From Paludibacter sp. (lineage in GTDB: Bacteria; Bacteroidota; Bacteroidia; Bacteroidales; Paludibacteraceae), in contig JANJVQ010000034.1 in assembly GCA_024710005.1 (NCBI GenBank), positions 1-64,000 of the forward strand: DNA of 64,000 nt, read 5' to 3'. Of this stretch, positions 1 to 64,000 are shown piece by piece. Both the position numbers and the translations under genes were made by a program. The notes beneath the pieces were generated by a model. It ran no database searches, was not told the DNA's origin, and worked only from the letters and a program-made list of their open reading frames with translations. The stretch's first letter is position 1. Every line of letters begins with the position of its first letter.

Positions 1-1
1 T

Positions 2-139
2 GGTGTTTCAGTTAATCTGAATCTGCCTAATCTTCGTACAAGTATCAACGGAATAAGTTATGTTCATTTTCAAGCTTTATCAGAAACAGAAGATTTGAAT
101 GGATTTCTTATAGAGTCAGTAGAAGGAGGTAAAAAATAA
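2..139 (+). CDS. 3' end of an unidentified gene (partial)
   Basis: An open frame enters from the left edge and ends at TAA 137-139, giving the last 45 residues of a protein. The tail ends with an acidic stretch and EGGKK; no family motif is visible. It lies 30 bp upstream of the symporter gene in the same direction, so the two are probably co-transcribed. The main body of the gene is outside the window and its function cannot be stated. Confidence 0.6.
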   Translation, partial: GVSVNLNLPNLRTSINGISYVHFQALSETEDLNGFLIESVEGGKK

Positions 140-169
140 AATTATTAAGTACAATAGAAATTTAAAAGT

Positions 170-1741
170 ATGAATTTACCATTTGTTGATCTTGCAATTA
201 TTGCTGTTTCTATATTAGGTATTGTTGTATTTGGCGGTTCTTTTATACGAAAAAATCGTTCGGGTAGCGATTTTATGATTGCAAAGAATTCAGTACCGGG
301 ATGGGTTATCGGGTTATCTTATTTGGGAACCTATCTAAGTAGTAATACTTTCATAGGAGTTGTTGGTATGGCTTTCGGCATGAACTGGAATTATTTTGTT
401 TTCAGTATGGCAATTCCTGTTGCAATCTTGATTAGTTCCAGATATTTTATTCCATTCTACCGAAATGGAGGAGAAATATCAGCATATACTCATATGGAGA
501 AACGATTTGGCTCTTGGGCAAGGATATATTGTGTTATTTGTTATTTGTTGATTCAGTTTTCACGGATTGCGACTATAACGTTGGGCGTTGCACTCGCTTT
601 GAATGGATTAACAGGATGGAGTATGACCTCAATAATCATTATTTCTGGGGTGTTAATTGTCTTATACACAGTGATGGGAGGAATGAAAGCGATAATATGG
701 ACTGAGGTGATTCAATCCGCAATAATATTCTTAGGTGCAATATTGTTATTAGTTGTCATTCTGGTGGATATACCGGGAGGTGCTGAAAATGCTTTCAAAA
801 TTGCCCGTGAGAATTCTAAGTTTTCTTTTGGGTCATTTGAATTGTCATTTGCGGAACCGACTTTCTGGGTTGTGTTTTTATATGGTTTATTCATGAACTT
901 GAAGGCATTTGGGTTTGATCAAACATATGTTCAACGCTACCATACGGCTAAATCAGACAAGGAAGCCCGAAAATCATTATGGTTTGGAGGCATGCTCTAT
1001 GTGCCAGTTTCTGCCTTGTTTTTTTTCATAGGCTCTATGTTGTTTTCCTATTACCAGTCACAACCTGAGTTGCTGGACGATTTGAAACATAAGTCAGCAA
1101 TTACTGCAATTAAAGAACAGGTTAAGATGGAAAGTAACGTATCATTTGATGCTCTGGTGACTGAAAAGGCAGTAGCATTGAATATCCCTGATATAGCCGA
1201 CCAGGCGCTTCCACACTTCATGGCATCAGGATTACCTATAGGTGTTGCCGGCTTTATTATAGCGGCAATTATTGCTGCCGCGATGAGCACATTAAGCGTA
1301 TGTTTAAATAGTTCCTCAACTGTTTTTTATGAAGATATTTATAAAAGATATATTCGTCCTAAAGCTACAGACAAAGAAGGACTGACTGTGTTAAGAGTAG
1401 GTACCATTGTGGTTGGAATAATAGGAACTGCCTTTGCATTATCAATGATAGGCGTTCAAAGCATTCTTGCAATGTGGTGGCAGTTAACCGGTGTGTTCGG
1501 TGGGGCTATGCTGGGTTTATTCCTGCTTGGATTTATTGTCAGAAAAGCGGAAAAAACTACTGCTGTTATAGCCGTCTCTGTAGGAATTCTCGTGATTTTA
1601 TGGATAACCTTTTCTTCAAAGCTTCCTGAGTTTTTGCAGAGTCCGTTCCATACATATATGAGTGTTGTTGTTTCTACACTGACGATGTTTGTCGTTGGAT
1701 TATTTGTAAGTAAGTTGAAAACAGAGAATAAAAAGTACTAA
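170..1741 (+). CDS. Sodium:solute symporter (SSS family)
   Basis: A 523-residue inner-membrane protein with about 13 hydrophobic segments, typical of the SSS/SLC5 family of sodium-coupled sugar or organic-anion importers. The N-terminal segment, the SAYTHMEKRFG block after the third helix and the GGMKAIIWTEVIQ block are family hallmarks. It is a clear paralog of the protein at 8338-9789 but carries about 35 extra residues in the loop near residues 300-360. The substrate cannot be read from sequence; the neighbouring GH20 and GH2 genes suggest a sugar released by those enzymes. It probably shares a transcript with the partial gene upstream. Confidence 0.9.
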   Translation: MNLPFVDLAIIAVSILGIVVFGGSFIRKNRSGSDFMIAKNSVPGWVIGLSYLGTYLSSNTFIGVVGMAFGMNWNYFVFSMAIPVAILISSRYFIPFYRNGGEISAYTHMEKRFGSWARIYCVICYLLIQFSRIATITLGVALALNGLTGWSMTSIIIISGVLIVLYTVMGGMKAIIWTEVIQSAIIFLGAILLLVVILVDIPGGAENAFKIARENSKFSFGSFELSFAEPTFWVVFLYGLFMNLKAFGFDQTYVQRYHTAKSDKEARKSLWFGGMLYVPVSALFFFIGSMLFSYYQSQPELLDDLKHKSAITAIKEQVKMESNVSFDALVTEKAVALNIPDIADQALPHFMASGLPIGVAGFIIAAIIAAAMSTLSVCLNSSSTVFYEDIYKRYIRPKATDKEGLTVLRVGTIVVGIIGTAFALSMIGVQSILAMWWQLTGVFGGAMLGLFLLGFIVRKAEKTTAVIAVSVGILVILWITFSSKLPEFLQSPFHTYMSVVVSTLTMFVVGLFVSKLKTENKKY

Positions 1742-1831
1742 TATATTAAACAACCTTTCAAGAGTATTTGTGGAATATATATTATTGTCAGAATGTAAAT
1801 CAAATAATGTATAATTTAAAATTAAAATGTT

Positions 1832-2575
1832 ATGAAAAAAGTTACTTTATTACTAATTTTATTTTTAATGTATGGAGTTCTATCCGGTTTTGGAGAAACA
1901 CCTGATAGGTCTCCAGTTGAGATTATTCCTACAGATTATGCTGAAACTGCTGAAATTACAATTTTCACTGTGGGTGTCAAGCCATTTCCTAATTCTACTG
2001 TAGCCTGGCAGTCGGTTCCTTCTGAATTTGATGGTTTTCAATTCTTTTCAACAAATTCTAGTCATGCTTATAAAGGAAAAATTGTACCTTCTGCTACAGG
2101 AACAATTTATTTGATTGGATCTGGTGCAGCTGTATTAACCGGATGGACAAAAACAAGTTATTCAGCTGTTTACGAAAGTGCTTCGGTGAAAGCTACAACT
2201 GTCTACGTTTTTGAACGGAGTGTGAATTTTGGAGATACAATAGATTTACCTACTAATAATTATTGGGCGGGTTTTTCTCCAATTGCTTATTCGATGTCAA
2301 TTAAAGACGAAGTCTCAAGCGTAATGAGGATAGAACATAACGAAAATTATGTCATGTGTGATAAAAATTATTTGAAATTTTCTGAAAACTTAAACCAACC
2401 ATTTGATATTTGGGTGTATGATATTAATGGTAAAGTAATTTTACAAAAGAATATTTCAAATAATGACGAGTCAATACATGTAGGTTTTTTGAATAAAGGT
2501 ATATATTTAGTCAGATTGTATTTTAATAACCAATTCATTTCTCAGAAATTTCTGAAAAATGAGTCATCATTGTAA
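1832..2575 (+). CDS. Secreted protein of unknown function with T9SS sorting domain
   Basis: A 247-residue protein with an N-terminal signal peptide (MKKVTLLLILFLMYGVLSG) and a central region of about 140 residues rich in Thr, Ser and aromatics, which suggests a beta-sandwich. The C-terminal 70 residues (FDIWVYDINGKVILQ, then KGIYLVRLYF and a final SQKFLK) match the T9SS type A sorting pattern, so it is probably exported to the cell surface. The core was not recognised. It is a tandem paralog of the next gene; both share KGKIVPSATG and WxKTSY blocks. It sits between the symporter and the GH20 gene, which hints at a role in glycan handling. Confidence 0.75.
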   Translation: MKKVTLLLILFLMYGVLSGFGETPDRSPVEIIPTDYAETAEITIFTVGVKPFPNSTVAWQSVPSEFDGFQFFSTNSSHAYKGKIVPSATGTIYLIGSGAAVLTGWTKTSYSAVYESASVKATTVYVFERSVNFGDTIDLPTNNYWAGFSPIAYSMSIKDEVSSVMRIEHNENYVMCDKNYLKFSENLNQPFDIWVYDINGKVILQKNISNNDESIHVGFLNKGIYLVRLYFNNQFISQKFLKNESSL

Positions 2576-2611
2576 AGTATTATATATTTAATTTTTTAAA
2601 ATCAAAATATC

Positions 2612-3358
2612 ATGAAAACAAAATTATTTTTTTTCATCATCTTATTTGTAGGAATTAACATTGATAGTGTGCTATCAATTTCTGATCAAATGGCAGTTCA
2701 AATACTTCCGGGAGATTATACTCAGCCCTGTGAAGTCAGAAATCTTCAAAATGGTGTGCTGAAGTTTATGAACAACACTATACCAATAACATCTGTAGCT
2801 CCTGAGTTTGAAAATTTTAAGTTTCTTGCAATGAATACTACCGCTTCTTACAAAGGTAAAATTGTGCCGTCAGCTACAGGAGAGATTTATATAGTTGCAT
2901 CTGGCACTTTAACAGATTTTATGGCTTCAGCTAACTGGGTTAAGACAAGTTATACTGTAACATATTTTGCATCTAATAAAACTACAACACTTTATATGTA
3001 TACTAAAAATGTTGTGTTAGGTGACACAGTGACTATTCCTATTAGTACTAATTATGCCGGTATCGCACCGGTTGCATATAATATGTCAATCAAACCCGAC
3101 ATTTCGACAAACGATAGGAGTATTAATAGTGATAACAGCAATTATTTTTTAATCAAGAATAATATGTTGATGTTTTCTGAAAGGATAACTCATCCTGTTA
3201 ATGTTTCTATTTATAATGTAGATGGGAGGTTGGTCTTACAAAAAAATGGAATTAATTCAAACGATGAAGTTTCTACTGAAATGCTGGAAAAAGGAATTTA
3301 CCTCATCAGGTTAAATTTATCATCAGGATCAGTTTCACAAAAATTTTTGAAAAAATAA
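2612..3358 (+). CDS. Secreted protein of unknown function with T9SS sorting domain (paralog of upstream gene)
   Basis: A 248-residue tandem paralog of the gene 36 bp upstream, with the same architecture: signal peptide, an unidentified beta-rich core (shared SYKGKIVPSATGEIY block and the AYNMSIKPD segment before the linker), and a C-terminal sorting domain (VSIYNVDGRLVLQ, KGIYLIRLNL, SQKFLKK). The pair probably arose by local duplication. Type IX export to the surface is inferred from the C-terminus. A hairpin terminator follows directly, so this gene probably ends the unit that starts upstream of the symporter. Confidence 0.75.
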   Translation: MKTKLFFFIILFVGINIDSVLSISDQMAVQILPGDYTQPCEVRNLQNGVLKFMNNTIPITSVAPEFENFKFLAMNTTASYKGKIVPSATGEIYIVASGTLTDFMASANWVKTSYTVTYFASNKTTTLYMYTKNVVLGDTVTIPISTNYAGIAPVAYNMSIKPDISTNDRSINSDNSNYFLIKNNMLMFSERITHPVNVSIYNVDGRLVLQKNGINSNDEVSTEMLEKGIYLIRLNLSSGSVSQKFLKK

Positions 3359-3369
3359 GAAATAGTTAG

Positions 3370-3404
3370 GAGGCTGTCGTAAACCAAGCTTTAATGACAG
3401 CCTC
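3370..3404 (+). terminator. Hairpin terminator after the duplicated T9SS genes
   Basis: A perfect 9-bp inverted repeat, GAGGCTGTC at 3370-3378 and GACAGCCTC at 3396-3404, with a 17-nt loop and followed by an AT-rich stretch. It starts 11 bp after the stop codon of the preceding gene and 25 bp before the GH20 start, so it would separate the two units. Confidence 0.65.
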
Positions 3405-3429
3405 TTATAATTAATATACATTAATACTC

Positions 3430-5055
3430 ATGAAAAAGACAATAATATTCATCTTATTATTAATGCAAGGAATAACACTTGTAGCAGAAGAATCTAACAT
3501 ATCAATCATACCTAAACCAAACTCGATTCAACTAAGCAAAGGTTTTTTTGAGTTTAATGAAAACACGAAATTATATTTATCAAATGATCTTGCTGAACTA
3601 AAGACTGTATCAAGTTTCTTTTCAGAGTTATTTACAAAATCGTCGGGTATTAAATTTCACGAAACAGATAAGAAACCTGCAAATAATTATGTTGGACTTA
3701 TTATTGATCATACATTAGAAGCAGATTATTATGAACTTTCAGTAAAGAGTAATCGGATTATTATCCGGGCAAATAATCCAAAAGGTATTTTTTGGGGAAT
3801 TCAGTCATTGCGTCAACTTTTACCGGTTGAGGTGGAAAGTTCAAGCATGCGAACTGATGTGAAGTGGACAGTTCCTAATGTAGAAGTAAAAGATCAACCA
3901 CGATTTGGCTACAGGGGATTAATGCTTGATGTAGCTAGATATTTTTATTCTGTTGATGAAATTAAAAAACTCATTGACATCATGGCATTATATAAACTCA
4001 ATAATTTTCATTGGCATTTAACCGATGATCAAGGTTGGCGAATTGAAATCAAGAAATATCCGTTATTAACTGAAGTAGGCAGTTGGAGAAGGGAGACGCT
4101 GGTAGGTAAGTTTCCTAAAGGAACAAGTGAAAAAGAGAGAAAATATGATTGTATTCCTCATGCTGGGTTTTATACACAAGAACAAATTAAAGAAGTTATT
4201 GAATATGCAGATAAACGTTTTATAACTGTTATTCCTGAGATTGAAATGCCAGGGCATGCTACTGCGGCTTTAGCATCATATCCCGAATATGGTTGCACTG
4301 GTGGACCATACCAGGTAGCAACAAAATGGGGGGTACATAATGACGTATTCTGTCCAAAAGAAACAACTTTTGAATTTCTTGAAAATATTCTACAAGAAGT
4401 AATTGATTTATTTCCTGGGAAGTACATCCATATTGGCGGTGATGAATGTCCAAAGGTTCGATGGAAAAACTGTGTACACTGTCAAAATTTAATTAAAAGC
4501 AAAGAATTGGCAGATGAAAAAGAACTACAAAGTTATTTTATTGGTAGGATCTCATCTTTTTTGGAATCGAAAGGAAGAAAAATGATTGGTTGGGACGAAA
4601 TTCTGGAAGGAGGTTTAGCGAAAGGAGCAACTGTTATGAGTTGGAGAGGAACGGAGGGTGGCATTTCAGCCGCAATGTTGGGTAACGATGTAATTATGAC
4701 TCCCAGACAATATTGCTATTTTGATTATTATCAGTCAAAAGATAAATCAGAACCTTTGGCAATTGGAGGATTTGTCCCAGTAGATAAGGTTTACAATTAT
4801 AATCCTATTCCAAAGGAGCTTCCAGTTAAATTCTCAAAACATATTATTGGTGTTCAGGCAAATTTATGGACTGAGTTCATAGCCGACTTTGATAAAGTAC
4901 AATACATGTTATTACCTCGTTTATTGGCGATGGCAGAGGTACAATGGACATGTGAAGAAAATAAAAACTATACTGACTTTTTACTCAGGGCTGAGCAACA
5001 TAAAAAGAGACTGGATATTTTGGAGTTAAATTACGCCAGACATATTTTTGAATAA
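3430..5055 (+). CDS. Beta-N-acetylhexosaminidase, GH20
   Basis: A 541-residue exported GH20 enzyme that removes terminal beta-linked GlcNAc or GalNAc from glycans by substrate-assisted catalysis. It has a signal peptide (about residues 1-20), a GH20b-type N-terminal domain (about 25-150) and the catalytic barrel (about 155-510). Visible catalytic motifs are FHWHLTDDQGWRIEI and HIGGDECPK; the catalytic pair is D338-E339. Length is usual for the family. The C-terminal WTEF and AEVQW motifs complete the active site. It lies upstream of a GH2 galactosidase, fitting sequential trimming of a host-type or mucin-like glycan. Confidence 0.95.
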   Translation: MKKTIIFILLLMQGITLVAEESNISIIPKPNSIQLSKGFFEFNENTKLYLSNDLAELKTVSSFFSELFTKSSGIKFHETDKKPANNYVGLIIDHTLEADYYELSVKSNRIIIRANNPKGIFWGIQSLRQLLPVEVESSSMRTDVKWTVPNVEVKDQPRFGYRGLMLDVARYFYSVDEIKKLIDIMALYKLNNFHWHLTDDQGWRIEIKKYPLLTEVGSWRRETLVGKFPKGTSEKERKYDCIPHAGFYTQEQIKEVIEYADKRFITVIPEIEMPGHATAALASYPEYGCTGGPYQVATKWGVHNDVFCPKETTFEFLENILQEVIDLFPGKYIHIGGDECPKVRWKNCVHCQNLIKSKELADEKELQSYFIGRISSFLESKGRKMIGWDEILEGGLAKGATVMSWRGTEGGISAAMLGNDVIMTPRQYCYFDYYQSKDKSEPLAIGGFVPVDKVYNYNPIPKELPVKFSKHIIGVQANLWTEFIADFDKVQYMLLPRLLAMAEVQWTCEENKNYTDFLLRAEQHKKRLDILELNYARHIFE

Positions 5056-5157
5056 ATCATGAACATACACATCGTTATTATACAATATAATTATTTTTTG
5101 AGAACAGAGGAATCTGTAATCCATTAAGAAGGGTAATTTTATGTGATATCGATATAA

Positions 5158-8304
<3,147 letters not shown>

Positions 8305-8337
8305 TCTTTTATGATGATCTTTAATGATTAATTCCCC

Positions 8338-9789
8338 ATGCAAATCCCTCTTCTCGACCTCATCATCTTTCTCGCTTTCACATTAGGCACCGTGCTTTTT
8401 GGGAGCTCCTTTGTTGGAAAAAATAAAAATGCAGCCGATTATACCAGTGGCGGTGGTACTGTCAATGGTTTTGTTGTGGGCATGTCCATTTTCGCGACTT
8501 ATGTGAGTAGCATCAGTTTTCTGGCTTTACCGGGTAATGCTTTCCTGGGCAACTGGAATTCGTATGTGTTCAGTCTGTCGATTCCGTTGGCTTCAATTCT
8601 GGCAGCCAGGTTTTTCGTGCCGTTTTACAGGAGTATCAACAGTGTATCAGCCTATAGTTTTCTGGAAGAAAGGTTTGGATATTGGGCAAGGGCGTATGCT
8701 GCCGTTTGTTATTTGCTGACTCAGGTGGCCCGAATCGGTTCGGTGTTGTTTCTGTTGGCATTGCCTTTACATTCCATGTTGGGATGGAGCATTCCGACCA
8801 TTATCATCGTAACCAGTATCAGTGTGACCTTGTATTCGGTAATGGGGGGTATAAAAGCCATATTGTGGACGGATGCCATTCAGGGACTGATTTTAATTGC
8901 CGGAGCATTGGCCTGTGTGGTTGTGTTGTTGTTTTCTCTGCCGGAAGGCCACGCTCAGTTTTTTTCTGTTGGGGCTCAATTTAAAAAGTTTTCTCTCGGA
9001 ACTTTTGGTCCGGAGCTCAACATCTCGACTTTTTGGGTAATGCTTGTTTATGGCATATTCATCAACCTGCAGAATTATGGAATAGACCAGAATTACGTGC
9101 AACGCTATAAAAGTGCCAAAAATGATAAAAGTGCCCGTTTCTCAGCGCTGTTTGGCGGTTTGTTGTACGTGCCGGTTAGCTTGCTGTTTTTTATCATCGG
9201 GACCTTACTCTTTGTTTACTACCAAACAAATCCGGGTTTGCTGCCCGGGAGTGTTACCGGTGACCAGGTCTTCCCGTATTTTATTGTACACGGACTACCA
9301 ACCGGAGTAACGGGGTTGCTGATTGCTGCTATTTTCGCTGCGGGAATGAGTACCATCTCTACCAGTATCAATAGTTCAGCGACCATTGTGCTGACCGACT
9401 TCTTTCAACGCGGAAAGCAACCTTCTGATGAGAAGAGAAATATGAAAGTGCTTTATATTAGTTCGTTTATTTTTGGGGTTTTGGGTACTGGTGTGGCGCT
9501 GGCTATGATGTCGGTGAAGAGCGCACTGGATGCCTGGTGGAGTCTGGCTGCAATTTTCAGTGGTGGTATGCTGGGGCTGTTCCTGTTGGGTTATATGTCC
9601 CGTAAAGTAAAAGGGGCTTTCGCGCTAACAGGCGTGATCAGTGGCGTCATACTGATTGCCTGGATTAGCTTCAGCAAACAAACGATATTTCATAACTATA
9701 TGACCATTGTGTTGGGCACACTCACGATTTTTATCGTGGGCATGGTGCTGACCATGCTGTTTTCAAAAAAGGTGAAAAGAGGGAACTAA
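8338..9789 (+). CDS. Sodium:solute symporter (SSS family), second copy
   Basis: A 483-residue inner-membrane symporter, paralogous to the protein at 170-1741 (shared TYVSS, SAYSFLEERFGYWAR, YSVMGGIKAILWTDAIQ and YVQRY blocks) but lacking that protein's long insertion after the NPGLL segment. It starts 33 bp after the GH2 stop. The DNA here is much more GC-rich than the preceding gene, so it may belong to an older or separate unit with the downstream ribulokinase. Substrate unknown; a pentose or pentulose is a reasonable guess from the kinase neighbour. Confidence 0.9.
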   Translation: MQIPLLDLIIFLAFTLGTVLFGSSFVGKNKNAADYTSGGGTVNGFVVGMSIFATYVSSISFLALPGNAFLGNWNSYVFSLSIPLASILAARFFVPFYRSINSVSAYSFLEERFGYWARAYAAVCYLLTQVARIGSVLFLLALPLHSMLGWSIPTIIIVTSISVTLYSVMGGIKAILWTDAIQGLILIAGALACVVVLLFSLPEGHAQFFSVGAQFKKFSLGTFGPELNISTFWVMLVYGIFINLQNYGIDQNYVQRYKSAKNDKSARFSALFGGLLYVPVSLLFFIIGTLLFVYYQTNPGLLPGSVTGDQVFPYFIVHGLPTGVTGLLIAAIFAAGMSTISTSINSSATIVLTDFFQRGKQPSDEKRNMKVLYISSFIFGVLGTGVALAMMSVKSALDAWWSLAAIFSGGMLGLFLLGYMSRKVKGAFALTGVISGVILIAWISFSKQTIFHNYMTIVLGTLTIFIVGMVLTMLFSKKVKRGN

Positions 9790-9803
9790 GTGCCGAGAGA
9801 GAT

Positions 9804-9830
9804 TGTCATTCTGAGCATAGCGAAGAATCT
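9804..9830. repeat. Short intergenic repeat of the GTCATTCTGAGC type
   Basis: The segment beginning TGTCATTCTGAGCATAGCG and ending AAGAATCT resembles a short interspersed sequence I recall from intergenic regions of many Bacteroidota. Only one copy is visible in this window, so the repeat status rests on memory, not on internal comparison. Confidence 0.4.
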
Positions 9831-9877
9831 ATTAAATTGATTTTACAAATAATATTTAGCAACCAAAATGCGTAAAA

Positions 9878-11557
9878 ATGAAATACACTAAAGAAAAACT
9901 CCCTCTTCAGAAAGTAGAAAGGCTTGTCATCGGCATCGACTACGGATCCGACTCCGTGCGTGCCATTTTGGTCAACGCAGCCAACGGCGAGGAACTTGCC
10001 GTTTCCGTATTCGAATACCCCCGTTGGAAAAAGGGGTTATACTGTAACCCGGCCGGTAACCAGTTTCGGCAACATCCGCAGGATTACCTCGAAGGACTTG
10101 AATTTACTGTACGGGAAGTCTTGAAGCAATGTCCGGGAGCCGCTGAGCAGGTAAAAGCCATCTCCATTGATACAACGGGTTCTACGCCTGTTGCGGTAGA
10201 TGAGCATGGAATGCCGTTGGCATTGCTTCCGGAGTTTGCTGAAAATCCCAATGCGATGTTCGTGTTGTGGAAAGACCATACGGCCGTCAAAGAAGCAAAT
10301 GAAATCAACGCCCTGGCACGTAGCTGGGGTGGGACAGACTTTACAAAATATTCAGGCGGTATTTATTCATCGGAATGGTTTTGGGCAAAGATGCTGCATG
10401 TAATACGTGAAGATGCTGAGGTTGCCGGCGCTGCCTTCTCGTGGATGGAACATTGCGACTGGCTTCCGGCTCTGTTGACCGGAAATAATCAGCCACAACA
10501 TTATAAAAGAAGCCGGTGTGCTGCCGGTCATAAAGCCATGTGGCATAGCGATTGGGCAGGATTTCCTCCGGCTGAATTTCTTACTTTGCTGGATGAGCGT
10601 TTAGTCCTTATTCGTCAGAATATGTGTGATGAAACCCTCACAAGTGATGTGGCTGCCGGTTGTTTGTCGGATGCATGGGCGCAACGGTTGGGTTTGACGA
10701 CCTCGACACTGGTAGGTGTAGGGGCGTTGGATGCTCACTTCGGTGCAGTGGGCGGGGAGATTAAGCCCTACTACCTGAGCAAGGTCATCGGGACTTCTAC
10801 CTGCGATATGCTGATTGCTCCTGAAACGGAAATTAAAGATGTGCTCGTGCGGGGTATAAGCGGACAGGTGGATGGATCCATCGTCCCGGGAATGATAGGC
10901 ATGGAAGCCGGACAGTCGGCCTTCGGTGATATTTACGCATGGTATAAAAATCTGCTTATGTGGCCGTTGTTGAATATCTTCCCTGATATCACCGACCCTG
11001 TAAAACACAAGCAATTGGTCGATGAATATGCTTCGCGCATGCTTCCGGAGTTGACCCGGTTCGCGGAAAAAATTCCGGCTGGCGAAAGCAGTGTTATTGC
11101 ACTTGACTGGATGAATGGTCGTCGCACACCCGATGCGGATCAATCCCTGAAAGGAGTTATTGCCGGATTGACCCTGGGTTCGGATGCTCCCCGGATTTTC
11201 CGTGCGTTGGTGGAAGCTACTGCTTTCGGCTCAAGGGCGATTATCGAACGTTTCCGCGAGGAAGGTATTCCTATCAGAGGGGTAATTGCACTGGGTGGTA
11301 TCGCGAAGAAGTCGCCTTTCGTGATGCAGATATTAGCCAATGTGCTGAATATGCCGATCCAGGTGGCTGCTTCAGAACAAACCTGTGCGTTGGGCGCTGC
11401 CATGTTTGCAGCCGTTGTCGCGGGAGTTCACCGGGATATTGCTCATGCCCAGTTCGTGATGGGAAAAGGATTTGAAAAGACGTATGTGCCGCAGTCAGGG
11501 GAGGTTGCGGTTTATCAGGAGTTGTACGTGGGGTATCAGGAGTTGGGACATCTCTAA
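9878..11557 (+). CDS. araB: Ribulokinase, AraB-like (FGGY family)
   Basis: A 559-residue cytoplasmic FGGY kinase close to the usual AraB length. The N-terminal phosphate-binding motif IGIDYGSDSVRA, the long RWKKGLYCNPAGNQFRQHP segment typical of ribulokinases, the C-terminal DWMNGRRTPDAD block and the GGIAKKSPFVMQILANVLN motif all support phosphorylation of L-ribulose (or a related ketose) to the 5-phosphate. No araA or araD gene is in the window, so the rest of the arabinose pathway must lie elsewhere or the substrate differs. It follows the symporter by 88 bp and ends 43 bp before the convergent hipA. Confidence 0.85.
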   Translation: MKYTKEKLPLQKVERLVIGIDYGSDSVRAILVNAANGEELAVSVFEYPRWKKGLYCNPAGNQFRQHPQDYLEGLEFTVREVLKQCPGAAEQVKAISIDTTGSTPVAVDEHGMPLALLPEFAENPNAMFVLWKDHTAVKEANEINALARSWGGTDFTKYSGGIYSSEWFWAKMLHVIREDAEVAGAAFSWMEHCDWLPALLTGNNQPQHYKRSRCAAGHKAMWHSDWAGFPPAEFLTLLDERLVLIRQNMCDETLTSDVAAGCLSDAWAQRLGLTTSTLVGVGALDAHFGAVGGEIKPYYLSKVIGTSTCDMLIAPETEIKDVLVRGISGQVDGSIVPGMIGMEAGQSAFGDIYAWYKNLLMWPLLNIFPDITDPVKHKQLVDEYASRMLPELTRFAEKIPAGESSVIALDWMNGRRTPDADQSLKGVIAGLTLGSDAPRIFRALVEATAFGSRAIIERFREEGIPIRGVIALGGIAKKSPFVMQILANVLNMPIQVAASEQTCALGAAMFAAVVAGVHRDIAHAQFVMGKGFEKTYVPQSGEVAVYQELYVGYQELGHL

Positions 11558-11600
11558 TCTTGCCTGTATACGATTTCGACTACAAAAGCCTAAAGAATTA

Positions 11601-12689
11601 TTATTGTTTTGAATTTGAAACAAGTTCATTAATTTCCTGAATAATTTCATTAGCACGGTGCTTGTTAAGCCCTGTCTTTTCACCTACAACCAACATGTCT
11701 TTAATAGTTGGCTCTCCATTGCCATTGACAGTCGTTGTATGGTAACCATTAAACCCGGCGCTCGGAAGCAGGTCGTAAGCCGGAGAAAGTTTCCACTCGT
11801 TGTTTATTAATTGAAATGAAAAATTTTTCGCATGGTCATCCCGGTTTTTTATGGCAACATTGAACGCCATTAAACGAAAAAGCGCGTAAACTTCTTCCAT
11901 GTTTCTGGTCAGGATATGACATAATTTCAATAAAGCTTCATAATCTAAACTGGGTTCCCGATAATTAGCATTTAATAATCCGGCTGCGCTAACAGTATGT
12001 ATTTTCCCTGAATGACTCCTGTCGAAACGCTCCACTCCAAAATATTTTTCTTCAAATAATTTGGTTTCAGGCATATTAATACCGCATTTCTTAGCTAATA
12101 AGGAGTAATTGTATTCTATTTTCCCGATATTGTCGGGATCCATTGTTGCTTTAAATTTAACGAGCCATTCCTTACCATCAATTTTTACAAAAACTTTAGG
12201 TCGCGCACCACCAGAGGAGCCTCCATATTTATACAAGGTCTCAAGAGTCTCGCCATTGTAATCGGTTGTCAATACTTTTTCAGCTTCAGCTGCCAGATTG
12301 TCAAAATTGATAATTTCATCTGTTGTCGATTTACTGTAATCCGGTCGATATTCCAAAGCACCACGACCGGTACTCCCTGCTAATGCAAGTCGTTGAAGGA
12401 GCGTTAGTTTTGTAGAGTCAATGCCTTTGCTTTTAAGATATCTGTCAAGGATAAGGTTGCCCCAACCATCGGGCAAACTATCATCAAACACTCCAAATCC
12501 TCCATTAAAAGGAATGCGTTTCGCGACAAATACACCTGATTTGAGAGGGAGATTAAATGGAGAAATTGATACTCCGGAAGCTAAATAGGCAGGTTCATAC
12601 TCAAACGCGCAAAGTGCGTCAGGGGTTAATGCAATCTGCCCGACTTTAATCCCGTTCATAAAAACTTCTGTTATCTTAATCTCATTCAT
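11601..12689 (-). CDS. hipA: HipA-family serine/threonine kinase toxin
   Basis: A 362-residue HipA-family kinase, shorter than the roughly 440 residues of the E. coli protein. Seen: the N-terminal FDDSLPDGWGNLILDRYL segment, the GSTGRGALEY motif, the GGSSGGARPKVFV nucleotide-binding loop and the catalytic NRDDHAKNFSF motif. HipA proteins phosphorylate aminoacyl-tRNA synthetases or other targets and are neutralised by HipB. The start overlaps the end of the hipB gene by 8 bp, so translation is coupled. It is convergent with the ribulokinase gene. Confidence 0.88.
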   Translation of the reverse strand: MNEIKITEVFMNGIKVGQIALTPDALCAFEYEPAYLASGVSISPFNLPLKSGVFVAKRIPFNGGFGVFDDSLPDGWGNLILDRYLKSKGIDSTKLTLLQRLALAGSTGRGALEYRPDYSKSTTDEIINFDNLAAEAEKVLTTDYNGETLETLYKYGGSSGGARPKVFVKIDGKEWLVKFKATMDPDNIGKIEYNYSLLAKKCGINMPETKLFEEKYFGVERFDRSHSGKIHTVSAAGLLNANYREPSLDYEALLKLCHILTRNMEEVYALFRLMAFNVAIKNRDDHAKNFSFQLINNEWKLSPAYDLLPSAGFNGYHTTTVNGNGEPTIKDMLVVGEKTGLNKHRANEIIQEINELVSNSKQ

Positions 12690-12999
12690 TTCTAGAACCT
12701 CGTTTTCTTTTTTTTACTTCTTGTCTTTTCAAAACATCATCTATGCTTTGATATGATTGCTGAATAAATAAATTGGAAAAGCCTTCCGTATCGTCTAATG
12801 CAATAGAACATAAAATAAGATTATGTAATGTAATATCTCCGGTACTTTCAAATTTTCGATATGCATCATATCCGACACCTGCACGTTTGGCAAAAGCTTT
12901 TTGTGTAAGATTCCTTTCAAGTCTTCTTTCCTTTACTCTTTCTGCAATCCCTTTGAGAATTGAATTTGGAGAATTGTTTATAATTGTGTCAATATCCAT
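12682..12999 (-). CDS. hipB: HipB-like XRE-family antitoxin
   Basis: A 105-residue helix-turn-helix protein. Residues about 18-75 form an XRE/Cro domain (ERRLERNLTQKAFAKRAGVG, then YDAYRKFESTGDITLHNL). The C-terminus is strongly basic (KRQEVKKRKRGSRNE). As the first gene of the pair it should bind HipA and repress its own promoter; a TAnnTTTG promoter and a small inverted repeat lie immediately upstream. The gene order, antitoxin first, is standard. Confidence 0.85.
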   Translation of the reverse strand: MDIDTIINNSPNSILKGIAERVKERRLERNLTQKAFAKRAGVGYDAYRKFESTGDITLHNLILCSIALDDTEGFSNLFIQQSYQSIDDVLKRQEVKKRKRGSRNE

Positions 13000-13022
13000 A
13001 ATTATAAAGATATATCAGGATT

Positions 13023-13052
13023 ACTGTGTTTTATTACACAGTTACAAAGATA
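13023..13052 (-). promoter_or_regulatory. hipBA promoter with probable HipB operator
   Basis: On the minus strand a perfect -7 box TATCTTTG lies at 13052-13045, with ATTG 20 nt upstream as a possible -33 box. Just downstream is an inverted repeat, ACTGTGT at 13023-13029 and ACACAGT at 13036-13042, spaced by 6 bp. It overlaps the expected transcription start, where an autorepressor would sit. The hipB start codon is 24 nt beyond. The binding is inferred. Confidence 0.55.
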
Positions 13053-13104
13053 GTGAAAGTTGGTGAAAATAACAATAGTTAATATGATGATTTTCGTTTA
13101 ATGA

Positions 13105-13136
13105 AGACCTGTCTGGTTTCAAAACCTGACAGGTCT
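13105..13136. terminator. Palindromic hairpin downstream of the DUF1080 gene
   Basis: Arms at 13105-13119 and 13122-13136 pair over 15 bp with one T-T mismatch (AGACCTGTC against GACAGGTCT at the base). It lies 22 bp past the stop of the minus-strand DUF1080 gene and can serve as its terminator. The AGACCTGTC/GACAGGTCT type palindrome also resembles intergenic palindromes I recall as common in Bacteroidota, so it may be a repeat rather than a dedicated terminator. Confidence 0.55.
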
Positions 13137-13157
13137 CGTGAAAATACTAACAGATTC

Positions 13158-16100
13158 CTACAACCTTTTCACCCTTATTTTCCTGAACTTCACCTTCGAC
13201 CCGTGTCCCAGGAAAGCAATATGCCCAGACTTATTAAATAATCCCGGATGGTCTTTTTTATCCAGGGTGCCGTTTTGGGTGGCTTCCTTCAAATTTCCTT
13301 CGAGGATGACGGTACCGTTCAGGGTAATTTTGATGTTGTCGCCATTGGCTATGACTTCCTGATAGTTCCATTCGCCGTTGGGTTTCAGGTAACCGCGTTT
13401 GGCCGGGATGATACCATATACTGAACCATGATACTGATATTCTTTTAGTTTGCTGTAAATCGGTGCGTCATTGTCGAGGATTTGCAGCTCCATACCCACG
13501 TAAGCCGCATCACCTTCCAGCGGGGTGCGAATGCCCAGTCCGTTGTTGGCGCCGGGAGTTAACTGGAACTCAAAACGGAAAACGAAATTGTCAAATTCTT
13601 CTTTGGTGTACAGATTGCCACCGAAACGCTTGCTCGGATACAATACGATATTGCCCTCTTCGGTGATATAGTCGGTGGTGTTACCCGTCCACTTGTGCAT
13701 GCTGGTGCCATCGAACAGAACTTCAAAACCTTCTTTAGCTTCTTCAGCTGACAAGGTGAAAGGTTCGGGACGTTCAATTTCCCGGATGTAAATGTCGCGG
13801 TAGGCAACTTTGCTGCCATGAGCCTGCAATTCTATTTGCTCCAATGGGAAAATCGGCTGACTTCTGTCCCAGTAGTTTTCCAGGATAACATTGTCGGTCA
13901 CCAACTCACCATTGAGGTAAACTGTTACCCGTTCGCCTATCATTTTAATGTAGAAGGTATTCCAGCTTCCTAATTTTAAATCGGCCACTTTCAGCGGTTT
14001 GCTTTGGTTGACTTTGTTGTTGTACAAACCGCCTGATCCTACCTGAGCGCCCACTTTTACGCGGGCAGTATCCCATATTTGTACCTGAGGCGTGCCACGC
14101 AGGTAAATACCGGCGTCCGGTTCGGGTCCGGGATAGAGTTTCCAGTCGACATACATTTCGAAATCGCCGTATTGTTTTTCAGAACAAAGATTGTTTCCCT
14201 TACCCGGGAATAACAATGTTCCGTTTTCAGGTATCCAGTTTTCAGCCGCTTCTTTATCTGCTTTTTCCTGTGCCAGTTTTAGCTCGCTCGGGGTCATTTT
14301 CGCCCGGGTAAGCGGGTTACCCACCAAGCCTTTCCAACCATTCAGACTTTTTCCGTCGAACATGGCAACGAAACCACCATCAGTTGGATTTTCACTCAGG
14401 TACTTTTGAATGGCATCGCGTTGATAACCGGCATCGGGGTTGTCTAATGCCGTCATCACTTTTTGCAGGATTTGTGTTGTTTGAGCGCCGGCCATTTGTG
14501 GCTTGTCGAGTACGATGTTGATGATTGCCTGACAGGCAGCTTCCTTCAAATCAGCATGATCCAGATAGGCAGCAACGAAATGCATGCCCTGGAAAGTACC
14601 AGCCCTGCCCAATTGGTTGATGATGTCGGTTTGTTGTTTTTTCTGCTGAGCAAAAGGCATCAACTCGCGCAGGAAGATGGTTTTAACTTCGCCTGTTTTG
14701 TTTGATTTTGAGATTAATTTCAATACGGCATTTACAGCATCTGTTTTTGTTTCAGCGGGAGGATTTTCCCCGATGATGTCCATTAATAAATAGATGGTCT
14801 CAAAATCGGCAGAGCTTGTAAGCGCTTTAAAAGCAGCTTCTTTGCTTTTGCCGGTTCCCTGCTTGTAAGCATCCGCAATGTTGTTTAAAGACTCTTTCGA
14901 ACCGGTACTGATTAACAGCGGATAATACAGGTGTTGGGCCGGAGAAGCAGCCATCTGCTTGTTGATGATTTCTAATTGTTTTTCAGCAGGATGAGCCGAC
15001 AAAACGGTACTGATGGCTTGTTGAATATCAGAAATGTATTGCTGCCCTTCTTTTTCAAGCAAACTGAAAAGCTGATTCAAGTCTTTTTCAGTCACCACAT
15101 TTTTCAGAATTTGTGCACTCTTTTGTTGTACTTTCTGACTCCCTTTTTCCATTTCAGTCATAACAGCACCGGCATATAAAGTAGCTTTCCGGTTGCTCAG
15201 GACGTTCAGCGCAACCAGTTTTCCTCCTTCGCTGGCTTGGTCGTATACCGACATCACACCGGAGCTGACTTCAGCTTTTGAAGATAAGAGCGCATTTTCA
15301 GCCAGTTTTAATGTTTGGGTATCATCAGTCTTCAACAACTCCAATATGGCTTTTGTAGCTTCAATACCTCCGATGTTGGATGCAGCACGAATAGCCGCGG
15401 TACGCAAATCCGGATTTACGTTGTTGAAATAGGACAATATGAGCGGGAGTTGTTTTTCCTGTTTGGTATTTCCCAGCCAATACAACATAACTTCCTGTGT
15501 TGCCGGCTCTTTTCTTGAAAGATTCTTTACCAGGTTGTTGGATGTTTTTTCATCAGGATTAAAATACAGACTTAAAGCCTGATTGACGTAGGCTTTGTCT
15601 TTATCGCTGACCGCTTTTTTTACCAATAAAGCTTTATCTACAGTGGGGATCTGCATCAATATGTTCAATGCCGCGACTCTTGCTTCAAAATTATTGTTCT
15701 TAGTTGCATTGGATAAAAGTTTTTGAGCTGCTTTTTGAACTGTACGATCTTCTTTTCTCTCAGCAATTTTCTCAATCAGGTTGATATAAGCATCCAACGC
15801 ACCTGATTTTTCATACTGATAATTTTTAGCTGCTGCTTTTGCTTCCATTGACTTCAGTGAAAATGCTGTACCGCATTTGCTGATGGCAGTCAAAATGATT
15901 TTATCACTCTCTTCTGATGTTGATTTTTTTAGTTTTTCCAGCAAGATGGGTTCTGCATCGGGATTGAAAGTTTGTCCCACCGCATTGATGATTGACAGTT
16001 CCGTTTCAGGAACAGCCTTACGCAGTGCATCGAGCAAAGCTCTTTTCGAAGCAGGTATGTCCATAGCAACCAATGCCTGAGCAGCAGGGTTTACCAACTC

Positions 16101-16535
16101 AGGGTCTGTCAGGTAACTGACTAATTTATCGATACTTTCTGCTTCTCCGACCAATTCGAGCTGACGGATGATGAAGGCCTTGTGGACTTTGTTTTGGGTC
16201 ATGTCCAGGGCCTTTAAATAAGCTTTGGCTGTCATTTCTCTTAATGCTGCATCCGTCGCGGAGAAATGCGTCCAACCGCTCAGTGCGAATTCTACGGTCG
16301 CGTTTTTCCCTGTCTCGGGCGGGTTTAGCATACCGACTAATTGCAACAGTCCTTCTTCGCCGGTTAATACCAGTTCCGAAATGACCTGATTGAGTTTTTT
16401 CCCGTTTGGAGCCGGCAACTGACTCAGGGCATCGGCAATAACGGTTGAGGTAGTCCTGTTCTTGGGTAGTTGCGCCATGGATGGGTGGAGCATCAGGAGG
16501 CTAAACAGGCTTAATAATATTATTATGCGTTTCAT
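13158..16535 (-). CDS. HEAT-repeat protein with two DUF1080 (3-keto-disaccharide hydrolase) domains
   Basis: A 1125-residue exported protein. The ATG at 16535 (MKRIIILLSLFSLLM) gives a clean signal peptide; an upstream TTG would add three residues. Residues about 30-710 are helical HEAT-like repeats. Two DUF1080 domains follow, each opening with a FDG-S motif: MFDGKSLNGWKG (near 720) and LFDGTSMHKWTG (near 935). DUF1080 (Pfam 3-keto-disaccharide hydrolase) is a concanavalin-like fold linked to cleavage of 3-keto-glycosides made by Gfo/Idh/MocA oxidoreductases. One such gene lies directly upstream on the same strand, probably in the same unit. The exact substrate is unknown. Confidence 0.85.
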   Translation of the reverse strand: MKRIIILLSLFSLLMLHPSMAQLPKNRTTSTVIADALSQLPAPNGKKLNQVISELVLTGEEGLLQLVGMLNPPETGKNATVEFALSGWTHFSATDAALREMTAKAYLKALDMTQNKVHKAFIIRQLELVGEAESIDKLVSYLTDPELVNPAAQALVAMDIPASKRALLDALRKAVPETELSIINAVGQTFNPDAEPILLEKLKKSTSEESDKIILTAISKCGTAFSLKSMEAKAAAKNYQYEKSGALDAYINLIEKIAERKEDRTVQKAAQKLLSNATKNNNFEARVAALNILMQIPTVDKALLVKKAVSDKDKAYVNQALSLYFNPDEKTSNNLVKNLSRKEPATQEVMLYWLGNTKQEKQLPLILSYFNNVNPDLRTAAIRAASNIGGIEATKAILELLKTDDTQTLKLAENALLSSKAEVSSGVMSVYDQASEGGKLVALNVLSNRKATLYAGAVMTEMEKGSQKVQQKSAQILKNVVTEKDLNQLFSLLEKEGQQYISDIQQAISTVLSAHPAEKQLEIINKQMAASPAQHLYYPLLISTGSKESLNNIADAYKQGTGKSKEAAFKALTSSADFETIYLLMDIIGENPPAETKTDAVNAVLKLISKSNKTGEVKTIFLRELMPFAQQKKQQTDIINQLGRAGTFQGMHFVAAYLDHADLKEAACQAIINIVLDKPQMAGAQTTQILQKVMTALDNPDAGYQRDAIQKYLSENPTDGGFVAMFDGKSLNGWKGLVGNPLTRAKMTPSELKLAQEKADKEAAENWIPENGTLLFPGKGNNLCSEKQYGDFEMYVDWKLYPGPEPDAGIYLRGTPQVQIWDTARVKVGAQVGSGGLYNNKVNQSKPLKVADLKLGSWNTFYIKMIGERVTVYLNGELVTDNVILENYWDRSQPIFPLEQIELQAHGSKVAYRDIYIREIERPEPFTLSAEEAKEGFEVLFDGTSMHKWTGNTTDYITEEGNIVLYPSKRFGGNLYTKEEFDNFVFRFEFQLTPGANNGLGIRTPLEGDAAYVGMELQILDNDAPIYSKLKEYQYHGSVYGIIPAKRGYLKPNGEWNYQEVIANGDNIKITLNGTVILEGNLKEATQNGTLDKKDHPGLFNKSGHIAFLGHGSKVKFRKIRVKRL

Positions 16536-16558
16536 TTTAATCAATTTATTTTTTTATA

Positions 16559-16652
16559 CCTCCACATGAATGTGGAGGCTATTGATGATTGGTTATTTAA
16601 TTTTTCTTGAACCACCACATAAATGTGGTGGCTATTGATGTGGTGGCTATTG
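16559..16652. repeat. Cluster of two hairpins and three related direct repeats
   Basis: Hairpin 1 has arms CCTCCACA (16559-16566) and TGTGGAGG (16571-16578). Hairpin 2 has arms CCACCACA (16612-16619) and TGTGGTGG (16624-16631). The unit ATGTGGTGGCTATTG is present twice in perfect tandem at 16623-16637 and 16638-16652, and an ATGTGGAGGCTATTG variant starts at 16570. The cluster fills the gap between the oxidoreductase and DUF1080 genes on the minus strand and could be an intergenic repeat or a processing site. Confidence 0.7.
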
Positions 16653-16659
16653 ATGGGGT

Positions 16660-17916
16660 TTATATGCTCCACGGTGCCCGCATGGGTTGATCTAACAAAC
16701 GATTGGCTTCGGGATCATTGATGAATTCCTGTGTCACCGGGTTGAAATGCAGGGTGCGGTTCAGACGCAACGCGATAACACCCAGGTTCACGATGGTAGA
16801 GGAACGGTGTCCGTTCATTTCATTCAACGCAAACTTCTGACGGGTTTTGATGCATTCCAGGAAATCGGTGTTTTGATCGGCCGGTTCGGGATAATCCGCT
16901 AATTTGCGTTGCCAGTCGGGAATGTCGCAAACGAAGTTTTTGTATACATTTCCTTTAGGGCCAGCTATATAAGGCGTATTGGGCTCACCGTAATCTTCTC
17001 CCCACAATACAATCTGGCATCCGTCCTCGTAGGTATAGGTAATTGAATTCCAAACCCCGACAGCATCCGGATGCTGTTGCGGTGCGTCCACCTCGATTTT
17101 CACCGGACTGGTATAGTCTTTATCTAATATATATTGTACCGGGTCGATGTAATGCTGACCCATATCACCCAATCCACCCCCGTCATAATCCCAGTAACCA
17201 CGGAAAGTAGTGGCAGTACGGTGGGCATTATAAGGTTTAAAAGGAGCCGGTCCGAGCCACAGGTTGTAGTCCAGTTCCTTGGGTATGGGTTGCGGAGCCA
17301 GATCTGTTTTTCCAATCCAGAAGAATTTCCAGTTGAAACCGGTATGTTTGCTGATGGTGACCTTCAACGGCCAACCCAGCAATCCGCTTTGAACCAGCTT
17401 TTTCAACGGTTTCACCGGAGTTCCCAGTCCGTAGAAAGGGTCTTTAAACCGGAACCAGGTATTCAGTCGGAACACGCGGCCGTACTGCTGCATGGCTTCC
17501 ACAACTCTCTTTCCTTCGCCGATGGTGCGGGTCATGGGTTTTTCGCAAAAAATATCCTTTCCGGCTTTGGCAGCCTCCACAGCCATGAGTCCATGCCAGT
17601 GGGGAGGTGTAGCGATGTGTACGATATCTACATTTTTATCGAGTAACAAATCCCTGAAATCGTGGTACTGACTTACATTTTCCTTTAACCGGTCGGTTGC
17701 TTCTTTCAAATGATTTTTATTGACGTCGCAAATGGCCACTACGCGGGTACCGTCATATCTGAAATGCGATTTACCCATGCTGCCCACGCCGATAACCCCT
17801 TTGGTCAGCTGGTCGCTGGGAGCAATGTATCCACGTCCCAATACATGGCGCGGAACTACGCTGAAGAGCGCTAAACTTCCGGCGGTTTTGAGGAAGGTTC
17901 TTCTGTTTGTTTTCAT
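16660..17916 (-). CDS. Tat-exported Gfo/Idh/MocA-family oxidoreductase
   Basis: A 418-residue NAD(P)-dependent sugar dehydrogenase-like protein. The N-terminus has a twin-arginine signal (TNRRTFLKTAGSLALFSVV), so it should be folded with cofactor and exported to the periplasm. The Rossmann segment (GVIGVGSMGKSHF) and the catalytic EKP motif (IFCEKPMTRT) are intact. A GGGLGDMGQHYIDPVQY motif marks the substrate domain. It lies upstream of the HEAT-DUF1080 gene on the same strand, consistent with oxidation at sugar C3 followed by cleavage. The sugar is not known. Confidence 0.88.
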   Translation of the reverse strand: MKTNRRTFLKTAGSLALFSVVPRHVLGRGYIAPSDQLTKGVIGVGSMGKSHFRYDGTRVVAICDVNKNHLKEATDRLKENVSQYHDFRDLLLDKNVDIVHIATPPHWHGLMAVEAAKAGKDIFCEKPMTRTIGEGKRVVEAMQQYGRVFRLNTWFRFKDPFYGLGTPVKPLKKLVQSGLLGWPLKVTISKHTGFNWKFFWIGKTDLAPQPIPKELDYNLWLGPAPFKPYNAHRTATTFRGYWDYDGGGLGDMGQHYIDPVQYILDKDYTSPVKIEVDAPQQHPDAVGVWNSITYTYEDGCQIVLWGEDYGEPNTPYIAGPKGNVYKNFVCDIPDWQRKLADYPEPADQNTDFLECIKTRQKFALNEMNGHRSSTIVNLGVIALRLNRTLHFNPVTQEFINDPEANRLLDQPMRAPWSI

Positions 17917-18243
17917 GTATTTATTAGTTTTTATAGAATAAAGTGTTATATATTTGTCTGAAGTCTGAAGTCTAAATGCTTATATGTAATTTATATGGCT
18001 TATATGGTTTAATGAAAATTTCCTTTTGTGTTTCCTTAGTCCATCTTTTGTACCTTTTGTGGTTTAAAGGTCGTATTCTGCTTTCCGTTGTTAGCTATTT
18101 CAAAAATGCAAATTTACTCATTCAGTTTTAAATATGAAATTTGTTGATCTATAATAGGTAAAAAAACGAGAAGCCAGGTGGATTGGTTCCACCTAACTTC
18201 TTAGTTTGAATAGCCATCGAAAATGGGAATAATATTGAGAATT
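17917..18243. other. 327-bp intergenic region between two oxidoreductase genes
   Basis: No gene is visible. It holds a tandem GTCTGAA pair near 17957-17970, one copy of the 29-nt TTATATG repeat (17980-18008), a T- and G-rich stretch of short CCTTTTGTG-like words (about 18021-18064), and on the minus strand a perfect TAAATTTG -7 box at 18116-18109. That box could start the 17916 gene's transcript with a leader of about 190 nt. This DNA lies downstream of the minus-strand gene ending at 18244. Confidence 0.5.
17980..18008. repeat. Third copy of the 29-nt TTATATG element
   Basis: This segment matches 26 of 29 positions of the right arm of the inverted repeat at 22627-22655. Both are built from TTATATG units spaced 9 to 11 nt apart. 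Here it stands alone, without the facing arm. Confidence 0.6.
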
Positions 18244-19584
18244 TTAAATTTTTAACTCCCATCCTTTTTCGTAGCTGCGACTCCAAAGTTTCTCGGCTTT
18301 CTTGTCGTTGATTATTCTTCCGGTAACAGGATCAATATTCAGAGAACGTCCAACTCGCTGGGAGATGTTTCCAAGTTGTACGAGTTGGGTGCTGATACAT
18401 CCATTTAATAAGTCGGAATTTAATTTGGCTCCAGTGCGAATTCCTTCAAACATATTGGTAAAGTGTAGCGCATCAAGCTGTTGTGATGGTCCCATTAAAT
18501 TACCTTCTTCGAAGCCAACCGTGCTGTCAACCTGTTTAATTAATTTACTTTTCAGGTCGTAAACCTTATATTCATTTCCTCCGCTAATAACAATACTTCC
18601 CTTTTCTCCATAGAATATAACGCCTACACCATAATCTTCGATAGATTTCCCATTGCAACTGCGTCCTTCCCATACGAATGACTTTTTGTCTCCAAATTCA
18701 TATCCAATAAGCTGAGTATCCGGTGTTTCCCAGTCATCCTGGTAGCGGTATCTTCCACCAACTGAAGTTACTTTAGTCGGATAGTCCACTTCCATACCCC
18801 AACGTAACATATCTACAAAGTGAGTTCCGTTATTCAGAGCTTCCCCGGTTCCCCAATGCCAGAACCAGTGCCAATGATAATGTACGAAGTTATCTTTAAA
18901 GTTTTTTACACGTGGTGCGGGTCCTTGCCACAAATCCCAGTTCAACCAATCCGGTACCGGAACAACTTTCCCGATTCCGATTGAAGGCCTGTTGTTTGTA
19001 TACCATCCTTTCCCATAATACACGTTACCGATTGTTCCGTTTTGTACTTCTTCGATACCTTTGATAACATTAGGCCAGGATCTGCGCTGATTACCAACCT
19101 GAACGATTTTGTTGTATTTGGCTGCAGCACGGATAAGTAATTCGTTTTCTGCAGGACTGTGGCTGGTTGGTTTTTCCAGGTAAACATGTTTTCCTGCCTG
19201 CATAGCCATAATGGCAGCCGGTGCATGCCAATGGTCGGGAGTGGCAACCACCAGGATGTCAAAATCCTCTTTGAGCATCTCACGGATATCTGCAAAGATT
19301 TTAGGAGTATTACCTGCCGCTTTTTTTACATTGCTAACAGCTTTTTCTGCAGCACGGGAATCAACATCACAAATGTGGGTAACGATAGCATCCTTATGAA
19401 TAGCGAGAGTCTTTGTAATAGCAAGTCCTCTCGAATTTACTCCCATAACACCGATCCTGAATTTTTCGTTAGAACCTAAAATGCTGTTATAACTTTTTGC
19501 ACTTACTCCGGGTATAATTCCCCCTACTGATAGTGCAGCTGTTCCTGTTGCCAGGTTTTTTAAAAAATCTCTTCTTGTTGTCAT
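18244..19584 (-). CDS. Tat-exported Gfo/Idh/MocA-family oxidoreductase, regulon member
   Basis: A 446-residue protein with a twin-arginine signal (TTRRDFLKNLATGTAALSVG), Rossmann segment (GVMGVNSRG), the DHWHAPAA block and the EKP catalytic motif (VYLEKPTSHS). The GTHFVDMLRW segment marks the C-terminal substrate domain. Family members oxidise or reduce sugar hydroxyls with bound NAD(P); some Tat-exported relatives (GH109) hydrolyse alpha-GalNAc through an NAD-dependent step, and that activity cannot be excluded. It is divergent from the regulator at 19881, and one copy of the 23-bp motif stands upstream, so it is probably co-regulated with the PUL. Confidence 0.88.
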   Translation of the reverse strand: MTTRRDFLKNLATGTAALSVGGIIPGVSAKSYNSILGSNEKFRIGVMGVNSRGLAITKTLAIHKDAIVTHICDVDSRAAEKAVSNVKKAAGNTPKIFADIREMLKEDFDILVVATPDHWHAPAAIMAMQAGKHVYLEKPTSHSPAENELLIRAAAKYNKIVQVGNQRRSWPNVIKGIEEVQNGTIGNVYYGKGWYTNNRPSIGIGKVVPVPDWLNWDLWQGPAPRVKNFKDNFVHYHWHWFWHWGTGEALNNGTHFVDMLRWGMEVDYPTKVTSVGGRYRYQDDWETPDTQLIGYEFGDKKSFVWEGRSCNGKSIEDYGVGVIFYGEKGSIVISGGNEYKVYDLKSKLIKQVDSTVGFEEGNLMGPSQQLDALHFTNMFEGIRTGAKLNSDLLNGCISTQLVQLGNISQRVGRSLNIDPVTGRIINDKKAEKLWSRSYEKGWELKI

Positions 19585-19669
19585 GTTTATGTGTTTATGA
19601 ATTGAGTATTAAATGTTACAGGTACCTACATAAATGTATGTTCGTGTTTTGTCTGTTTGAAAAACTGGT

Positions 19670-19732
19670 CAAAGATGCGATTTTTTTTGGTATATATGTC
19701 CGTGTTTTTCGTTTTATTATCCTCAAAAAACG
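19670..19732 (-). promoter_or_regulatory. 23-bp motif copy A plus -7 box (oxidoreductase promoter)
   Basis: Read on the minus strand, the motif at 19732-19710 starts CGTTTTTTGAGGATAA and ends AAAACG. Exactly 40 nt after it ends a CATCTTTG box (19677-19670), a near-consensus TAnnTTTG. The oxidoreductase start codon is 86 nt further. The same motif and spacing occur at three other promoters in the window. It is probably the binding site of the adjacent XylR-type regulator. Confidence 0.7.
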
Positions 19733-19788
19733 TAAAATTAATTTTCCGGGGCATAAACTGAACAACCAATGCATTGAAAAAAAATTAA

Positions 19789-19796
19789 TATATTTG
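19789..19796 (+). promoter_or_regulatory. -7 box of the regulator gene
   Basis: TATATTTG fits TAnnTTTG exactly and lies 84 nt upstream of the regulator start codon. No good -33 box is seen. It is about 57 bp downstream of motif copy A, which faces the other way. Confidence 0.45.
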
Positions 19797-19880
19797 TGCA
19801 TCATTTGAATCAACAGATGAGAATACCTTCTATTTGCAGATTTTTATTGAATATTTAGCCATTGAGAAACAAAATTCATC

Positions 19881-21035
19881 ATGATACGGGTACTTTTATT
19901 GATTGATTATTCAAGTGAGTTCAGCCGGGGCTTACTTCAGGGTGTTATAAACTATTCCAAAGAATATGGATATTGGATATTTTACCGACTGCCATCCTAT
20001 TATAAATCATTGTATGGAAAAGAGGGTATTGTTAAATGGGCAAGAGAATGGAAGGCTGATGCGATTATAGCACAATGGGATACCGAAGGTAAAACATTGC
20101 TCAAAGATTTAAATATCCCGGTTGTGCTTCAGAATTACCGGGAGCGGAGTGATTATTTTTCAAATCTTACCGGAAGTTATGTTGAAACGGGTGAGATGGC
20201 AGCCAGATATTTCATTGAAAAGAGATTCAGGAATTTTGCTTTCTATGGCAACAGAGGGGTCATCTGGTCTGAGGAACGTGCATTCGGATTTAAAAATGAA
20301 GTGGAAAAACAGGGAGGATCTTTCTTTTTGTTTGAAACAGAAAGTCTTAGCGACGAACAATGGGAGGCAAGTCATATTGAATTGGAAAAATGGTTGCTTT
20401 CGTTGCCAAAGCCGGTCGCTGTTTTTGCCTGTGACGATAGTTTTGCGTTACAAATATCCCAGTTGTGTAAAATTAATAATATAAGGATTCCGGATGATAT
20501 TGCCTTATTGGGGGTAGATAATGACGAGATGATATGTAATTTATCAGATCCTCCTATTTCCTCTATTGTACTTGATGTTGAGAAAGGGGGGTATGAAGCA
20601 GCCAGGTTGTTGCATCAGATGGTGAAAGAGAGAAGAAATGTTCCATTTAATATTGTAGTTAAGCCTTTACGTATTGTTGTGCGGAAGTCGACCGAAAAAA
20701 TTGTGATTCACAATACGCATGTGAAAGTAGTTGTGGATTACATCGAAAAGAATTATATCACATTGAAGTCGATTGACGAATTAGTGGGGTTAGTGCCTCT
20801 TTCACGCAGGATTCTTGAAATTAAATTTAAGGATGAAATGGGAATATCCATTTATCAATATATCATTCGGAGACGGATTGATCATGTGGCTAATTTGCTG
20901 ATAACCACAGATAAGCCTTTAATTGATATTGTTTTGCAATCCGGATTTAATGATAGCAAAAATATCTCCAGAATTTTTAAGAAATATAAGGAATATACTC
21001 CGAACGAATTTCGCAAACAGTTTTCTGGGATATAA
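19881..21035 (+). CDS. XylR-type transcriptional regulator (sugar-sensor domain plus AraC HTH)
   Basis: A 384-residue cytoplasmic regulator. Residues 1 to about 270 resemble a periplasmic-binding/LacI-type sensor (LLLIDYSSEFSRGLLQGVINYS, and LGVDNDEMICNLSDPPISSI typical of XylR). Residues about 285-384 form an AraC-type double helix-turn-helix (IVLQSGFNDSKNISRIFKKY, TPNEFR). XylR-type proteins bind DNA in response to a sugar. It is divergent from an oxidoreductase gene and followed by a transporter-nagA-nagB unit. A 23-bp motif flanks it on both sides and recurs before both susC genes, making this the best candidate regulator. The ligand may be GlcNAc or a related sugar (inference). Confidence 0.88.
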   Translation: MIRVLLLIDYSSEFSRGLLQGVINYSKEYGYWIFYRLPSYYKSLYGKEGIVKWAREWKADAIIAQWDTEGKTLLKDLNIPVVLQNYRERSDYFSNLTGSYVETGEMAARYFIEKRFRNFAFYGNRGVIWSEERAFGFKNEVEKQGGSFFLFETESLSDEQWEASHIELEKWLLSLPKPVAVFACDDSFALQISQLCKINNIRIPDDIALLGVDNDEMICNLSDPPISSIVLDVEKGGYEAARLLHQMVKERRNVPFNIVVKPLRIVVRKSTEKIVIHNTHVKVVVDYIEKNYITLKSIDELVGLVPLSRRILEIKFKDEMGISIYQYIIRRRIDHVANLLITTDKPLIDIVLQSGFNDSKNISRIFKKYKEYTPNEFRKQFSGI

Positions 21036-21040
21036 AAAAA

Positions 21041-21103
21041 CGCTTTTTGAAGATAGTATTACGTTTTTAGGGTGTTTTTATTACGTTCTAAGGTGTAAAT
21101 TTG
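21041..21103 (+). promoter_or_regulatory. 23-bp motif copy B plus -7 box (transporter-nag promoter)
   Basis: The motif at 21041-21063 starts CGCTTTTTGAAGATAG and ends TTACG; it is the most divergent of the four. A perfect TAAATTTG box at 21096-21103 ends 40 nt after it. It begins 6 bp after the regulator stop codon and drives the unit starting at 21188, with a leader of roughly 80 nt. Confidence 0.7.
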
Positions 21104-21187
21104 CAACGTTCAACCTGATTTTAGTGAAAATGATATACGAAAATCAGGGCTAATTGCGTAATTTATAAACTCTTAAACGTATATATC

Positions 21188-22540
21188 ATGAGCAAGACCG
21201 CGCCTGCTGTCGCTTCCGAGAAGCGTACCCGTTTTTTTTCGATGTTGATTTTGGCTACCTTATTTTTCATTTTTGGATTGGTTTCCTGGGTCAATACGAT
21301 TTTAATACCTTATTTTAAGCTGACCTGTGAACTTACCATCGTACAGTCTTATCTGGTTACTTTTGCTTTTTTTATTGCTTATCTGGTGATGGCCATTCCT
21401 TCCTCTTTCTTGTTGAATAAGGTGGGTTACAAGCGTGGTATCATGTACGGGTTGTGGTTTATGGCTCTGGGTGCCTTGTTGTTTGTGCCTGCCGCTTACT
21501 GGCGTACTTACGAGATATTCCTGATAGGTCTGTTTATGCTTGGTATTGGTCTGGCCATTCTTCAGTCGGCTGCTAATCCTTATGTTACGATTATCGGTCC
21601 GCGTGAGAGCGCCGCCAAACGGTTGAGTATCGTGGGTACAGGGAACAAGTTGGCCGGAATTATAGCCAATCTGGTTTTTGCTGCCGTTGTTATAAAGGAA
21701 TCGGACAAGGTACTGATGCAGCAGATCAAGGAAGGTGTGTTTTCAGGAGCAGAACTTGAAACTGCACTGGATACACTGATTCGCGGGGTGATGACTCCGT
21801 ATTTAATACTGGGTATTTTCCTTTTTATCTTCGGTATTGTTGTTCGTTATTCGATGCTGCCGGAACTGGATGCTAAGGATGTCAACAAGAGTACTTCGGG
21901 CAAAGTTGATACCCGTACTTCGATATTCCAGTACCCCTGGTTAATCCTTGGTGCTCTGGCAATTTTTTTCCATGTTGGTTCCCAGATGATATCTTTGGCA
22001 ACAATTATTGATTATGCGGGAACGATGGGATTGCCGCTGGAAGGCAATGCGAAGAACTTTCCTTCTTTCACTATGTTCTTTACTTTCCTGGGCTATTTGT
22101 CAGGAATTGTACTCATCCCCAAGTATCTGAATCAAAAGAATGCTCTGCTGATATGTTCCTCACTTGGCCTGTTGTTCTCTCTGCTTACTATTTTCACTAC
22201 AGGTAAAGTTAATATACTCGGACTGGAGACGGATATTTCTATTTGGTTTCTGGTTTTGATGGGATATTCAAATGCGTTAATCTATACGGGTATCTGGCCG
22301 TTGGCAATCCGTGATCTGGGAAAATATACCAATTTGGGTTCATCTTTCCTTGTAATGGGATTGTGTGGTAGTGCCATCCTTCCCCTGGTGTTCAGTTATG
22401 TGGTTGATTTAAATAGTGCACTGCCTCTGTTTGACGCGTACAAAGTTGCCTATTGGGTGCTTGTTCCATGCTTCTTGTATCTGATTTTCTTTGCTACGAT
22501 TGGGCATAAGATTGAGTATTGGAGAAAACAAAAAGCATAA
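21188..22540 (+). CDS. MFS sugar transporter, FucP/NagP-like
   Basis: A 450-residue inner-membrane transporter with about 12 helices, of the fucose-permease branch of the major facilitator superfamily. Seen: the FGLVSWVNTILIPYFK N-terminal motif, the QSYLVTFAFFIAYLVMAIPSS segment, and the GIGLAILQSAANPYVTIIGP block common to FucP, NagP and glucose/galactose members. Its place directly before nagA and nagB suggests uptake of GlcNAc by proton symport, as for NagP. No cytoplasmic GlcNAc kinase gene is in the window. It starts about 85 nt downstream of a promoter with the 23-bp motif. Confidence 0.88.
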   Translation: MSKTAPAVASEKRTRFFSMLILATLFFIFGLVSWVNTILIPYFKLTCELTIVQSYLVTFAFFIAYLVMAIPSSFLLNKVGYKRGIMYGLWFMALGALLFVPAAYWRTYEIFLIGLFMLGIGLAILQSAANPYVTIIGPRESAAKRLSIVGTGNKLAGIIANLVFAAVVIKESDKVLMQQIKEGVFSGAELETALDTLIRGVMTPYLILGIFLFIFGIVVRYSMLPELDAKDVNKSTSGKVDTRTSIFQYPWLILGALAIFFHVGSQMISLATIIDYAGTMGLPLEGNAKNFPSFTMFFTFLGYLSGIVLIPKYLNQKNALLICSSLGLLFSLLTIFTTGKVNILGLETDISIWFLVLMGYSNALIYTGIWPLAIRDLGKYTNLGSSFLVMGLCGSAILPLVFSYVVDLNSALPLFDAYKVAYWVLVPCFLYLIFFATIGHKIEYWRKQKA

Positions 22541-22564
22541 CTGTTTAATATTAAATTAATAATT

Positions 22565-22655
22565 ACCATATAAGTCATATAAGCTACATATAAAGCTATT
22601 GTCTTATGTAAAATTTAAACCTACTCTTATATGTAGCTTATATGACTTATATGGT
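22565..22655. repeat. Perfect 29-bp inverted repeat between transporter gene and nagA
   Basis: Arms at 22565-22593 and 22627-22655 are exact reverse complements with a 33-nt spacer. The right arm contains three TTATATG units and ends 15 nt before the nagA ATG. No U-run follows, so it is not a classical terminator. The RNA hairpin would sit between the two coding regions, close to the nagA ribosome-binding region. A related single arm is at 17980-18008. Confidence 0.85.
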
Positions 22656-22670
22656 GAAAAGAAAAATATA

Positions 22671-23849
22671 ATGAAGAAACTGATAATAAAAAACGGAAGA
22701 ATTCTGACTCCCTTCAGGGATATAGGGATTGGGTCGGTTGTGATAGAGGATAGTATCATTACGGCTGTAGAGACTGGTGATGTGAATATTGAAGGTGCTG
22801 AAGTAATCGATGCGGGTGGTAATTATGTTTCCCCGGGGTTTATTGATTTGCACACACATGGGGCTGGTAACCACGATTTTATGGATGCTACCATGGAAGC
22901 TTATCTGGGTGCGGCTGAAATGCATGCCAAACACGGTACAACCTATCTGTTGCCTACCACCCTGACCAGTACCAACGAAGGACTTTACGATACCTTTGAA
23001 CTGTTCAGAAAGGCACAGAAAGCAAATAAGAAAGGTGCCATATTGGGTGGACTTCACCTGGAGGGACCTTATTTTGCCTTTAACCAGAAAGGCGCACAGG
23101 ACCCTCGTTACCTGCGTAACCCCGATCCGAAGGAGTATATGGAGATTTTAGAAAAGGGCGGTGATATTATTAAACGCTGGAGTATGGCGCCTGAGTTGCC
23201 CGGAGCATTGGAATTTGCAACCGAACTAAAAAAACGGGGTATCATGCTTTCGATGGCTCATACCGATGCAACGTTCGAGGAAGCTATGGAGGCTTATGAA
23301 TACGGTTTTCGCCATATTACCCATTTCTATTCCTGTACAGCGAGTATTACCCGTCGTAATGCTTTTCGTTATGCAGGTGTTGTGGAAGCGGGCTATTATA
23401 ATGACGGCATTGTGTTAGAAGTGATTTCCGATGGCATTCACGTTCCTCAACCATTACTGAAATTACTCTATAAAATTAAAGGTCCAAACAGGCTTATGTT
23501 GTGTACAGATTGTATGCGTGCAGCTGGTATGGGCGATGGTGACAGTATTCTGGGAAGTCTGAAGGATGGACAAAGGGTATTGGTAGAAGATGGAGTTGCC
23601 AAGTTGCCGGACCGTACTGCTTTTGCAGGCAGTGTTGCAACGGGTGACCGTTGTGTGCGTACCATGCGCGATTTGGCTGAAATACCATTGGTAGAAGCAG
23701 TTAGCATGATGACAGAATCTCCAGCCCGTGTGTTGGGTATTGATGATCGTAAAGGATCCATTCAGGTTGGTAAAGATGCTGATATCGTCATTTTTGATAA
23801 CAATATTAATATTAAACATACAATTATTCAGGGAAATGTCATATTCTGA
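22671..23849 (+). CDS. nagA: N-acetylglucosamine-6-phosphate deacetylase
   Basis: A 392-residue cytoplasmic amidohydrolase converting GlcNAc-6-P to GlcN-6-P. The ATG at 22671 (MKKLIIKNGRILTP) is chosen because the longer frame would run through the 29-bp repeat. Metal and catalytic residues are visible: H61 and H63 in LHTHGAGNHD, E131 in GLHLEGPYF, the His residues in MAHTDATF and ITHFYSC, and the catalytic D280 in CTDCMRAAG. Length is normal for the family. Its stop overlaps the start of nagB by 14 bp, so the two are translationally coupled. Confidence 0.93.
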   Translation: MKKLIIKNGRILTPFRDIGIGSVVIEDSIITAVETGDVNIEGAEVIDAGGNYVSPGFIDLHTHGAGNHDFMDATMEAYLGAAEMHAKHGTTYLLPTTLTSTNEGLYDTFELFRKAQKANKKGAILGGLHLEGPYFAFNQKGAQDPRYLRNPDPKEYMEILEKGGDIIKRWSMAPELPGALEFATELKKRGIMLSMAHTDATFEEAMEAYEYGFRHITHFYSCTASITRRNAFRYAGVVEAGYYNDGIVLEVISDGIHVPQPLLKLLYKIKGPNRLMLCTDCMRAAGMGDGDSILGSLKDGQRVLVEDGVAKLPDRTAFAGSVATGDRCVRTMRDLAEIPLVEAVSMMTESPARVLGIDDRKGSIQVGKDADIVIFDNNINIKHTIIQGNVIF

Positions 23850-24630
23850 AACTAAAACGGCTGCTACGGCTTCTTTTGCTAAAGATAAATTACAAATTAA
23901 AGCTTTCTCCACAAGAGATGAAATGGGTAAAAGAGCAGCGTCGGATATTGCCGAAGCCATTAAAGGTTTGCTACAAAACAAACCGGTAATTAACATTATT
24001 TTTGCTGCGGCGCCTTCACAACAAGATTGTTTGCGTTATCTCACAGAAAACAAATCTATCGATTGGTCTCGCATCAATGCTTTCCACATGGATGAATACA
24101 TCGGTCTTCCGGATGGAGCGTCTCAAAGTTTTGGGAATTTTTTGAAAAACCATATCTTTGCTAAAGTGCCGTTCCGGACTGTAAATTATATTAACGGCAG
24201 CAATCCTGATTATGAACAGGAATGTGACCGCTATGCAAAATTGCTGGCAGATAACCCGGTGGATATTGTTTGTCTGGGTATCGGGGAGAACGGCCATATT
24301 GCATTTAACGACCCTCCGGTGGCCGACTTTAATGATCCGAAAGCGATAAAAGTTGTGGAGCTGGATTTGGTTTGCCGCCAGCAGCAGGTAAATGACAAAT
24401 GTTTTGAGGAATTGAAACAGGTGCCTGCACGTGCTTTTACGCTGACGATTCCTTCTTTGATGAAGGCTGAATATATGTTTTGCGTTGTGCCTGCAATTAA
24501 TAAGGCTGAAGCAGTTTACAGGACGTTGAATGAGGATATCTCAGAAAAATGTCCGGCAACCATATTAAGAACAAAGGATAATGTGATATTATATCTGGAT
24601 AATGAAAGTTCTAAAAAATTAAATTTATAA
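23836..24630 (+). CDS. nagB: Glucosamine-6-phosphate deaminase
   Basis: A 264-residue cytoplasmic enzyme converting GlcN-6-P to fructose-6-P and ammonia. The ATG at 23836 (MSYSETKTAATASF) lies inside the nagA 3' end and fits the family length. Motifs: FHMDEYIGLP, with the proton-abstracting Asp region, and LGIGENGHIAFNDPP around the catalytic His. Two positions differ from the E. coli sequence GNDGHIAFNEP: the Asp before GH is Asn and the Glu after FN is Asp. It probably remains active but belongs to a distinct branch. Confidence 0.88.
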   Translation: MSYSETKTAATASFAKDKLQIKAFSTRDEMGKRAASDIAEAIKGLLQNKPVINIIFAAAPSQQDCLRYLTENKSIDWSRINAFHMDEYIGLPDGASQSFGNFLKNHIFAKVPFRTVNYINGSNPDYEQECDRYAKLLADNPVDIVCLGIGENGHIAFNDPPVADFNDPKAIKVVELDLVCRQQQVNDKCFEELKQVPARAFTLTIPSLMKAEYMFCVVPAINKAEAVYRTLNEDISEKCPATILRTKDNVILYLDNESSKKLNL

Positions 24631-24635
24631 TAATA

Positions 24636-25646
24636 ATGGCCATGAAAAAAATCGTATTTAATATTTTTATCGCTTTGATGCTTGTAGGAACTTCCTTGCA
24701 AGCTCAGATAAAGGTTGGTATTATAGGGCTTGATACATCACACTCTCCGGCATTTGTAAAAGCATTTAATACAGAGGATCCAAAACCTGAGTATGCTGGT
24801 TTTAGAGTAGTTGCTGCATATCCTTATGGTTCGAAAACGATAAAGACCAGCTTAGATCGCATTCCAAAATATATTGATGAAGTAAAAAAATATGGAGTAA
24901 AAATTTCAGATTCAATTGAGGATATGTTGAAAGAAGTGGATTGTGTGATGCTGGAAACAAACGACGGAAATTTACATCCCGAGCAGGCTTTGTTGGTTTT
25001 TAAAGCAGGAAAACCGGTTTTTATTGACAAACCGATCGGAGCAAACCTGGCACAGGCAATTGCTATCTTTGAAATGGCCGAGAAATATAATGTGCCCTTA
25101 TTTTCGTCGTCTGCTCTCAGATATTCACCCGATAATCAAAAGTTGAGAAAGGGAGAGCTGGGTAAAGTGTTTGGAGCAGATGCTTTTTCGCCGGCAACAA
25201 TGGAACCATCACATGCTGATTTAGCCTGGTATGCGATACATGGTGTCGAAACTATGTATACCATTATGGGGCAGGGATGTGAATCTGTTCAGAGGACCTA
25301 TACAGAAGGTTCTGATCTGATAGTTGGGAAGTGGAGTGACGGAAGAATAGGAACTGTTCGTGGAATAAGAGACGGAAAACTGTCATATGGCGGTTCGGCG
25401 CTAACCGATAAAGGTGTTGTCCCTGCAGGAGGTTACAAAGGTTACGATCCTTTATTAGTGGAAGTTGTTCAGTTTTTTAAAACCAAGGTAGTACCGGTTT
25501 CAAAAGAAGAAACACTGGAAATATTTGCATTTATTGAGGCAGCTGATATGAGTCGGGAAAAAGGCGGTAAAGTTGTAACAATTGCTGATGCCATGAAAAA
25601 AGGTCAGAAAGAGGCTAAGAAGTTGATCAAAAAAATGAAAATATAA
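24636..25646 (+). CDS. Exported Gfo/Idh/MocA-family oxidoreductase
   Basis: A 336-residue protein with a Sec-type signal peptide (IVFNIFIALMLVGTSLQAQ) rather than a Tat signal. The Rossmann region starts at IKVGIIGLDTSHSPAF; the catalytic motif is DKP (FIDKPIGANLAQ). The second in-frame ATG at 24642 is an equally good start. It begins 5 bp after nagB and so is in the same transcript. The short C-terminal domain lacks the long insert of the Tat-exported members. Which sugar it acts on is not visible. Confidence 0.82.
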   Translation: MAMKKIVFNIFIALMLVGTSLQAQIKVGIIGLDTSHSPAFVKAFNTEDPKPEYAGFRVVAAYPYGSKTIKTSLDRIPKYIDEVKKYGVKISDSIEDMLKEVDCVMLETNDGNLHPEQALLVFKAGKPVFIDKPIGANLAQAIAIFEMAEKYNVPLFSSSALRYSPDNQKLRKGELGKVFGADAFSPATMEPSHADLAWYAIHGVETMYTIMGQGCESVQRTYTEGSDLIVGKWSDGRIGTVRGIRDGKLSYGGSALTDKGVVPAGGYKGYDPLLVEVVQFFKTKVVPVSKEETLEIFAFIEAADMSREKGGKVVTIADAMKKGQKEAKKLIKKMKI

Positions 25647-25663
25647 GATACAAAGCAGATTAA

Positions 25664-27058
25664 ATGAATTATTGGAATAAAATAACAGTTTTGGGAGTCC
25701 TTGTTACGTCACTTTTAGGCTGCCGGTCGGGGGATAAGGCACCTCAGTTTACAGGAAAAGATGGTGAGGTGCGATTGATGGTGGTTGATCCCGGTCATTT
25801 TCACGCCGATTTACTGTTGAAACAACAAAATGCCAGTATAAGCCGGGACGTCTTTGTATATGCTCCGAAAGGTGTCGGTTTGACCCAACATCTGGAAAGA
25901 ATTCAATCCTTCAATACACGGCCCGAAAATCCTACCGACTGGAATCCGGTCGTATATGATGGAGCTGATTTCTTGGAGCAAATGCTCCGGCATCCGGCAG
26001 GAAATGTGGTCGTACTGGCAGGCAACAACCGGATGAAGACGGACTATCTGTATAAATCAGTATCTTCAGGTTTGCATGTGTTGGCAGATAAACCTTTGGC
26101 AATTAATCCGGAAAATTTTGAATTGCTATTGAAAGCAGTTCATAAAGCAGAAAAAGAGAAGGTGATGATTTACGATATGATGACCGAAAGGTTTGCTGTC
26201 TTGAATGTACTGCAACGTGTTATCATGTCCGATAAATCATTGTTTGGAGTGTTACGTGCTGATTCACCGGAAGATCCGGCAGTCAGACTCGAGAGTGTTC
26301 ATCATTTTTTCAAGGAAGTCGCCGGTAAACCGTTGATTCGTCCTGCCTGGTACTATGATGTGAATCAACAGGGAGAAGGTTTGGTGGATGTGACAACGCA
26401 TCTTATCGATATTGTTCACTGGAAATGTTATCCTGAAGTGGCGTTGGATTATAAAAAAGATATTCAGGTACTCGGTGCAACACATTGGCCTACGGTGATA
26501 TCTTTTGAAGAGTTTGCAAAATCAACTCAAATGACTCAATTTCCGGATTATCTGCTTCAATATGTAAAGGATGGTAAATTAGAAGTTTATGCCAATGGAA
26601 ATATTCTCTATAAAGTAAAAGACGCTCATGTGGCACTGAATGTTAAATGGAACTTCGAAGCTCCTGCAGGTTCAGGTGACACCCACACTTCTGTCATTAA
26701 GGGTACCCGTGCTGTTGTAGAGGTAGTTCAGGATGAAAGTACCGGTTTCATACCGGAATTATTTTTATCTCCGGCACAGGGAGTTGAAGTTGCTGATTTT
26801 ATGCAAGCGTTGGATATGTTTAAAAACACTTTGGCACAGACTTACCCGAACGTCAGCTTTCAAACAGAAAACGATAAAGTCCGTGTGGTTGTACCAGAAG
26901 AGTATAAAAAGGCGCATGAAGCGCATTTTGCGCAGGTAGCTGAGACTTTTTTCCGGTATTTGGTTCAGGGTGAAATGCCGGCATGGGAAATTCCCAACAT
27001 GCTTGCAAAGTATTACATAACAACCACTGCGTTTAAATTAGCCAATGTAACAAAGTAA
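25664..27058 (+). CDS. Lipoprotein of the Gfo/Idh/MocA superfamily (putative oxidoreductase)
   Basis: A 464-residue protein with a lipobox (TSLLGC, Cys20), so it is probably membrane-anchored. It contains a Rossmann-like N-terminal region (VRLMVVDPGHFHADLLLKQQ), a DKP motif (HVLADKPLAINPENF), and a long C-terminal putative-oxidoreductase domain. It starts 17 bp after the previous gene. A strong hairpin terminator follows, so it probably ends the transporter-nag transcript. Anchoring of a cofactor-dependent dehydrogenase to the membrane next to a DoxX-like protein suggests electron transfer there (inference). Confidence 0.8.
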   Translation: MNYWNKITVLGVLVTSLLGCRSGDKAPQFTGKDGEVRLMVVDPGHFHADLLLKQQNASISRDVFVYAPKGVGLTQHLERIQSFNTRPENPTDWNPVVYDGADFLEQMLRHPAGNVVVLAGNNRMKTDYLYKSVSSGLHVLADKPLAINPENFELLLKAVHKAEKEKVMIYDMMTERFAVLNVLQRVIMSDKSLFGVLRADSPEDPAVRLESVHHFFKEVAGKPLIRPAWYYDVNQQGEGLVDVTTHLIDIVHWKCYPEVALDYKKDIQVLGATHWPTVISFEEFAKSTQMTQFPDYLLQYVKDGKLEVYANGNILYKVKDAHVALNVKWNFEAPAGSGDTHTSVIKGTRAVVEVVQDESTGFIPELFLSPAQGVEVADFMQALDMFKNTLAQTYPNVSFQTENDKVRVVVPEEYKKAHEAHFAQVAETFFRYLVQGEMPAWEIPNMLAKYYITTTAFKLANVTK

Positions 27059-27110
27059 GTTGATACGTAATTCTTTTAAAAATTAATGTGTTTTTAATAA
27101 TTTCGACTTT

Positions 27111-27165
27111 TTTTCGTTTTGATTGCAGATAAATATTTACCTGCAATCAAAACGAAAAGTTTTTT
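27111..27165 (+). terminator. Strong intrinsic terminator with 18-bp stem
   Basis: Perfect inverted repeat: arms at 27111-27128 and 27141-27158 with a 12-nt loop, followed by GTTTTTT. It lies between the lipoprotein oxidoreductase and the DoxX gene, whose ATG is only 12 nt past the T-run. The stem is flanked by A and T runs, so it could work in both directions, but no convergent gene exists. Confidence 0.85.
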
Positions 27166-27177
27166 ATAATTTACTCT

Positions 27178-27699
27178 ATGACAAAAAATACTATTAGCTA
27201 TACCTCATTGCAATTAATATTATTGCTCCTGTTGAGGTTTTTGATAGGTTGGCATATCCTTTACGAAGGAATTTCAAAAGCGATAATTCCGGATTGGACT
27301 GCTGCGGAGTATTTGAAAAACTCACAGTGGATTTTAACCGATTTTTTTCAGTGGATTGTGTCAAATCCATCCGTAATGTCGTTTGTCGACTTCATGAATG
27401 TATGGGGATTGATTTTAATCGGAACCGGCATAATATTGGGTTGCTGTTTTAAAATAGCAGCAGTTAGCGGCTTTGTGTTGTTGCTGTTGTATTACCTGGC
27501 AACACCTCCCATGATTGGATTGGCATATCAGGTGCCTGTGGAAGGCTCTAATCTGATTGTAAATAAGACCCTTATTGAGGCGGTAGTATTATTGTTGTTA
27601 GCTGTATTTCCTACCAATAAGTTTTATGGTTTAGATTATTTTTTGTGTAAATCTTTTAATAACAGAAAAGGCGATGGCAGACCAGGATCAAATAAATAA
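27178..27699 (+). CDS. DoxX-family membrane protein
   Basis: A 173-residue inner-membrane protein with four predicted helices. The first helix ends with the LLRFLIGWHILYEGISK motif and the third with MSFVDFMNVWGLILIGTGIILG, as in DoxX/TQO small-subunit-like proteins, some of which pass electrons to quinones. Its end overlaps the next gene, a Tat-exported oxidoreductase, by 26 bp. Such pairing fits a role in reoxidising the cofactor or in docking the enzyme (inference). Confidence 0.8.
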   Translation: MTKNTISYTSLQLILLLLLRFLIGWHILYEGISKAIIPDWTAAEYLKNSQWILTDFFQWIVSNPSVMSFVDFMNVWGLILIGTGIILGCCFKIAAVSGFVLLLLYYLATPPMIGLAYQVPVEGSNLIVNKTLIEAVVLLLLAVFPTNKFYGLDYFLCKSFNNRKGDGRPGSNK

Positions 27700-29254
27700 T
27701 AAAGAAAAGGAAACTACTAAGAAGATATCACGCAGGAGTGCCCTGAAAGCGCTTGCAGGAGTCCCCGTTGCCGGATTTTTAGGTATTAAGGTTTTTGATA
27801 AATTAAATTACGATAAAGATCAAAAGTTAAGATTGGTAAGGGAACTGGGATTGCATGACCTGGAACTGCCGGTTTCGGATTTTGGTAAAAAAGAAGCTTC
27901 CGGTGAACTAATTCGCATCGGGATTATCGGATTTGGAACCAGGGGTACGCAATTGGCAAGCGCATTAGGCTTTTTACATCCCGATGCTGTAGAGCAGCGT
28001 AAGAAAAATAATACTCTGAAAGATATTGTAAATCAGGAATACCTGAATGTTGCCATTACCGGTGTATGTGATGTTTTTGATATGAATGCAGAAAAGGGGA
28101 TGATTATAGCGAAAAATCCGGTACATCCGGACAAAGTAACACATCATCTTCCTGTGAAACGATACCGGACTTATCATGAGATGTTGGCTGACAAAGATAT
28201 CGATGCTGTGATTATTTCTACTCCGGATCATCAGCATGGACATATGGCAATAGAGGCTACAAAAGCCGGTAAGCACATCTATCTGGAAAAAAGCGTAGCA
28301 CATACAGAAGAAGAATTGAATGAATTGTACCGGCTTGTTAAACAGAGTGATATAACTTTCCAATTAGGACATCAGATTACGCAGAGTACTGTTTTTCAGC
28401 AAGCTAAAGAGATTATTCGCAAGAATGTACTGGGGAAAATCACCCTTATTGAAACTACAAGTAATCGCAATACAGCTTCAGGAGCCTGGATTCGTCATCT
28501 GGATGCAAATGGAAATCCGAAACCGGGCGATGAGCGGACTATCGACTGGAAGCAGTGGCTCGGGCCGGCTCCTTATGTACCTTTTAGTATCGATCGGTTT
28601 TATAACTGGACGAAATGGTTCGACTATGATACCGGGCTGATAGGACAGTTATTTACACATGAATTTGATGCGGTCAATCAATTGTTGCGTATTGGAATTC
28701 CAACAACTGTTATGTCTTCAGGAGGTATTTATTACTGGAAGGATAACCGGGAAATGCCTGATTCGTTACATTGTGTTTTTGAATATCCGGATAAGGATTT
28801 GACTTTGATGTACAGCGGAAACTTAGCTTCCAGCAGAAGTCGCGGGAGGGTGTTTATGGGACATGATGCTTCCATGGAGTTGGGTAATGATATTAAAATT
28901 ACGATTGATAAAGATTCGACTCAGTTTAAAGGAGGTATTGCATCCGGCATTATTGACCCGTCTGCACCGGCATTATCGTTTAATCCTAATGCAGGTCAGA
29001 TCGATGCGGTAAGTTCTGCATCTGAAAAGTACTTTGCCTCCAGGGGACTGTCGAATACGAAAATAAACGGATATAACATAGATGTAACTCACCTCCATTT
29101 GCGGGAATGGGTAAACTGTATCAGAGAGCAAAAAACGCCAAGTGCAAATATCGACATGGCTTATGAAGAAGGAATTGCTTGTATCATGGCACACAGATCT
29201 TATGTTGAAAAGAGGTTAGTCCGTTGGGATAAGGAAAAGAAAAAAATTATTTAA
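27674..29254 (+). CDS. Tat-exported Gfo/Idh/MocA-family oxidoreductase, long form
   Basis: A 526-residue protein. A charged N-terminal tail of about 18 residues precedes a twin-arginine signal (ISRRSALKALAGVPVAGFLG). The Rossmann region starts at IRIGIIGFGTRGTQ. The usual EKP is replaced by EKS (HIYLEKSVAHTEEE), with the Lys kept. It is longer than the usual 420-450 residues because of an extended region before and after the first nucleotide-binding loop. The gene overlaps doxX by 26 bp, and an alpha/beta hydrolase follows 18 bp later, forming a three-gene unit. Confidence 0.86.
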   Translation: MADQDQINNKEKETTKKISRRSALKALAGVPVAGFLGIKVFDKLNYDKDQKLRLVRELGLHDLELPVSDFGKKEASGELIRIGIIGFGTRGTQLASALGFLHPDAVEQRKKNNTLKDIVNQEYLNVAITGVCDVFDMNAEKGMIIAKNPVHPDKVTHHLPVKRYRTYHEMLADKDIDAVIISTPDHQHGHMAIEATKAGKHIYLEKSVAHTEEELNELYRLVKQSDITFQLGHQITQSTVFQQAKEIIRKNVLGKITLIETTSNRNTASGAWIRHLDANGNPKPGDERTIDWKQWLGPAPYVPFSIDRFYNWTKWFDYDTGLIGQLFTHEFDAVNQLLRIGIPTTVMSSGGIYYWKDNREMPDSLHCVFEYPDKDLTLMYSGNLASSRSRGRVFMGHDASMELGNDIKITIDKDSTQFKGGIASGIIDPSAPALSFNPNAGQIDAVSSASEKYFASRGLSNTKINGYNIDVTHLHLREWVNCIREQKTPSANIDMAYEEGIACIMAHRSYVEKRLVRWDKEKKKII

Positions 29255-29272
29255 TATGTAAATGCCGGGGAT

Positions 29273-30457
29273 ATGAGAAGTAAAATTTCATACAATTTAT
29301 TGTTTATCGTGTGTGCTGTTTTATCTTTACAATTATCGTGTGCTCATGCATCGCGGTTAAAGAAAAAGGACGCAGGTGTTGCATGGGGAAAAATAGAATC
29401 TTATTTTACTCCCCCCGCAGACTATATCAATAATTATGGAAATTTTCGTTCCCCGTTAAAATTTTATAATGGTGATACTGTGGCAACCAGAGAAGACTGG
29501 TTGTTACGCAGAAAAGAAATAAAAGATACCTGGATGGGGTTGATGGGTATGTGGCCTCCGCTTCTGACTGACCAGAAGTTTGAAATAATAGAAACGGTTG
29601 AGAAGGATACTTATCTGCAACATAAGGTACGTTTTTACTGGACTCCTAATGAACAAACAGAGGGTTATTTGCTGATACCCCGTAACAAAGGGAAGAAGCC
29701 TGCTGTAATTACTGTGTTCTATGAGCCCGAAACTGCTGTGGGTATGGGAAACAAGCCAAATCGGGATTTTGCTTTGCAACTTACTAAAAGGGGATTCGTT
29801 ACTTTGTCATTAGGTACTACCCGGACTTCATTGGAAAAAAACTATTCCATTTATTATCCCGGCAGGGAATATGCCAGTATACAGCCTTTGTCTGTGTTAG
29901 CTTATGCTGCTGCAAATGCATTGGAAGCATTGTCGAAAGTAAAGGAAGTCGATGCCGACCGTATTGGTATTGTCGGACATTCTTATGGAGGTAAATGGTC
30001 TATGTTTGCTTCATGTCTGTATGATAAGTTTGCCTGTGCGGCTTGGATTGACCCTGGAATTGTTTTTGATGAAACCAAAGCGGGTGGGGTAAATTACTGG
30101 GAACCCTGGTACTTGGGTTATTATCCGCCACCATGGACAAACACATGGAGAAAAACAGGTATGATTGAGGATGCAAAAGGTTTATATCCCTATTTGATGA
30201 ATAACAATTACGATCTGCACGAGCTACATGCTCTGATGGCTCCGCGTCCTTTTCTTGTGTCCGGAGGTTCTTCCGATCCGGTGGAAAGATGGATTCCGTT
30301 GAACCATTCAATTGCTGTAAACCGATTGCTGGGCTACAAAAACCGGGTTGCCATGACCAACCGCCCCAAACACGAACCGAACCCGGAGTCAAATGAAATT
30401 GTATACTCGTTTTTTGAGTGTTTTCTTAAAGGTTTGAAAAATGCAAATTTCAAATAG
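29273..30457 (+). CDS. Alpha/beta hydrolase lipoprotein (dienelactone hydrolase/esterase-like)
   Basis: A 394-residue protein with a probable lipobox (LQLSC, Cys23). The nucleophile elbow is GHSYGG with Ser237, and a late His in RPKHEPNP is a candidate for the triad. The fold order resembles dienelactone hydrolase and acetyl-xylan-esterase relatives. Some carbohydrate esterases of this type remove acetyl or methyl groups from glycans, which would fit the neighbourhood, but the substrate is not shown. It is the last gene before the first susCD operon. Confidence 0.75.
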   Translation: MRSKISYNLLFIVCAVLSLQLSCAHASRLKKKDAGVAWGKIESYFTPPADYINNYGNFRSPLKFYNGDTVATREDWLLRRKEIKDTWMGLMGMWPPLLTDQKFEIIETVEKDTYLQHKVRFYWTPNEQTEGYLLIPRNKGKKPAVITVFYEPETAVGMGNKPNRDFALQLTKRGFVTLSLGTTRTSLEKNYSIYYPGREYASIQPLSVLAYAAANALEALSKVKEVDADRIGIVGHSYGGKWSMFASCLYDKFACAAWIDPGIVFDETKAGGVNYWEPWYLGYYPPPWTNTWRKTGMIEDAKGLYPYLMNNNYDLHELHALMAPRPFLVSGGSSDPVERWIPLNHSIAVNRLLGYKNRVAMTNRPKHEPNPESNEIVYSFFECFLKGLKNANFK

Positions 30458-30545
30458 TTATACATCATAAATTTATATTTTGGGGATTCTTAAATGCTGG
30501 CTTGTCAGAACACTTAACTAACATAGTTCAAATCGTACTATTCTG

Positions 30546-30608
30546 CGTTTTTTGAGGATAAATAAACGCTTTTCAGGTGTTTATTTGTCTTTTTTTTTCT
30601 CAACTTTG
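30546..30608 (+). promoter_or_regulatory. 23-bp motif copy C plus -7 box (first susCD promoter)
   Basis: The motif at 30546-30568 starts CGTTTTTTGAGGATAA and ends with AAACG; with the flanking bases GCGTTT and AAACGC it is a perfect 6-bp inverted repeat. A CAACTTTG box at 30601-30608 ends 40 nt after it. The susC start codon is 59 nt further. The -33 region reads GTGT, not the consensus TTTG. Confidence 0.72.
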
Positions 30609-30667
30609 CACTCTCTATATGTCTAATAAAACCGCGAATCGGTTTAACCAATTATAAAAATCTAATA

Positions 30668-33600
30668 ATGAATAGAAAACAGTCGAATAAAACTTCATGT
30701 AAAAGTAAAATTATTTTAATTGTATTGGGATTCTGTCTGTTACTTCCTGTTAATATCGGAGCCCAAACTGGGAATAGAATTACAGGTAAAGTAGTGGATA
30801 CTAACCGGGAGGTCCTAATTGGTGTAAGTATTCTCGAAGTTGGGACAAATAATGGTACAATTACAAATTTCAACGGGGAATACACTATCGTTGTAAAATC
30901 ATCAAAACCAGTATTAAAATTTACCTATCTCGGTTACGAGCAACAACAAATCGATGTCGGGAATAAAACTTCCATTCAGGTTGTCATGAAAGAAGCAATC
31001 AAGGACTTGGATGAGGTTGTAGTCGTAGGTTATGGTACCATGCAAAAGCGGGATGTCACAGGTGCAATCGTATCTGTAAGGAGCGAGGACATTGAAAACA
31101 AAACGCCGGTAAATCTTTTTGATGCATTACAGGGACAAACCGCCGGCGTTCAGATTGTCAGGGGTTCGGGTGCGCCGGGTGAATCTTCATCTATACAAAT
31201 CCGTGGTACATCAACGTTTTCTTCTGCGGGAGTAGCTCCTTTATATATTGTAGATGAAATGCCTGTAGAATCGATTGATGATATCAATCCGAATGATATT
31301 GCTTCTATGGAGGTTCTAAAGGATGCGGCTTCAGCTTCTATTTATGGTTCCAGATCTGCCAACGGAGTAGTTATTATCACAACTAAAAAAGGGGAGAAAA
31401 GCAAACCGAAGGTTGAAGTGAAGTACAATACCGGTATTGGAAAACTGGCTCACAAAATGCCGCAATCGAATCGTTTAGAACGTTTGTTGTACGATGATAT
31501 TCGCAAACAGTACTTTATTGACATGAACATGGGGGATGCTTTGATTACAGAGTCAGATTACATCAGAGAAGACACCCTGAATTATTTTTTGAATGTAGAC
31601 AACGATTATCAGGATTTGGTGTATGGTCTGGCACAGAAACATGATATGAGCGTTACTGTTAGCGGTGCTGAAAATAAATTACGCTACTATGTTAGTAATG
31701 GCTTTTTAAAGGAAAAAGGGTTAGTGCCAACTACAGATTATACCCGTCTAAATACGCGTGTTAATGTGGATTATTTTTTTACAAATAAATTCCGGACAGG
31801 AAACAGGCTGTATGTTTCTTATGCAAAAAAGAATAAAGTGAATGAGTCGGGTTTACAATCCAACATACAAAGAAGAGCTCCATATCACAGCACACATTAT
31901 TCTGATGGAACACTTGTTGGCTTTACCGGATATGTAAATCCGCTTGCTTTAATCTACAGTTCAATAGATTTGGAAGATATATTTACAGCCAATGTATTTC
32001 AGTATTTTGATTATAATTTTTCCAAATATCTGAGGTTTAGAACGAATTTTAGCGGATCTTTCAGCTTAACAAAACAACGGAAATTTCAACCAAGTTATAT
32101 AACGGATATTAACCAAAATGAAAACTCAGGCGCCGCTTACAATTTTCTTCATTACAACTGGATGAATGAAAACTATTTTACTTATAGCAGGAAATGGAAT
32201 GGACATAACCTGAATGCTATTCTGGGGGTAAGTTATCAGAAGTGGAATTTTGACAGGGAAAATATCGTGGGTAGAAATTCGACAGACGACTATATCTATA
32301 CCATGAATTCGTTTGTTTCTAATTTAAATCTTTCCTCTACCGGAACCTGGATTTCTGAACATTCACTGGCATCGATTTATTCCAGGGTTACTTATGATTA
32401 TTTAGGAAGATATTTACTTGCTGCCAACATAAGACGGGATGGGTCGTCCCGATTTGGCTCGGGAAATAAATGGGGTAATTTTCCTTCAGCTTCAGTCGGA
32501 TGGAGGTTCTCGGATGAACGGTTTATGAAATTTACCCAGAGGTTCCTGGATGATGCTAAATTGCGTGTAAGCTATGGTGTTACAGGGAACCAGTCTATCG
32601 GAGATTATGACCATTATTATTCTTATGCTCCGGGTGATGTGTATGATGGAATCGGAGGTGTTGCTCCTGCCAGGTTGGGCTCTAAAGAACTCAGATGGGA
32701 AGGAATTACTCAAACTAATTTAGGGCTGGATCTTAGTTTTTGGGGATCGAGGTTGGTTCTCAACGTTGATTTATATAATAAAGTGACTGACGGGATTCTT
32801 TCAAATTTCGAGGTTGCAAAAGAATTAGGATATTCGTCGGTTAGAGCAAATATCGGAACGGTTACCAATAAAGGAATTGAATTTGTAGCCTCCGGAGATG
32901 TTATCAGATCTGATCGGTTTACCTGGAATGCCTCCTTCAATATAGCCGTAAATGATAACCGGATTAATAAACTTTCATTGGGCAGAACTTACATACAGAA
33001 TGGTTTGTGGTTAATGAGTGAAGGAGGCCGGATTGGTGATTTTATAGGTTTTAAATATATCGATATTTTTCCTTATAATGAGTCAAATGCTTTTACACCA
33101 GATTGGCAGCAGTTGACACCTGTATTTGAAAACGGTGTTTTTCAAAACGCTTATCTCCTGAATGGGAGCACTTATTCTGGTGATGTGCTGCAAAAAAAAC
33201 TACCTAACGGAACTCCATTCAGAGGTGGTGATGTCAACTGGGAAGAACACCCTGATTCAAAGAATGGAATAATCGATTATGATGACAGGATGTATATGGG
33301 GAATGCATTGGCCGAAATAACAGGAGGTTTTAATTCTACTCTTACATATAAAAATATTAGTTTATACCTTTCATTTTATTATTCATTTGGGAATGATATT
33401 TATAATTGGGCTGAGTATTTCAGAAATTCTTTTAAAAACATGGGTTCAACACCAACTCCTCAGGTGATACACAATATATGGAGAAAACCCGGCGATATCG
33501 CATTGTATCCCAGACCTTATGATGATGAGTTTGAAAATTCAAGATATGCCAATTCATTTTACGTCGAAGACGGTTCGTATATACGGTTACAGGATGTGAA

Positions 33601-33811
33601 AATTAGCTATAATTTCCCGGATAAATTAATTAATAAAATAAAGATTAATAAAATGAATCTTTACGGCTATATCAGCAATGTGCTGACATGGACTAAATAC
33701 CAGGGAATCGATCCGGAGTTTACCAGTTATAACCCTATTCAAATCGGAGAAGATCGTGGAATGTATCCGAGAAAAAGAGAATTTGGACTTGGGTTGAATA
33801 TTAACTTTTAA
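30668..33811 (+). CDS. SusC-like TonB-dependent outer-membrane glycan transporter (first pair)
   Basis: A 1047-residue outer-membrane protein. Signal peptide to about residue 35, then a carboxypeptidase-D-like domain (ITGKVVDTNREVLIGVSIL, about 36-120). Next come a TonB-box region (DEVVVVGYGTMQKRDVTG), a plug domain (about 125-235 with SIYGSRSANGVVIITTKKG) and a 22-strand barrel to the end. No STN domain is present, so it is not the type that signals to an anti-sigma factor. The SusD partner follows 33 bp downstream. It imports oligosaccharides, here probably amino-sugar-containing. Confidence 0.95.
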   Translation: MNRKQSNKTSCKSKIILIVLGFCLLLPVNIGAQTGNRITGKVVDTNREVLIGVSILEVGTNNGTITNFNGEYTIVVKSSKPVLKFTYLGYEQQQIDVGNKTSIQVVMKEAIKDLDEVVVVGYGTMQKRDVTGAIVSVRSEDIENKTPVNLFDALQGQTAGVQIVRGSGAPGESSSIQIRGTSTFSSAGVAPLYIVDEMPVESIDDINPNDIASMEVLKDAASASIYGSRSANGVVIITTKKGEKSKPKVEVKYNTGIGKLAHKMPQSNRLERLLYDDIRKQYFIDMNMGDALITESDYIREDTLNYFLNVDNDYQDLVYGLAQKHDMSVTVSGAENKLRYYVSNGFLKEKGLVPTTDYTRLNTRVNVDYFFTNKFRTGNRLYVSYAKKNKVNESGLQSNIQRRAPYHSTHYSDGTLVGFTGYVNPLALIYSSIDLEDIFTANVFQYFDYNFSKYLRFRTNFSGSFSLTKQRKFQPSYITDINQNENSGAAYNFLHYNWMNENYFTYSRKWNGHNLNAILGVSYQKWNFDRENIVGRNSTDDYIYTMNSFVSNLNLSSTGTWISEHSLASIYSRVTYDYLGRYLLAANIRRDGSSRFGSGNKWGNFPSASVGWRFSDERFMKFTQRFLDDAKLRVSYGVTGNQSIGDYDHYYSYAPGDVYDGIGGVAPARLGSKELRWEGITQTNLGLDLSFWGSRLVLNVDLYNKVTDGILSNFEVAKELGYSSVRANIGTVTNKGIEFVASGDVIRSDRFTWNASFNIAVNDNRINKLSLGRTYIQNGLWLMSEGGRIGDFIGFKYIDIFPYNESNAFTPDWQQLTPVFENGVFQNAYLLNGSTYSGDVLQKKLPNGTPFRGGDVNWEEHPDSKNGIIDYDDRMYMGNALAEITGGFNSTLTYKNISLYLSFYYSFGNDIYNWAEYFRNSFKNMGSTPTPQVIHNIWRKPGDIALYPRPYDDEFENSRYANSFYVEDGSYIRLQDVKISYNFPDKLINKIKINKMNLYGYISNVLTWTKYQGIDPEFTSYNPIQIGEDRGMYPRKREFGLGLNINF

Positions 33812-33844
33812 TTTTTGACAACTTAAAGATTAATACATTTAAAA

Positions 33845-35284
33845 ATGAAAAGCAAATTAAGATATTATTTATTGTCAGCACTCTTTTTGTCCGTTTTTAC
33901 TTCATGTGATGATCTGATCAATATTGACCCGGTTAGTGAAATACCGGCAAGTGAAATGTGGCAATCAACGCGGGAGGTAAAAGCTGGTGTTAATCAATTG
34001 TATTCGCTCTTCCGGACAACCATGCGACGTAATTATTACTATTGGGGTGAGTTCAGATCCGATAATTTTATTGAAGGAAGTTCATTAGCAACGGATCAAC
34101 AGGAGATTGTCAGAAACATACTTACAAGTTCGCATCCAAGCAGTATGTGGTCTGATTTATTCCGGATGATAAATCAGGCAAATCTGGCTATCAAATACAT
34201 TCCGGACGCAAAAATGAATACAATTGCAGAAAAAGAAGATTATTTAGCGCAGAGTTATGCCATGAGAGCATTAGGTTATTTTTATGCAGTACGAGTTTGG
34301 GGTGACGTACCTTTGTACACAGAACCCAATGAGATTTATGATGAGCGCTTGTATAAAACGCGTGTAGATGCCGATTCTATTTTGCGTAATGTAGTACTCG
34401 AGGACCTGAAAAAGGCGGAATCTATGACTTCCTTTGTCGTAAACAAGGAAAGAAAGCGAATTTCGCTAATGGGAATCAGGGCTATCATGGCTGATGTCTA
34501 CATGTGGTTGCGTGAATATAACCTGGCAGATCAGACAATTGAGAAAATTAAAAGAACATCCGATTTTGTTGCATTAGCCGACAATATTGACTCCTGGAGT
34601 AAACTTTTTACCGAAGAATTACAGAAGAAAGCTCCTGATCGTTCTCCCACTACAGATGAGTATAGTTCTAAGGAACTTATATTCGTCATTCACTTTGATA
34701 TGGATGAAGTTGGTACATACGGATATAGTCTGGCTTATTCGTTATTCTATGGACCCAAAGGGAGCAGGAGTGTATCTATATCAGATCCTTTTATTTCTAA
34801 ATTTGAGAATGGTGATTTGAGAAAGGATCATATTGTAACAAATGTGTCGGGTGACTGGCGCTTTACAAAATTTGCAAAAGGTACAATCAGCACCAGTTTA
34901 TCTCAAACTTGTGAGGTTGCTTATCCTGTTTACAGGATGACTGATATGATTCTGTTACAGGCAGAAGCGAAGGCTAATATGGGAAAATGGGACGAAGCGC
35001 TCGATCTGGTGAAAACAATCCGGCAAAGAGCGGGATTATCCACGCCATCATCTGTAAGTTTCAATTCATTGGATGAACTGGTTGATTTCATATTGAAAGA
35101 AAGACAAATTGAACTGGTCGGTGAGGGCCGCAGGTGGTTCGATCTGTTGCGTACAAACAGGTGGAAAAAGGTAATGGAACCTATAAATGGAATGAAAACC
35201 GAAGGAAATCAATGGTTCCCGATTTATTTTCAGCATCTGGATGATAATCCGTTGTTAAAGCAAAATTCATATTATGGTAGTTAA
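33845..35284 (+). CDS. SusD/RagB-like surface glycan-binding lipoprotein (first pair)
   Basis: A 479-residue outer-membrane lipoprotein with lipobox VFTSC (Cys21). The N-terminal helical region has the DDLINIDPVSEIPASEMW start and the YAMRALGYFYAVRVWGDVPL motif typical of SusD. The C-terminal LKERQIELVGEGRRWFDLLR motif is also diagnostic. It caps the SusC barrel and binds glycan at the cell surface. The gene is 33 bp after susC in the same transcript. Confidence 0.94.
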   Translation: MKSKLRYYLLSALFLSVFTSCDDLINIDPVSEIPASEMWQSTREVKAGVNQLYSLFRTTMRRNYYYWGEFRSDNFIEGSSLATDQQEIVRNILTSSHPSSMWSDLFRMINQANLAIKYIPDAKMNTIAEKEDYLAQSYAMRALGYFYAVRVWGDVPLYTEPNEIYDERLYKTRVDADSILRNVVLEDLKKAESMTSFVVNKERKRISLMGIRAIMADVYMWLREYNLADQTIEKIKRTSDFVALADNIDSWSKLFTEELQKKAPDRSPTTDEYSSKELIFVIHFDMDEVGTYGYSLAYSLFYGPKGSRSVSISDPFISKFENGDLRKDHIVTNVSGDWRFTKFAKGTISTSLSQTCEVAYPVYRMTDMILLQAEAKANMGKWDEALDLVKTIRQRAGLSTPSSVSFNSLDELVDFILKERQIELVGEGRRWFDLLRTNRWKKVMEPINGMKTEGNQWFPIYFQHLDDNPLLKQNSYYGS

Positions 35285-35302
35285 TTCTTCATTCAAGAAA
35301 TC

Positions 35303-35908
35303 ATGAATAAAATAATAAAACCGTTTCTTTTTATACTGTTAGCCGTATTTCATGCCTGCGAGATGCCGCTTCAGACAGATTATGATTATGAGCCGTCAGT
35401 GCTTGATCCTCATGTTGATATGACTGCATGGGAGTTTTTACAGACTCGTCCCGAGTTGTTTACTACGTTTATGGATGCAGTAGTCTATGCCGAATTGCAA
35501 AGCTATTACCAACAAAATGACTCTATGTATACTTTTTTAGTGCTTACAGAAACAGCCATGACAAATTACATGAAAAGTATCAATCCATCAGCAGTAACCA
35601 TACAAGACCTCGATAAGGACAGGGTAACTGATATGTTGAAATACCACATTGTAGAAGGCAGGTATAGCTCGCACTACAATGAATTACAACCAGAGCCTAT
35701 GTTCGTTCAGACTTTACTGAGGAATGAGAAAGGATTAATGACCATGCTGGTAAGGAAAAGTCCATGGAATAAACTGGTGGGTAAAATTGTGGTGAATGAT
35801 GCCGGGAGTAATGGAAATTCTCCGTATCGACAGGCAAGAACCTCGAATATACTACCCGTAAATGGTGTTATTCATGTTTTTGATAGTTATTGTTATTATG
35901 TGAAATGA
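35303..35908 (+). CDS. Fasciclin-domain (FAS1) lipoprotein
   Basis: A 201-residue protein with lipobox VFHAC (Cys19). Residues about 40-200 have the FAS1 pattern: a helical start, YTFLVLTETAM, a DMLKYHIVEGRY segment near the H2 box and NGVIHVFDSY near the end. Fasciclin domains mediate adhesion and can bind glycans. FAS1 lipoproteins occur as accessory genes after some SusD genes. The start is 18 bp after the SusD stop, so it is in the operon and probably exposed on the surface. Confidence 0.72.
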   Translation: MNKIIKPFLFILLAVFHACEMPLQTDYDYEPSVLDPHVDMTAWEFLQTRPELFTTFMDAVVYAELQSYYQQNDSMYTFLVLTETAMTNYMKSINPSAVTIQDLDKDRVTDMLKYHIVEGRYSSHYNELQPEPMFVQTLLRNEKGLMTMLVRKSPWNKLVGKIVVNDAGSNGNSPYRQARTSNILPVNGVIHVFDSYCYYVK

Positions 35909-36013
35909 TTTTTATTTAAACAAGGATGTATATGAAACGAACATGAACTAAGTTATTGAATGATAAAATTAGTTCATCGAAAGTCCCATACGACAACAAA
36001 AAAATATAAAGGT

Positions 36014-37606
36014 ATGAAAAACACTTTTAAAATATTATTACTGGGTTTACTTGCCGTCTTTTTTCAGTTTTGCGAGCCGGACGATATTATCGATAAAAAC
36101 AAACCGGCACCATATGTTTCATTTGCTTTTGATACATTATATGTTGATTTAAATAAAATTGATAATCCTCCACTTGTCGCATTTGTTAAATCTTACGTTG
36201 GACTGACCAATGTAAGTTTAAAAATTAAAACCGTTAATTCAACTTATATTGAATATAAGACTTATGATGAATTCTTTAATGATAAAGCCTTTAGTCTTTC
36301 TGAAGGAATAACATTTAATGCAACACACAAGAGTCTCGTTGTTATTGCAACCGATAAAGCTGGTAAAACTACCGAAAGTGAATTGCCACTGAAAATTACG
36401 CAGTTGAAATCACCTCCCAAAATTACATTTTCTGTTGATTCTATTGTATACAACGAACTTGTAGGAGGAGAAATACCTTATACGGTCTATGATGTCGAAT
36501 CTGATGCCGGGTTAACTTCAGTTGAAATGTTCTTTGCAACTGCAGACGGACAAGTTCCTTATGATGGTGAGCCTGCACTGCTAACAGGAAATCCTAAGAC
36601 ATATAATTTTTCTAAACACATTGAGTATACGCCAGCCCATAAAGGATTTATTGTAAAAGCAACAGATGTTTACGGACAGGTTGGAATTCAAACCCTACCG
36701 TTTAAATATATCGAAGTTCCTGCTCCTGTAATCGTGTTGCAAAACGATACAGTCATTACTGATAATGAGGGTAATTACAACGTTGTTGCAAGTGTAACTG
36801 CTCAGGGAGGAATCGCAACGGTTGAAATTATTAAGTACCTGAATACAGGATCTGGTGTTTATACAGAGGTGATTGATACGAAGGATCTGAATGCTGCTGT
36901 TGTGAATCATCAGGTTAATTATAATGTAAATCTGAGTAAAGCCACTGCTGCTGTTGTTGTTAAGGCGACAAACAGAATTGGTAAAGAAACCTCAGCTAGG
37001 ATTACAACAGTAGTCGGCATGCGGTTCGCTCCTGCTGTAAAGATTGGAGGGCACCGATACAATCTCGGACTTGCAGGTGTGCCGGATGTATACCCCTTAT
37101 TATCTTTAAAAGACATGAAAACTTATTCAATGGATTACTATACAGCCTCAAAAGCCAATACAGGAAATATTGATATCAAAATGTATGTAAACTATTCCAC
37201 AACAGAGCCCTGGCCTATTTCAATTGTGGGTAACGGTAACGGGGTAACTACCCATGATAACATGTTTAAAGATTCTAAAAATATTATTATGAGTGATGTG
37301 CCTGCAGATCAGAAGATAGATAACGACACACGATTCCGGGTACTAACTAATTTTGATTTCGATAATGCCACTTCAGCGTCAATCAACGCGATAGATCCGA
37401 CAACAATAACAGAGCTGAAAGCAAGGGTAACTGAGCTGAATACTGTTATTGCATTCAAAACCGCAGCAAATTCAACATCCGGAGGAGGTCGTGTGGGACT
37501 GATGAAGGAAATCGGGCGTATCCCGGTCACTCCACCTCCTGGTTATGGTGCGTATGTTCCTCAGTACACCGTAAGTGTTTATGCTATCAAGTTTCCAAAA
37601 CCATAA
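36014..37606 (+). CDS. Surface lipoprotein with repeated Ig-like domains (SusE/F-like role)
   Basis: A 530-residue protein. The ATG at 36014 gives a good lipoprotein signal (FKILLLGLLAVFFQFC, Cys20), followed by the acidic residues EPDD, a feature of surface-exported Bacteroidota lipoproteins. Translation from an upstream ATG at 35960 would add 18 polar residues before the signal. About three repeated beta-rich units of roughly 95 residues follow, each with a PxItFxxDSI-type start and a VxATDxxGK-type end. A final domain of about 190 residues was not recognised. Its position after susCD suggests glycan capture, like SusE/F. Confidence 0.7.
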   Translation: MKNTFKILLLGLLAVFFQFCEPDDIIDKNKPAPYVSFAFDTLYVDLNKIDNPPLVAFVKSYVGLTNVSLKIKTVNSTYIEYKTYDEFFNDKAFSLSEGITFNATHKSLVVIATDKAGKTTESELPLKITQLKSPPKITFSVDSIVYNELVGGEIPYTVYDVESDAGLTSVEMFFATADGQVPYDGEPALLTGNPKTYNFSKHIEYTPAHKGFIVKATDVYGQVGIQTLPFKYIEVPAPVIVLQNDTVITDNEGNYNVVASVTAQGGIATVEIIKYLNTGSGVYTEVIDTKDLNAAVVNHQVNYNVNLSKATAAVVVKATNRIGKETSARITTVVGMRFAPAVKIGGHRYNLGLAGVPDVYPLLSLKDMKTYSMDYYTASKANTGNIDIKMYVNYSTTEPWPISIVGNGNGVTTHDNMFKDSKNIIMSDVPADQKIDNDTRFRVLTNFDFDNATSASINAIDPTTITELKARVTELNTVIAFKTAANSTSGGGRVGLMKEIGRIPVTPPPGYGAYVPQYTVSVYAIKFPKP

Positions 37607-37626
37607 AATTCTTCAAATATTGTAAC

Positions 37627-39657
37627 ATGAATAAATCAAGTTTAATTTTAACGTTATTTCTTATTGTATCGGGTGTAGTGTCTGTCACTGGAAGCAATGC
37701 TTCGTTCGTTGATATAAAAGCCGATACTTATACCATGCAGAATAATGTCATGTCAATTAAGTTTCAAAAAATAAACAATAAACTTAAATTGATAAATTTA
37801 TATACAGATAAAAAACAATGGATTACGAATGAGTCTGTTGATACCGATTTGTTGTGGCAATTGTCATTCGTATCCGATAAAAACAGAAGTTTGGTGTTTA
37901 ACTCTCAAATGTTGAATCTGAAAGATGTTGAAATGTTGAACACTGATAAAAAGGGATTAAAGTTTCAATGGGAGTTTAAATCTGAAGCCTCCGTTGGTTA
38001 TGTCAACGTTACCGTTGGTCTGGATGAGAAAACCAAACTTTCGGAATGGGAATTAAGTGTTGATTTACCGGAGGGCTGGGAGGTTACAGACGCAATTTTT
38101 CCTGTGATTAGTGTAAATAAAGATAAAGGAGCGCAGCTGATTACGCCGAGTGGATGGGGAGCTGAATATGAATTGGACAATATCTCCAATTTACGGCTTC
38201 CGTTAATTTATCCATCCAGTAGGGCAACCGTTCAGCTTTATTGTATGAAAGATAAAGATGAAGTATTATATTTTTCAACACATGATAAAAATGCAAATAC
38301 GAAAACTTTATCTGCCCGGATTGGGAATAATGTTGAATTATCCGTTGAAGTTCCGGCATCCAAAGGATGGAACAAAACAGGGAAATTTAATATACCCTGG
38401 AAAACTTCGATAGGCTTACATCAAAAAGGATGGGAAAACGCAGTGTTGGATTGGTACAGACCTTTTGCGACAGAGACAGTGTGGGGTAAGAAAACCATGC
38501 TGGAGAAAAACACACCGGAATGGATGCTTAAAACTGATTTGTGGCTTCATGGTGGCCGGGATGGCAACGATGAACTTGATGCATTACAAAGATCATTTGA
38601 TTTCTTTGGAAAAGAAAATATCTCTTATCATTGGTACTATTGGTCAAGTAAAGATTTTGATACCAGTTATCCTGAGTATTTACCGGCTCGTGCCAACTAC
38701 GATAAAATTGTAGATATCATCCACCAAAACGGTTCGCATGTGATGCCTTATACAAACGGACGTTTGTGGGATACTACCACGGTAATTTATCAGGAAAAGA
38801 AAGGGTTGAATGAAGTGGTTCTTAAAAAGAACGGTCAGCCCTATGTCGAGATCTATGCATCTAAAGCCCCTAATGCCGTGGTCTGCCCAAGTTCTAAAGT
38901 CTGGAACGACATCGTTGTCAAATTTACGAAAGATATTCTGGAAGGGAAAATAAAAAACGATGCCCTGTATTACGATCAGGTTGCCTCTGCACGTGCACTT
39001 CCCTGCTATAACTCGGAGCACAATCATCCGGCTGGTGGAGGTGATTTCTGGCACTATGCAAACAGAGATATTTTCACGAACGTGAGAAATCAGCTTCAAG
39101 CCAATAAGGTGCTGGCTACTGAACAAAATGCCGAATGCTTTATCGACTTGTTTGATTTGTTTCTGATGGGTAACCGTCCTATGGGAAAAGAATGGTCCCC
39201 CGCTCCGGTATTTCCGTTGATTTATTCTGACAGAGCCATGCTTTATGGGTTTTATTTGCATAATCCTAACGACATGAGTTTCAGAATTAAAAATGCGCTC
39301 ACTTTGTTATGGGGTGCTCAATTGAATGGCGGTCGTTCTCTTTTTGTTATGTCTGCCAAAGTGCAGGAAAATGCTGCTTTTCTTCGCGACATGATGGAAT
39401 TCCGTAAAAAACAACATGACTTGTTTGTTGGTGGTCGTTTTCTGGGAGAATATACACCGGAAGGAGATAATCCAATCCTGACCATTGAAAGCTGGGTGAG
39501 ACCATCACAAGCAGTCAGAGGTGCAAAGTGGCAATCAGCCGATGGAAAAAAAGCTACGTTGTTGGTCAATTTCGATACAGCAAATCACAATATAGTGTTA
39601 CCCAATGGAAAAAAAGTGCTCCTGAAAGCGGGACAATGTTATAGGTTTAATCATTAA
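37627..39657 (+). CDS. Putative TIM-barrel glycosidase, DUF6259-like
   Basis: A 676-residue exported protein (signal peptide about 1-22) with an N-terminal beta-sandwich (about 30-270) and a barrel-like part (about 290-600). Conserved with the protein at 48266-51784: WGAEYxL, PWKTSIGxHxxGW, SYPEYLPA-type, NGRLWDxxT, YYDQxASAxAxPC, GGGDFW, ATEQNAEC and YSDRAxLYGF. The pattern recalls the DUF6259 family of uncharacterised glycoside-hydrolase-like proteins. The Asp in YYDQ and the Glu in TEQNAEC are plausible catalytic residues (inference). It has no T9SS tail, so it is probably periplasmic, unlike its paralog. Confidence 0.65.
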   Translation: MNKSSLILTLFLIVSGVVSVTGSNASFVDIKADTYTMQNNVMSIKFQKINNKLKLINLYTDKKQWITNESVDTDLLWQLSFVSDKNRSLVFNSQMLNLKDVEMLNTDKKGLKFQWEFKSEASVGYVNVTVGLDEKTKLSEWELSVDLPEGWEVTDAIFPVISVNKDKGAQLITPSGWGAEYELDNISNLRLPLIYPSSRATVQLYCMKDKDEVLYFSTHDKNANTKTLSARIGNNVELSVEVPASKGWNKTGKFNIPWKTSIGLHQKGWENAVLDWYRPFATETVWGKKTMLEKNTPEWMLKTDLWLHGGRDGNDELDALQRSFDFFGKENISYHWYYWSSKDFDTSYPEYLPARANYDKIVDIIHQNGSHVMPYTNGRLWDTTTVIYQEKKGLNEVVLKKNGQPYVEIYASKAPNAVVCPSSKVWNDIVVKFTKDILEGKIKNDALYYDQVASARALPCYNSEHNHPAGGGDFWHYANRDIFTNVRNQLQANKVLATEQNAECFIDLFDLFLMGNRPMGKEWSPAPVFPLIYSDRAMLYGFYLHNPNDMSFRIKNALTLLWGAQLNGGRSLFVMSAKVQENAAFLRDMMEFRKKQHDLFVGGRFLGEYTPEGDNPILTIESWVRPSQAVRGAKWQSADGKKATLLVNFDTANHNIVLPNGKKVLLKAGQCYRFNH

Positions 39658-39672
39658 AAAAAAAGTAAGAAA

Positions 39673-40359
39673 ATGAAGAAAATTAGTTTATTATTTGTAG
39701 TTAGTTTAACTTTAGGATTGTTTACCACGCAGGCTCAGAAGAATCTGATCAAAGATGGTAAATTTGAGAATACCTATTTTAATGTGAATGATATTGTTCG
39801 TAAGATGCCCGACAAAGGTGTCTGGTTTCCATATTTAACTGGTGATCGTTTGGCTGTTCTTTCGGTTGTGGATGATGAAGAAAAGGGGAAAGCAGTGATG
39901 TTTCAGTCTTTAACGCATGTTAGCTATGCTTATTCTTATGTCGGACAACGTATTCAAGAAGACCTGGATGCTGGTATTTACCAGGTGGGTTTCTGGGCCA
40001 AATCACTGCTTGATGATCCGAAACCGGTTGTGAATGTGTATTTGCGTGTAAATACTTCCCCGAATAATTTCTTGTTTTTTAAACTGGCCGATGTTAATCC
40101 GGAAGAAAATCCGAATAAATCAATTGCCTTGTGGCAAAAACACATTACCGGTCAGTGGAAATACTATACGATTGATTTTGACCTTGGTCAAACAGTAAAC
40201 AATGCCGGTAATTATAAATTGGCAAAAGATAAAGGCACTCCTTTCAGTGTTGTAAAATCTGCGAAAATGGATCGTAAAGATTTGTATCTGGGTATTTCAT
40301 GTACAACCCGCAATGCACAGTTCTTGTTTACCGATGTAACATTAACCAAAGTAAAATAA
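39673..40359 (+). CDS. Exported carbohydrate-binding-like module (single domain)
   Basis: A 228-residue protein: signal peptide (to about residue 21, TTQAQ), then one galactose-binding-like beta-sandwich. It opens with NLIKDGKFENTYF, as in CBM4/9-type modules, and has GVWFPYLTGD, VGQRIQEDLDAGIYQVGFWAK and WKYYTIDFDL blocks. The same blocks occur in the proteins at 40458, 42037, 44810 and the C-terminal half of 48266. No sorting domain follows. The start is 15 bp after the putative glycosidase, which suggests a partner role in substrate binding. Confidence 0.65.
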   Translation: MKKISLLFVVSLTLGLFTTQAQKNLIKDGKFENTYFNVNDIVRKMPDKGVWFPYLTGDRLAVLSVVDDEEKGKAVMFQSLTHVSYAYSYVGQRIQEDLDAGIYQVGFWAKSLLDDPKPVVNVYLRVNTSPNNFLFFKLADVNPEENPNKSIALWQKHITGQWKYYTIDFDLGQTVNNAGNYKLAKDKGTPFSVVKSAKMDRKDLYLGISCTTRNAQFLFTDVTLTKVK

Positions 40360-40369
40360 CAGCATAGTA

Positions 40370-40414
40370 CCGTATCAAACTTATGTCCGGAATAAAGACA
40401 AAAGTTTGATACGG
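40370..40414 (+). terminator. Hairpin terminator or attenuator
   Basis: A 13-bp perfect stem, arms at 40370-40382 and 40402-40414. It extends by TGTC/GACA pairs across one mismatch to 40387 and 40397. A weak AT-rich tail follows. It starts 10 bp after the stop of the preceding gene, dividing the long susCD transcript before the two 501-residue genes. Confidence 0.65.
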
Positions 40415-40457
40415 AAACTTAATTTACCAACACAACACATCTTAAAATTTTACATAT

Positions 40458-41963
40458 ATGAAAAAAACATTATTACTTTTATTGATCTGTGTAGCTGCTA
40501 CAAGCATGAAAGCACAGATAAATCTGGTAAATGATAGCTATTTTATCAATACCGGTATTACGGATACAATTGTTGGTCCTGCCACTACTTTTCCCGGAAT
40601 GGGATACTGGTATCCTTACCTGACTTCAAATAATCAGGGGAAAATCTACATTACTCCAGAATCAGGGAGAAACAACCGAAATGCTGCCGGGATAAAAATT
40701 GCAACAACAAACGTTGGTAGCTGGACCCGGGGATTGGCTCAACGGGTAGCGGCTCCTGATAAAGGAATTTATCGTGTGGGGTTCTGGGGGAAATTCTCGT
40801 CAGTTGCTCCGGGACAAACCAATACTTACATACGGATTTCTTTAAGAATAGATCCTGCTGAGAATATTGCTACGCCTTATTATTTTTCGAGAAGTGCTTC
40901 TACTAACGTATCGTGGGATCGTTTTTTAACATCAAGTTGGGCATACTATACTATGGATTTTGATTTAAGTAAGAAAGCTACAAAAGATGCGTACACAGAA
41001 TCATTTGCGACAACAAATGATGATATCGCAGATTTTGCTCTGACTATTTCAAACTTCGTACAGTCACGTGGTGGTGACATTCAAATCACAGGTGTAACCA
41101 TGACAAAAGTGGACAATACAGCTACTCCTGCAACATGGTACAATCCGGGTTTTGAACAGTCTTATGCTGTCCCTTATTTGTTGTTGAGTTCAACAGGTAA
41201 TCCAATCCGGGCACAGGAAACCACTACTAAAGGCAATTGGGTGTTGGCATTGATGGATGGTATAACAGATCCAACCAAAAGCCAGGCTACCGTTTTGGCC
41301 GATTCTACACAGGCTTATACAGGTAGAAGTTCACTCAAATTGGATGTGAAATACGTGCGCGATTTTTCGAAAGTGTGCTTGGCCACAACTTTATTTAATC
41401 TGCCGAAAGATGACTATGTGTTTAGTTTTTATGCTAAAACGGATGTCGATGCTGCCCCGTTCAGAGTTGATGTGGATAACTACAATATTGAAAAATCAAG
41501 TGCAAAAGGAGGTTTCCCTTTTAGTGATCAGGCCACAATAAAAGAAAATCAAATATCTTCGACCGGATGGACAAAATATGAAGTCCATTTTAACAATACC
41601 GATATGTCGGATACCTTATCTATTGCTATCCGCCCGAATATTACAGTTTCAGGTAGTCCGGTTAACGGTGCTGAAGACTGGTCTTATACTGAAGTTACCT
41701 ATTGGTTCGACGATTTTTCAATTGTGAAAGATTTTACCAGCGATAATATCTCAATATCCAATGAAAAGGATATAAAAGTTATTACAACAGGGAGATCTGT
41801 ACAGGTAATGAATGTGAAAAAGGCTGTAGAGTTAATTGATCTGAATGGTAGGGTTTTAGACCGTAGGATCCCACAGTACAACGAAGTAAACTTTAATCTC
41901 AACAACAACGGAATTTTTATTCTTCGTACCGAAGGAGTCAATAAAAAGATTGTTGTCAGATAA
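40458..41963 (+). CDS. Two-module carbohydrate-binding-like protein with T9SS tail
   Basis: A 501-residue surface protein. Signal peptide to about residue 20, first CBM-like domain (about 21-215: NLVNDSYFINTGITDT, GMGYWYPYLTSN, GIYRVGFWGKF). A second domain follows (about 220-425: ATWYNPGFEQSYAVPYLLL, DDYVFSFYAKTD, VTYWFDDFSIVKD), then a T9SS type A domain (about 430-501: VELIDLNGRVLDRR, GIFILRTEG, NKKIVVR). It is a near-duplicate of the next gene, and homologous to the last 480 residues of the protein at 48266-51784. No catalytic residues are evident. Confidence 0.75.
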   Translation: MKKTLLLLLICVAATSMKAQINLVNDSYFINTGITDTIVGPATTFPGMGYWYPYLTSNNQGKIYITPESGRNNRNAAGIKIATTNVGSWTRGLAQRVAAPDKGIYRVGFWGKFSSVAPGQTNTYIRISLRIDPAENIATPYYFSRSASTNVSWDRFLTSSWAYYTMDFDLSKKATKDAYTESFATTNDDIADFALTISNFVQSRGGDIQITGVTMTKVDNTATPATWYNPGFEQSYAVPYLLLSSTGNPIRAQETTTKGNWVLALMDGITDPTKSQATVLADSTQAYTGRSSLKLDVKYVRDFSKVCLATTLFNLPKDDYVFSFYAKTDVDAAPFRVDVDNYNIEKSSAKGGFPFSDQATIKENQISSTGWTKYEVHFNNTDMSDTLSIAIRPNITVSGSPVNGAEDWSYTEVTYWFDDFSIVKDFTSDNISISNEKDIKVITTGRSVQVMNVKKAVELIDLNGRVLDRRIPQYNEVNFNLNNNGIFILRTEGVNKKIVVR

Positions 41964-42036
41964 GCTGACACAATAGATAAATTTATTAACTTTTAAATTC
42001 AGGTCTTACGACCCGAAAGAAATAAAATTTAATCGT

Positions 42037-43542
42037 ATGAAAAAGAAAATATTGATTGCTTTTTGTTGTTTTATGGTCATTGCCGTAAATGCTCAATTTA
42101 ACCTGGTGAATGATGGGTATTTTATCAACACGAATATAACAACAACGAATGGTCCGGATACAATTTATCCCGGTATGGGATATTGGTATGCCTATCTGCT
42201 GAACGACAATCAGAATCAGATCTATATAACTCCTAACTCAGACAGGAATAATAGGAACGCAGCCGGATTAAAAGTGACACCCTCCAATGCTGCAAACTGG
42301 ACATGTGGACTGGCGCAAAGATTGTCTGCTCCCGATAAAGGTATTTATCGTGTTGGTTTTTGGGGTAAATTTTCATCTGTTGCCGAAGGACAGACGAATT
42401 CTTATGTTCGTGTTTTCTTACGTATTGATGATACGAATTCTGTGTCTGATGTGGGCAAAGCCGGATCTTTGTATTTTTCAAGATACAATACCAATAAAGT
42501 TTCAACAGACCAATTCTTAACGAATGCATGGAAGTATTATACTGTTGATTATGACTTAAGTAAAAAAGCTACAAAAGATAATTATACAGAATCTTTTGAT
42601 GCTACGGAAGATGATATTCACGATTTTTCACTCTATTTTTCAAATTTTGCTGCGGCCAGGGGTGGTGATTTTCAAATTACGGGGGTCACGATGACGAAGG
42701 TTGATAATTCAGCGACACCATCAAACTGGTACAATCCGGGTTTCGAAGAATCCTACGCAATACCTTATCTTTTGCTCAGTTCAACAGGAACTCCGGTTAG
42801 AGCGCAGGAATCAACTACAAAAGGAGTGTGGGTGTTAAGTTTAATGGATGGAATATCAGACCCAACCAAAAGTCAGGCAACTGTGTTGGTTGATTCAACT
42901 CAGGCCTATTCAGATAACAGATCAATGAAACTGAATGTGAAATATGTAAAGGATTTTTCAAAGGTATGTCTGGCAACAACCTTGTTTAATCTGCCAAAGG
43001 ATGATTATATTTTAAGTTTTTATGCTAAAACGGATATCAATGAGACTCCATTCAGAATAGATGTAGATAATTATAATATCGAAAAAGCAAGTGCCAAAGC
43101 GGGTTTCCCTTTTAGTGACGCATCTACAATCAAAGAAAACCACGTTTCTTCAACGGATTGGATGAAATATGAAGTTGAATTTAATAATACGGATATGTCA
43201 GACACATTGTCGATAGCTATCCGCCCGCATATCACACCGACCGGTTCTCCTGGCGACTGGGCAAATACGGAGGTAACCTATTGGTTTGACGATTTTTCTA
43301 TTGTAAAGAAAAGTATATCAGGAAATAATGATATTATCGGGAACAAAACCCTGGATGTCGTTGTGATTGAGAATGTTGTTAAAGTTTCAAATGTGAACAG
43401 TATGGTAGAAATCATTGATCTGAATGGAAAGGTTTTGGATCGCAAATCACCTGCTGACAATGAGGTTCGCTTTTACATACAAAACAAAGGCATATATATT
43501 GTTCGTTCTCAAGGTATAAATAATAAGGTTGTGGTGAATTAA
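42037..43542 (+). CDS. Two-module carbohydrate-binding-like protein with T9SS tail (duplicate)
   Basis: A 501-residue tandem paralog of the preceding gene with the same layout: signal peptide, CBM-like domain 1 (NLVNDGYFINTNITTTNG, GMGYWYAYLLNDN), domain 2 (NWYNPGFEESYAIPYLLLSS, DDYILSFYAKTD), and sorting domain (VEIIDLNGKVLDRK, GIYIVRSQG, NNKVVVN). Identity is high throughout, which indicates a recent duplication. A clear hairpin terminator follows. Export by T9SS to the surface is inferred from the tail. Confidence 0.75.
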   Translation: MKKKILIAFCCFMVIAVNAQFNLVNDGYFINTNITTTNGPDTIYPGMGYWYAYLLNDNQNQIYITPNSDRNNRNAAGLKVTPSNAANWTCGLAQRLSAPDKGIYRVGFWGKFSSVAEGQTNSYVRVFLRIDDTNSVSDVGKAGSLYFSRYNTNKVSTDQFLTNAWKYYTVDYDLSKKATKDNYTESFDATEDDIHDFSLYFSNFAAARGGDFQITGVTMTKVDNSATPSNWYNPGFEESYAIPYLLLSSTGTPVRAQESTTKGVWVLSLMDGISDPTKSQATVLVDSTQAYSDNRSMKLNVKYVKDFSKVCLATTLFNLPKDDYILSFYAKTDINETPFRIDVDNYNIEKASAKAGFPFSDASTIKENHVSSTDWMKYEVEFNNTDMSDTLSIAIRPHITPTGSPGDWANTEVTYWFDDFSIVKKSISGNNDIIGNKTLDVVVIENVVKVSNVNSMVEIIDLNGKVLDRKSPADNEVRFYIQNKGIYIVRSQGINNKVVVN

Positions 43543-43551
43543 GCTGAAAAG

Positions 43552-43597
43552 TAAAGAGGCGTTTTAACCTGAGATAATGGTTTGTGACGCCTCTTTA
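43552..43597 (+). terminator. Intrinsic terminator, 11-bp stem
   Basis: Perfect arms TAAAGAGGCGT (43552-43562) and ACGCCTCTTTA (43587-43597) with a 24-nt loop, then TTTATAAG. It starts 9 bp after the stop codon of the second 501-residue gene and should separate it from the acetyltransferase-like gene. Confidence 0.8.
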
Positions 43598-43653
43598 TTT
43601 ATAAGCTTCAAAATGTGAAATGTGCAGGATATTAATAAGTTGATACAACTGTG

Positions 43654-44757
43654 ATGAAAAGTAATTTAAGTAACAGATTAGTTTCGTTAGATGTTCTAAG
43701 GGGATTCGACATGTTGTTTATCATGGGATTATCTTCCTTAATTATAGCTGTATCCAGTCTTTTTCCCGATGTTGTGTTTATGAAATCTTTATCGGAACAG
43801 ATGAAACATACGCAGTGGGACGGACTCACTCTTTATGATACAATTTTTCCTCTTTTCCTTTTTATTGCAGGGGTGTCATTTCCTTATTCACTGGAGAAGC
43901 AACGATCTGATGGTAAATCTGTTAAAAAAATACATTACAGGATATTGAAACGGGGTTTTGTCCTTGTCGTATTGGGTTTTGTATATAATGGAATTTTCAA
44001 ACTGGATTTTGAAAATATGCGTTATGCCAGTGTGTTGGGACGAATTGGTTTAGCTTGGATGTTTGCAGCTCTGCTTTTCACAAATTTTAAAACCAACATA
44101 AATATTGCCGTTGCAATCATCATCCTCGTTGGATACTGGCTTTTATTATGGTTGATTCCAGATGCAATCAATCCCTATTCGTTCGAGGACAATATCGTCG
44201 GAGCAGTCGACAGAATGTTATTGCCAGGCAGACTTAATGCTGAAACATTTGATCCGGAAGGAACTTTAAGTACCCTGCCGGCTGTTGTTACAGCTCTTTT
44301 AGGGATGTTCACCGGACAATTTATAAAATATCAGGGCAGTGGAATTTCTGGAAAAAGGAAAGTTCTTCTAATGTTAGTTGCTGCAATGATATTTTTGCTT
44401 GTTGGATATGCATGGGATCTTGTGTTCCCGATTAATAAAAATTTGTGGAGTAGTTCTTTTGTCTGTGTGTTAGCCGGTTATTCTTTGTTGTTGTTGGCTA
44501 TCTTCTATTATATTATCGATATTAAAGGATGGTGCCGCTGGGCATTCTTCTTTAAAGTTGTGGGAGTCAATTCCATTACGATTTATTTAGCACAACGGAT
44601 AATTGATTTTAAAAAGATTACTAACTTTTTTATGGGTGGAGTCATCGATTTATTTCCAGGAGAAGTTGGAGAAATAATAAAACTAACTGGATATATAAGT
44701 TTGTGTTGGCTATTTCTGTATTTCTTATATAAACAGAAAATTTTCCTGAAAGTTTAA
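43654..44757 (+). CDS. HGSNAT-like membrane acyltransferase (DUF5009/NagX type)
   Basis: A 367-residue polytopic inner-membrane protein with about ten helices. The N-terminus NRLVSLDVLRGFDMLFIMG and the YDTIFPLFLFIAGVSFPYSL block match the family of heparan-alpha-glucosaminide N-acetyltransferase and bacterial NagX proteins. These are thought to acetylate or transport amino sugars across the membrane. The ATG at 43654 is chosen; a GTG codon precedes it. Its presence between glycan-binding genes fits the GlcNAc theme, but the reaction is unproven. Confidence 0.8.
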   Translation: MKSNLSNRLVSLDVLRGFDMLFIMGLSSLIIAVSSLFPDVVFMKSLSEQMKHTQWDGLTLYDTIFPLFLFIAGVSFPYSLEKQRSDGKSVKKIHYRILKRGFVLVVLGFVYNGIFKLDFENMRYASVLGRIGLAWMFAALLFTNFKTNINIAVAIIILVGYWLLLWLIPDAINPYSFEDNIVGAVDRMLLPGRLNAETFDPEGTLSTLPAVVTALLGMFTGQFIKYQGSGISGKRKVLLMLVAAMIFLLVGYAWDLVFPINKNLWSSSFVCVLAGYSLLLLAIFYYIIDIKGWCRWAFFFKVVGVNSITIYLAQRIIDFKKITNFFMGGVIDLFPGEVGEIIKLTGYISLCWLFLYFLYKQKIFLKV

Positions 44758-44809
44758 GTTTATTCAGGTAAACTAAAGTGAGATGTATTTTTGAAAGTTA
44801 TTGTTCATT

Positions 44810-45478
44810 ATGAAAAAGAAAATATTGATTTTTATTGCAATATTCCCGTTATTTCCTTTGTTTTCTCAAATAAACCTCATCAATGATGGAGTTTTTGAGG
44901 AAACCAGCTTGTTCGCCGACAAGACAATCACTGTTTTTCCTGAGAACAAAGGAGAGTGGTTTCCATACATAGCGAAAAGCGAATCGGTAAATATAATGAC
45001 TTCAGCTGACGAACATCAGGGAACGGTAGTAAATATTCAAACAAATTCAACTCCAGCGAAATACTCCTTTGTGGGACAAAGAATTGAATGGACTCCCGTG
45101 CCAGCCATATACACCCTTGCGTTTAGTGCTAAAACATTGGAGACAAATGCAAAACCAATCGTGAATGTATATTTGAAAGTAAAGTCTGATAATCAACATG
45201 AAGAGACCTATTTCAGAATATCGCCTGCCAAAGATCAATTGGATGAGTCTGCCTGTCAGTATGTTAAATCTTTCAGATTAAATAACTTTTGGGAATATTA
45301 TGTAGTGAATTTTGATTTGAGCAAGATTATCAAAATATCATCGAACGAGTTATCAAAATCTCATTTATGTGATGCATCTGATGATGAACGAAATGATTTC
45401 TACATTGCTTTTTCCTGTGCAGAGGTAAATACACGTGTCAGAATTACTGAAGTATCTTTGTCATTATCAAAAGAATAA
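44810..45478 (+). CDS. Exported carbohydrate-binding-like module (single domain, second copy)
   Basis: A 222-residue protein with the start at ATG 44810 (MKKKILIFIAIFPLFPLFSQ) giving a clean signal peptide; a TTG three codons earlier is unlikely. The single domain repeats the pattern of the protein at 39673: NLINDGVFEETSL, GEWFPYIAKSE, VGQRIEWTPVPAIYTLAFSAKT, WEYYVVNFDLSKI. There is no T9SS tail. It is a diverged copy, with a longer acidic segment before its last strand. Confidence 0.62.
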   Translation: MKKKILIFIAIFPLFPLFSQINLINDGVFEETSLFADKTITVFPENKGEWFPYIAKSESVNIMTSADEHQGTVVNIQTNSTPAKYSFVGQRIEWTPVPAIYTLAFSAKTLETNAKPIVNVYLKVKSDNQHEETYFRISPAKDQLDESACQYVKSFRLNNFWEYYVVNFDLSKIIKISSNELSKSHLCDASDDERNDFYIAFSCAEVNTRVRITEVSLSLSKE

Positions 45479-45517
45479 AGCATAAAAAATATTCACTGTA
45501 ATTTTTTAAACAAGTTA

Positions 45518-46759
45518 ATGAAACACTTTTCTATATACACTCTTTTCTTTTTTTTGTTAATTCCGGGTTTTGCAAATCAGCCTGTAGTAAAGAACAACAA
45601 ATCCGCTGAGAATGAATATCCTGCTCTGTTCTACAGCTATGATGCCAACCTCAATGGAACTTACAAAGTATATGTTCAGATCGAAGATTCTTTGTATGCT
45701 ATGTTTAAAGTGGTACATCAGGTAGATAAAAAGCAAAATAAAAACCTCTGGAGGGTAATGGACAGTTATTTTGCGGTTTATCAGGATAATAAAATGACAA
45801 ATTCGACACAGCTATTGACTCCGGGAGAAAATGAATTTGTCTGGCTTTCAGGAAGAACCGGTGTGACGGAATTTACCGGAGGTTTTCATGGCAACGAACG
45901 GATTGATAGTCTGGCTTCCTGTTTTGTGAAATTTTATGCCGATGATGTTGAATTAAATCACACTATTACAACCGGATTAATACCGTGTTCAACTTTTTAC
46001 TACCACCAAGTTTCTACTATGCATCAAACAGGAACAGGAGGAACGATTACCAGTACAAGTTATGTTCCCGTACCTGGTTTTCCAATTGAATGTCTGCATG
46101 AAAAGAAAACTACTTTTTCTTCAAAAGGTTATACAACCTACAATAAAGTTACCTGGGCAGACAATCGTGCTGCCATGAAACGGATGTACTATGGAATCTT
46201 TTGTGTAGGCAATGATATCTCGAAGTATGGTTATAATGATTTGGGAGCACAAAATCCGACAATTGTTCAGTTTGTTTCCGACAATCAGTTTAAACTGAAA
46301 TCAGATAAACAACGCATTGTCATGTATAATGATCAGACAAATAAATCTGTAATATGCGATGCTGAGGTTCTCAGTGGAGGTCTGTTTCAGTTGAATACTT
46401 CAGTTTGGGATACCGGCGTCTATCATAAGTATTATACTGCGATACAAAACAATTCTCCCATACAAACTTCCAATAACGAAGTTTGGGAAACTACGGCCTC
46501 AATAAAGTTTGATAAATACACAAACCTGAGTACAGCAATCGAAAAAGAACCGATAGCCCGCGAATACAACCGTGTATATGTGAAAAACGGGAAGATTCTG
46601 GTAGAAAATGCACTTGTACCATTGTATCTGTATGATCAGAGCGGCAGGGTTCTTTCTGTCCGGCATGCTGCAGATAATAATATTGTGGAGTTTGAAGTTC
46701 AGAATAAAGGAATTTATATTGTAGGGTCAGAATCGAGTTTAACTAAGGTGATTTTCTGA
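45518..46759 (+). CDS. Secreted protein of unknown function with T9SS tail
   Basis: A 413-residue protein with a signal peptide (to about residue 20) and a C-terminal sorting domain (VPLYLYDQSGRVLSVRH, NKGIYIVGSE, SSLTKVIF). The middle was not recognised; it has a TEFTGGFHGNERIDSL segment with His and Glu, and a later CLHEKKTTFSSKGYTTYNK block, which look like a metal- or sugar-binding site. It lies between a carbohydrate-binding-like gene and a sialate O-acetylesterase, in the same direction. A catalytic role on the glycan is possible but unsupported. Confidence 0.65.
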   Translation: MKHFSIYTLFFFLLIPGFANQPVVKNNKSAENEYPALFYSYDANLNGTYKVYVQIEDSLYAMFKVVHQVDKKQNKNLWRVMDSYFAVYQDNKMTNSTQLLTPGENEFVWLSGRTGVTEFTGGFHGNERIDSLASCFVKFYADDVELNHTITTGLIPCSTFYYHQVSTMHQTGTGGTITSTSYVPVPGFPIECLHEKKTTFSSKGYTTYNKVTWADNRAAMKRMYYGIFCVGNDISKYGYNDLGAQNPTIVQFVSDNQFKLKSDKQRIVMYNDQTNKSVICDAEVLSGGLFQLNTSVWDTGVYHKYYTAIQNNSPIQTSNNEVWETTASIKFDKYTNLSTAIEKEPIAREYNRVYVKNGKILVENALVPLYLYDQSGRVLSVRHAADNNIVEFEVQNKGIYIVGSESSLTKVIF

Positions 46760-46818
46760 TTTTTAAAACATTAAAAATATTGTGGTCATTTTAATATCAT
46801 AAGTAGATAAATTGTATT

Positions 46819-48240
46819 ATGCAAAAAAAAATATTTTTTTCGTTGGTGTTCCTGTCTTGTTCAATCATATTGATGAGTACTACGCTTAAACTACCCCGGA
46901 TCTTTTCTGATGGAATGGTGTTGCAACAGCAAAGTGATGTGAAAATCTGGGGATGGGGAAAGCCGAAACAAAATATTTCAGTCACCACAAGCTGGAATGA
47001 CAAGAAATATAATGTAGTGGTAAATTCTGATAGTGTGTGGGCTGTAAAGATATCAACGCCACAAGCTACTTACAAACCCCATACAATTACGATTGTCGCA
47101 GATGGCAACCCGCTCGTTCTAAGAGATGTACTAATCGGTGAAGTCTGGCTTTGCAGCGGACAGTCTAATATGCACATGCCTATGAAGGGATATTTCGGAC
47201 AACCGGTTACAGGATCGATGGAGGATATTCTTTCATCTGAGAATGAAAATCTGAGGTATTACAATGTAAAACAAAACAGCTCACTGGAGCCACAGACTCA
47301 ATGTGAAGGTGTTTGGGAAAAAGCTGGTATTCAAACGACTGGTAAGTTTTCTGCCACAGCGTATTATTTTGGCAGATTACTTCAGAAAACATTGAATATA
47401 CCGGTAGGGTTAATTCATGCCAGTTGGGGCGGTTCGAAAATAGAAGCGTGGATGTCTAAAGAGTCGCTTGCTGCATTTCCGGAGATAAAGATTCCTACAG
47501 AAGCTCCGGAAAAGCGGGTTGCACCGCTACGTTCGACGGTGATATATAATGGAATGATCAGTCCGATTGCAGGATACAGTATTAAAGGCGTAGTCTGGTA
47601 CCAGGGAGAAGCGAGCCAAAGAGATTATAAAATTTATCCAGAGCTGTTCAAAACGATGCATAAAGACTGGATTCAGAAATGGGATATGGGGAAAGTTTTT
47701 CCTGTTTACTTTTGCCAGATTACTCCGTATGCTCATTATACTTCGAAATCTGCCGCATTGATGCGTGAAGCACAGATGAAAATAGCTCAGCAACAAGAGC
47801 ACACGGCAATGGCTGTATTGCTCGATGTGGGGGAAGAAAACATCCTTCATTGTGCGAATAAGAAAGCGCCCGGTGAACGATTGGCATATATTGCACTGGC
47901 AAGAGATTACGGTTATGATATGGTACCTTACAGAAGTCCGGAATTTAAATCCGTAAATGCAATGGATAATAAGCTTATTATCCGGTTTAAATATGCAGAA
48001 GATGGATTGAGTACTTTTGGAAAAGATCTGAAAAATTTTGAAATTGCCGGGGCCGATAAGGTATTTTATCCTGCAAAAGCTCAAATTGTTCTGAATAGTG
48101 TTGAACTATCGTGTGATAAGATTGAAAGACCGGTAGCCGTGCGCTATGCTTTTAAAGAATATGTTGAAGCCTGTCTTTTTGGAATCAATGGCTTACCGGT
48201 TTCTTCTTTCAGATCGGATAACTGGGATGATGTAAAATGA
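46819..48240 (+). CDS. Sialate O-acetylesterase (SGNH/SASA family)
   Basis: A 473-residue exported esterase that probably removes O-acetyl groups from sialic acid or other acetylated sugars. Signal peptide to about residue 23, then the block I motif EVWLCSGQSNM (nucleophile Ser116), GLIHASWGGSKIEAWMS and the GVVWYQGEAS oxyanion block. The final block reads LLDVGEENILHCANK: the His is kept, but the residue three places before it is Asn where the third family member here (60213-62903) has Asp. Length is normal. No sorting tail. Confidence 0.88.
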   Translation: MQKKIFFSLVFLSCSIILMSTTLKLPRIFSDGMVLQQQSDVKIWGWGKPKQNISVTTSWNDKKYNVVVNSDSVWAVKISTPQATYKPHTITIVADGNPLVLRDVLIGEVWLCSGQSNMHMPMKGYFGQPVTGSMEDILSSENENLRYYNVKQNSSLEPQTQCEGVWEKAGIQTTGKFSATAYYFGRLLQKTLNIPVGLIHASWGGSKIEAWMSKESLAAFPEIKIPTEAPEKRVAPLRSTVIYNGMISPIAGYSIKGVVWYQGEASQRDYKIYPELFKTMHKDWIQKWDMGKVFPVYFCQITPYAHYTSKSAALMREAQMKIAQQQEHTAMAVLLDVGEENILHCANKKAPGERLAYIALARDYGYDMVPYRSPEFKSVNAMDNKLIIRFKYAEDGLSTFGKDLKNFEIAGADKVFYPAKAQIVLNSVELSCDKIERPVAVRYAFKEYVEACLFGINGLPVSSFRSDNWDDVK

Positions 48241-48265
48241 GATATTAATTTAAAATTCTAATTTG

Positions 48266-51200
48266 ATGATTAAAAAAGTCCTGATTATAGTTGTTTTGTT
48301 ACCAGTGTTGGTATTTGGAGCTGTAAATAATACACCTTTGATTTCCGATGATGGAACTGTTGTTGTACTCAATAACGGAACTTTACAGATGTCATTCAAA
48401 AGGGGAGATAAATTTAATTTATATTCCATTGCATCTTTGAAAAATAATCAGTCCTGGGTTACATCATCGGGAATGACCAATGCAATATGGATTCTCACTG
48501 TAGAAGATAATAACGGCATTGCGACTACAGTAAATTCTTCTTCTGCAATCGTCTCATACAAAGGTTTTACGATATCGGATAGCTTGTCGGTAAAAGCTAC
48601 ACTGAATTTTACATGGACGGTTGCACTGGCAAATAATATATCATTTGATGTATATGTAAAAGTGGCTTTAGATAAAAATTCGGCTTTGTCGACATGGGAA
48701 ATCGAAGCCGGTCTTCCAGCGAATTATAATATAACGGGTTTAACATTTCCCCGTATTACATTTGTCCGGAACAGTGCAACCAAAGCAGTCTTTCCAATGG
48801 GGTGGGGGGCTGAGTACGATTTAAGGGCAAGCAAAACTTACACTTGTATGTACCCTTCCAGTAGTGCAACTGTACAAATGATGACACTCAACAAAGGCAT
48901 TGAAGCCCTGTACTTTGCAACGCACGACCATCAGGCTAATATTAAAAATTTCAATATTACAACAAATGAAACAACGGGGGCAACTCTGTCCGTCGATGCT
49001 GAAACTTCGCAAAGCTGGACAAATGGTAACCGGCAATTTGTTTTACCCTGGAAAACTTCGATTGGTGTACATCCCGATGGTTGGGTTCGTGCAGCGAAAG
49101 ATTGGTATAAACCGTTTTCTTATCAAGCTGATTGGGGCAAACAACCAATACCCAGCAGGGTAATGCCACAGTGGATTAAAAACACTAACTTTTGGGTTAT
49201 TAACAATGCATCAGATGGAGTTGTAGAGCTTACAACCAGAGTTATGAATTATTTTGGAGCAGGCCAAACTGCATCTCATGCTTTTTATTGGCATAATTAT
49301 CCTTTCGACACTTATTATCCGGAGTATTTCCCTGCAAAGAGTAACTTTATTGATTTGAAAACCTATATTCAAAATGCAGGTTCACATGTCACTCCTTATA
49401 TAAACGGGCGTTTGTGGGATAGTACAACAGACTTTTACCGGCAACAGAATGCGGAGGCTTCCGCCGTTAAGAATAAAGATGGAAGTATTTTTTACGACAG
49501 ATATGAGAGTATTAATCAGGCCGTTATGTGTCCTGCTACCAGTTTATGGAAAAATACTTTGTTGGATATTACCCGGAAATTATCAGGAGAAACACAGATT
49601 GATGGAATCTATTATGATCAAATTGCATCGGCAAAAGCTGTTCCCTGTTGGAATCCAAACCATGGGCATGCACTTGGTGGCGGTGATTTCTGGGTAAAAA
49701 GTTACCGGAAACTGATTGCTGAATTACGAGCTGAAGGACTAAACAGCAACCAGATCATGACCACAGAACAGAATGCCGAATGTTATGTTGATTTGTTTGA
49801 TGTGATGTATATGACTAACAGGCCCAGATACCGGACTGTGGATGATGTTTATCAACAAGTTCCTCTTTTTCAGTACATATATTCAGACAGAGCGCTTTTA
49901 TATGGATTTAATGTGTATAATGTGGCTGATGTCAGTCTGATTTTTAAAAATACCCTGTCACTTTTATGGGGAGGACAAATAGGTGCAGTTCAGGCTGATT
50001 TATTAATGAACTCAATATTGGTTAATCACCGGAATTTTATCAGAACGCTGGCAAATTTCAGGGGACAAAATCCGGATGTGTTTTTAGGCGGCGAATTGAT
50101 GGAGGAGTTTATTCCGACAGGAGATAATCCTTTAATGGATATTCCTGATTACTGGACTTCCAATGTAATCAGGGGAGCCAGATGGCAAACAGTAAATGGT
50201 GATGAAGTATCTATCCTGGTTAACTTTGATTCAAAAGCGCATACAATCGTTGTAAATGATCAGGAGCTGGTTATGGATGCATATTCCTGTAAAAGAATTA
50301 ATGCAGGATCATCCGGTTATGTCAGCGTTGGATTTGATCATCTTAACCTTGTTAATGATGGCTACTTTATCAATACAGGCATAACCGACACTATAAAAGG
50401 ACCTTTTCAAACTTTTCCGGGAAAAGGTTATTGGTATCCTCATTTTTCAAACAATAATCAGGGTAGTGTATACATCACACCTGATAGTGACAGAAATAAC
50501 AGGAATGCCGCCGGAATAAAAATAACTACTGCGAACACAGGAAACTGGACCCGTGGACTGGCCCAAAGGTTATCAGCACCGGATAATGGCATTTATCGTG
50601 TCGGATTTTGGGCAAAGATTGTTTCTCAGGAACCTGCGAAGAACTCTTCCATTCGTGTCTATTTGCGTATTAATGATACCAGTTCGATTGCATGGGATAA
50701 AGCCGGACTTTACTATTTCTCCAGAAGAGATGTTAATTATGTGTCGAGAGATGAGTTCCTGACAACTGATTGGGTACATTACAATATTGAGTTCGATCTG
50801 AGTAAAAAAGCACTAAAAGATAGTTATACAGAATCGTTAGAAACAACAGAATCTGACTTACGGGACTTTTCACTGTATTTTTCGAATTATGTAAAAACTA
50901 ATGGAGCCGACATTTTGATTACCGGGGTAACGATGACCAGAGTCGATCACGCTGATATGCCGTCTGTCTGGTATAATCCGGGTTTCGAGACATCCTATGC
51001 GGTACCTAACTTGTTGACGACCACAAGTGGAAATCCTATCAGAGCACAGGAAACAACAACCAAAGGATTATGGGTGTTGAGCTTAATGGATGGAATTTCA
51101 GATGCTTCTAAAAGCCAGGCAACAGTGGTGGTCGACTCAACGCAATCATATTCCGGAAAAAGATCTATGAAACTACATGTGAATAAAGTGACAGATTTCT

Positions 51201-51784
51201 CCAAAGCTTATTTGGCTACTACCTTGTTTAATTTGCCGAAAGATGACTATGTCTTAAGTTTTTATGCAAAAACAAACATTGATCAGGTACCTTTCAGGAT
51301 TGATGTGGATAATTTTAACGTTGAGAAAATAAATGCCAGGGTGGGTTTCCCATTTAGCGATCAGGCAACATTATGGGCTAATAAGTTGACATCAACCGAG
51401 TGGACAAAATTCGAGGTAGAATTTAATAACACAGAGATGTCGGATACCTTGTCTATAGCTATACGACCGAATATTACTGCATCAGGAACTCCAGATGAAT
51501 GGTCGGAAACTGAAGTAGATTATTGGTTTGATGACTTTTCAATCTTGAAAAAGGACTTTACAAGTAATAAAAATTTGAATGTTGACAGTTCTTTAAAAGT
51601 TTTTGTAATAGAAAAAGTTGTTCAAGTGTTAAACGTAGAAGGACTAGTTGAAATAATAGATTTAAGTGGTAATGTGTTGGCTCGTAAAATACCTATTGAA
51701 AATCAGGTTGAATTCAGTATGAATAACCCGGGGGTGTATATTGTGCGATCAGGAGGGGTTAATAAAAAGATTATTGTAAGGTAA
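48266..51784 (+). CDS. Fusion of DUF6259-like putative glycosidase, CBM-like modules and T9SS tail
   Basis: A 1172-residue surface protein, with start ATG at 48266 (MIKKVLIIVVLLPVLVFG signal). Residues 1 to about 688 match the putative glycosidase at 37627-39657 (WGAEYDLR, PWKTSIGVHPDGW, NGRLWDSTT, YYDQIASAKAVPC, GGGDFW, TTEQNAEC, YSDRALLYGF). Residues from about 690 match the complete two-module proteins at 40458 and 42037 (NLVNDGYFINTGITDT onward), including the sorting domain (VEIIDLSGNVLARK, NKKIIVR). The fusion implies that the separate genes act on the same glycan. It ends the first susCD region. Confidence 0.72.
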   Translation: MIKKVLIIVVLLPVLVFGAVNNTPLISDDGTVVVLNNGTLQMSFKRGDKFNLYSIASLKNNQSWVTSSGMTNAIWILTVEDNNGIATTVNSSSAIVSYKGFTISDSLSVKATLNFTWTVALANNISFDVYVKVALDKNSALSTWEIEAGLPANYNITGLTFPRITFVRNSATKAVFPMGWGAEYDLRASKTYTCMYPSSSATVQMMTLNKGIEALYFATHDHQANIKNFNITTNETTGATLSVDAETSQSWTNGNRQFVLPWKTSIGVHPDGWVRAAKDWYKPFSYQADWGKQPIPSRVMPQWIKNTNFWVINNASDGVVELTTRVMNYFGAGQTASHAFYWHNYPFDTYYPEYFPAKSNFIDLKTYIQNAGSHVTPYINGRLWDSTTDFYRQQNAEASAVKNKDGSIFYDRYESINQAVMCPATSLWKNTLLDITRKLSGETQIDGIYYDQIASAKAVPCWNPNHGHALGGGDFWVKSYRKLIAELRAEGLNSNQIMTTEQNAECYVDLFDVMYMTNRPRYRTVDDVYQQVPLFQYIYSDRALLYGFNVYNVADVSLIFKNTLSLLWGGQIGAVQADLLMNSILVNHRNFIRTLANFRGQNPDVFLGGELMEEFIPTGDNPLMDIPDYWTSNVIRGARWQTVNGDEVSILVNFDSKAHTIVVNDQELVMDAYSCKRINAGSSGYVSVGFDHLNLVNDGYFINTGITDTIKGPFQTFPGKGYWYPHFSNNNQGSVYITPDSDRNNRNAAGIKITTANTGNWTRGLAQRLSAPDNGIYRVGFWAKIVSQEPAKNSSIRVYLRINDTSSIAWDKAGLYYFSRRDVNYVSRDEFLTTDWVHYNIEFDLSKKALKDSYTESLETTESDLRDFSLYFSNYVKTNGADILITGVTMTRVDHADMPSVWYNPGFETSYAVPNLLTTTSGNPIRAQETTTKGLWVLSLMDGISDASKSQATVVVDSTQSYSGKRSMKLHVNKVTDFSKAYLATTLFNLPKDDYVLSFYAKTNIDQVPFRIDVDNFNVEKINARVGFPFSDQATLWANKLTSTEWTKFEVEFNNTEMSDTLSIAIRPNITASGTPDEWSETEVDYWFDDFSILKKDFTSNKNLNVDSSLKVFVIEKVVQVLNVEGLVEIIDLSGNVLARKIPIENQVEFSMNNPGVYIVRSGGVNKKIIVR

Positions 51785-51917
51785 CTTTAGTTATTTGGCA
51801 CTTCGTTCCAGACTTACAACTTCCAAAACCTTAAAAAGGGTAAATTAACCTTGATTCTGAAGAAGGATGAAATAAATTTTAAATTAAGAGATGTTTCGTC
51901 TCGATATAGCTGTTTTA

Positions 51918-51980
51918 CGTTTTTTGAGGATAAAAATACGTGATAATGGGTGATTTAAGTACTACGAAAGTGTACTTTTG
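51918..51980 (+). promoter_or_regulatory. 23-bp motif copy D plus -7 box (second susCD promoter)
   Basis: The motif at 51918-51940 starts CGTTTTTTGAGGATAA and ends AATACG. A perfect TACTTTTG -7 box at 51973-51980 ends 40 nt after it. The susC start is 29 nt further. The -33 position reads GGTG. This matches the layout at copies A, B and C. Confidence 0.72.
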
Positions 51981-52009
51981 TTCTGTAGATCTTAAAAAAT
52001 AATAATGAC

Positions 52010-55000
52010 ATGAGGAATTTCACACGCTGCCTTTTTGATATAAGTTGGTATAAGGATCAAACTATAAAGATTTTTTTATTTCTATTTATTTTTCTTTTAT
52101 CTCCTACTGGTGTAAGTTTATTTGCTCCTGTTGTGGGGGAAAATACTACACAATTAAATCTACAAAAAAGAATTACCGGTCATGTGAGAGCCTCTGATGG
52201 GAGTCTCTTACCTGGAGCTTCTGTTATGATTGATGGCACAACCAAAGGTGTTGTATCTGATATGAACGGTGGGTTTGTGATGAATGATGTGCCGGAAAAT
52301 GCTGTTTTAGTAGTTACATTTATTGGAATGAAGGAACAGAAAGTGAAATTAGAATCCGGGAAAACACACTATGTTATTGCACTTGAGGATAATGTTACTG
52401 TACTTGATGAAGTTGTTGCAATCGGATATGGTACTTCAAGAAGAGGTGATTTGTCGGGTGCAGTCTCTGTCGTAAAAGGAGATCAGCTTACAAAAGCTCC
52501 CGTACATTCCTTTGACCAGGCTTTAGCTGGTAAAATTGCAGGAGTGCAGGTTTCGTCCAATGAAGGTCAGCCGGGTCAGGGTATGAATATTGTGATTCGT
52601 GGGGTAGGCTCGCTTACACAAAGTAATGCTCCCCTTTATGTTATTGATGGTTTTCCGGTTGAAGATGATATGAATGATGCAATCAATCCTGAGGACATAG
52701 AATCTATCAATGTATTGAAAGATGCTTCGGCAACAGCAATCTATGGAGCAAGAGGTTCTAATGGCGTCATAATTATTGAAACGAAAAAAGGGACAATTGG
52801 TCAGCAGGAACTTTCCTTCTCAGCCTCCTATGGATTCCAGGAGGTTATAAAAACAATGGAAATGATGAATCCGTACGAGTTTGTCAAATATCAGTTGGAA
52901 AGAAATGCTACCTATGCTACTGCAGAATACCTTAAGGAAGATGAAGGAATTAATTTAGATTATTACAAAACCAGAAAACCAATTGACTGGCAGGATCAAA
53001 CATTTCGTCGGGCTCCCATGCAGGTTTATGATATTGCATTCAGAGGTGCAACAAAGAATTCAAGGTTTTCTTTGTCAGGGTCTTACTTTGATCAGTTAGG
53101 TATTATCCTTAATTCCGGATATAAAAGATATCAGGGAAGATTGTTCTTTGAACATGATTTTAACAGTAAACTTCGTATCGGTGCGACTGCCAATTACAGT
53201 AGTGCCGAATCATACGGTCAGGAAGCTTCTTCTTATGGAACGACTGGTAATAGCTCCTCCTACCTTATGTACAGTATTTGGGGGTATCGTCCTGTTGTGG
53301 GTTTGAATACTTCAGAGGATGTGTTGCTGGGTGAACCTTTTGATCCGGAGCAAGATTATTCAGGGCAAAATTACATCATTAATCCTGTTTTCTCAGCTAA
53401 AAACGAATATCGGTATAAAACTTATAATACATTGCTCCTCAATGCCTATTTTACCTATAAATTTACGCCTTATTTTTCTTTTAGAAGTACTTTCAATCAT
53501 TCTACCTATACGCTTACAAACGAAACATTCAACAATTCATCCAGTCGCTTGGGGAATCCGAGATTTCCATCCAACATACGTGGTGTGAATGGTCAGTGGA
53601 TCAATTCACTTACCTCTCATTTGTCGAATGAAAATACATTAAGTTATGCCAGGACATTAAACAGAATACACAGGGTGGAAGGAACTTTAGGAGCTACTTT
53701 TTCAAGACGAAATGTTGGCCGATTTGGATTCGCATCTCAACAAGTACCCAATGAAAGTCTGATGATGAGTGGACTTGATGAAGGAATCCCTTATGAAACC
53801 TACGCATCTGAATCAGGATGGGGATTAATGTCATTCCTGTCCAGATTTAATTACATCTACCGTGGAAAATATATTGTTACAGCTACTATGCGTGCTGACG
53901 GTTCATCAAAATTTGTTCCCGGGAAAAGGTGGGGATACTTCCCATCAGCAGCTCTGGGTTGGAGAATGTCTGAGGAAGGTTTTATGAAAGAAATTGATAA
54001 TCTTTCAAATGCTAAATTAAGAATAAGTTATGGAGAAACCGGTAATAACCGTGTCAGTGATTTTGCTTACATGTCACAAATGGCAGTTACCTCATCAGTT
54101 GCCTATTCTTATAATAACAACACGCCCAGCAAGGGTATAGTCCCGGTGGCGATTGCAAATGAAGATCTGACCTGGGAGACTGCCGCTCAGTTTAATGTTG
54201 GTTACGACCTCGGTTTTTTCAATAACAGAGTAGAGTTGATTCTCGATTATTACGATAAAACTACCCGTGATTTACAGATGTACGCTAATACCCCCTTTTA
54301 TATCGGTTTTCCTAATGCTTACCGGAATATCGGGAAACTTCGCAATAGTGGATTTGAGATTTCTTTGAATACGGTAAATTTTAATAGTAAAAAATTTACC
54401 TGGACATCAAACTTCAATATTAGCTTTAATAAAAACAAAGTATTGGGTTTGTCGGATGATGAAGATTATTTGTTGTCAAGTGTAGGTTGGGGAGTGAACT
54501 TCAATTCAACTCCTTTGTATATTGCCGAAATCGGACAACCTGCTGCTCAGTTCTATGGATATAGGTGGGACGGAAACTATCAGTATGATGATTTCAATGA
54601 GGTTTCAGAAGGAGTATACGTGTTAAAAGATGAAATTACAACCAATGGGATGTCAAGAGATAAAATTCAACCCGGTGATATTAAATACCGCGATTTGAAC
54701 GGAGATAAAGTAGTTGATTCAGAAGACTTGACAGTGTTAGGTAGTGCGTATCCAATTCATATTGGTGGTTTTACGAATGAGTTCAGATACAAAAATCTGA
54801 CACTGAATGTATTCTTCCAATGGTCTTATGGAAATAAAATCATGAATGCCAACCGGATGTTATTTGAAGGAAATACATTAACAGCACAAAACTTTAATCA
54901 GTATGCGAGCTATATTGACAGATGGACACCTGAAAACCAAAATAACACTTTGTACAGAACAGGTGGACAGGGTCCGATTGGCGTATATTCGGATCGAACA

Positions 55001-55252
55001 CTGGAAGATGGTTCATATTTGAGGTTGAAATCCGTCAGCTTAACATACAATTTGCCGGATAAAATAATCAAAAGGCTGAATCTGAAGAATTTGTCGTTTA
55101 ATCTTTCTTCTCAGAACCTCTTTACGTTGACAAAATATACCGGAATGGATCCGGAAGTGTCTGTGAGGAATTCAGCGCTAACTCCGGGCTTTGATTACTC
55201 GGCCTATCCGCGTGCTAAGAATTTGGTATTAGGAGTGAAAGCAACATTTTAA
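52010..55252 (+). CDS. SusC-like TonB-dependent outer-membrane glycan transporter (second pair)
   Basis: A 1080-residue outer-membrane protein with an unusually long polar start before its signal helix (about residues 20-42). Carboxypeptidase-D-like domain (ITGHVRASDGSLLPGASVMI), TonB-box region (LDEVVAIGYGTSRRGDLSG), plug (AIYGARGSNGVIIIETKKG) and barrel follow. No STN domain. The sequence is clearly different from the first SusC, so the two pairs probably import different parts or forms of the substrate. SusD follows at once. Confidence 0.94.
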   Translation: MRNFTRCLFDISWYKDQTIKIFLFLFIFLLSPTGVSLFAPVVGENTTQLNLQKRITGHVRASDGSLLPGASVMIDGTTKGVVSDMNGGFVMNDVPENAVLVVTFIGMKEQKVKLESGKTHYVIALEDNVTVLDEVVAIGYGTSRRGDLSGAVSVVKGDQLTKAPVHSFDQALAGKIAGVQVSSNEGQPGQGMNIVIRGVGSLTQSNAPLYVIDGFPVEDDMNDAINPEDIESINVLKDASATAIYGARGSNGVIIIETKKGTIGQQELSFSASYGFQEVIKTMEMMNPYEFVKYQLERNATYATAEYLKEDEGINLDYYKTRKPIDWQDQTFRRAPMQVYDIAFRGATKNSRFSLSGSYFDQLGIILNSGYKRYQGRLFFEHDFNSKLRIGATANYSSAESYGQEASSYGTTGNSSSYLMYSIWGYRPVVGLNTSEDVLLGEPFDPEQDYSGQNYIINPVFSAKNEYRYKTYNTLLLNAYFTYKFTPYFSFRSTFNHSTYTLTNETFNNSSSRLGNPRFPSNIRGVNGQWINSLTSHLSNENTLSYARTLNRIHRVEGTLGATFSRRNVGRFGFASQQVPNESLMMSGLDEGIPYETYASESGWGLMSFLSRFNYIYRGKYIVTATMRADGSSKFVPGKRWGYFPSAALGWRMSEEGFMKEIDNLSNAKLRISYGETGNNRVSDFAYMSQMAVTSSVAYSYNNNTPSKGIVPVAIANEDLTWETAAQFNVGYDLGFFNNRVELILDYYDKTTRDLQMYANTPFYIGFPNAYRNIGKLRNSGFEISLNTVNFNSKKFTWTSNFNISFNKNKVLGLSDDEDYLLSSVGWGVNFNSTPLYIAEIGQPAAQFYGYRWDGNYQYDDFNEVSEGVYVLKDEITTNGMSRDKIQPGDIKYRDLNGDKVVDSEDLTVLGSAYPIHIGGFTNEFRYKNLTLNVFFQWSYGNKIMNANRMLFEGNTLTAQNFNQYASYIDRWTPENQNNTLYRTGGQGPIGVYSDRTLEDGSYLRLKSVSLTYNLPDKIIKRLNLKNLSFNLSSQNLFTLTKYTGMDPEVSVRNSALTPGFDYSAYPRAKNLVLGVKATF

Positions 55253-55275
55253 ATGAATTGAAAAACACATTGTAT

Positions 55276-56850
55276 ATGAAAACAAGACTTAATATATTGC
55301 TTTTGGGATTAATAATTGCTGGTTTTTCTTCCTGCGATATCCTGGATGTTGAACCCAAGGACTTCTCATCTCCTCAATACTACTACGAAACATCCGAGCA
55401 GTTAAATATGGCCCTGACCGGTGTATATAATACACTTGGATCCTACGGGCTGTATCAATATACCTATCTGTGTCAACTGGGAACCGAAGCTGACGAAGGT
55501 TTCTACAACAGGTCCACGGTAACACAAGGACCTCAGTTCTATAACTATACTTCTTCAAATACCAATATCCAGAATTTATGGCAAAATCTGTATATCGGAA
55601 TACAAAATGCAAATTTATTGCTTGAGAATATTAATAAACCCGACATGGATGAGGAGAAAAGGGCTCAGATTAAAGGTGAAACGCTTTTTCTCAGGGCTTA
55701 TTATTATTTTATCTTAGCCATTAATTTCGGGGATGTACCTTTGTTGCTTGAATCAACAAAATCGGCTAATTATCCGAAAATTACCCGTACACCCGTAAAA
55801 CAGGTGTATGAACAAATTATTGCTGATATGACTCAGGCTGATTCTCTTGTGATGACGGCAACTGAAGCCGGATTTGGTGGTAAAATAAACCGTTCTGCCG
55901 TACAGGGAGTGTTGGCGCGTGTATGCCTTCACATGGCAGGACATCCGGTTAAAGATGTTTCTAAGTATGAAGACGCCAGAGACTGGGCAAAAAAAGTAAT
56001 TGAAACCGGCTTTCATGAGTTAAATCCGGACTACAGGATGGTATTTATTAAATATGCAAGGGATGAATATGATATTAAAGAAAGTATATGGGAGGTGGAA
56101 TTCTGGGGGAATGCGCAGGATTCGTACAGGGAAATCGGTCATGTTGGCAATGTGATTGGTATTGCAGCTCCTGCTAATAGTCCTTTTGGATATTCTACAG
56201 CATTGATTAATGCAACCTATTATCATTTCAAAACTTATGAAGATGGCGATGGCAGACGTGACTGGAACTGCGCCCCATATCGTCATAATGGTTCAACAAA
56301 AGTGAATTGGGGGGTGACGCATTTATACAACCGGAATGTTGGCAAATTCAGGAGGGAATATGAAACGCTCTCTCCACGAACCAATCATGGGACTCCTCAA
56401 AATTTCCCGTTACTGCGATATTCGGATGTATTGTTAATGTTTGCTGAAGCAGAAAACGAGGTAAATAATGGGCCGACAGATGAAGCCTATGAAGCCTTAA
56501 ATTATGTAAGAAACAGGGCATACGGGAATCTGATGCCCAATGCAGTCTCAAATCCAGCTTATGCTGTTCCTGCTGGTCTGACTAAGGAGCAATTCAGAGC
56601 ATATATACAAAAAGAGCGTTCACGGGAACTTTGTTTCGAAACCCTTAGAAAATATGATTTAATACGTTGGGGAATTTTCCTGCCAACGATGAAGGCCGTT
56701 ATGGATGAATTTGTTTTGACTGGTGGAACCGGATGGTCATGGGGACAACTTGCATTCAAAAATGTGGAAGCCCGCGATACACTGATGCCAATACCTATTC
56801 ACGATACTGCGTTGAATAATGAACTTGGACAGAATGCCGGGTGGAACTAA
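55276..56850 (+). CDS. SusD/RagB-like surface glycan-binding lipoprotein (second pair)
   Basis: A 524-residue lipoprotein; the ATG at 55276 gives a proper signal with lipobox GFSSC (Cys20), better than the TTG six codons upstream. SusD motifs: DILDVEPKDFSSPQYYYET, TLFLRAYYYFILAINFGDVPLL, and a C-terminal YIQKERSRELCFETLRKYDLIRWG. It starts 23 bp after the susC stop. It should form the lid of the second SusC barrel. Confidence 0.93.
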   Translation: MKTRLNILLLGLIIAGFSSCDILDVEPKDFSSPQYYYETSEQLNMALTGVYNTLGSYGLYQYTYLCQLGTEADEGFYNRSTVTQGPQFYNYTSSNTNIQNLWQNLYIGIQNANLLLENINKPDMDEEKRAQIKGETLFLRAYYYFILAINFGDVPLLLESTKSANYPKITRTPVKQVYEQIIADMTQADSLVMTATEAGFGGKINRSAVQGVLARVCLHMAGHPVKDVSKYEDARDWAKKVIETGFHELNPDYRMVFIKYARDEYDIKESIWEVEFWGNAQDSYREIGHVGNVIGIAAPANSPFGYSTALINATYYHFKTYEDGDGRRDWNCAPYRHNGSTKVNWGVTHLYNRNVGKFRREYETLSPRTNHGTPQNFPLLRYSDVLLMFAEAENEVNNGPTDEAYEALNYVRNRAYGNLMPNAVSNPAYAVPAGLTKEQFRAYIQKERSRELCFETLRKYDLIRWGIFLPTMKAVMDEFVLTGGTGWSWGQLAFKNVEARDTLMPIPIHDTALNNELGQNAGWN

Positions 56851-56897
56851 TATCATAATTGAAATAGAATATTATTAACAATTTAAAGATTAGGCTT

Positions 56898-58070
56898 ATG
56901 AAAAAATTAATTACTACTTTTACGTTCCTTATTCTACTTGCTTGTTTTGCATTTTCTCAGGATCTTTCTGTTGTTATGCAGACATCCCGCATCATGGGCG
57001 ATTCGGTGAAGTTATCAATAGTTGCCGGAGGTACTAATAAAGTGTCAGTCGATTGGGGAGATCAGATCCCAATGCCTTATACGGTGTCAGGGAATGTAAA
57101 TTCTCCTACTGTAATACATGAACCTATACAGGCAGATTCTGCTGTAATCCGGGTTTATGTGGATGGTAGTGCAATTACCTATCTGACTTGTATCGAGAAT
57201 GATTTGATTAGTCTGGACCTTACCAGAGGTAACGGACTCCGTTATTTGAGATGCTATACAAATAAGCTGAAAGAAATAAATGTAAGTTCTCATACCGGAT
57301 TGTTGCTTTTCCATTGCTATACCAATGAATTCACTTCGTTGGATGTAACTTCGAACATAGCACTGACGGATCTGCAATTGCACAATAATTTCCTGACGAC
57401 GATTAATCTGACCGGTCTGACTGCATTAAAAACCCTGGTTACAACCAATAACCCGCTCGAAAGTCTGGATGTAAGCACCAATACTGCCCTTACAACATTA
57501 AATGTGCGTAATTCGAAACTAACCATGCTGGACGTGTCTAAAAATGTGAATCTGACGAAAATCGACTTATTCAACTCAACCAATGCGGATCCGGCAATGG
57601 CTAATCACTTTGATGCTTGTCAGTTGGATGCTTTTTATACAACACTCCCAAATAAAACTGTTGCAGCCAATTTGCTCGTTACGAATGATTTGTATAATCC
57701 GGACAAGAATAAGCCAGATAATGATGTTGCCGGAAGTAATAAAACCCTGGCAACTGCTAAGGGCTGGACTGTAAAAAGCTATCAGAATGAGTTGTTTACA
57801 GGTGATGGGAAAGGGTGTGCTACCGGTATCTTCGACCTGAAAGCTGATCCGCAATTCGACATCTATCCAAATCCGACTGTTGATTTTGTTAACATCCGGT
57901 ATGCAGATAATGTGGATAAACATCGGGTTCTTATCACCGACTTGACAGGCAAGGTTTGTCTGGATCATGTGATGAACGGACAGGATGTTACGGTTGAACT
58001 AACCCGATTTGCAAAAGGTGTATACCTCATTTATACGGCAGATACCGTACGTAAATTAATGGTTGAATAA
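56898..58070 (+). CDS. Leucine-rich-repeat surface protein with T9SS tail
   Basis: A 390-residue protein: signal peptide (to about residue 20), a short beta domain with the KVSVDWGDQ motif (about 25-90), then six or so Bacteroidota-type leucine-rich repeats of about 21 residues (LxSLDVSxNxxLxxL, about 95-230). A conserved region ending LFTGDGKGC is followed by a type A sorting domain (FDIYPNPTVDFVNIRY, HRVLITDLTGKV, KGVYLIYTADT). Related genes follow at 58117, 59312 and within 60213. Probably binds glycan or protein ligands at the surface; no catalytic motif. Confidence 0.78.
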   Translation: MKKLITTFTFLILLACFAFSQDLSVVMQTSRIMGDSVKLSIVAGGTNKVSVDWGDQIPMPYTVSGNVNSPTVIHEPIQADSAVIRVYVDGSAITYLTCIENDLISLDLTRGNGLRYLRCYTNKLKEINVSSHTGLLLFHCYTNEFTSLDVTSNIALTDLQLHNNFLTTINLTGLTALKTLVTTNNPLESLDVSTNTALTTLNVRNSKLTMLDVSKNVNLTKIDLFNSTNADPAMANHFDACQLDAFYTTLPNKTVAANLLVTNDLYNPDKNKPDNDVAGSNKTLATAKGWTVKSYQNELFTGDGKGCATGIFDLKADPQFDIYPNPTVDFVNIRYADNVDKHRVLITDLTGKVCLDHVMNGQDVTVELTRFAKGVYLIYTADTVRKLMVE

Positions 58071-58116
58071 TAAGAGGTTTCAATAAATGGATTAAATATT
58101 AATGTAAATTAAAAAA

Positions 58117-59187
58117 ATGAATATTATGAAAAAACTTTTTACTCTTGTAGTTTTTTCGCTTTTTGCGATCGCTACTATACATGCAGAAATGGTATTAGCT
58201 TTTGAAATGCAAACGAATAAAGCCAGTGGTTCAACAATTTCTTTGGGTTTTGTTGCAGGAGGTGCTCAAACTGTTGGGGTTGACTGGGGTGATGGTAATA
58301 TTATTACATATACAGGGATATCAAATAATATTGGTACAGTAACTACAAAAACAGCTACTACTACGGTTAATCAAGCAATTATTAAGGTATATGTGGATGG
58401 GTCTTCTATTACAAATTTTGTTTGTTCAAACAATGGTTTGATCTCACTTGATCTGAGTCGGGCTAATGGTTTATTAAGATTAACGATTTCAAACAATGCA
58501 CTACCTTCAATTAGTGTCAGTACACATACTGGATTGCAACAATTTTTGTCAATAGGAGGAACAAACAACTGCAGGGGAATCGACTTAAGTGCTAATACAG
58601 CTCTCACAACTTTAACCATTCGAAATGGAGGATTGAAGTATGCTGCTGATTTAGACATTTCAAACAACGTTAATATTAATGCTTTAAGTCTACAGAATGA
58701 TGGTCAGGTCAATGCAAATAGTCTTAATGCATGTTCGTTAGACTCAGTATATAATGCTTTGCCAGATAGAACCGGAAAATCACCTGTTGGGACAATTTTT
58801 GTTGGTAGAAGTGATTACACAAAACTTCCGGATAATGATTATAACGGAAGTGATGCAACAATTGCAACGGCTAAAAACTGGCAAGTGAAAATAGCTACCA
58901 GTAATGCTCTGTTAACCACAGACGGCGGTGCTTGCATAACTACTAACAACCTTTCTCCCGAATCAACTCCTTTTAATTTATACCCCAATCCAACTAAAGG
59001 CATGGTTCAAATAAACATTGCTGGCGAAACAACTGGTCGTCAGTTGCGGGTCATGGATATTACAGGCAGATTGATACATGAGAGAGCAATTACTTCAGCA
59101 GAAATGACCCTGGATACCAGTGGTTTCCCCAAAGGTGTGTATCTAATCAGCACCGGCAGAAATATTCAAAAATTAGTGGTTGAATAA
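58117..59187 (+). CDS. Leucine-rich-repeat-like surface protein with T9SS tail (short repeat region)
   Basis: A 356-residue paralog of the previous gene with signal peptide, VGVDWGDGN domain and fewer, degraded leucine-rich repeats (LISLDLSRANGLLRL, GIDLSANTALTTL). The GGAC boundary motif and sorting domain (FNLYPNPTKGMVQINI, LRVMDITGRLIHER, KGVYLISTGR) are intact. An in-frame ATG at 58126 (MKKLFTLVVFSLFAIA) is an equally good start. A hairpin follows the stop codon. Confidence 0.76.
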   Translation: MNIMKKLFTLVVFSLFAIATIHAEMVLAFEMQTNKASGSTISLGFVAGGAQTVGVDWGDGNIITYTGISNNIGTVTTKTATTTVNQAIIKVYVDGSSITNFVCSNNGLISLDLSRANGLLRLTISNNALPSISVSTHTGLQQFLSIGGTNNCRGIDLSANTALTTLTIRNGGLKYAADLDISNNVNINALSLQNDGQVNANSLNACSLDSVYNALPDRTGKSPVGTIFVGRSDYTKLPDNDYNGSDATIATAKNWQVKIATSNALLTTDGGACITTNNLSPESTPFNLYPNPTKGMVQINIAGETTGRQLRVMDITGRLIHERAITSAEMTLDTSGFPKGVYLISTGRNIQKLVVE

Positions 59188-59220
59188 TTTTCGTGTCTAA
59201 ATAAGATTTTCTAACCCTAC

Positions 59221-59259
59221 CACCCTGAAATTCAATATTTGTGTTTGAATTCCAGGGTG
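59221..59259 (+). terminator. Hairpin after the second leucine-rich-repeat gene
   Basis: Arms at 59221-59235 and 59245-59259 pair over 15 bp with one mismatch and a 9-nt loop (CACCCTG against CAGGGTG at the base). No clear U-run follows, so it may be a partial terminator or mRNA-stabilising hairpin. Confidence 0.55.
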
Positions 59260-59311
59260 CTAAGGATTACTATCCCTAGTCAATAAAAGTTTAATAATAA
59301 AAAATAGATGT

Positions 59312-60205
59312 ATGAAAAGAGCAGGTATCATTTTATTATGTGTAATATTCTCAGTCAGTGCAATCGTTGCTCAACCCCGGGTGATGACGCTTAAAACCTC
59401 AAAAACCAAAGGCGAAACCATCGAACTAAAAATGGTTGCTGGTGGTAATGTAAGCATTGATTTAGGAACAGGAGTAGCCGAACCGGTACAAGTTTCAAAA
59501 AACTTCAGTCAACCTACATCGCATACTTTTACTTTACCGGTGAATAATGCCGAAATAAAAATCTTTGGAAATAACCTGACGTATCTCGATTGCAGTAAAA
59601 ATGCCTTAACCGTGTTGGATGTTAGCGATAACACCTATTTAAGAACATTGAGATGCCAGAATAATCAGTTGAGATCTTTAGATATTAGTAATAATAATGC
59701 ATTGACTTTCTTGTGGTGTATGATGAACCTGCTGGAAGAGTTGAATGTAAAAAACAATTCTGAACTGGTACAGTTATCGATCACCGGAAATAAGATTACT
59801 TCATTGGATGTTTCTAAGAATGCAAAATTGAACACCTTGCTTTGTGCACAAAACAGGTTAGGAAATTTGGATGTTTCAAACAACCCCGCACTAAAAGCGC
59901 TTGACGTGAGAAATATTGGTATGAGTAAGTTAGATGTAAGCAAAAATCCGAATCTGGTATCCCTTTCCATTCAAAACGATGGACATTACAATGCTAACAA
60001 TTTCTCGGCATGTGCTCTGAATGAACTTTATAATTCACTACCTGTACAAATGGGTATTATCAATGTTGTGAACAGTTTGTACAAAGGTCGTGTAAACAAT
60101 GATATTGATGGTAGCAATAAAATATTAGCTAATAACAGAGGCTGGTTGGTGTACGATGTTAACGGGAAAAAGGAACTAACCGGTGATGGCGGTGCCTGTA
60201 AATAA
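59312..60205 (+). CDS. Leucine-rich-repeat exported protein without sorting tail
   Basis: A 297-residue paralog of the two preceding proteins, with signal peptide, an altered beta domain (VSIDLGTG instead of the WGDG form) and about six leucine-rich repeats (YLDCSKNALTVLDVSDNTYL onward). It stops precisely at the ELTGDGGACK boundary where relatives continue into the T9SS domain. No remnant of the missing domain is seen, and the next gene starts 7 bp later. It would therefore be released to the periplasm, unlike its relatives. Confidence 0.75.
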   Translation: MKRAGIILLCVIFSVSAIVAQPRVMTLKTSKTKGETIELKMVAGGNVSIDLGTGVAEPVQVSKNFSQPTSHTFTLPVNNAEIKIFGNNLTYLDCSKNALTVLDVSDNTYLRTLRCQNNQLRSLDISNNNALTFLWCMMNLLEELNVKNNSELVQLSITGNKITSLDVSKNAKLNTLLCAQNRLGNLDVSNNPALKALDVRNIGMSKLDVSKNPNLVSLSIQNDGHYNANNFSACALNELYNSLPVQMGIINVVNSLYKGRVNNDIDGSNKILANNRGWLVYDVNGKKELTGDGGACK

Positions 60206-60212
60206 AATATAT

Positions 60213-62903
60213 ATGAAAATTCGCAATTTTCTTTCGTTATATCTGTTGTTTCTGTCATTGGTTATTAGCATGGCAACATCAACAAATGCTGTGGTACCTA
60301 CAGAAAAAGCTTTCCTGAAATTACCGGCAATTTTCAGCCGGAACATGGTGTTGCAGCGCGAAAAACCGGTTGTTATTTATGGACAGTCGGCTGCCGGGGC
60401 GCAAGTCAATGTGGTACTGAATCAGATACAAAAAAGTACCAATGCTGATGTTAACGGGATGTGGAAAATTACCTACGACCCGTTAGCGGTAGGAGGACCT
60501 TATCAAATGACAGTGTCAACTGCTGATACTACCATAACTTATCCCAATATTTTATCAGGAGATGTATGGCTGTGTGGCGGACAGTCGAATATGGCTATGC
60601 AGTTGGTTGGTGAACAGTTTATGCGGGATGAGATGCCTGTTGCCAAAATCCCCAACTTACGCTTAATAAGGATGCCATTGCAGGCCTCAGGCAATTTGAA
60701 TAATGTTCAGACCGGTAATACCTACTGGCTCGAATCAGACAGTGTGAGTGCCAAATTATTTTCAGCCATTGGTTATTATTTTGGAAAAAGGATGCACCAG
60801 GAAACAAATGTTCCTGTTGGGATGGTTGCAGTAGCCTGGGGTGGCAGTACGGTAGAATCCTGGATCAGTCGTCAGGGATTAACGCCATTTGATGATTTCA
60901 AACCTTTCCTGGAAGAGTTAGATACCAGCATTGTTTCAGTAGAAGAATTAAACAGACGTGCTGCTGTTGAATTGCAACGGAGAAACGAAGCAATAGCAGC
61001 AGGTAAATCTCCTGAAACTGATCCGTATACTCCTTATGCTTTACAACATTTTCCAACTGTATCTTACAACGGAAATATTAATCCGATAAAGGATTTTCCG
61101 GTTAAAGGCGTTATTTGGTATCAGGGTGAAGGAAATGTATCCAGAGCATGGCAGTACCGGTCGTTGTTCCCGGCTCTGATAAACGACTGGAGAACGATGC
61201 TAAATAATCCGGATATGCCTTTTTATTTTGTTCAATTACCGAACTATGGGGTGGTGCGCGATTATCCTTATACTAGTCAGTGGGCCGAATTACGTGAATC
61301 GCAGGACAAAGCCCTGGCTTTACCTAATACAGGTATGGTTGTAACCATTGATATCGGAGCCTGCGACAATCTGCATCCTATCAACAAAAGAGATGTCGGA
61401 TATCGTCTGTCAAACATCGCTTTGAAAAATTTATACGGCAGAACGGATATTAACAGTGAATTCCCCCGCTTAAAATCCTATACAATACAGGGAAATTCAA
61501 TAATATGTGAATTTGACTATGTTGGAACTGGTTTGAAAATAAATGGAGGTACAGTAACTGAATTTAGCATTGCCGGAGAAAATAAAGGGTTTTATAATGC
61601 TACAGCTACCATCATAGCCCCCAATAAAATACAAATACAGTCGGCCAGTGTTCCTAATCCTGTCGCGGTAAGATATGCATGGAGCAATTGTCCTGTTAAC
61701 GGATTATTTTACAATAGTTACGACTTGCCACTTACACCATTCAGAACCGATGACTGGACGCTTTCGACTCAACCTCTTCCACCCACTACGAATGATGAGT
61801 ACATCACGATGAAAACTTCAAAAGCAATCAATTCGGGGATAACCCTCTCGATTGTTGCCGGAGGAAACGGAACTGTGTCTATCGACTGGGGGAATGGCGT
61901 TTATCAGCCGGTTGAGCCAGTCTCGTCTAATGTAGGTTCGCCGACAGTTGTGAAAGGGAATACCCTGGCTGATCAGGCTGAGATAAAGATATTTTGTGAC
62001 GACAAGTATCTTACCTATCTAACCTGTGAGAAAAATGAACTTATAAAACTGGATGTTTCGCAGGCTAAATCATTGCAATATCTGAGGTGTCCGACCAACA
62101 AACTTGATAGTATTGACATCAGCAAGAATACTGAACTTCTATTGTTCTACTGTTCATACAATAATATCACAGCGTTGGATGTCAGCAATAATATAAAAAT
62201 AACCGATTTGCAGATGGGAACTAATAAAATATCGAAACTCACCGGCCTGCAAAATCTGAATTTGTTGCGCATTCTGGCTACCATGGTAAATCCGTTGAAT
62301 ACACTGGATGTGAGTGCTAATACGTCATTACAGACTTTGAATGTACGTAACTCTGGTCTGACAAAACTTGACGTAAGTGCCAATGCAGCATTGACGACTG
62401 TAGAAGTGTTCAATGGTGGTTCGACCTATAAAAACGTGTTTACGGCCTGCGGACTGGACTCTTTGTACAGGAGTCTGCCCGACAGAACAGGAAAAACAGC
62501 AGGAACTATCCGTGTGATCTCTACCATTGCTAATCCTTTATATAATGATGGTGCCGGCAGTGATAAAACTATTGCCAGTGCAAAGAACTGGGCTGTAACT
62601 AGTTACACCAAAGAGGCGCTGACAGGTGATGGCGATGGATGTCAAACCTCCGGCTTGATTGAAAATAGAGACTTTCTGGATGCGACAGTAAAACTTAATC
62701 CTAATCCTGCAAGAGGTGAGGTGCAGCTTGAGGTTCCGGAAACTATGCTGAATAAGGAAGTGGTAATTCTTGATATGACGGGTAGGGTAGTATTAAGTCG
62801 ATTACTTACAAATTTGAGTACTCGACTTGACATCTCTATTTGTTCCTCTGGTATTTATTTTGTGAAAATAGGCAATTATGCCCGTAAATTATCTGTGAAA
62901 TAA
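60213..62903 (+). CDS. Sialate O-acetylesterase fused to leucine-rich repeats and T9SS tail
   Basis: An 896-residue surface enzyme; the ATG at 60213 gives the signal (MKIRNFLSLYLLFLSLVISM). Residues about 35-525 are a sialate O-acetylesterase: DVWLCGGQSNM (Ser125), GMVAVAWGGSTVESWIS, GVIWYQGEGN and VTIDIGACDNLHPINK with the DxxH pair. From about residue 530 it carries the SIDWGNG domain, leucine-rich repeats (about 600-760) and a sorting domain (VKLNPNPARGEVQLEV, VVILDMTGRVVLSR). The C-terminal half is homologous to the three preceding genes. It probably de-acetylates glycan at the cell surface. Confidence 0.85.
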   Translation: MKIRNFLSLYLLFLSLVISMATSTNAVVPTEKAFLKLPAIFSRNMVLQREKPVVIYGQSAAGAQVNVVLNQIQKSTNADVNGMWKITYDPLAVGGPYQMTVSTADTTITYPNILSGDVWLCGGQSNMAMQLVGEQFMRDEMPVAKIPNLRLIRMPLQASGNLNNVQTGNTYWLESDSVSAKLFSAIGYYFGKRMHQETNVPVGMVAVAWGGSTVESWISRQGLTPFDDFKPFLEELDTSIVSVEELNRRAAVELQRRNEAIAAGKSPETDPYTPYALQHFPTVSYNGNINPIKDFPVKGVIWYQGEGNVSRAWQYRSLFPALINDWRTMLNNPDMPFYFVQLPNYGVVRDYPYTSQWAELRESQDKALALPNTGMVVTIDIGACDNLHPINKRDVGYRLSNIALKNLYGRTDINSEFPRLKSYTIQGNSIICEFDYVGTGLKINGGTVTEFSIAGENKGFYNATATIIAPNKIQIQSASVPNPVAVRYAWSNCPVNGLFYNSYDLPLTPFRTDDWTLSTQPLPPTTNDEYITMKTSKAINSGITLSIVAGGNGTVSIDWGNGVYQPVEPVSSNVGSPTVVKGNTLADQAEIKIFCDDKYLTYLTCEKNELIKLDVSQAKSLQYLRCPTNKLDSIDISKNTELLLFYCSYNNITALDVSNNIKITDLQMGTNKISKLTGLQNLNLLRILATMVNPLNTLDVSANTSLQTLNVRNSGLTKLDVSANAALTTVEVFNGGSTYKNVFTACGLDSLYRSLPDRTGKTAGTIRVISTIANPLYNDGAGSDKTIASAKNWAVTSYTKEALTGDGDGCQTSGLIENRDFLDATVKLNPNPARGEVQLEVPETMLNKEVVILDMTGRVVLSRLLTNLSTRLDISICSSGIYFVKIGNYARKLSVK

Positions 62904-62915
62904 AAAATATAATTT

Positions 62916-64000
62916 ATGAAAATAAAACTTCAAATTATATGTTTGCTGACTTTGGCTGTGCTGACAATGCAGGCGAAAGGATTGAAACCTGTTCAGGTGG
63001 CTGATACAACTAACACGCTTTCAATAGCTCCGGCCAATACTCAGTTGAAATTACCGGGGATTTTCAGTAATGACATGGTTATTCAGCGGGAGAAACCTGT
63101 GACTGTATGGGGAACAACCGTACCCAGACAAAAGGTAACTGTACAGTTGCATGAACAAAAGAAATCGGTGAAAGCCGATGCATACGGGAACTGGAAGGTA
63201 AGATTGAAACCACTGCCGGTGGGAGGACCATACGAAATGATTGTTTCGACGCCGGAAGCTTCTGTGAAGTATAAAAATATACTCTCCGGAGATGTTTGGT
63301 TTTGTTCAGGTCAATCCAATATGGAATTTCAGTTGCAGTACGAGCAAAATGCCGATTCAGAGATACCTGTATCAGCTAATCCGAATATCCGTATGATCAG
63401 AGTTCCACATAACGTTTCCACCATTGCGTCGAATAAAGAATTCGGACGCACCTACTGGCTACCCTGTAATCCTTCCAGTTCGAAACTTTTTTCAGCGGTA
63501 GGATATTATTTTGGAAAAAAAATACAGGCGGAAACGAATGTACCCATTGGATTGATAGGTAGTTACTGGGGCGGTAGTGCAGTGGAATCATGGATGAGTA
63601 AAGAGGCACTTGAAGCATTTCCGGTTTTTGATCCACAATTGAAGGAAATTGAAGAGGGGAAAATCTCAATTCAGGATATGAAGAAAAGATTTGAAACTGA
63701 AACCAACCGTCGCCTGGCCGTTATAAAAGAGAAAAAGAATCCGAATACGGTGCCTTATACACCTTATGCTTTTCAGCATTACCCATCGTTTACTTTCAAT
63801 GGGATGGTTTCGCCATTTACTGATTTTGCCATCAAGGGAGTTATCTGGTATCAGGCTGAGAACAATGCTTCACGGGCTCATCAGTATGCTGATTTGTTCA
63901 AAGCTATGATCAATGATTGGCGCAAACAATGGAAAGATGCAAAGCTACCATTTTATTTTGTACAATTGCCCAACTATGGTTTAGTCAGGAATATACCTTA
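62916..64000 (+). CDS. Sialate O-acetylesterase, 3' end outside window (partial)
   Basis: The open frame runs from ATG 62916 to the window edge, 361 residues so far. Signal peptide (to about residue 20), block I DVWFCSGQSNM (Ser134), GLIGSYWGGSAVESWMS and GVIWYQAENN, where Ala replaces the usual Gly of the WYQGE block. It is close to the esterase part of the previous gene (TPYAFQHYPS and YFVQLPNYG shared), and starts 12 bp after it, indicating tandem duplication in one operon. The catalytic His block and any tail are beyond the window. Confidence 0.88.
   Translation, partial: MKIKLQIICLLTLAVLTMQAKGLKPVQVADTTNTLSIAPANTQLKLPGIFSNDMVIQREKPVTVWGTTVPRQKVTVQLHEQKKSVKADAYGNWKVRLKPLPVGGPYEMIVSTPEASVKYKNILSGDVWFCSGQSNMEFQLQYEQNADSEIPVSANPNIRMIRVPHNVSTIASNKEFGRTYWLPCNPSSSKLFSAVGYYFGKKIQAETNVPIGLIGSYWGGSAVESWMSKEALEAFPVFDPQLKEIEEGKISIQDMKKRFETETNRRLAVIKEKKNPNTVPYTPYAFQHYPSFTFNGMVSPFTDFAIKGVIWYQAENNASRAHQYADLFKAMINDWRKQWKDAKLPFYFVQLPNYGLVRNIP

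Follow-up and report, generated by a model that had tools for sequence, protein, structure and literature searches.

A XylR-type regulator predicted to activate GlcNAc catabolism, a Gfo/Idh oxidoreductase and two SusCD systems in Paludibacter

Control of glycan import in the Bacteroidota is usually described in terms of hybrid two-component systems (HTCS), SusR, or ECF sigma systems. In Bacteroides, HTCS and SusR proteins control susCD units and have predicted direct-repeat sites with a long spacer, and NanR (BT0433), a ROK-family regulator, has been assigned to sialic acid and GlcNAc utilisation (PMC3878776). In Vibrio, XylRA of the beta-1,3-xylan locus is a XylR-type activator of several promoters, and its binding to AT-rich direct repeats has been demonstrated by EMSA (PMC12125979).

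We analysed a 64,000-nucleotide stretch of a Paludibacter sp. contig (the window), which includes a 384-aa open reading frame (19881-21035, plus strand) coding for a XylR-type regulator with a LacI-like sugar-binding domain and an AraC-type HTH. A sequence-only reading of this DNA had named the protein as the likely reader of a recurrent 23-bp motif, and had noted the lack of other candidate systems nearby; indeed, Pfam identifies no STN domain in either SusC1 or SusC2, and there is no HTCS, SusR, or ECF sigma/anti-sigma pair among the window proteins scanned. From sequence comparisons, the XylR-type regulator very probably turns on four units, which specify GlcNAc uptake and breakdown, an oxidoreductase, and two SusCD systems.

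The regulator and its predicted operator

The regulator contains a Peripla_BP_3 domain (PF13377, residues 108-271, E 1.2e-33) and a C-terminal AraC-type double HTH (PF12833, HTH_18, residues 307-380, plus PF00165); in contrast to the make-up of hybrid two-component proteins, Pfam reports no histidine kinase, receiver, Reg_prop, or Y_Y_Y domain. Its best PDB match is E. coli XylR (4fe4/4fe7, E 6e-40, residues 5-379), with the runner-up family far behind at an E of about 1e-10. An AlphaFold model with mean pLDDT 90 also returns 4fe4 as the top-ranked Foldseek match (E 2.5e-21); the whole-chain rmsd of 7.7 suggests that the domain orientation differs from that in 4fe4. The segment SRR.LE..F is invariant among 24 orthologues. 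The genes neighbouring the regulator point to GlcNAc, and there are no xylose genes among them.

Near-perfect copies of the motif lie ahead of both susC genes (at 30545 and 51917) and to the left of the regulator gene (19710-19733, minus strand), and a degenerate copy, ACGCTTTTTGAAGATAGTATTACG, lies to its right (21040-21063, plus strand). The 23-bp motif is real and recurrent, and alignment of the four copies extends it into a longer operator, RCGYTTTTTGARGATA-N5-ACG-N8-G, in which the ACG is 21 bp past the first RCG and the last G is at +32. The most suitable reading of this operator is a pair of unequal AraC-type half-sites at a 21-bp spacing. AraC-type proteins, XylR among them, bind direct repeats, and in a direct-repeat scan of the operator a 21-bp spacing scores best with an identity of 0.48, other direct spacings giving 0.17-0.35. 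Reading the first 25 bp as an inverted repeat does no worse (0.50 vs 0.48), because CG is its own complement; however, positions 26-28 are AT-only and, like the G at +32, lie beyond the inverted span, which favours the direct reading. The operator is thus likely to be a direct repeat.

The position of the operator relative to the promoter is strikingly constant. The Bacteroides -7 consensus is TANNTTTGY (PMC12632263), and at all four window sites the first base of the operator is 63 bp from the G of a downstream TTTG (30545 to 30608, 51917 to 51980, 21040 to 21103, and 19733 down to 19670). Over 28 sites, the TAnn part of the -7 box has its T in 25 and its A in 20, and no conserved -33 TTTG was found. 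When 29 matches to the operator core were collected with no promoter condition, the TTTG was at exactly 63 in 25 and at 62 or 64 in the other four, against a background of 0.17 per distance; some of these loci were chosen by geometry, although the ~23 chosen by the presence of the regulator or its contig behave alike. The second, promoter-proximal half-site spans the place where a -33 element would be, a layout that would be expected of an activator overlapping the upstream promoter element. Because the operator is at one fixed distance upstream of the -7 box and there is no conserved -33 element, we regard the regulator as most likely an activator.

Four predicted target units

Scanning the 3.24-Mb genome for the operator plus promoter pattern with up to three mismatches identifies exactly four sites, all of them inside the window, and a backward-control pattern gives no matches. 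This yields a predicted regulon of four units, all within 32 kb. Exact 16-mer matches at G000:C9:46080, G000:C25:340157, G063:C117, and G070:C35 were set aside as chance occurrences, with no TTTG at 62-64. The sequence-only reading placed a transporter, GlcNAc catabolism, an oxidoreductase, and two susCD loci under one regulator, in agreement with an operator 63 bp from a TTTG at all four.

Operator A (ACGTTTTTTGAGGATAATAAAACGAAAAACACGGACAT, 19696-19733, minus strand) faces a divergent Gfo/Idh/MocA oxidoreductase gene (18244-19584, minus strand), with the G of its TTTG at 19670 in a -7 box-like segment, CATCTTTG (19670-19677, minus strand), whose first base departs from TAnnTTTG. This oxidoreductase is a predicted regulon member, its orthologues elsewhere also being preceded by the operator. 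The regulator gene had been described as flanked by two motif copies, and both are present, but the upstream copy belongs to the oxidoreductase by orientation and spacing. We considered and rejected the possibility that it is the regulator's own site, since it is directed away from that gene and its 63-bp spacing fits the oxidoreductase. In genus members lacking the oxidoreductase beside the regulator no operator was found ahead of the regulator, so autoregulation is not conserved.

Operator B (ACGCTTTTTGAAGATAGTATTACGTTTTTAGGGTGTTT, 21040-21077, plus strand) precedes the nagP unit, with a -7 box, TAAATTTG, at 21096-21103 (plus strand) whose G at 21103 gives the 63-bp spacing. The unit codes for a NagP-like MFS GlcNAc transporter (21188-22540, plus strand; 317 bits with NCBIfam NagP_SO3503, under the 625 cut-off), a GlcNAc-6-P deacetylase, nagA (22671-23849, plus strand; TIGR00221, 304 bits, above cut-off), and a nagB-like glucosamine-6-P deaminase (23728-24630, plus strand; PF01182, under the NCBIfam nagB cut-offs), the real start of which is probably near 23836 rather than at the listed ORF start of 23728.

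Operator C (GCGTTTTTTGAGGATAAATAAACGCTTTTCAGGTGTTT, 30545-30582, plus strand) is upstream of susC1-susD1 (30668-35284, plus strand), with a -7-like box at 30601-30608 (plus strand) in which the TTTG is at 30605-30608 and the TAnn part is weak. Operator D (ACGTTTTTTGAGGATAAAAATACGTGATAATGGGTGAT, 51917-51954, plus strand) is similarly placed before susC2-susD2 (52010-56850, plus strand), with the G of the -7 box TACTTTTG (51973-51980, plus strand) at 51980. Both susCD pairs have matches to TIGR04056 and PF07980/PF14322.

Several other genes in the window merit description. The leftward-oriented segment 13158-19584 codes for a HEAT-repeat protein in which the 3-keto-disaccharide hydrolase domain PF06439 occurs twice, and for two Gfo/Idh oxidoreductases with a below-cut-off resemblance to the BT_2158 glycoside 3-dehydrogenases; this suggests that 3-keto-glycoside chemistry is tied to GlcNAc control on the divergent side. 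Further left, a HipA-like kinase gene and an adjoining HTH_3 gene (11601-12999, minus strand) are likely a toxin-antitoxin pair. Upstream of these, 3430-11557 (plus strand) codes for a GH20 hexosaminidase, a LacZ-like GH2 protein, a sodium/solute symporter, and an FGGY kinase, and the pattern scan found no operator ahead of these genes. Behind susCD1 (35303-51784, plus strand) are genes for two DUF6259 proteins, several DUF4627 proteins, and a SASA esterase, and the protein encoded at 48263 has a stretch resembling the BT4411 hyaluronan-binding proteins, below cut-off. After susCD2 (56898-62903, plus strand) there are LRR-like proteins with type IX secretion sorting tails (PF18962), one of which has SASA esterase domains.

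Co-occurrence of operator and regulator

If the regulator reads the operator, the two should be found together, and across the genus they are; the sequence-only reading would have been contradicted by the motif in relatives devoid of the regulator, and the comparison did not bear this out. A full-length orthologue is present in nine of the 48 genus genomes, the window's own included, and all nine have the operator pattern; the 39 without it yield only four three-mismatch matches, in G005, G017, and G018 (Fisher p = 1.3e-7, with the caveat that the genomes, being related, do not count independently, G000, G027, and G069 being nearly identical in this region). Three of the four matches share one sequence, which looks to be coding. 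The fourth, in G017, which has no regulator orthologue, is intergenic with three mismatches to the tight pattern, and is the one possible exception to the co-occurrence. It is a site-like match with 63-bp geometry (L255:4428-4495, on G017:C53) near genes that by sequence resemble murQ-type and N-acylglucosamine-epimerase-type genes, and it may possibly belong to a related regulator. The comparison of orthologous units that the sequence-only reading had proposed gives a consistent picture: regulator-less G004, G021, and G023 carry nagP orthologues (71-72% identical) with no site within 1.5 kb, and orthologues of the 18244-19584 oxidoreductase are in five genus genomes, all of which carry the regulator.

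Among 393 genomes of the order there are 16 more orthologues, 34-68% identical, and a degenerate form of the pattern is found in 15 of the 17 regulator-bearing genomes and 22 of the 376 others (Fisher 2.4e-15); this pattern was built in part from regulator-adjacent sites, so that the test is not fully independent, although the bias weakens the test for those sites only and spares distant ones such as those in G402:C3, G384:C159, G336:C32, and G409:C21. The 22 matches in regulator-less genomes are at chance level, because the backward control gives 17. The two exact order-wide matches in regulator-less genomes (G100:C9 and G192:C55) were discounted, as both fall within open frames (1097 and 131 aa). 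A PWM trained on the genus sites alone identifies sites beside most of the 41-68% identical orthologues outside the genus, and the degenerate pattern finds 21 sites in the 324 kb around orthologues, compared with none in the reversed sequence. G328, G362, and G106 have no clear site next to the regulator gene. Orthologues in other classes, 34-44% identical, likewise have no clear adjacent site, looser scans included, the only candidate from these being a single three-mismatch match in L242; in these classes the operator may have changed, or the proteins may serve other sugars.

The genes behind the operator recur across genomes: nagP, nagA, and nagB, GH20 hexosaminidases, susC, and the same Gfo/Idh oxidoreductase. 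The oxidoreductase orthologues in G003, G068, G336, and G384 are preceded by the operator, as are orthologues of the susC2 unit in G003 (70%) and G069 (90%). Of the distant sites, that in G402 precedes a nagP-nagA-Gfo operon on a contig other than the regulator's, that in G336, also on another contig, is upstream of a Gfo-nagP-nagA-nagB cluster, and those in G384 and G409 precede a Gfo orthologue and a GH20 gene, respectively. Judging by these recurrent targets, the effector is most likely GlcNAc or GlcNAc-6-P, an assignment drawn from gene content in which we have moderate confidence.

Proposed mechanism and comparison with known systems

We propose that the regulator is a cytoplasmic one-component protein of the XylR type, whose LacI-like domain would bind a GlcNAc-derived sugar. 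Its two AraC-type DNA-binding domains would then occupy a strong half-site (RCGYTTTTTGARGATA) and, ~21 bp from it, a weaker one nearer the promoter (RCGYWWWW-N3-G). With the proximal half-site over the -33 region and a fixed 63 bp from the first operator base to the end of the -7 box, the regulator would recruit RNA polymerase to promoters without a -33 element, jointly switching on the nagP-nagA-nagB-Gfo/Idh unit, the divergent oxidoreductase, and both susCD units. We infer the binding itself, activation over repression, and the effector from the domains, operator, geometry, co-occurrence, and targets, all of which are read from sequence. As a whole, the proposal that a XylR-type activator drives the four units through this operator is one that we hold with considerable confidence.

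An alternative is that another AraC-type protein, such as an HTCS encoded elsewhere, reads the sites, and the XylR-type gene is a mere neighbour. The genome does have five genes for HTCS-like proteins as candidate readers, one of which is on the same contig outside the window (C7:147769), and the earlier suggestion that the regulator replaces HTCS or sigma control thus holds for these units but not genome-wide. Nonetheless, the site tracks the regulator through 48 genus and 393 order genomes, and it adjoins the regulator even where the neighbourhood has no nag genes (for example L183, L192, and L193), and we consider a different reader improbable. The co-occurrence also bears on the idea that what is conserved here is a promoter or RNA element, such as an extended promoter, with no link to a dedicated regulator. 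A constant 63 bp between site and -7 box could mean a single composite element, but there are only four copies in 3.24 Mb, and the site is missing in regulator-less genomes even before 71-72% identical nagP orthologues; of the explanations weighed here we give this one the least credence, and it is very improbable indeed.

LacI-like sugar-binding domains are often part of repressors, and the regulator could bind its sites as a repressor that is relieved by a GlcNAc-related ligand. Among monosaccharide regulators of Bacteroides, AraR is a repressor (PMC5061871). In the Paludibacter protein, however, the DNA-binding part is AraC-type, and the operator keeps one distance upstream of the -7 box where no -33 element is conserved; moreover, XylR of E. 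coli activates transcription, as does XylRA of Vibrio (PMC12125979). Repression thus appears improbable too, if anything slightly more so than a different reader.

Turning back to activation by the XylR-type protein, the literature searched, with subscription journals outside its scope, does not describe any XylR-type regulon of the GlcNAc/SusCD kind. The operator with its fixed 63-bp spacing is precise enough for regulon prediction in other genomes, and the regulon ties two susCD units, one of them rich in DUF6259 and DUF4627 proteins, to GlcNAc metabolism, which provides a lead to their substrate.

The closest relative of known structure is E. coli XylR (4fe4, 4fe7), with full-length homology, the same domain order, and an agreeing predicted fold, although identity is only ~26% and the Paludibacter gene sits among GlcNAc, Gfo/Idh, and SusCD genes. 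Vibrio XylRA is similar in being a XylR-type activator of several promoters of one polysaccharide locus, but it is gammaproteobacterial and xylose-sensing and has no SusCD. Bacteroides NanR shares the GlcNAc role but belongs to a different protein family. Unlike HTCS proteins, which combine a periplasmic sensor with kinase domains, this regulator is a soluble one-component protein, and ECF sigma/anti-sigma control of such loci is recognised by an STN domain on SusC and adjacent sigma/anti-sigma genes, neither of which is found among the scanned window proteins. A soluble sugar regulator thus appears to govern import, an oxidoreductase, and catabolism jointly. It seems reasonably probable that, throughout the Bacteroidales, soluble XylR-type activators directly drive SusCD together with amino-sugar catabolism and Gfo/Idh genes, such that an outer-membrane importer answers to a cytoplasmic breakdown product, alongside the HTCS/SusR and ECF routes.
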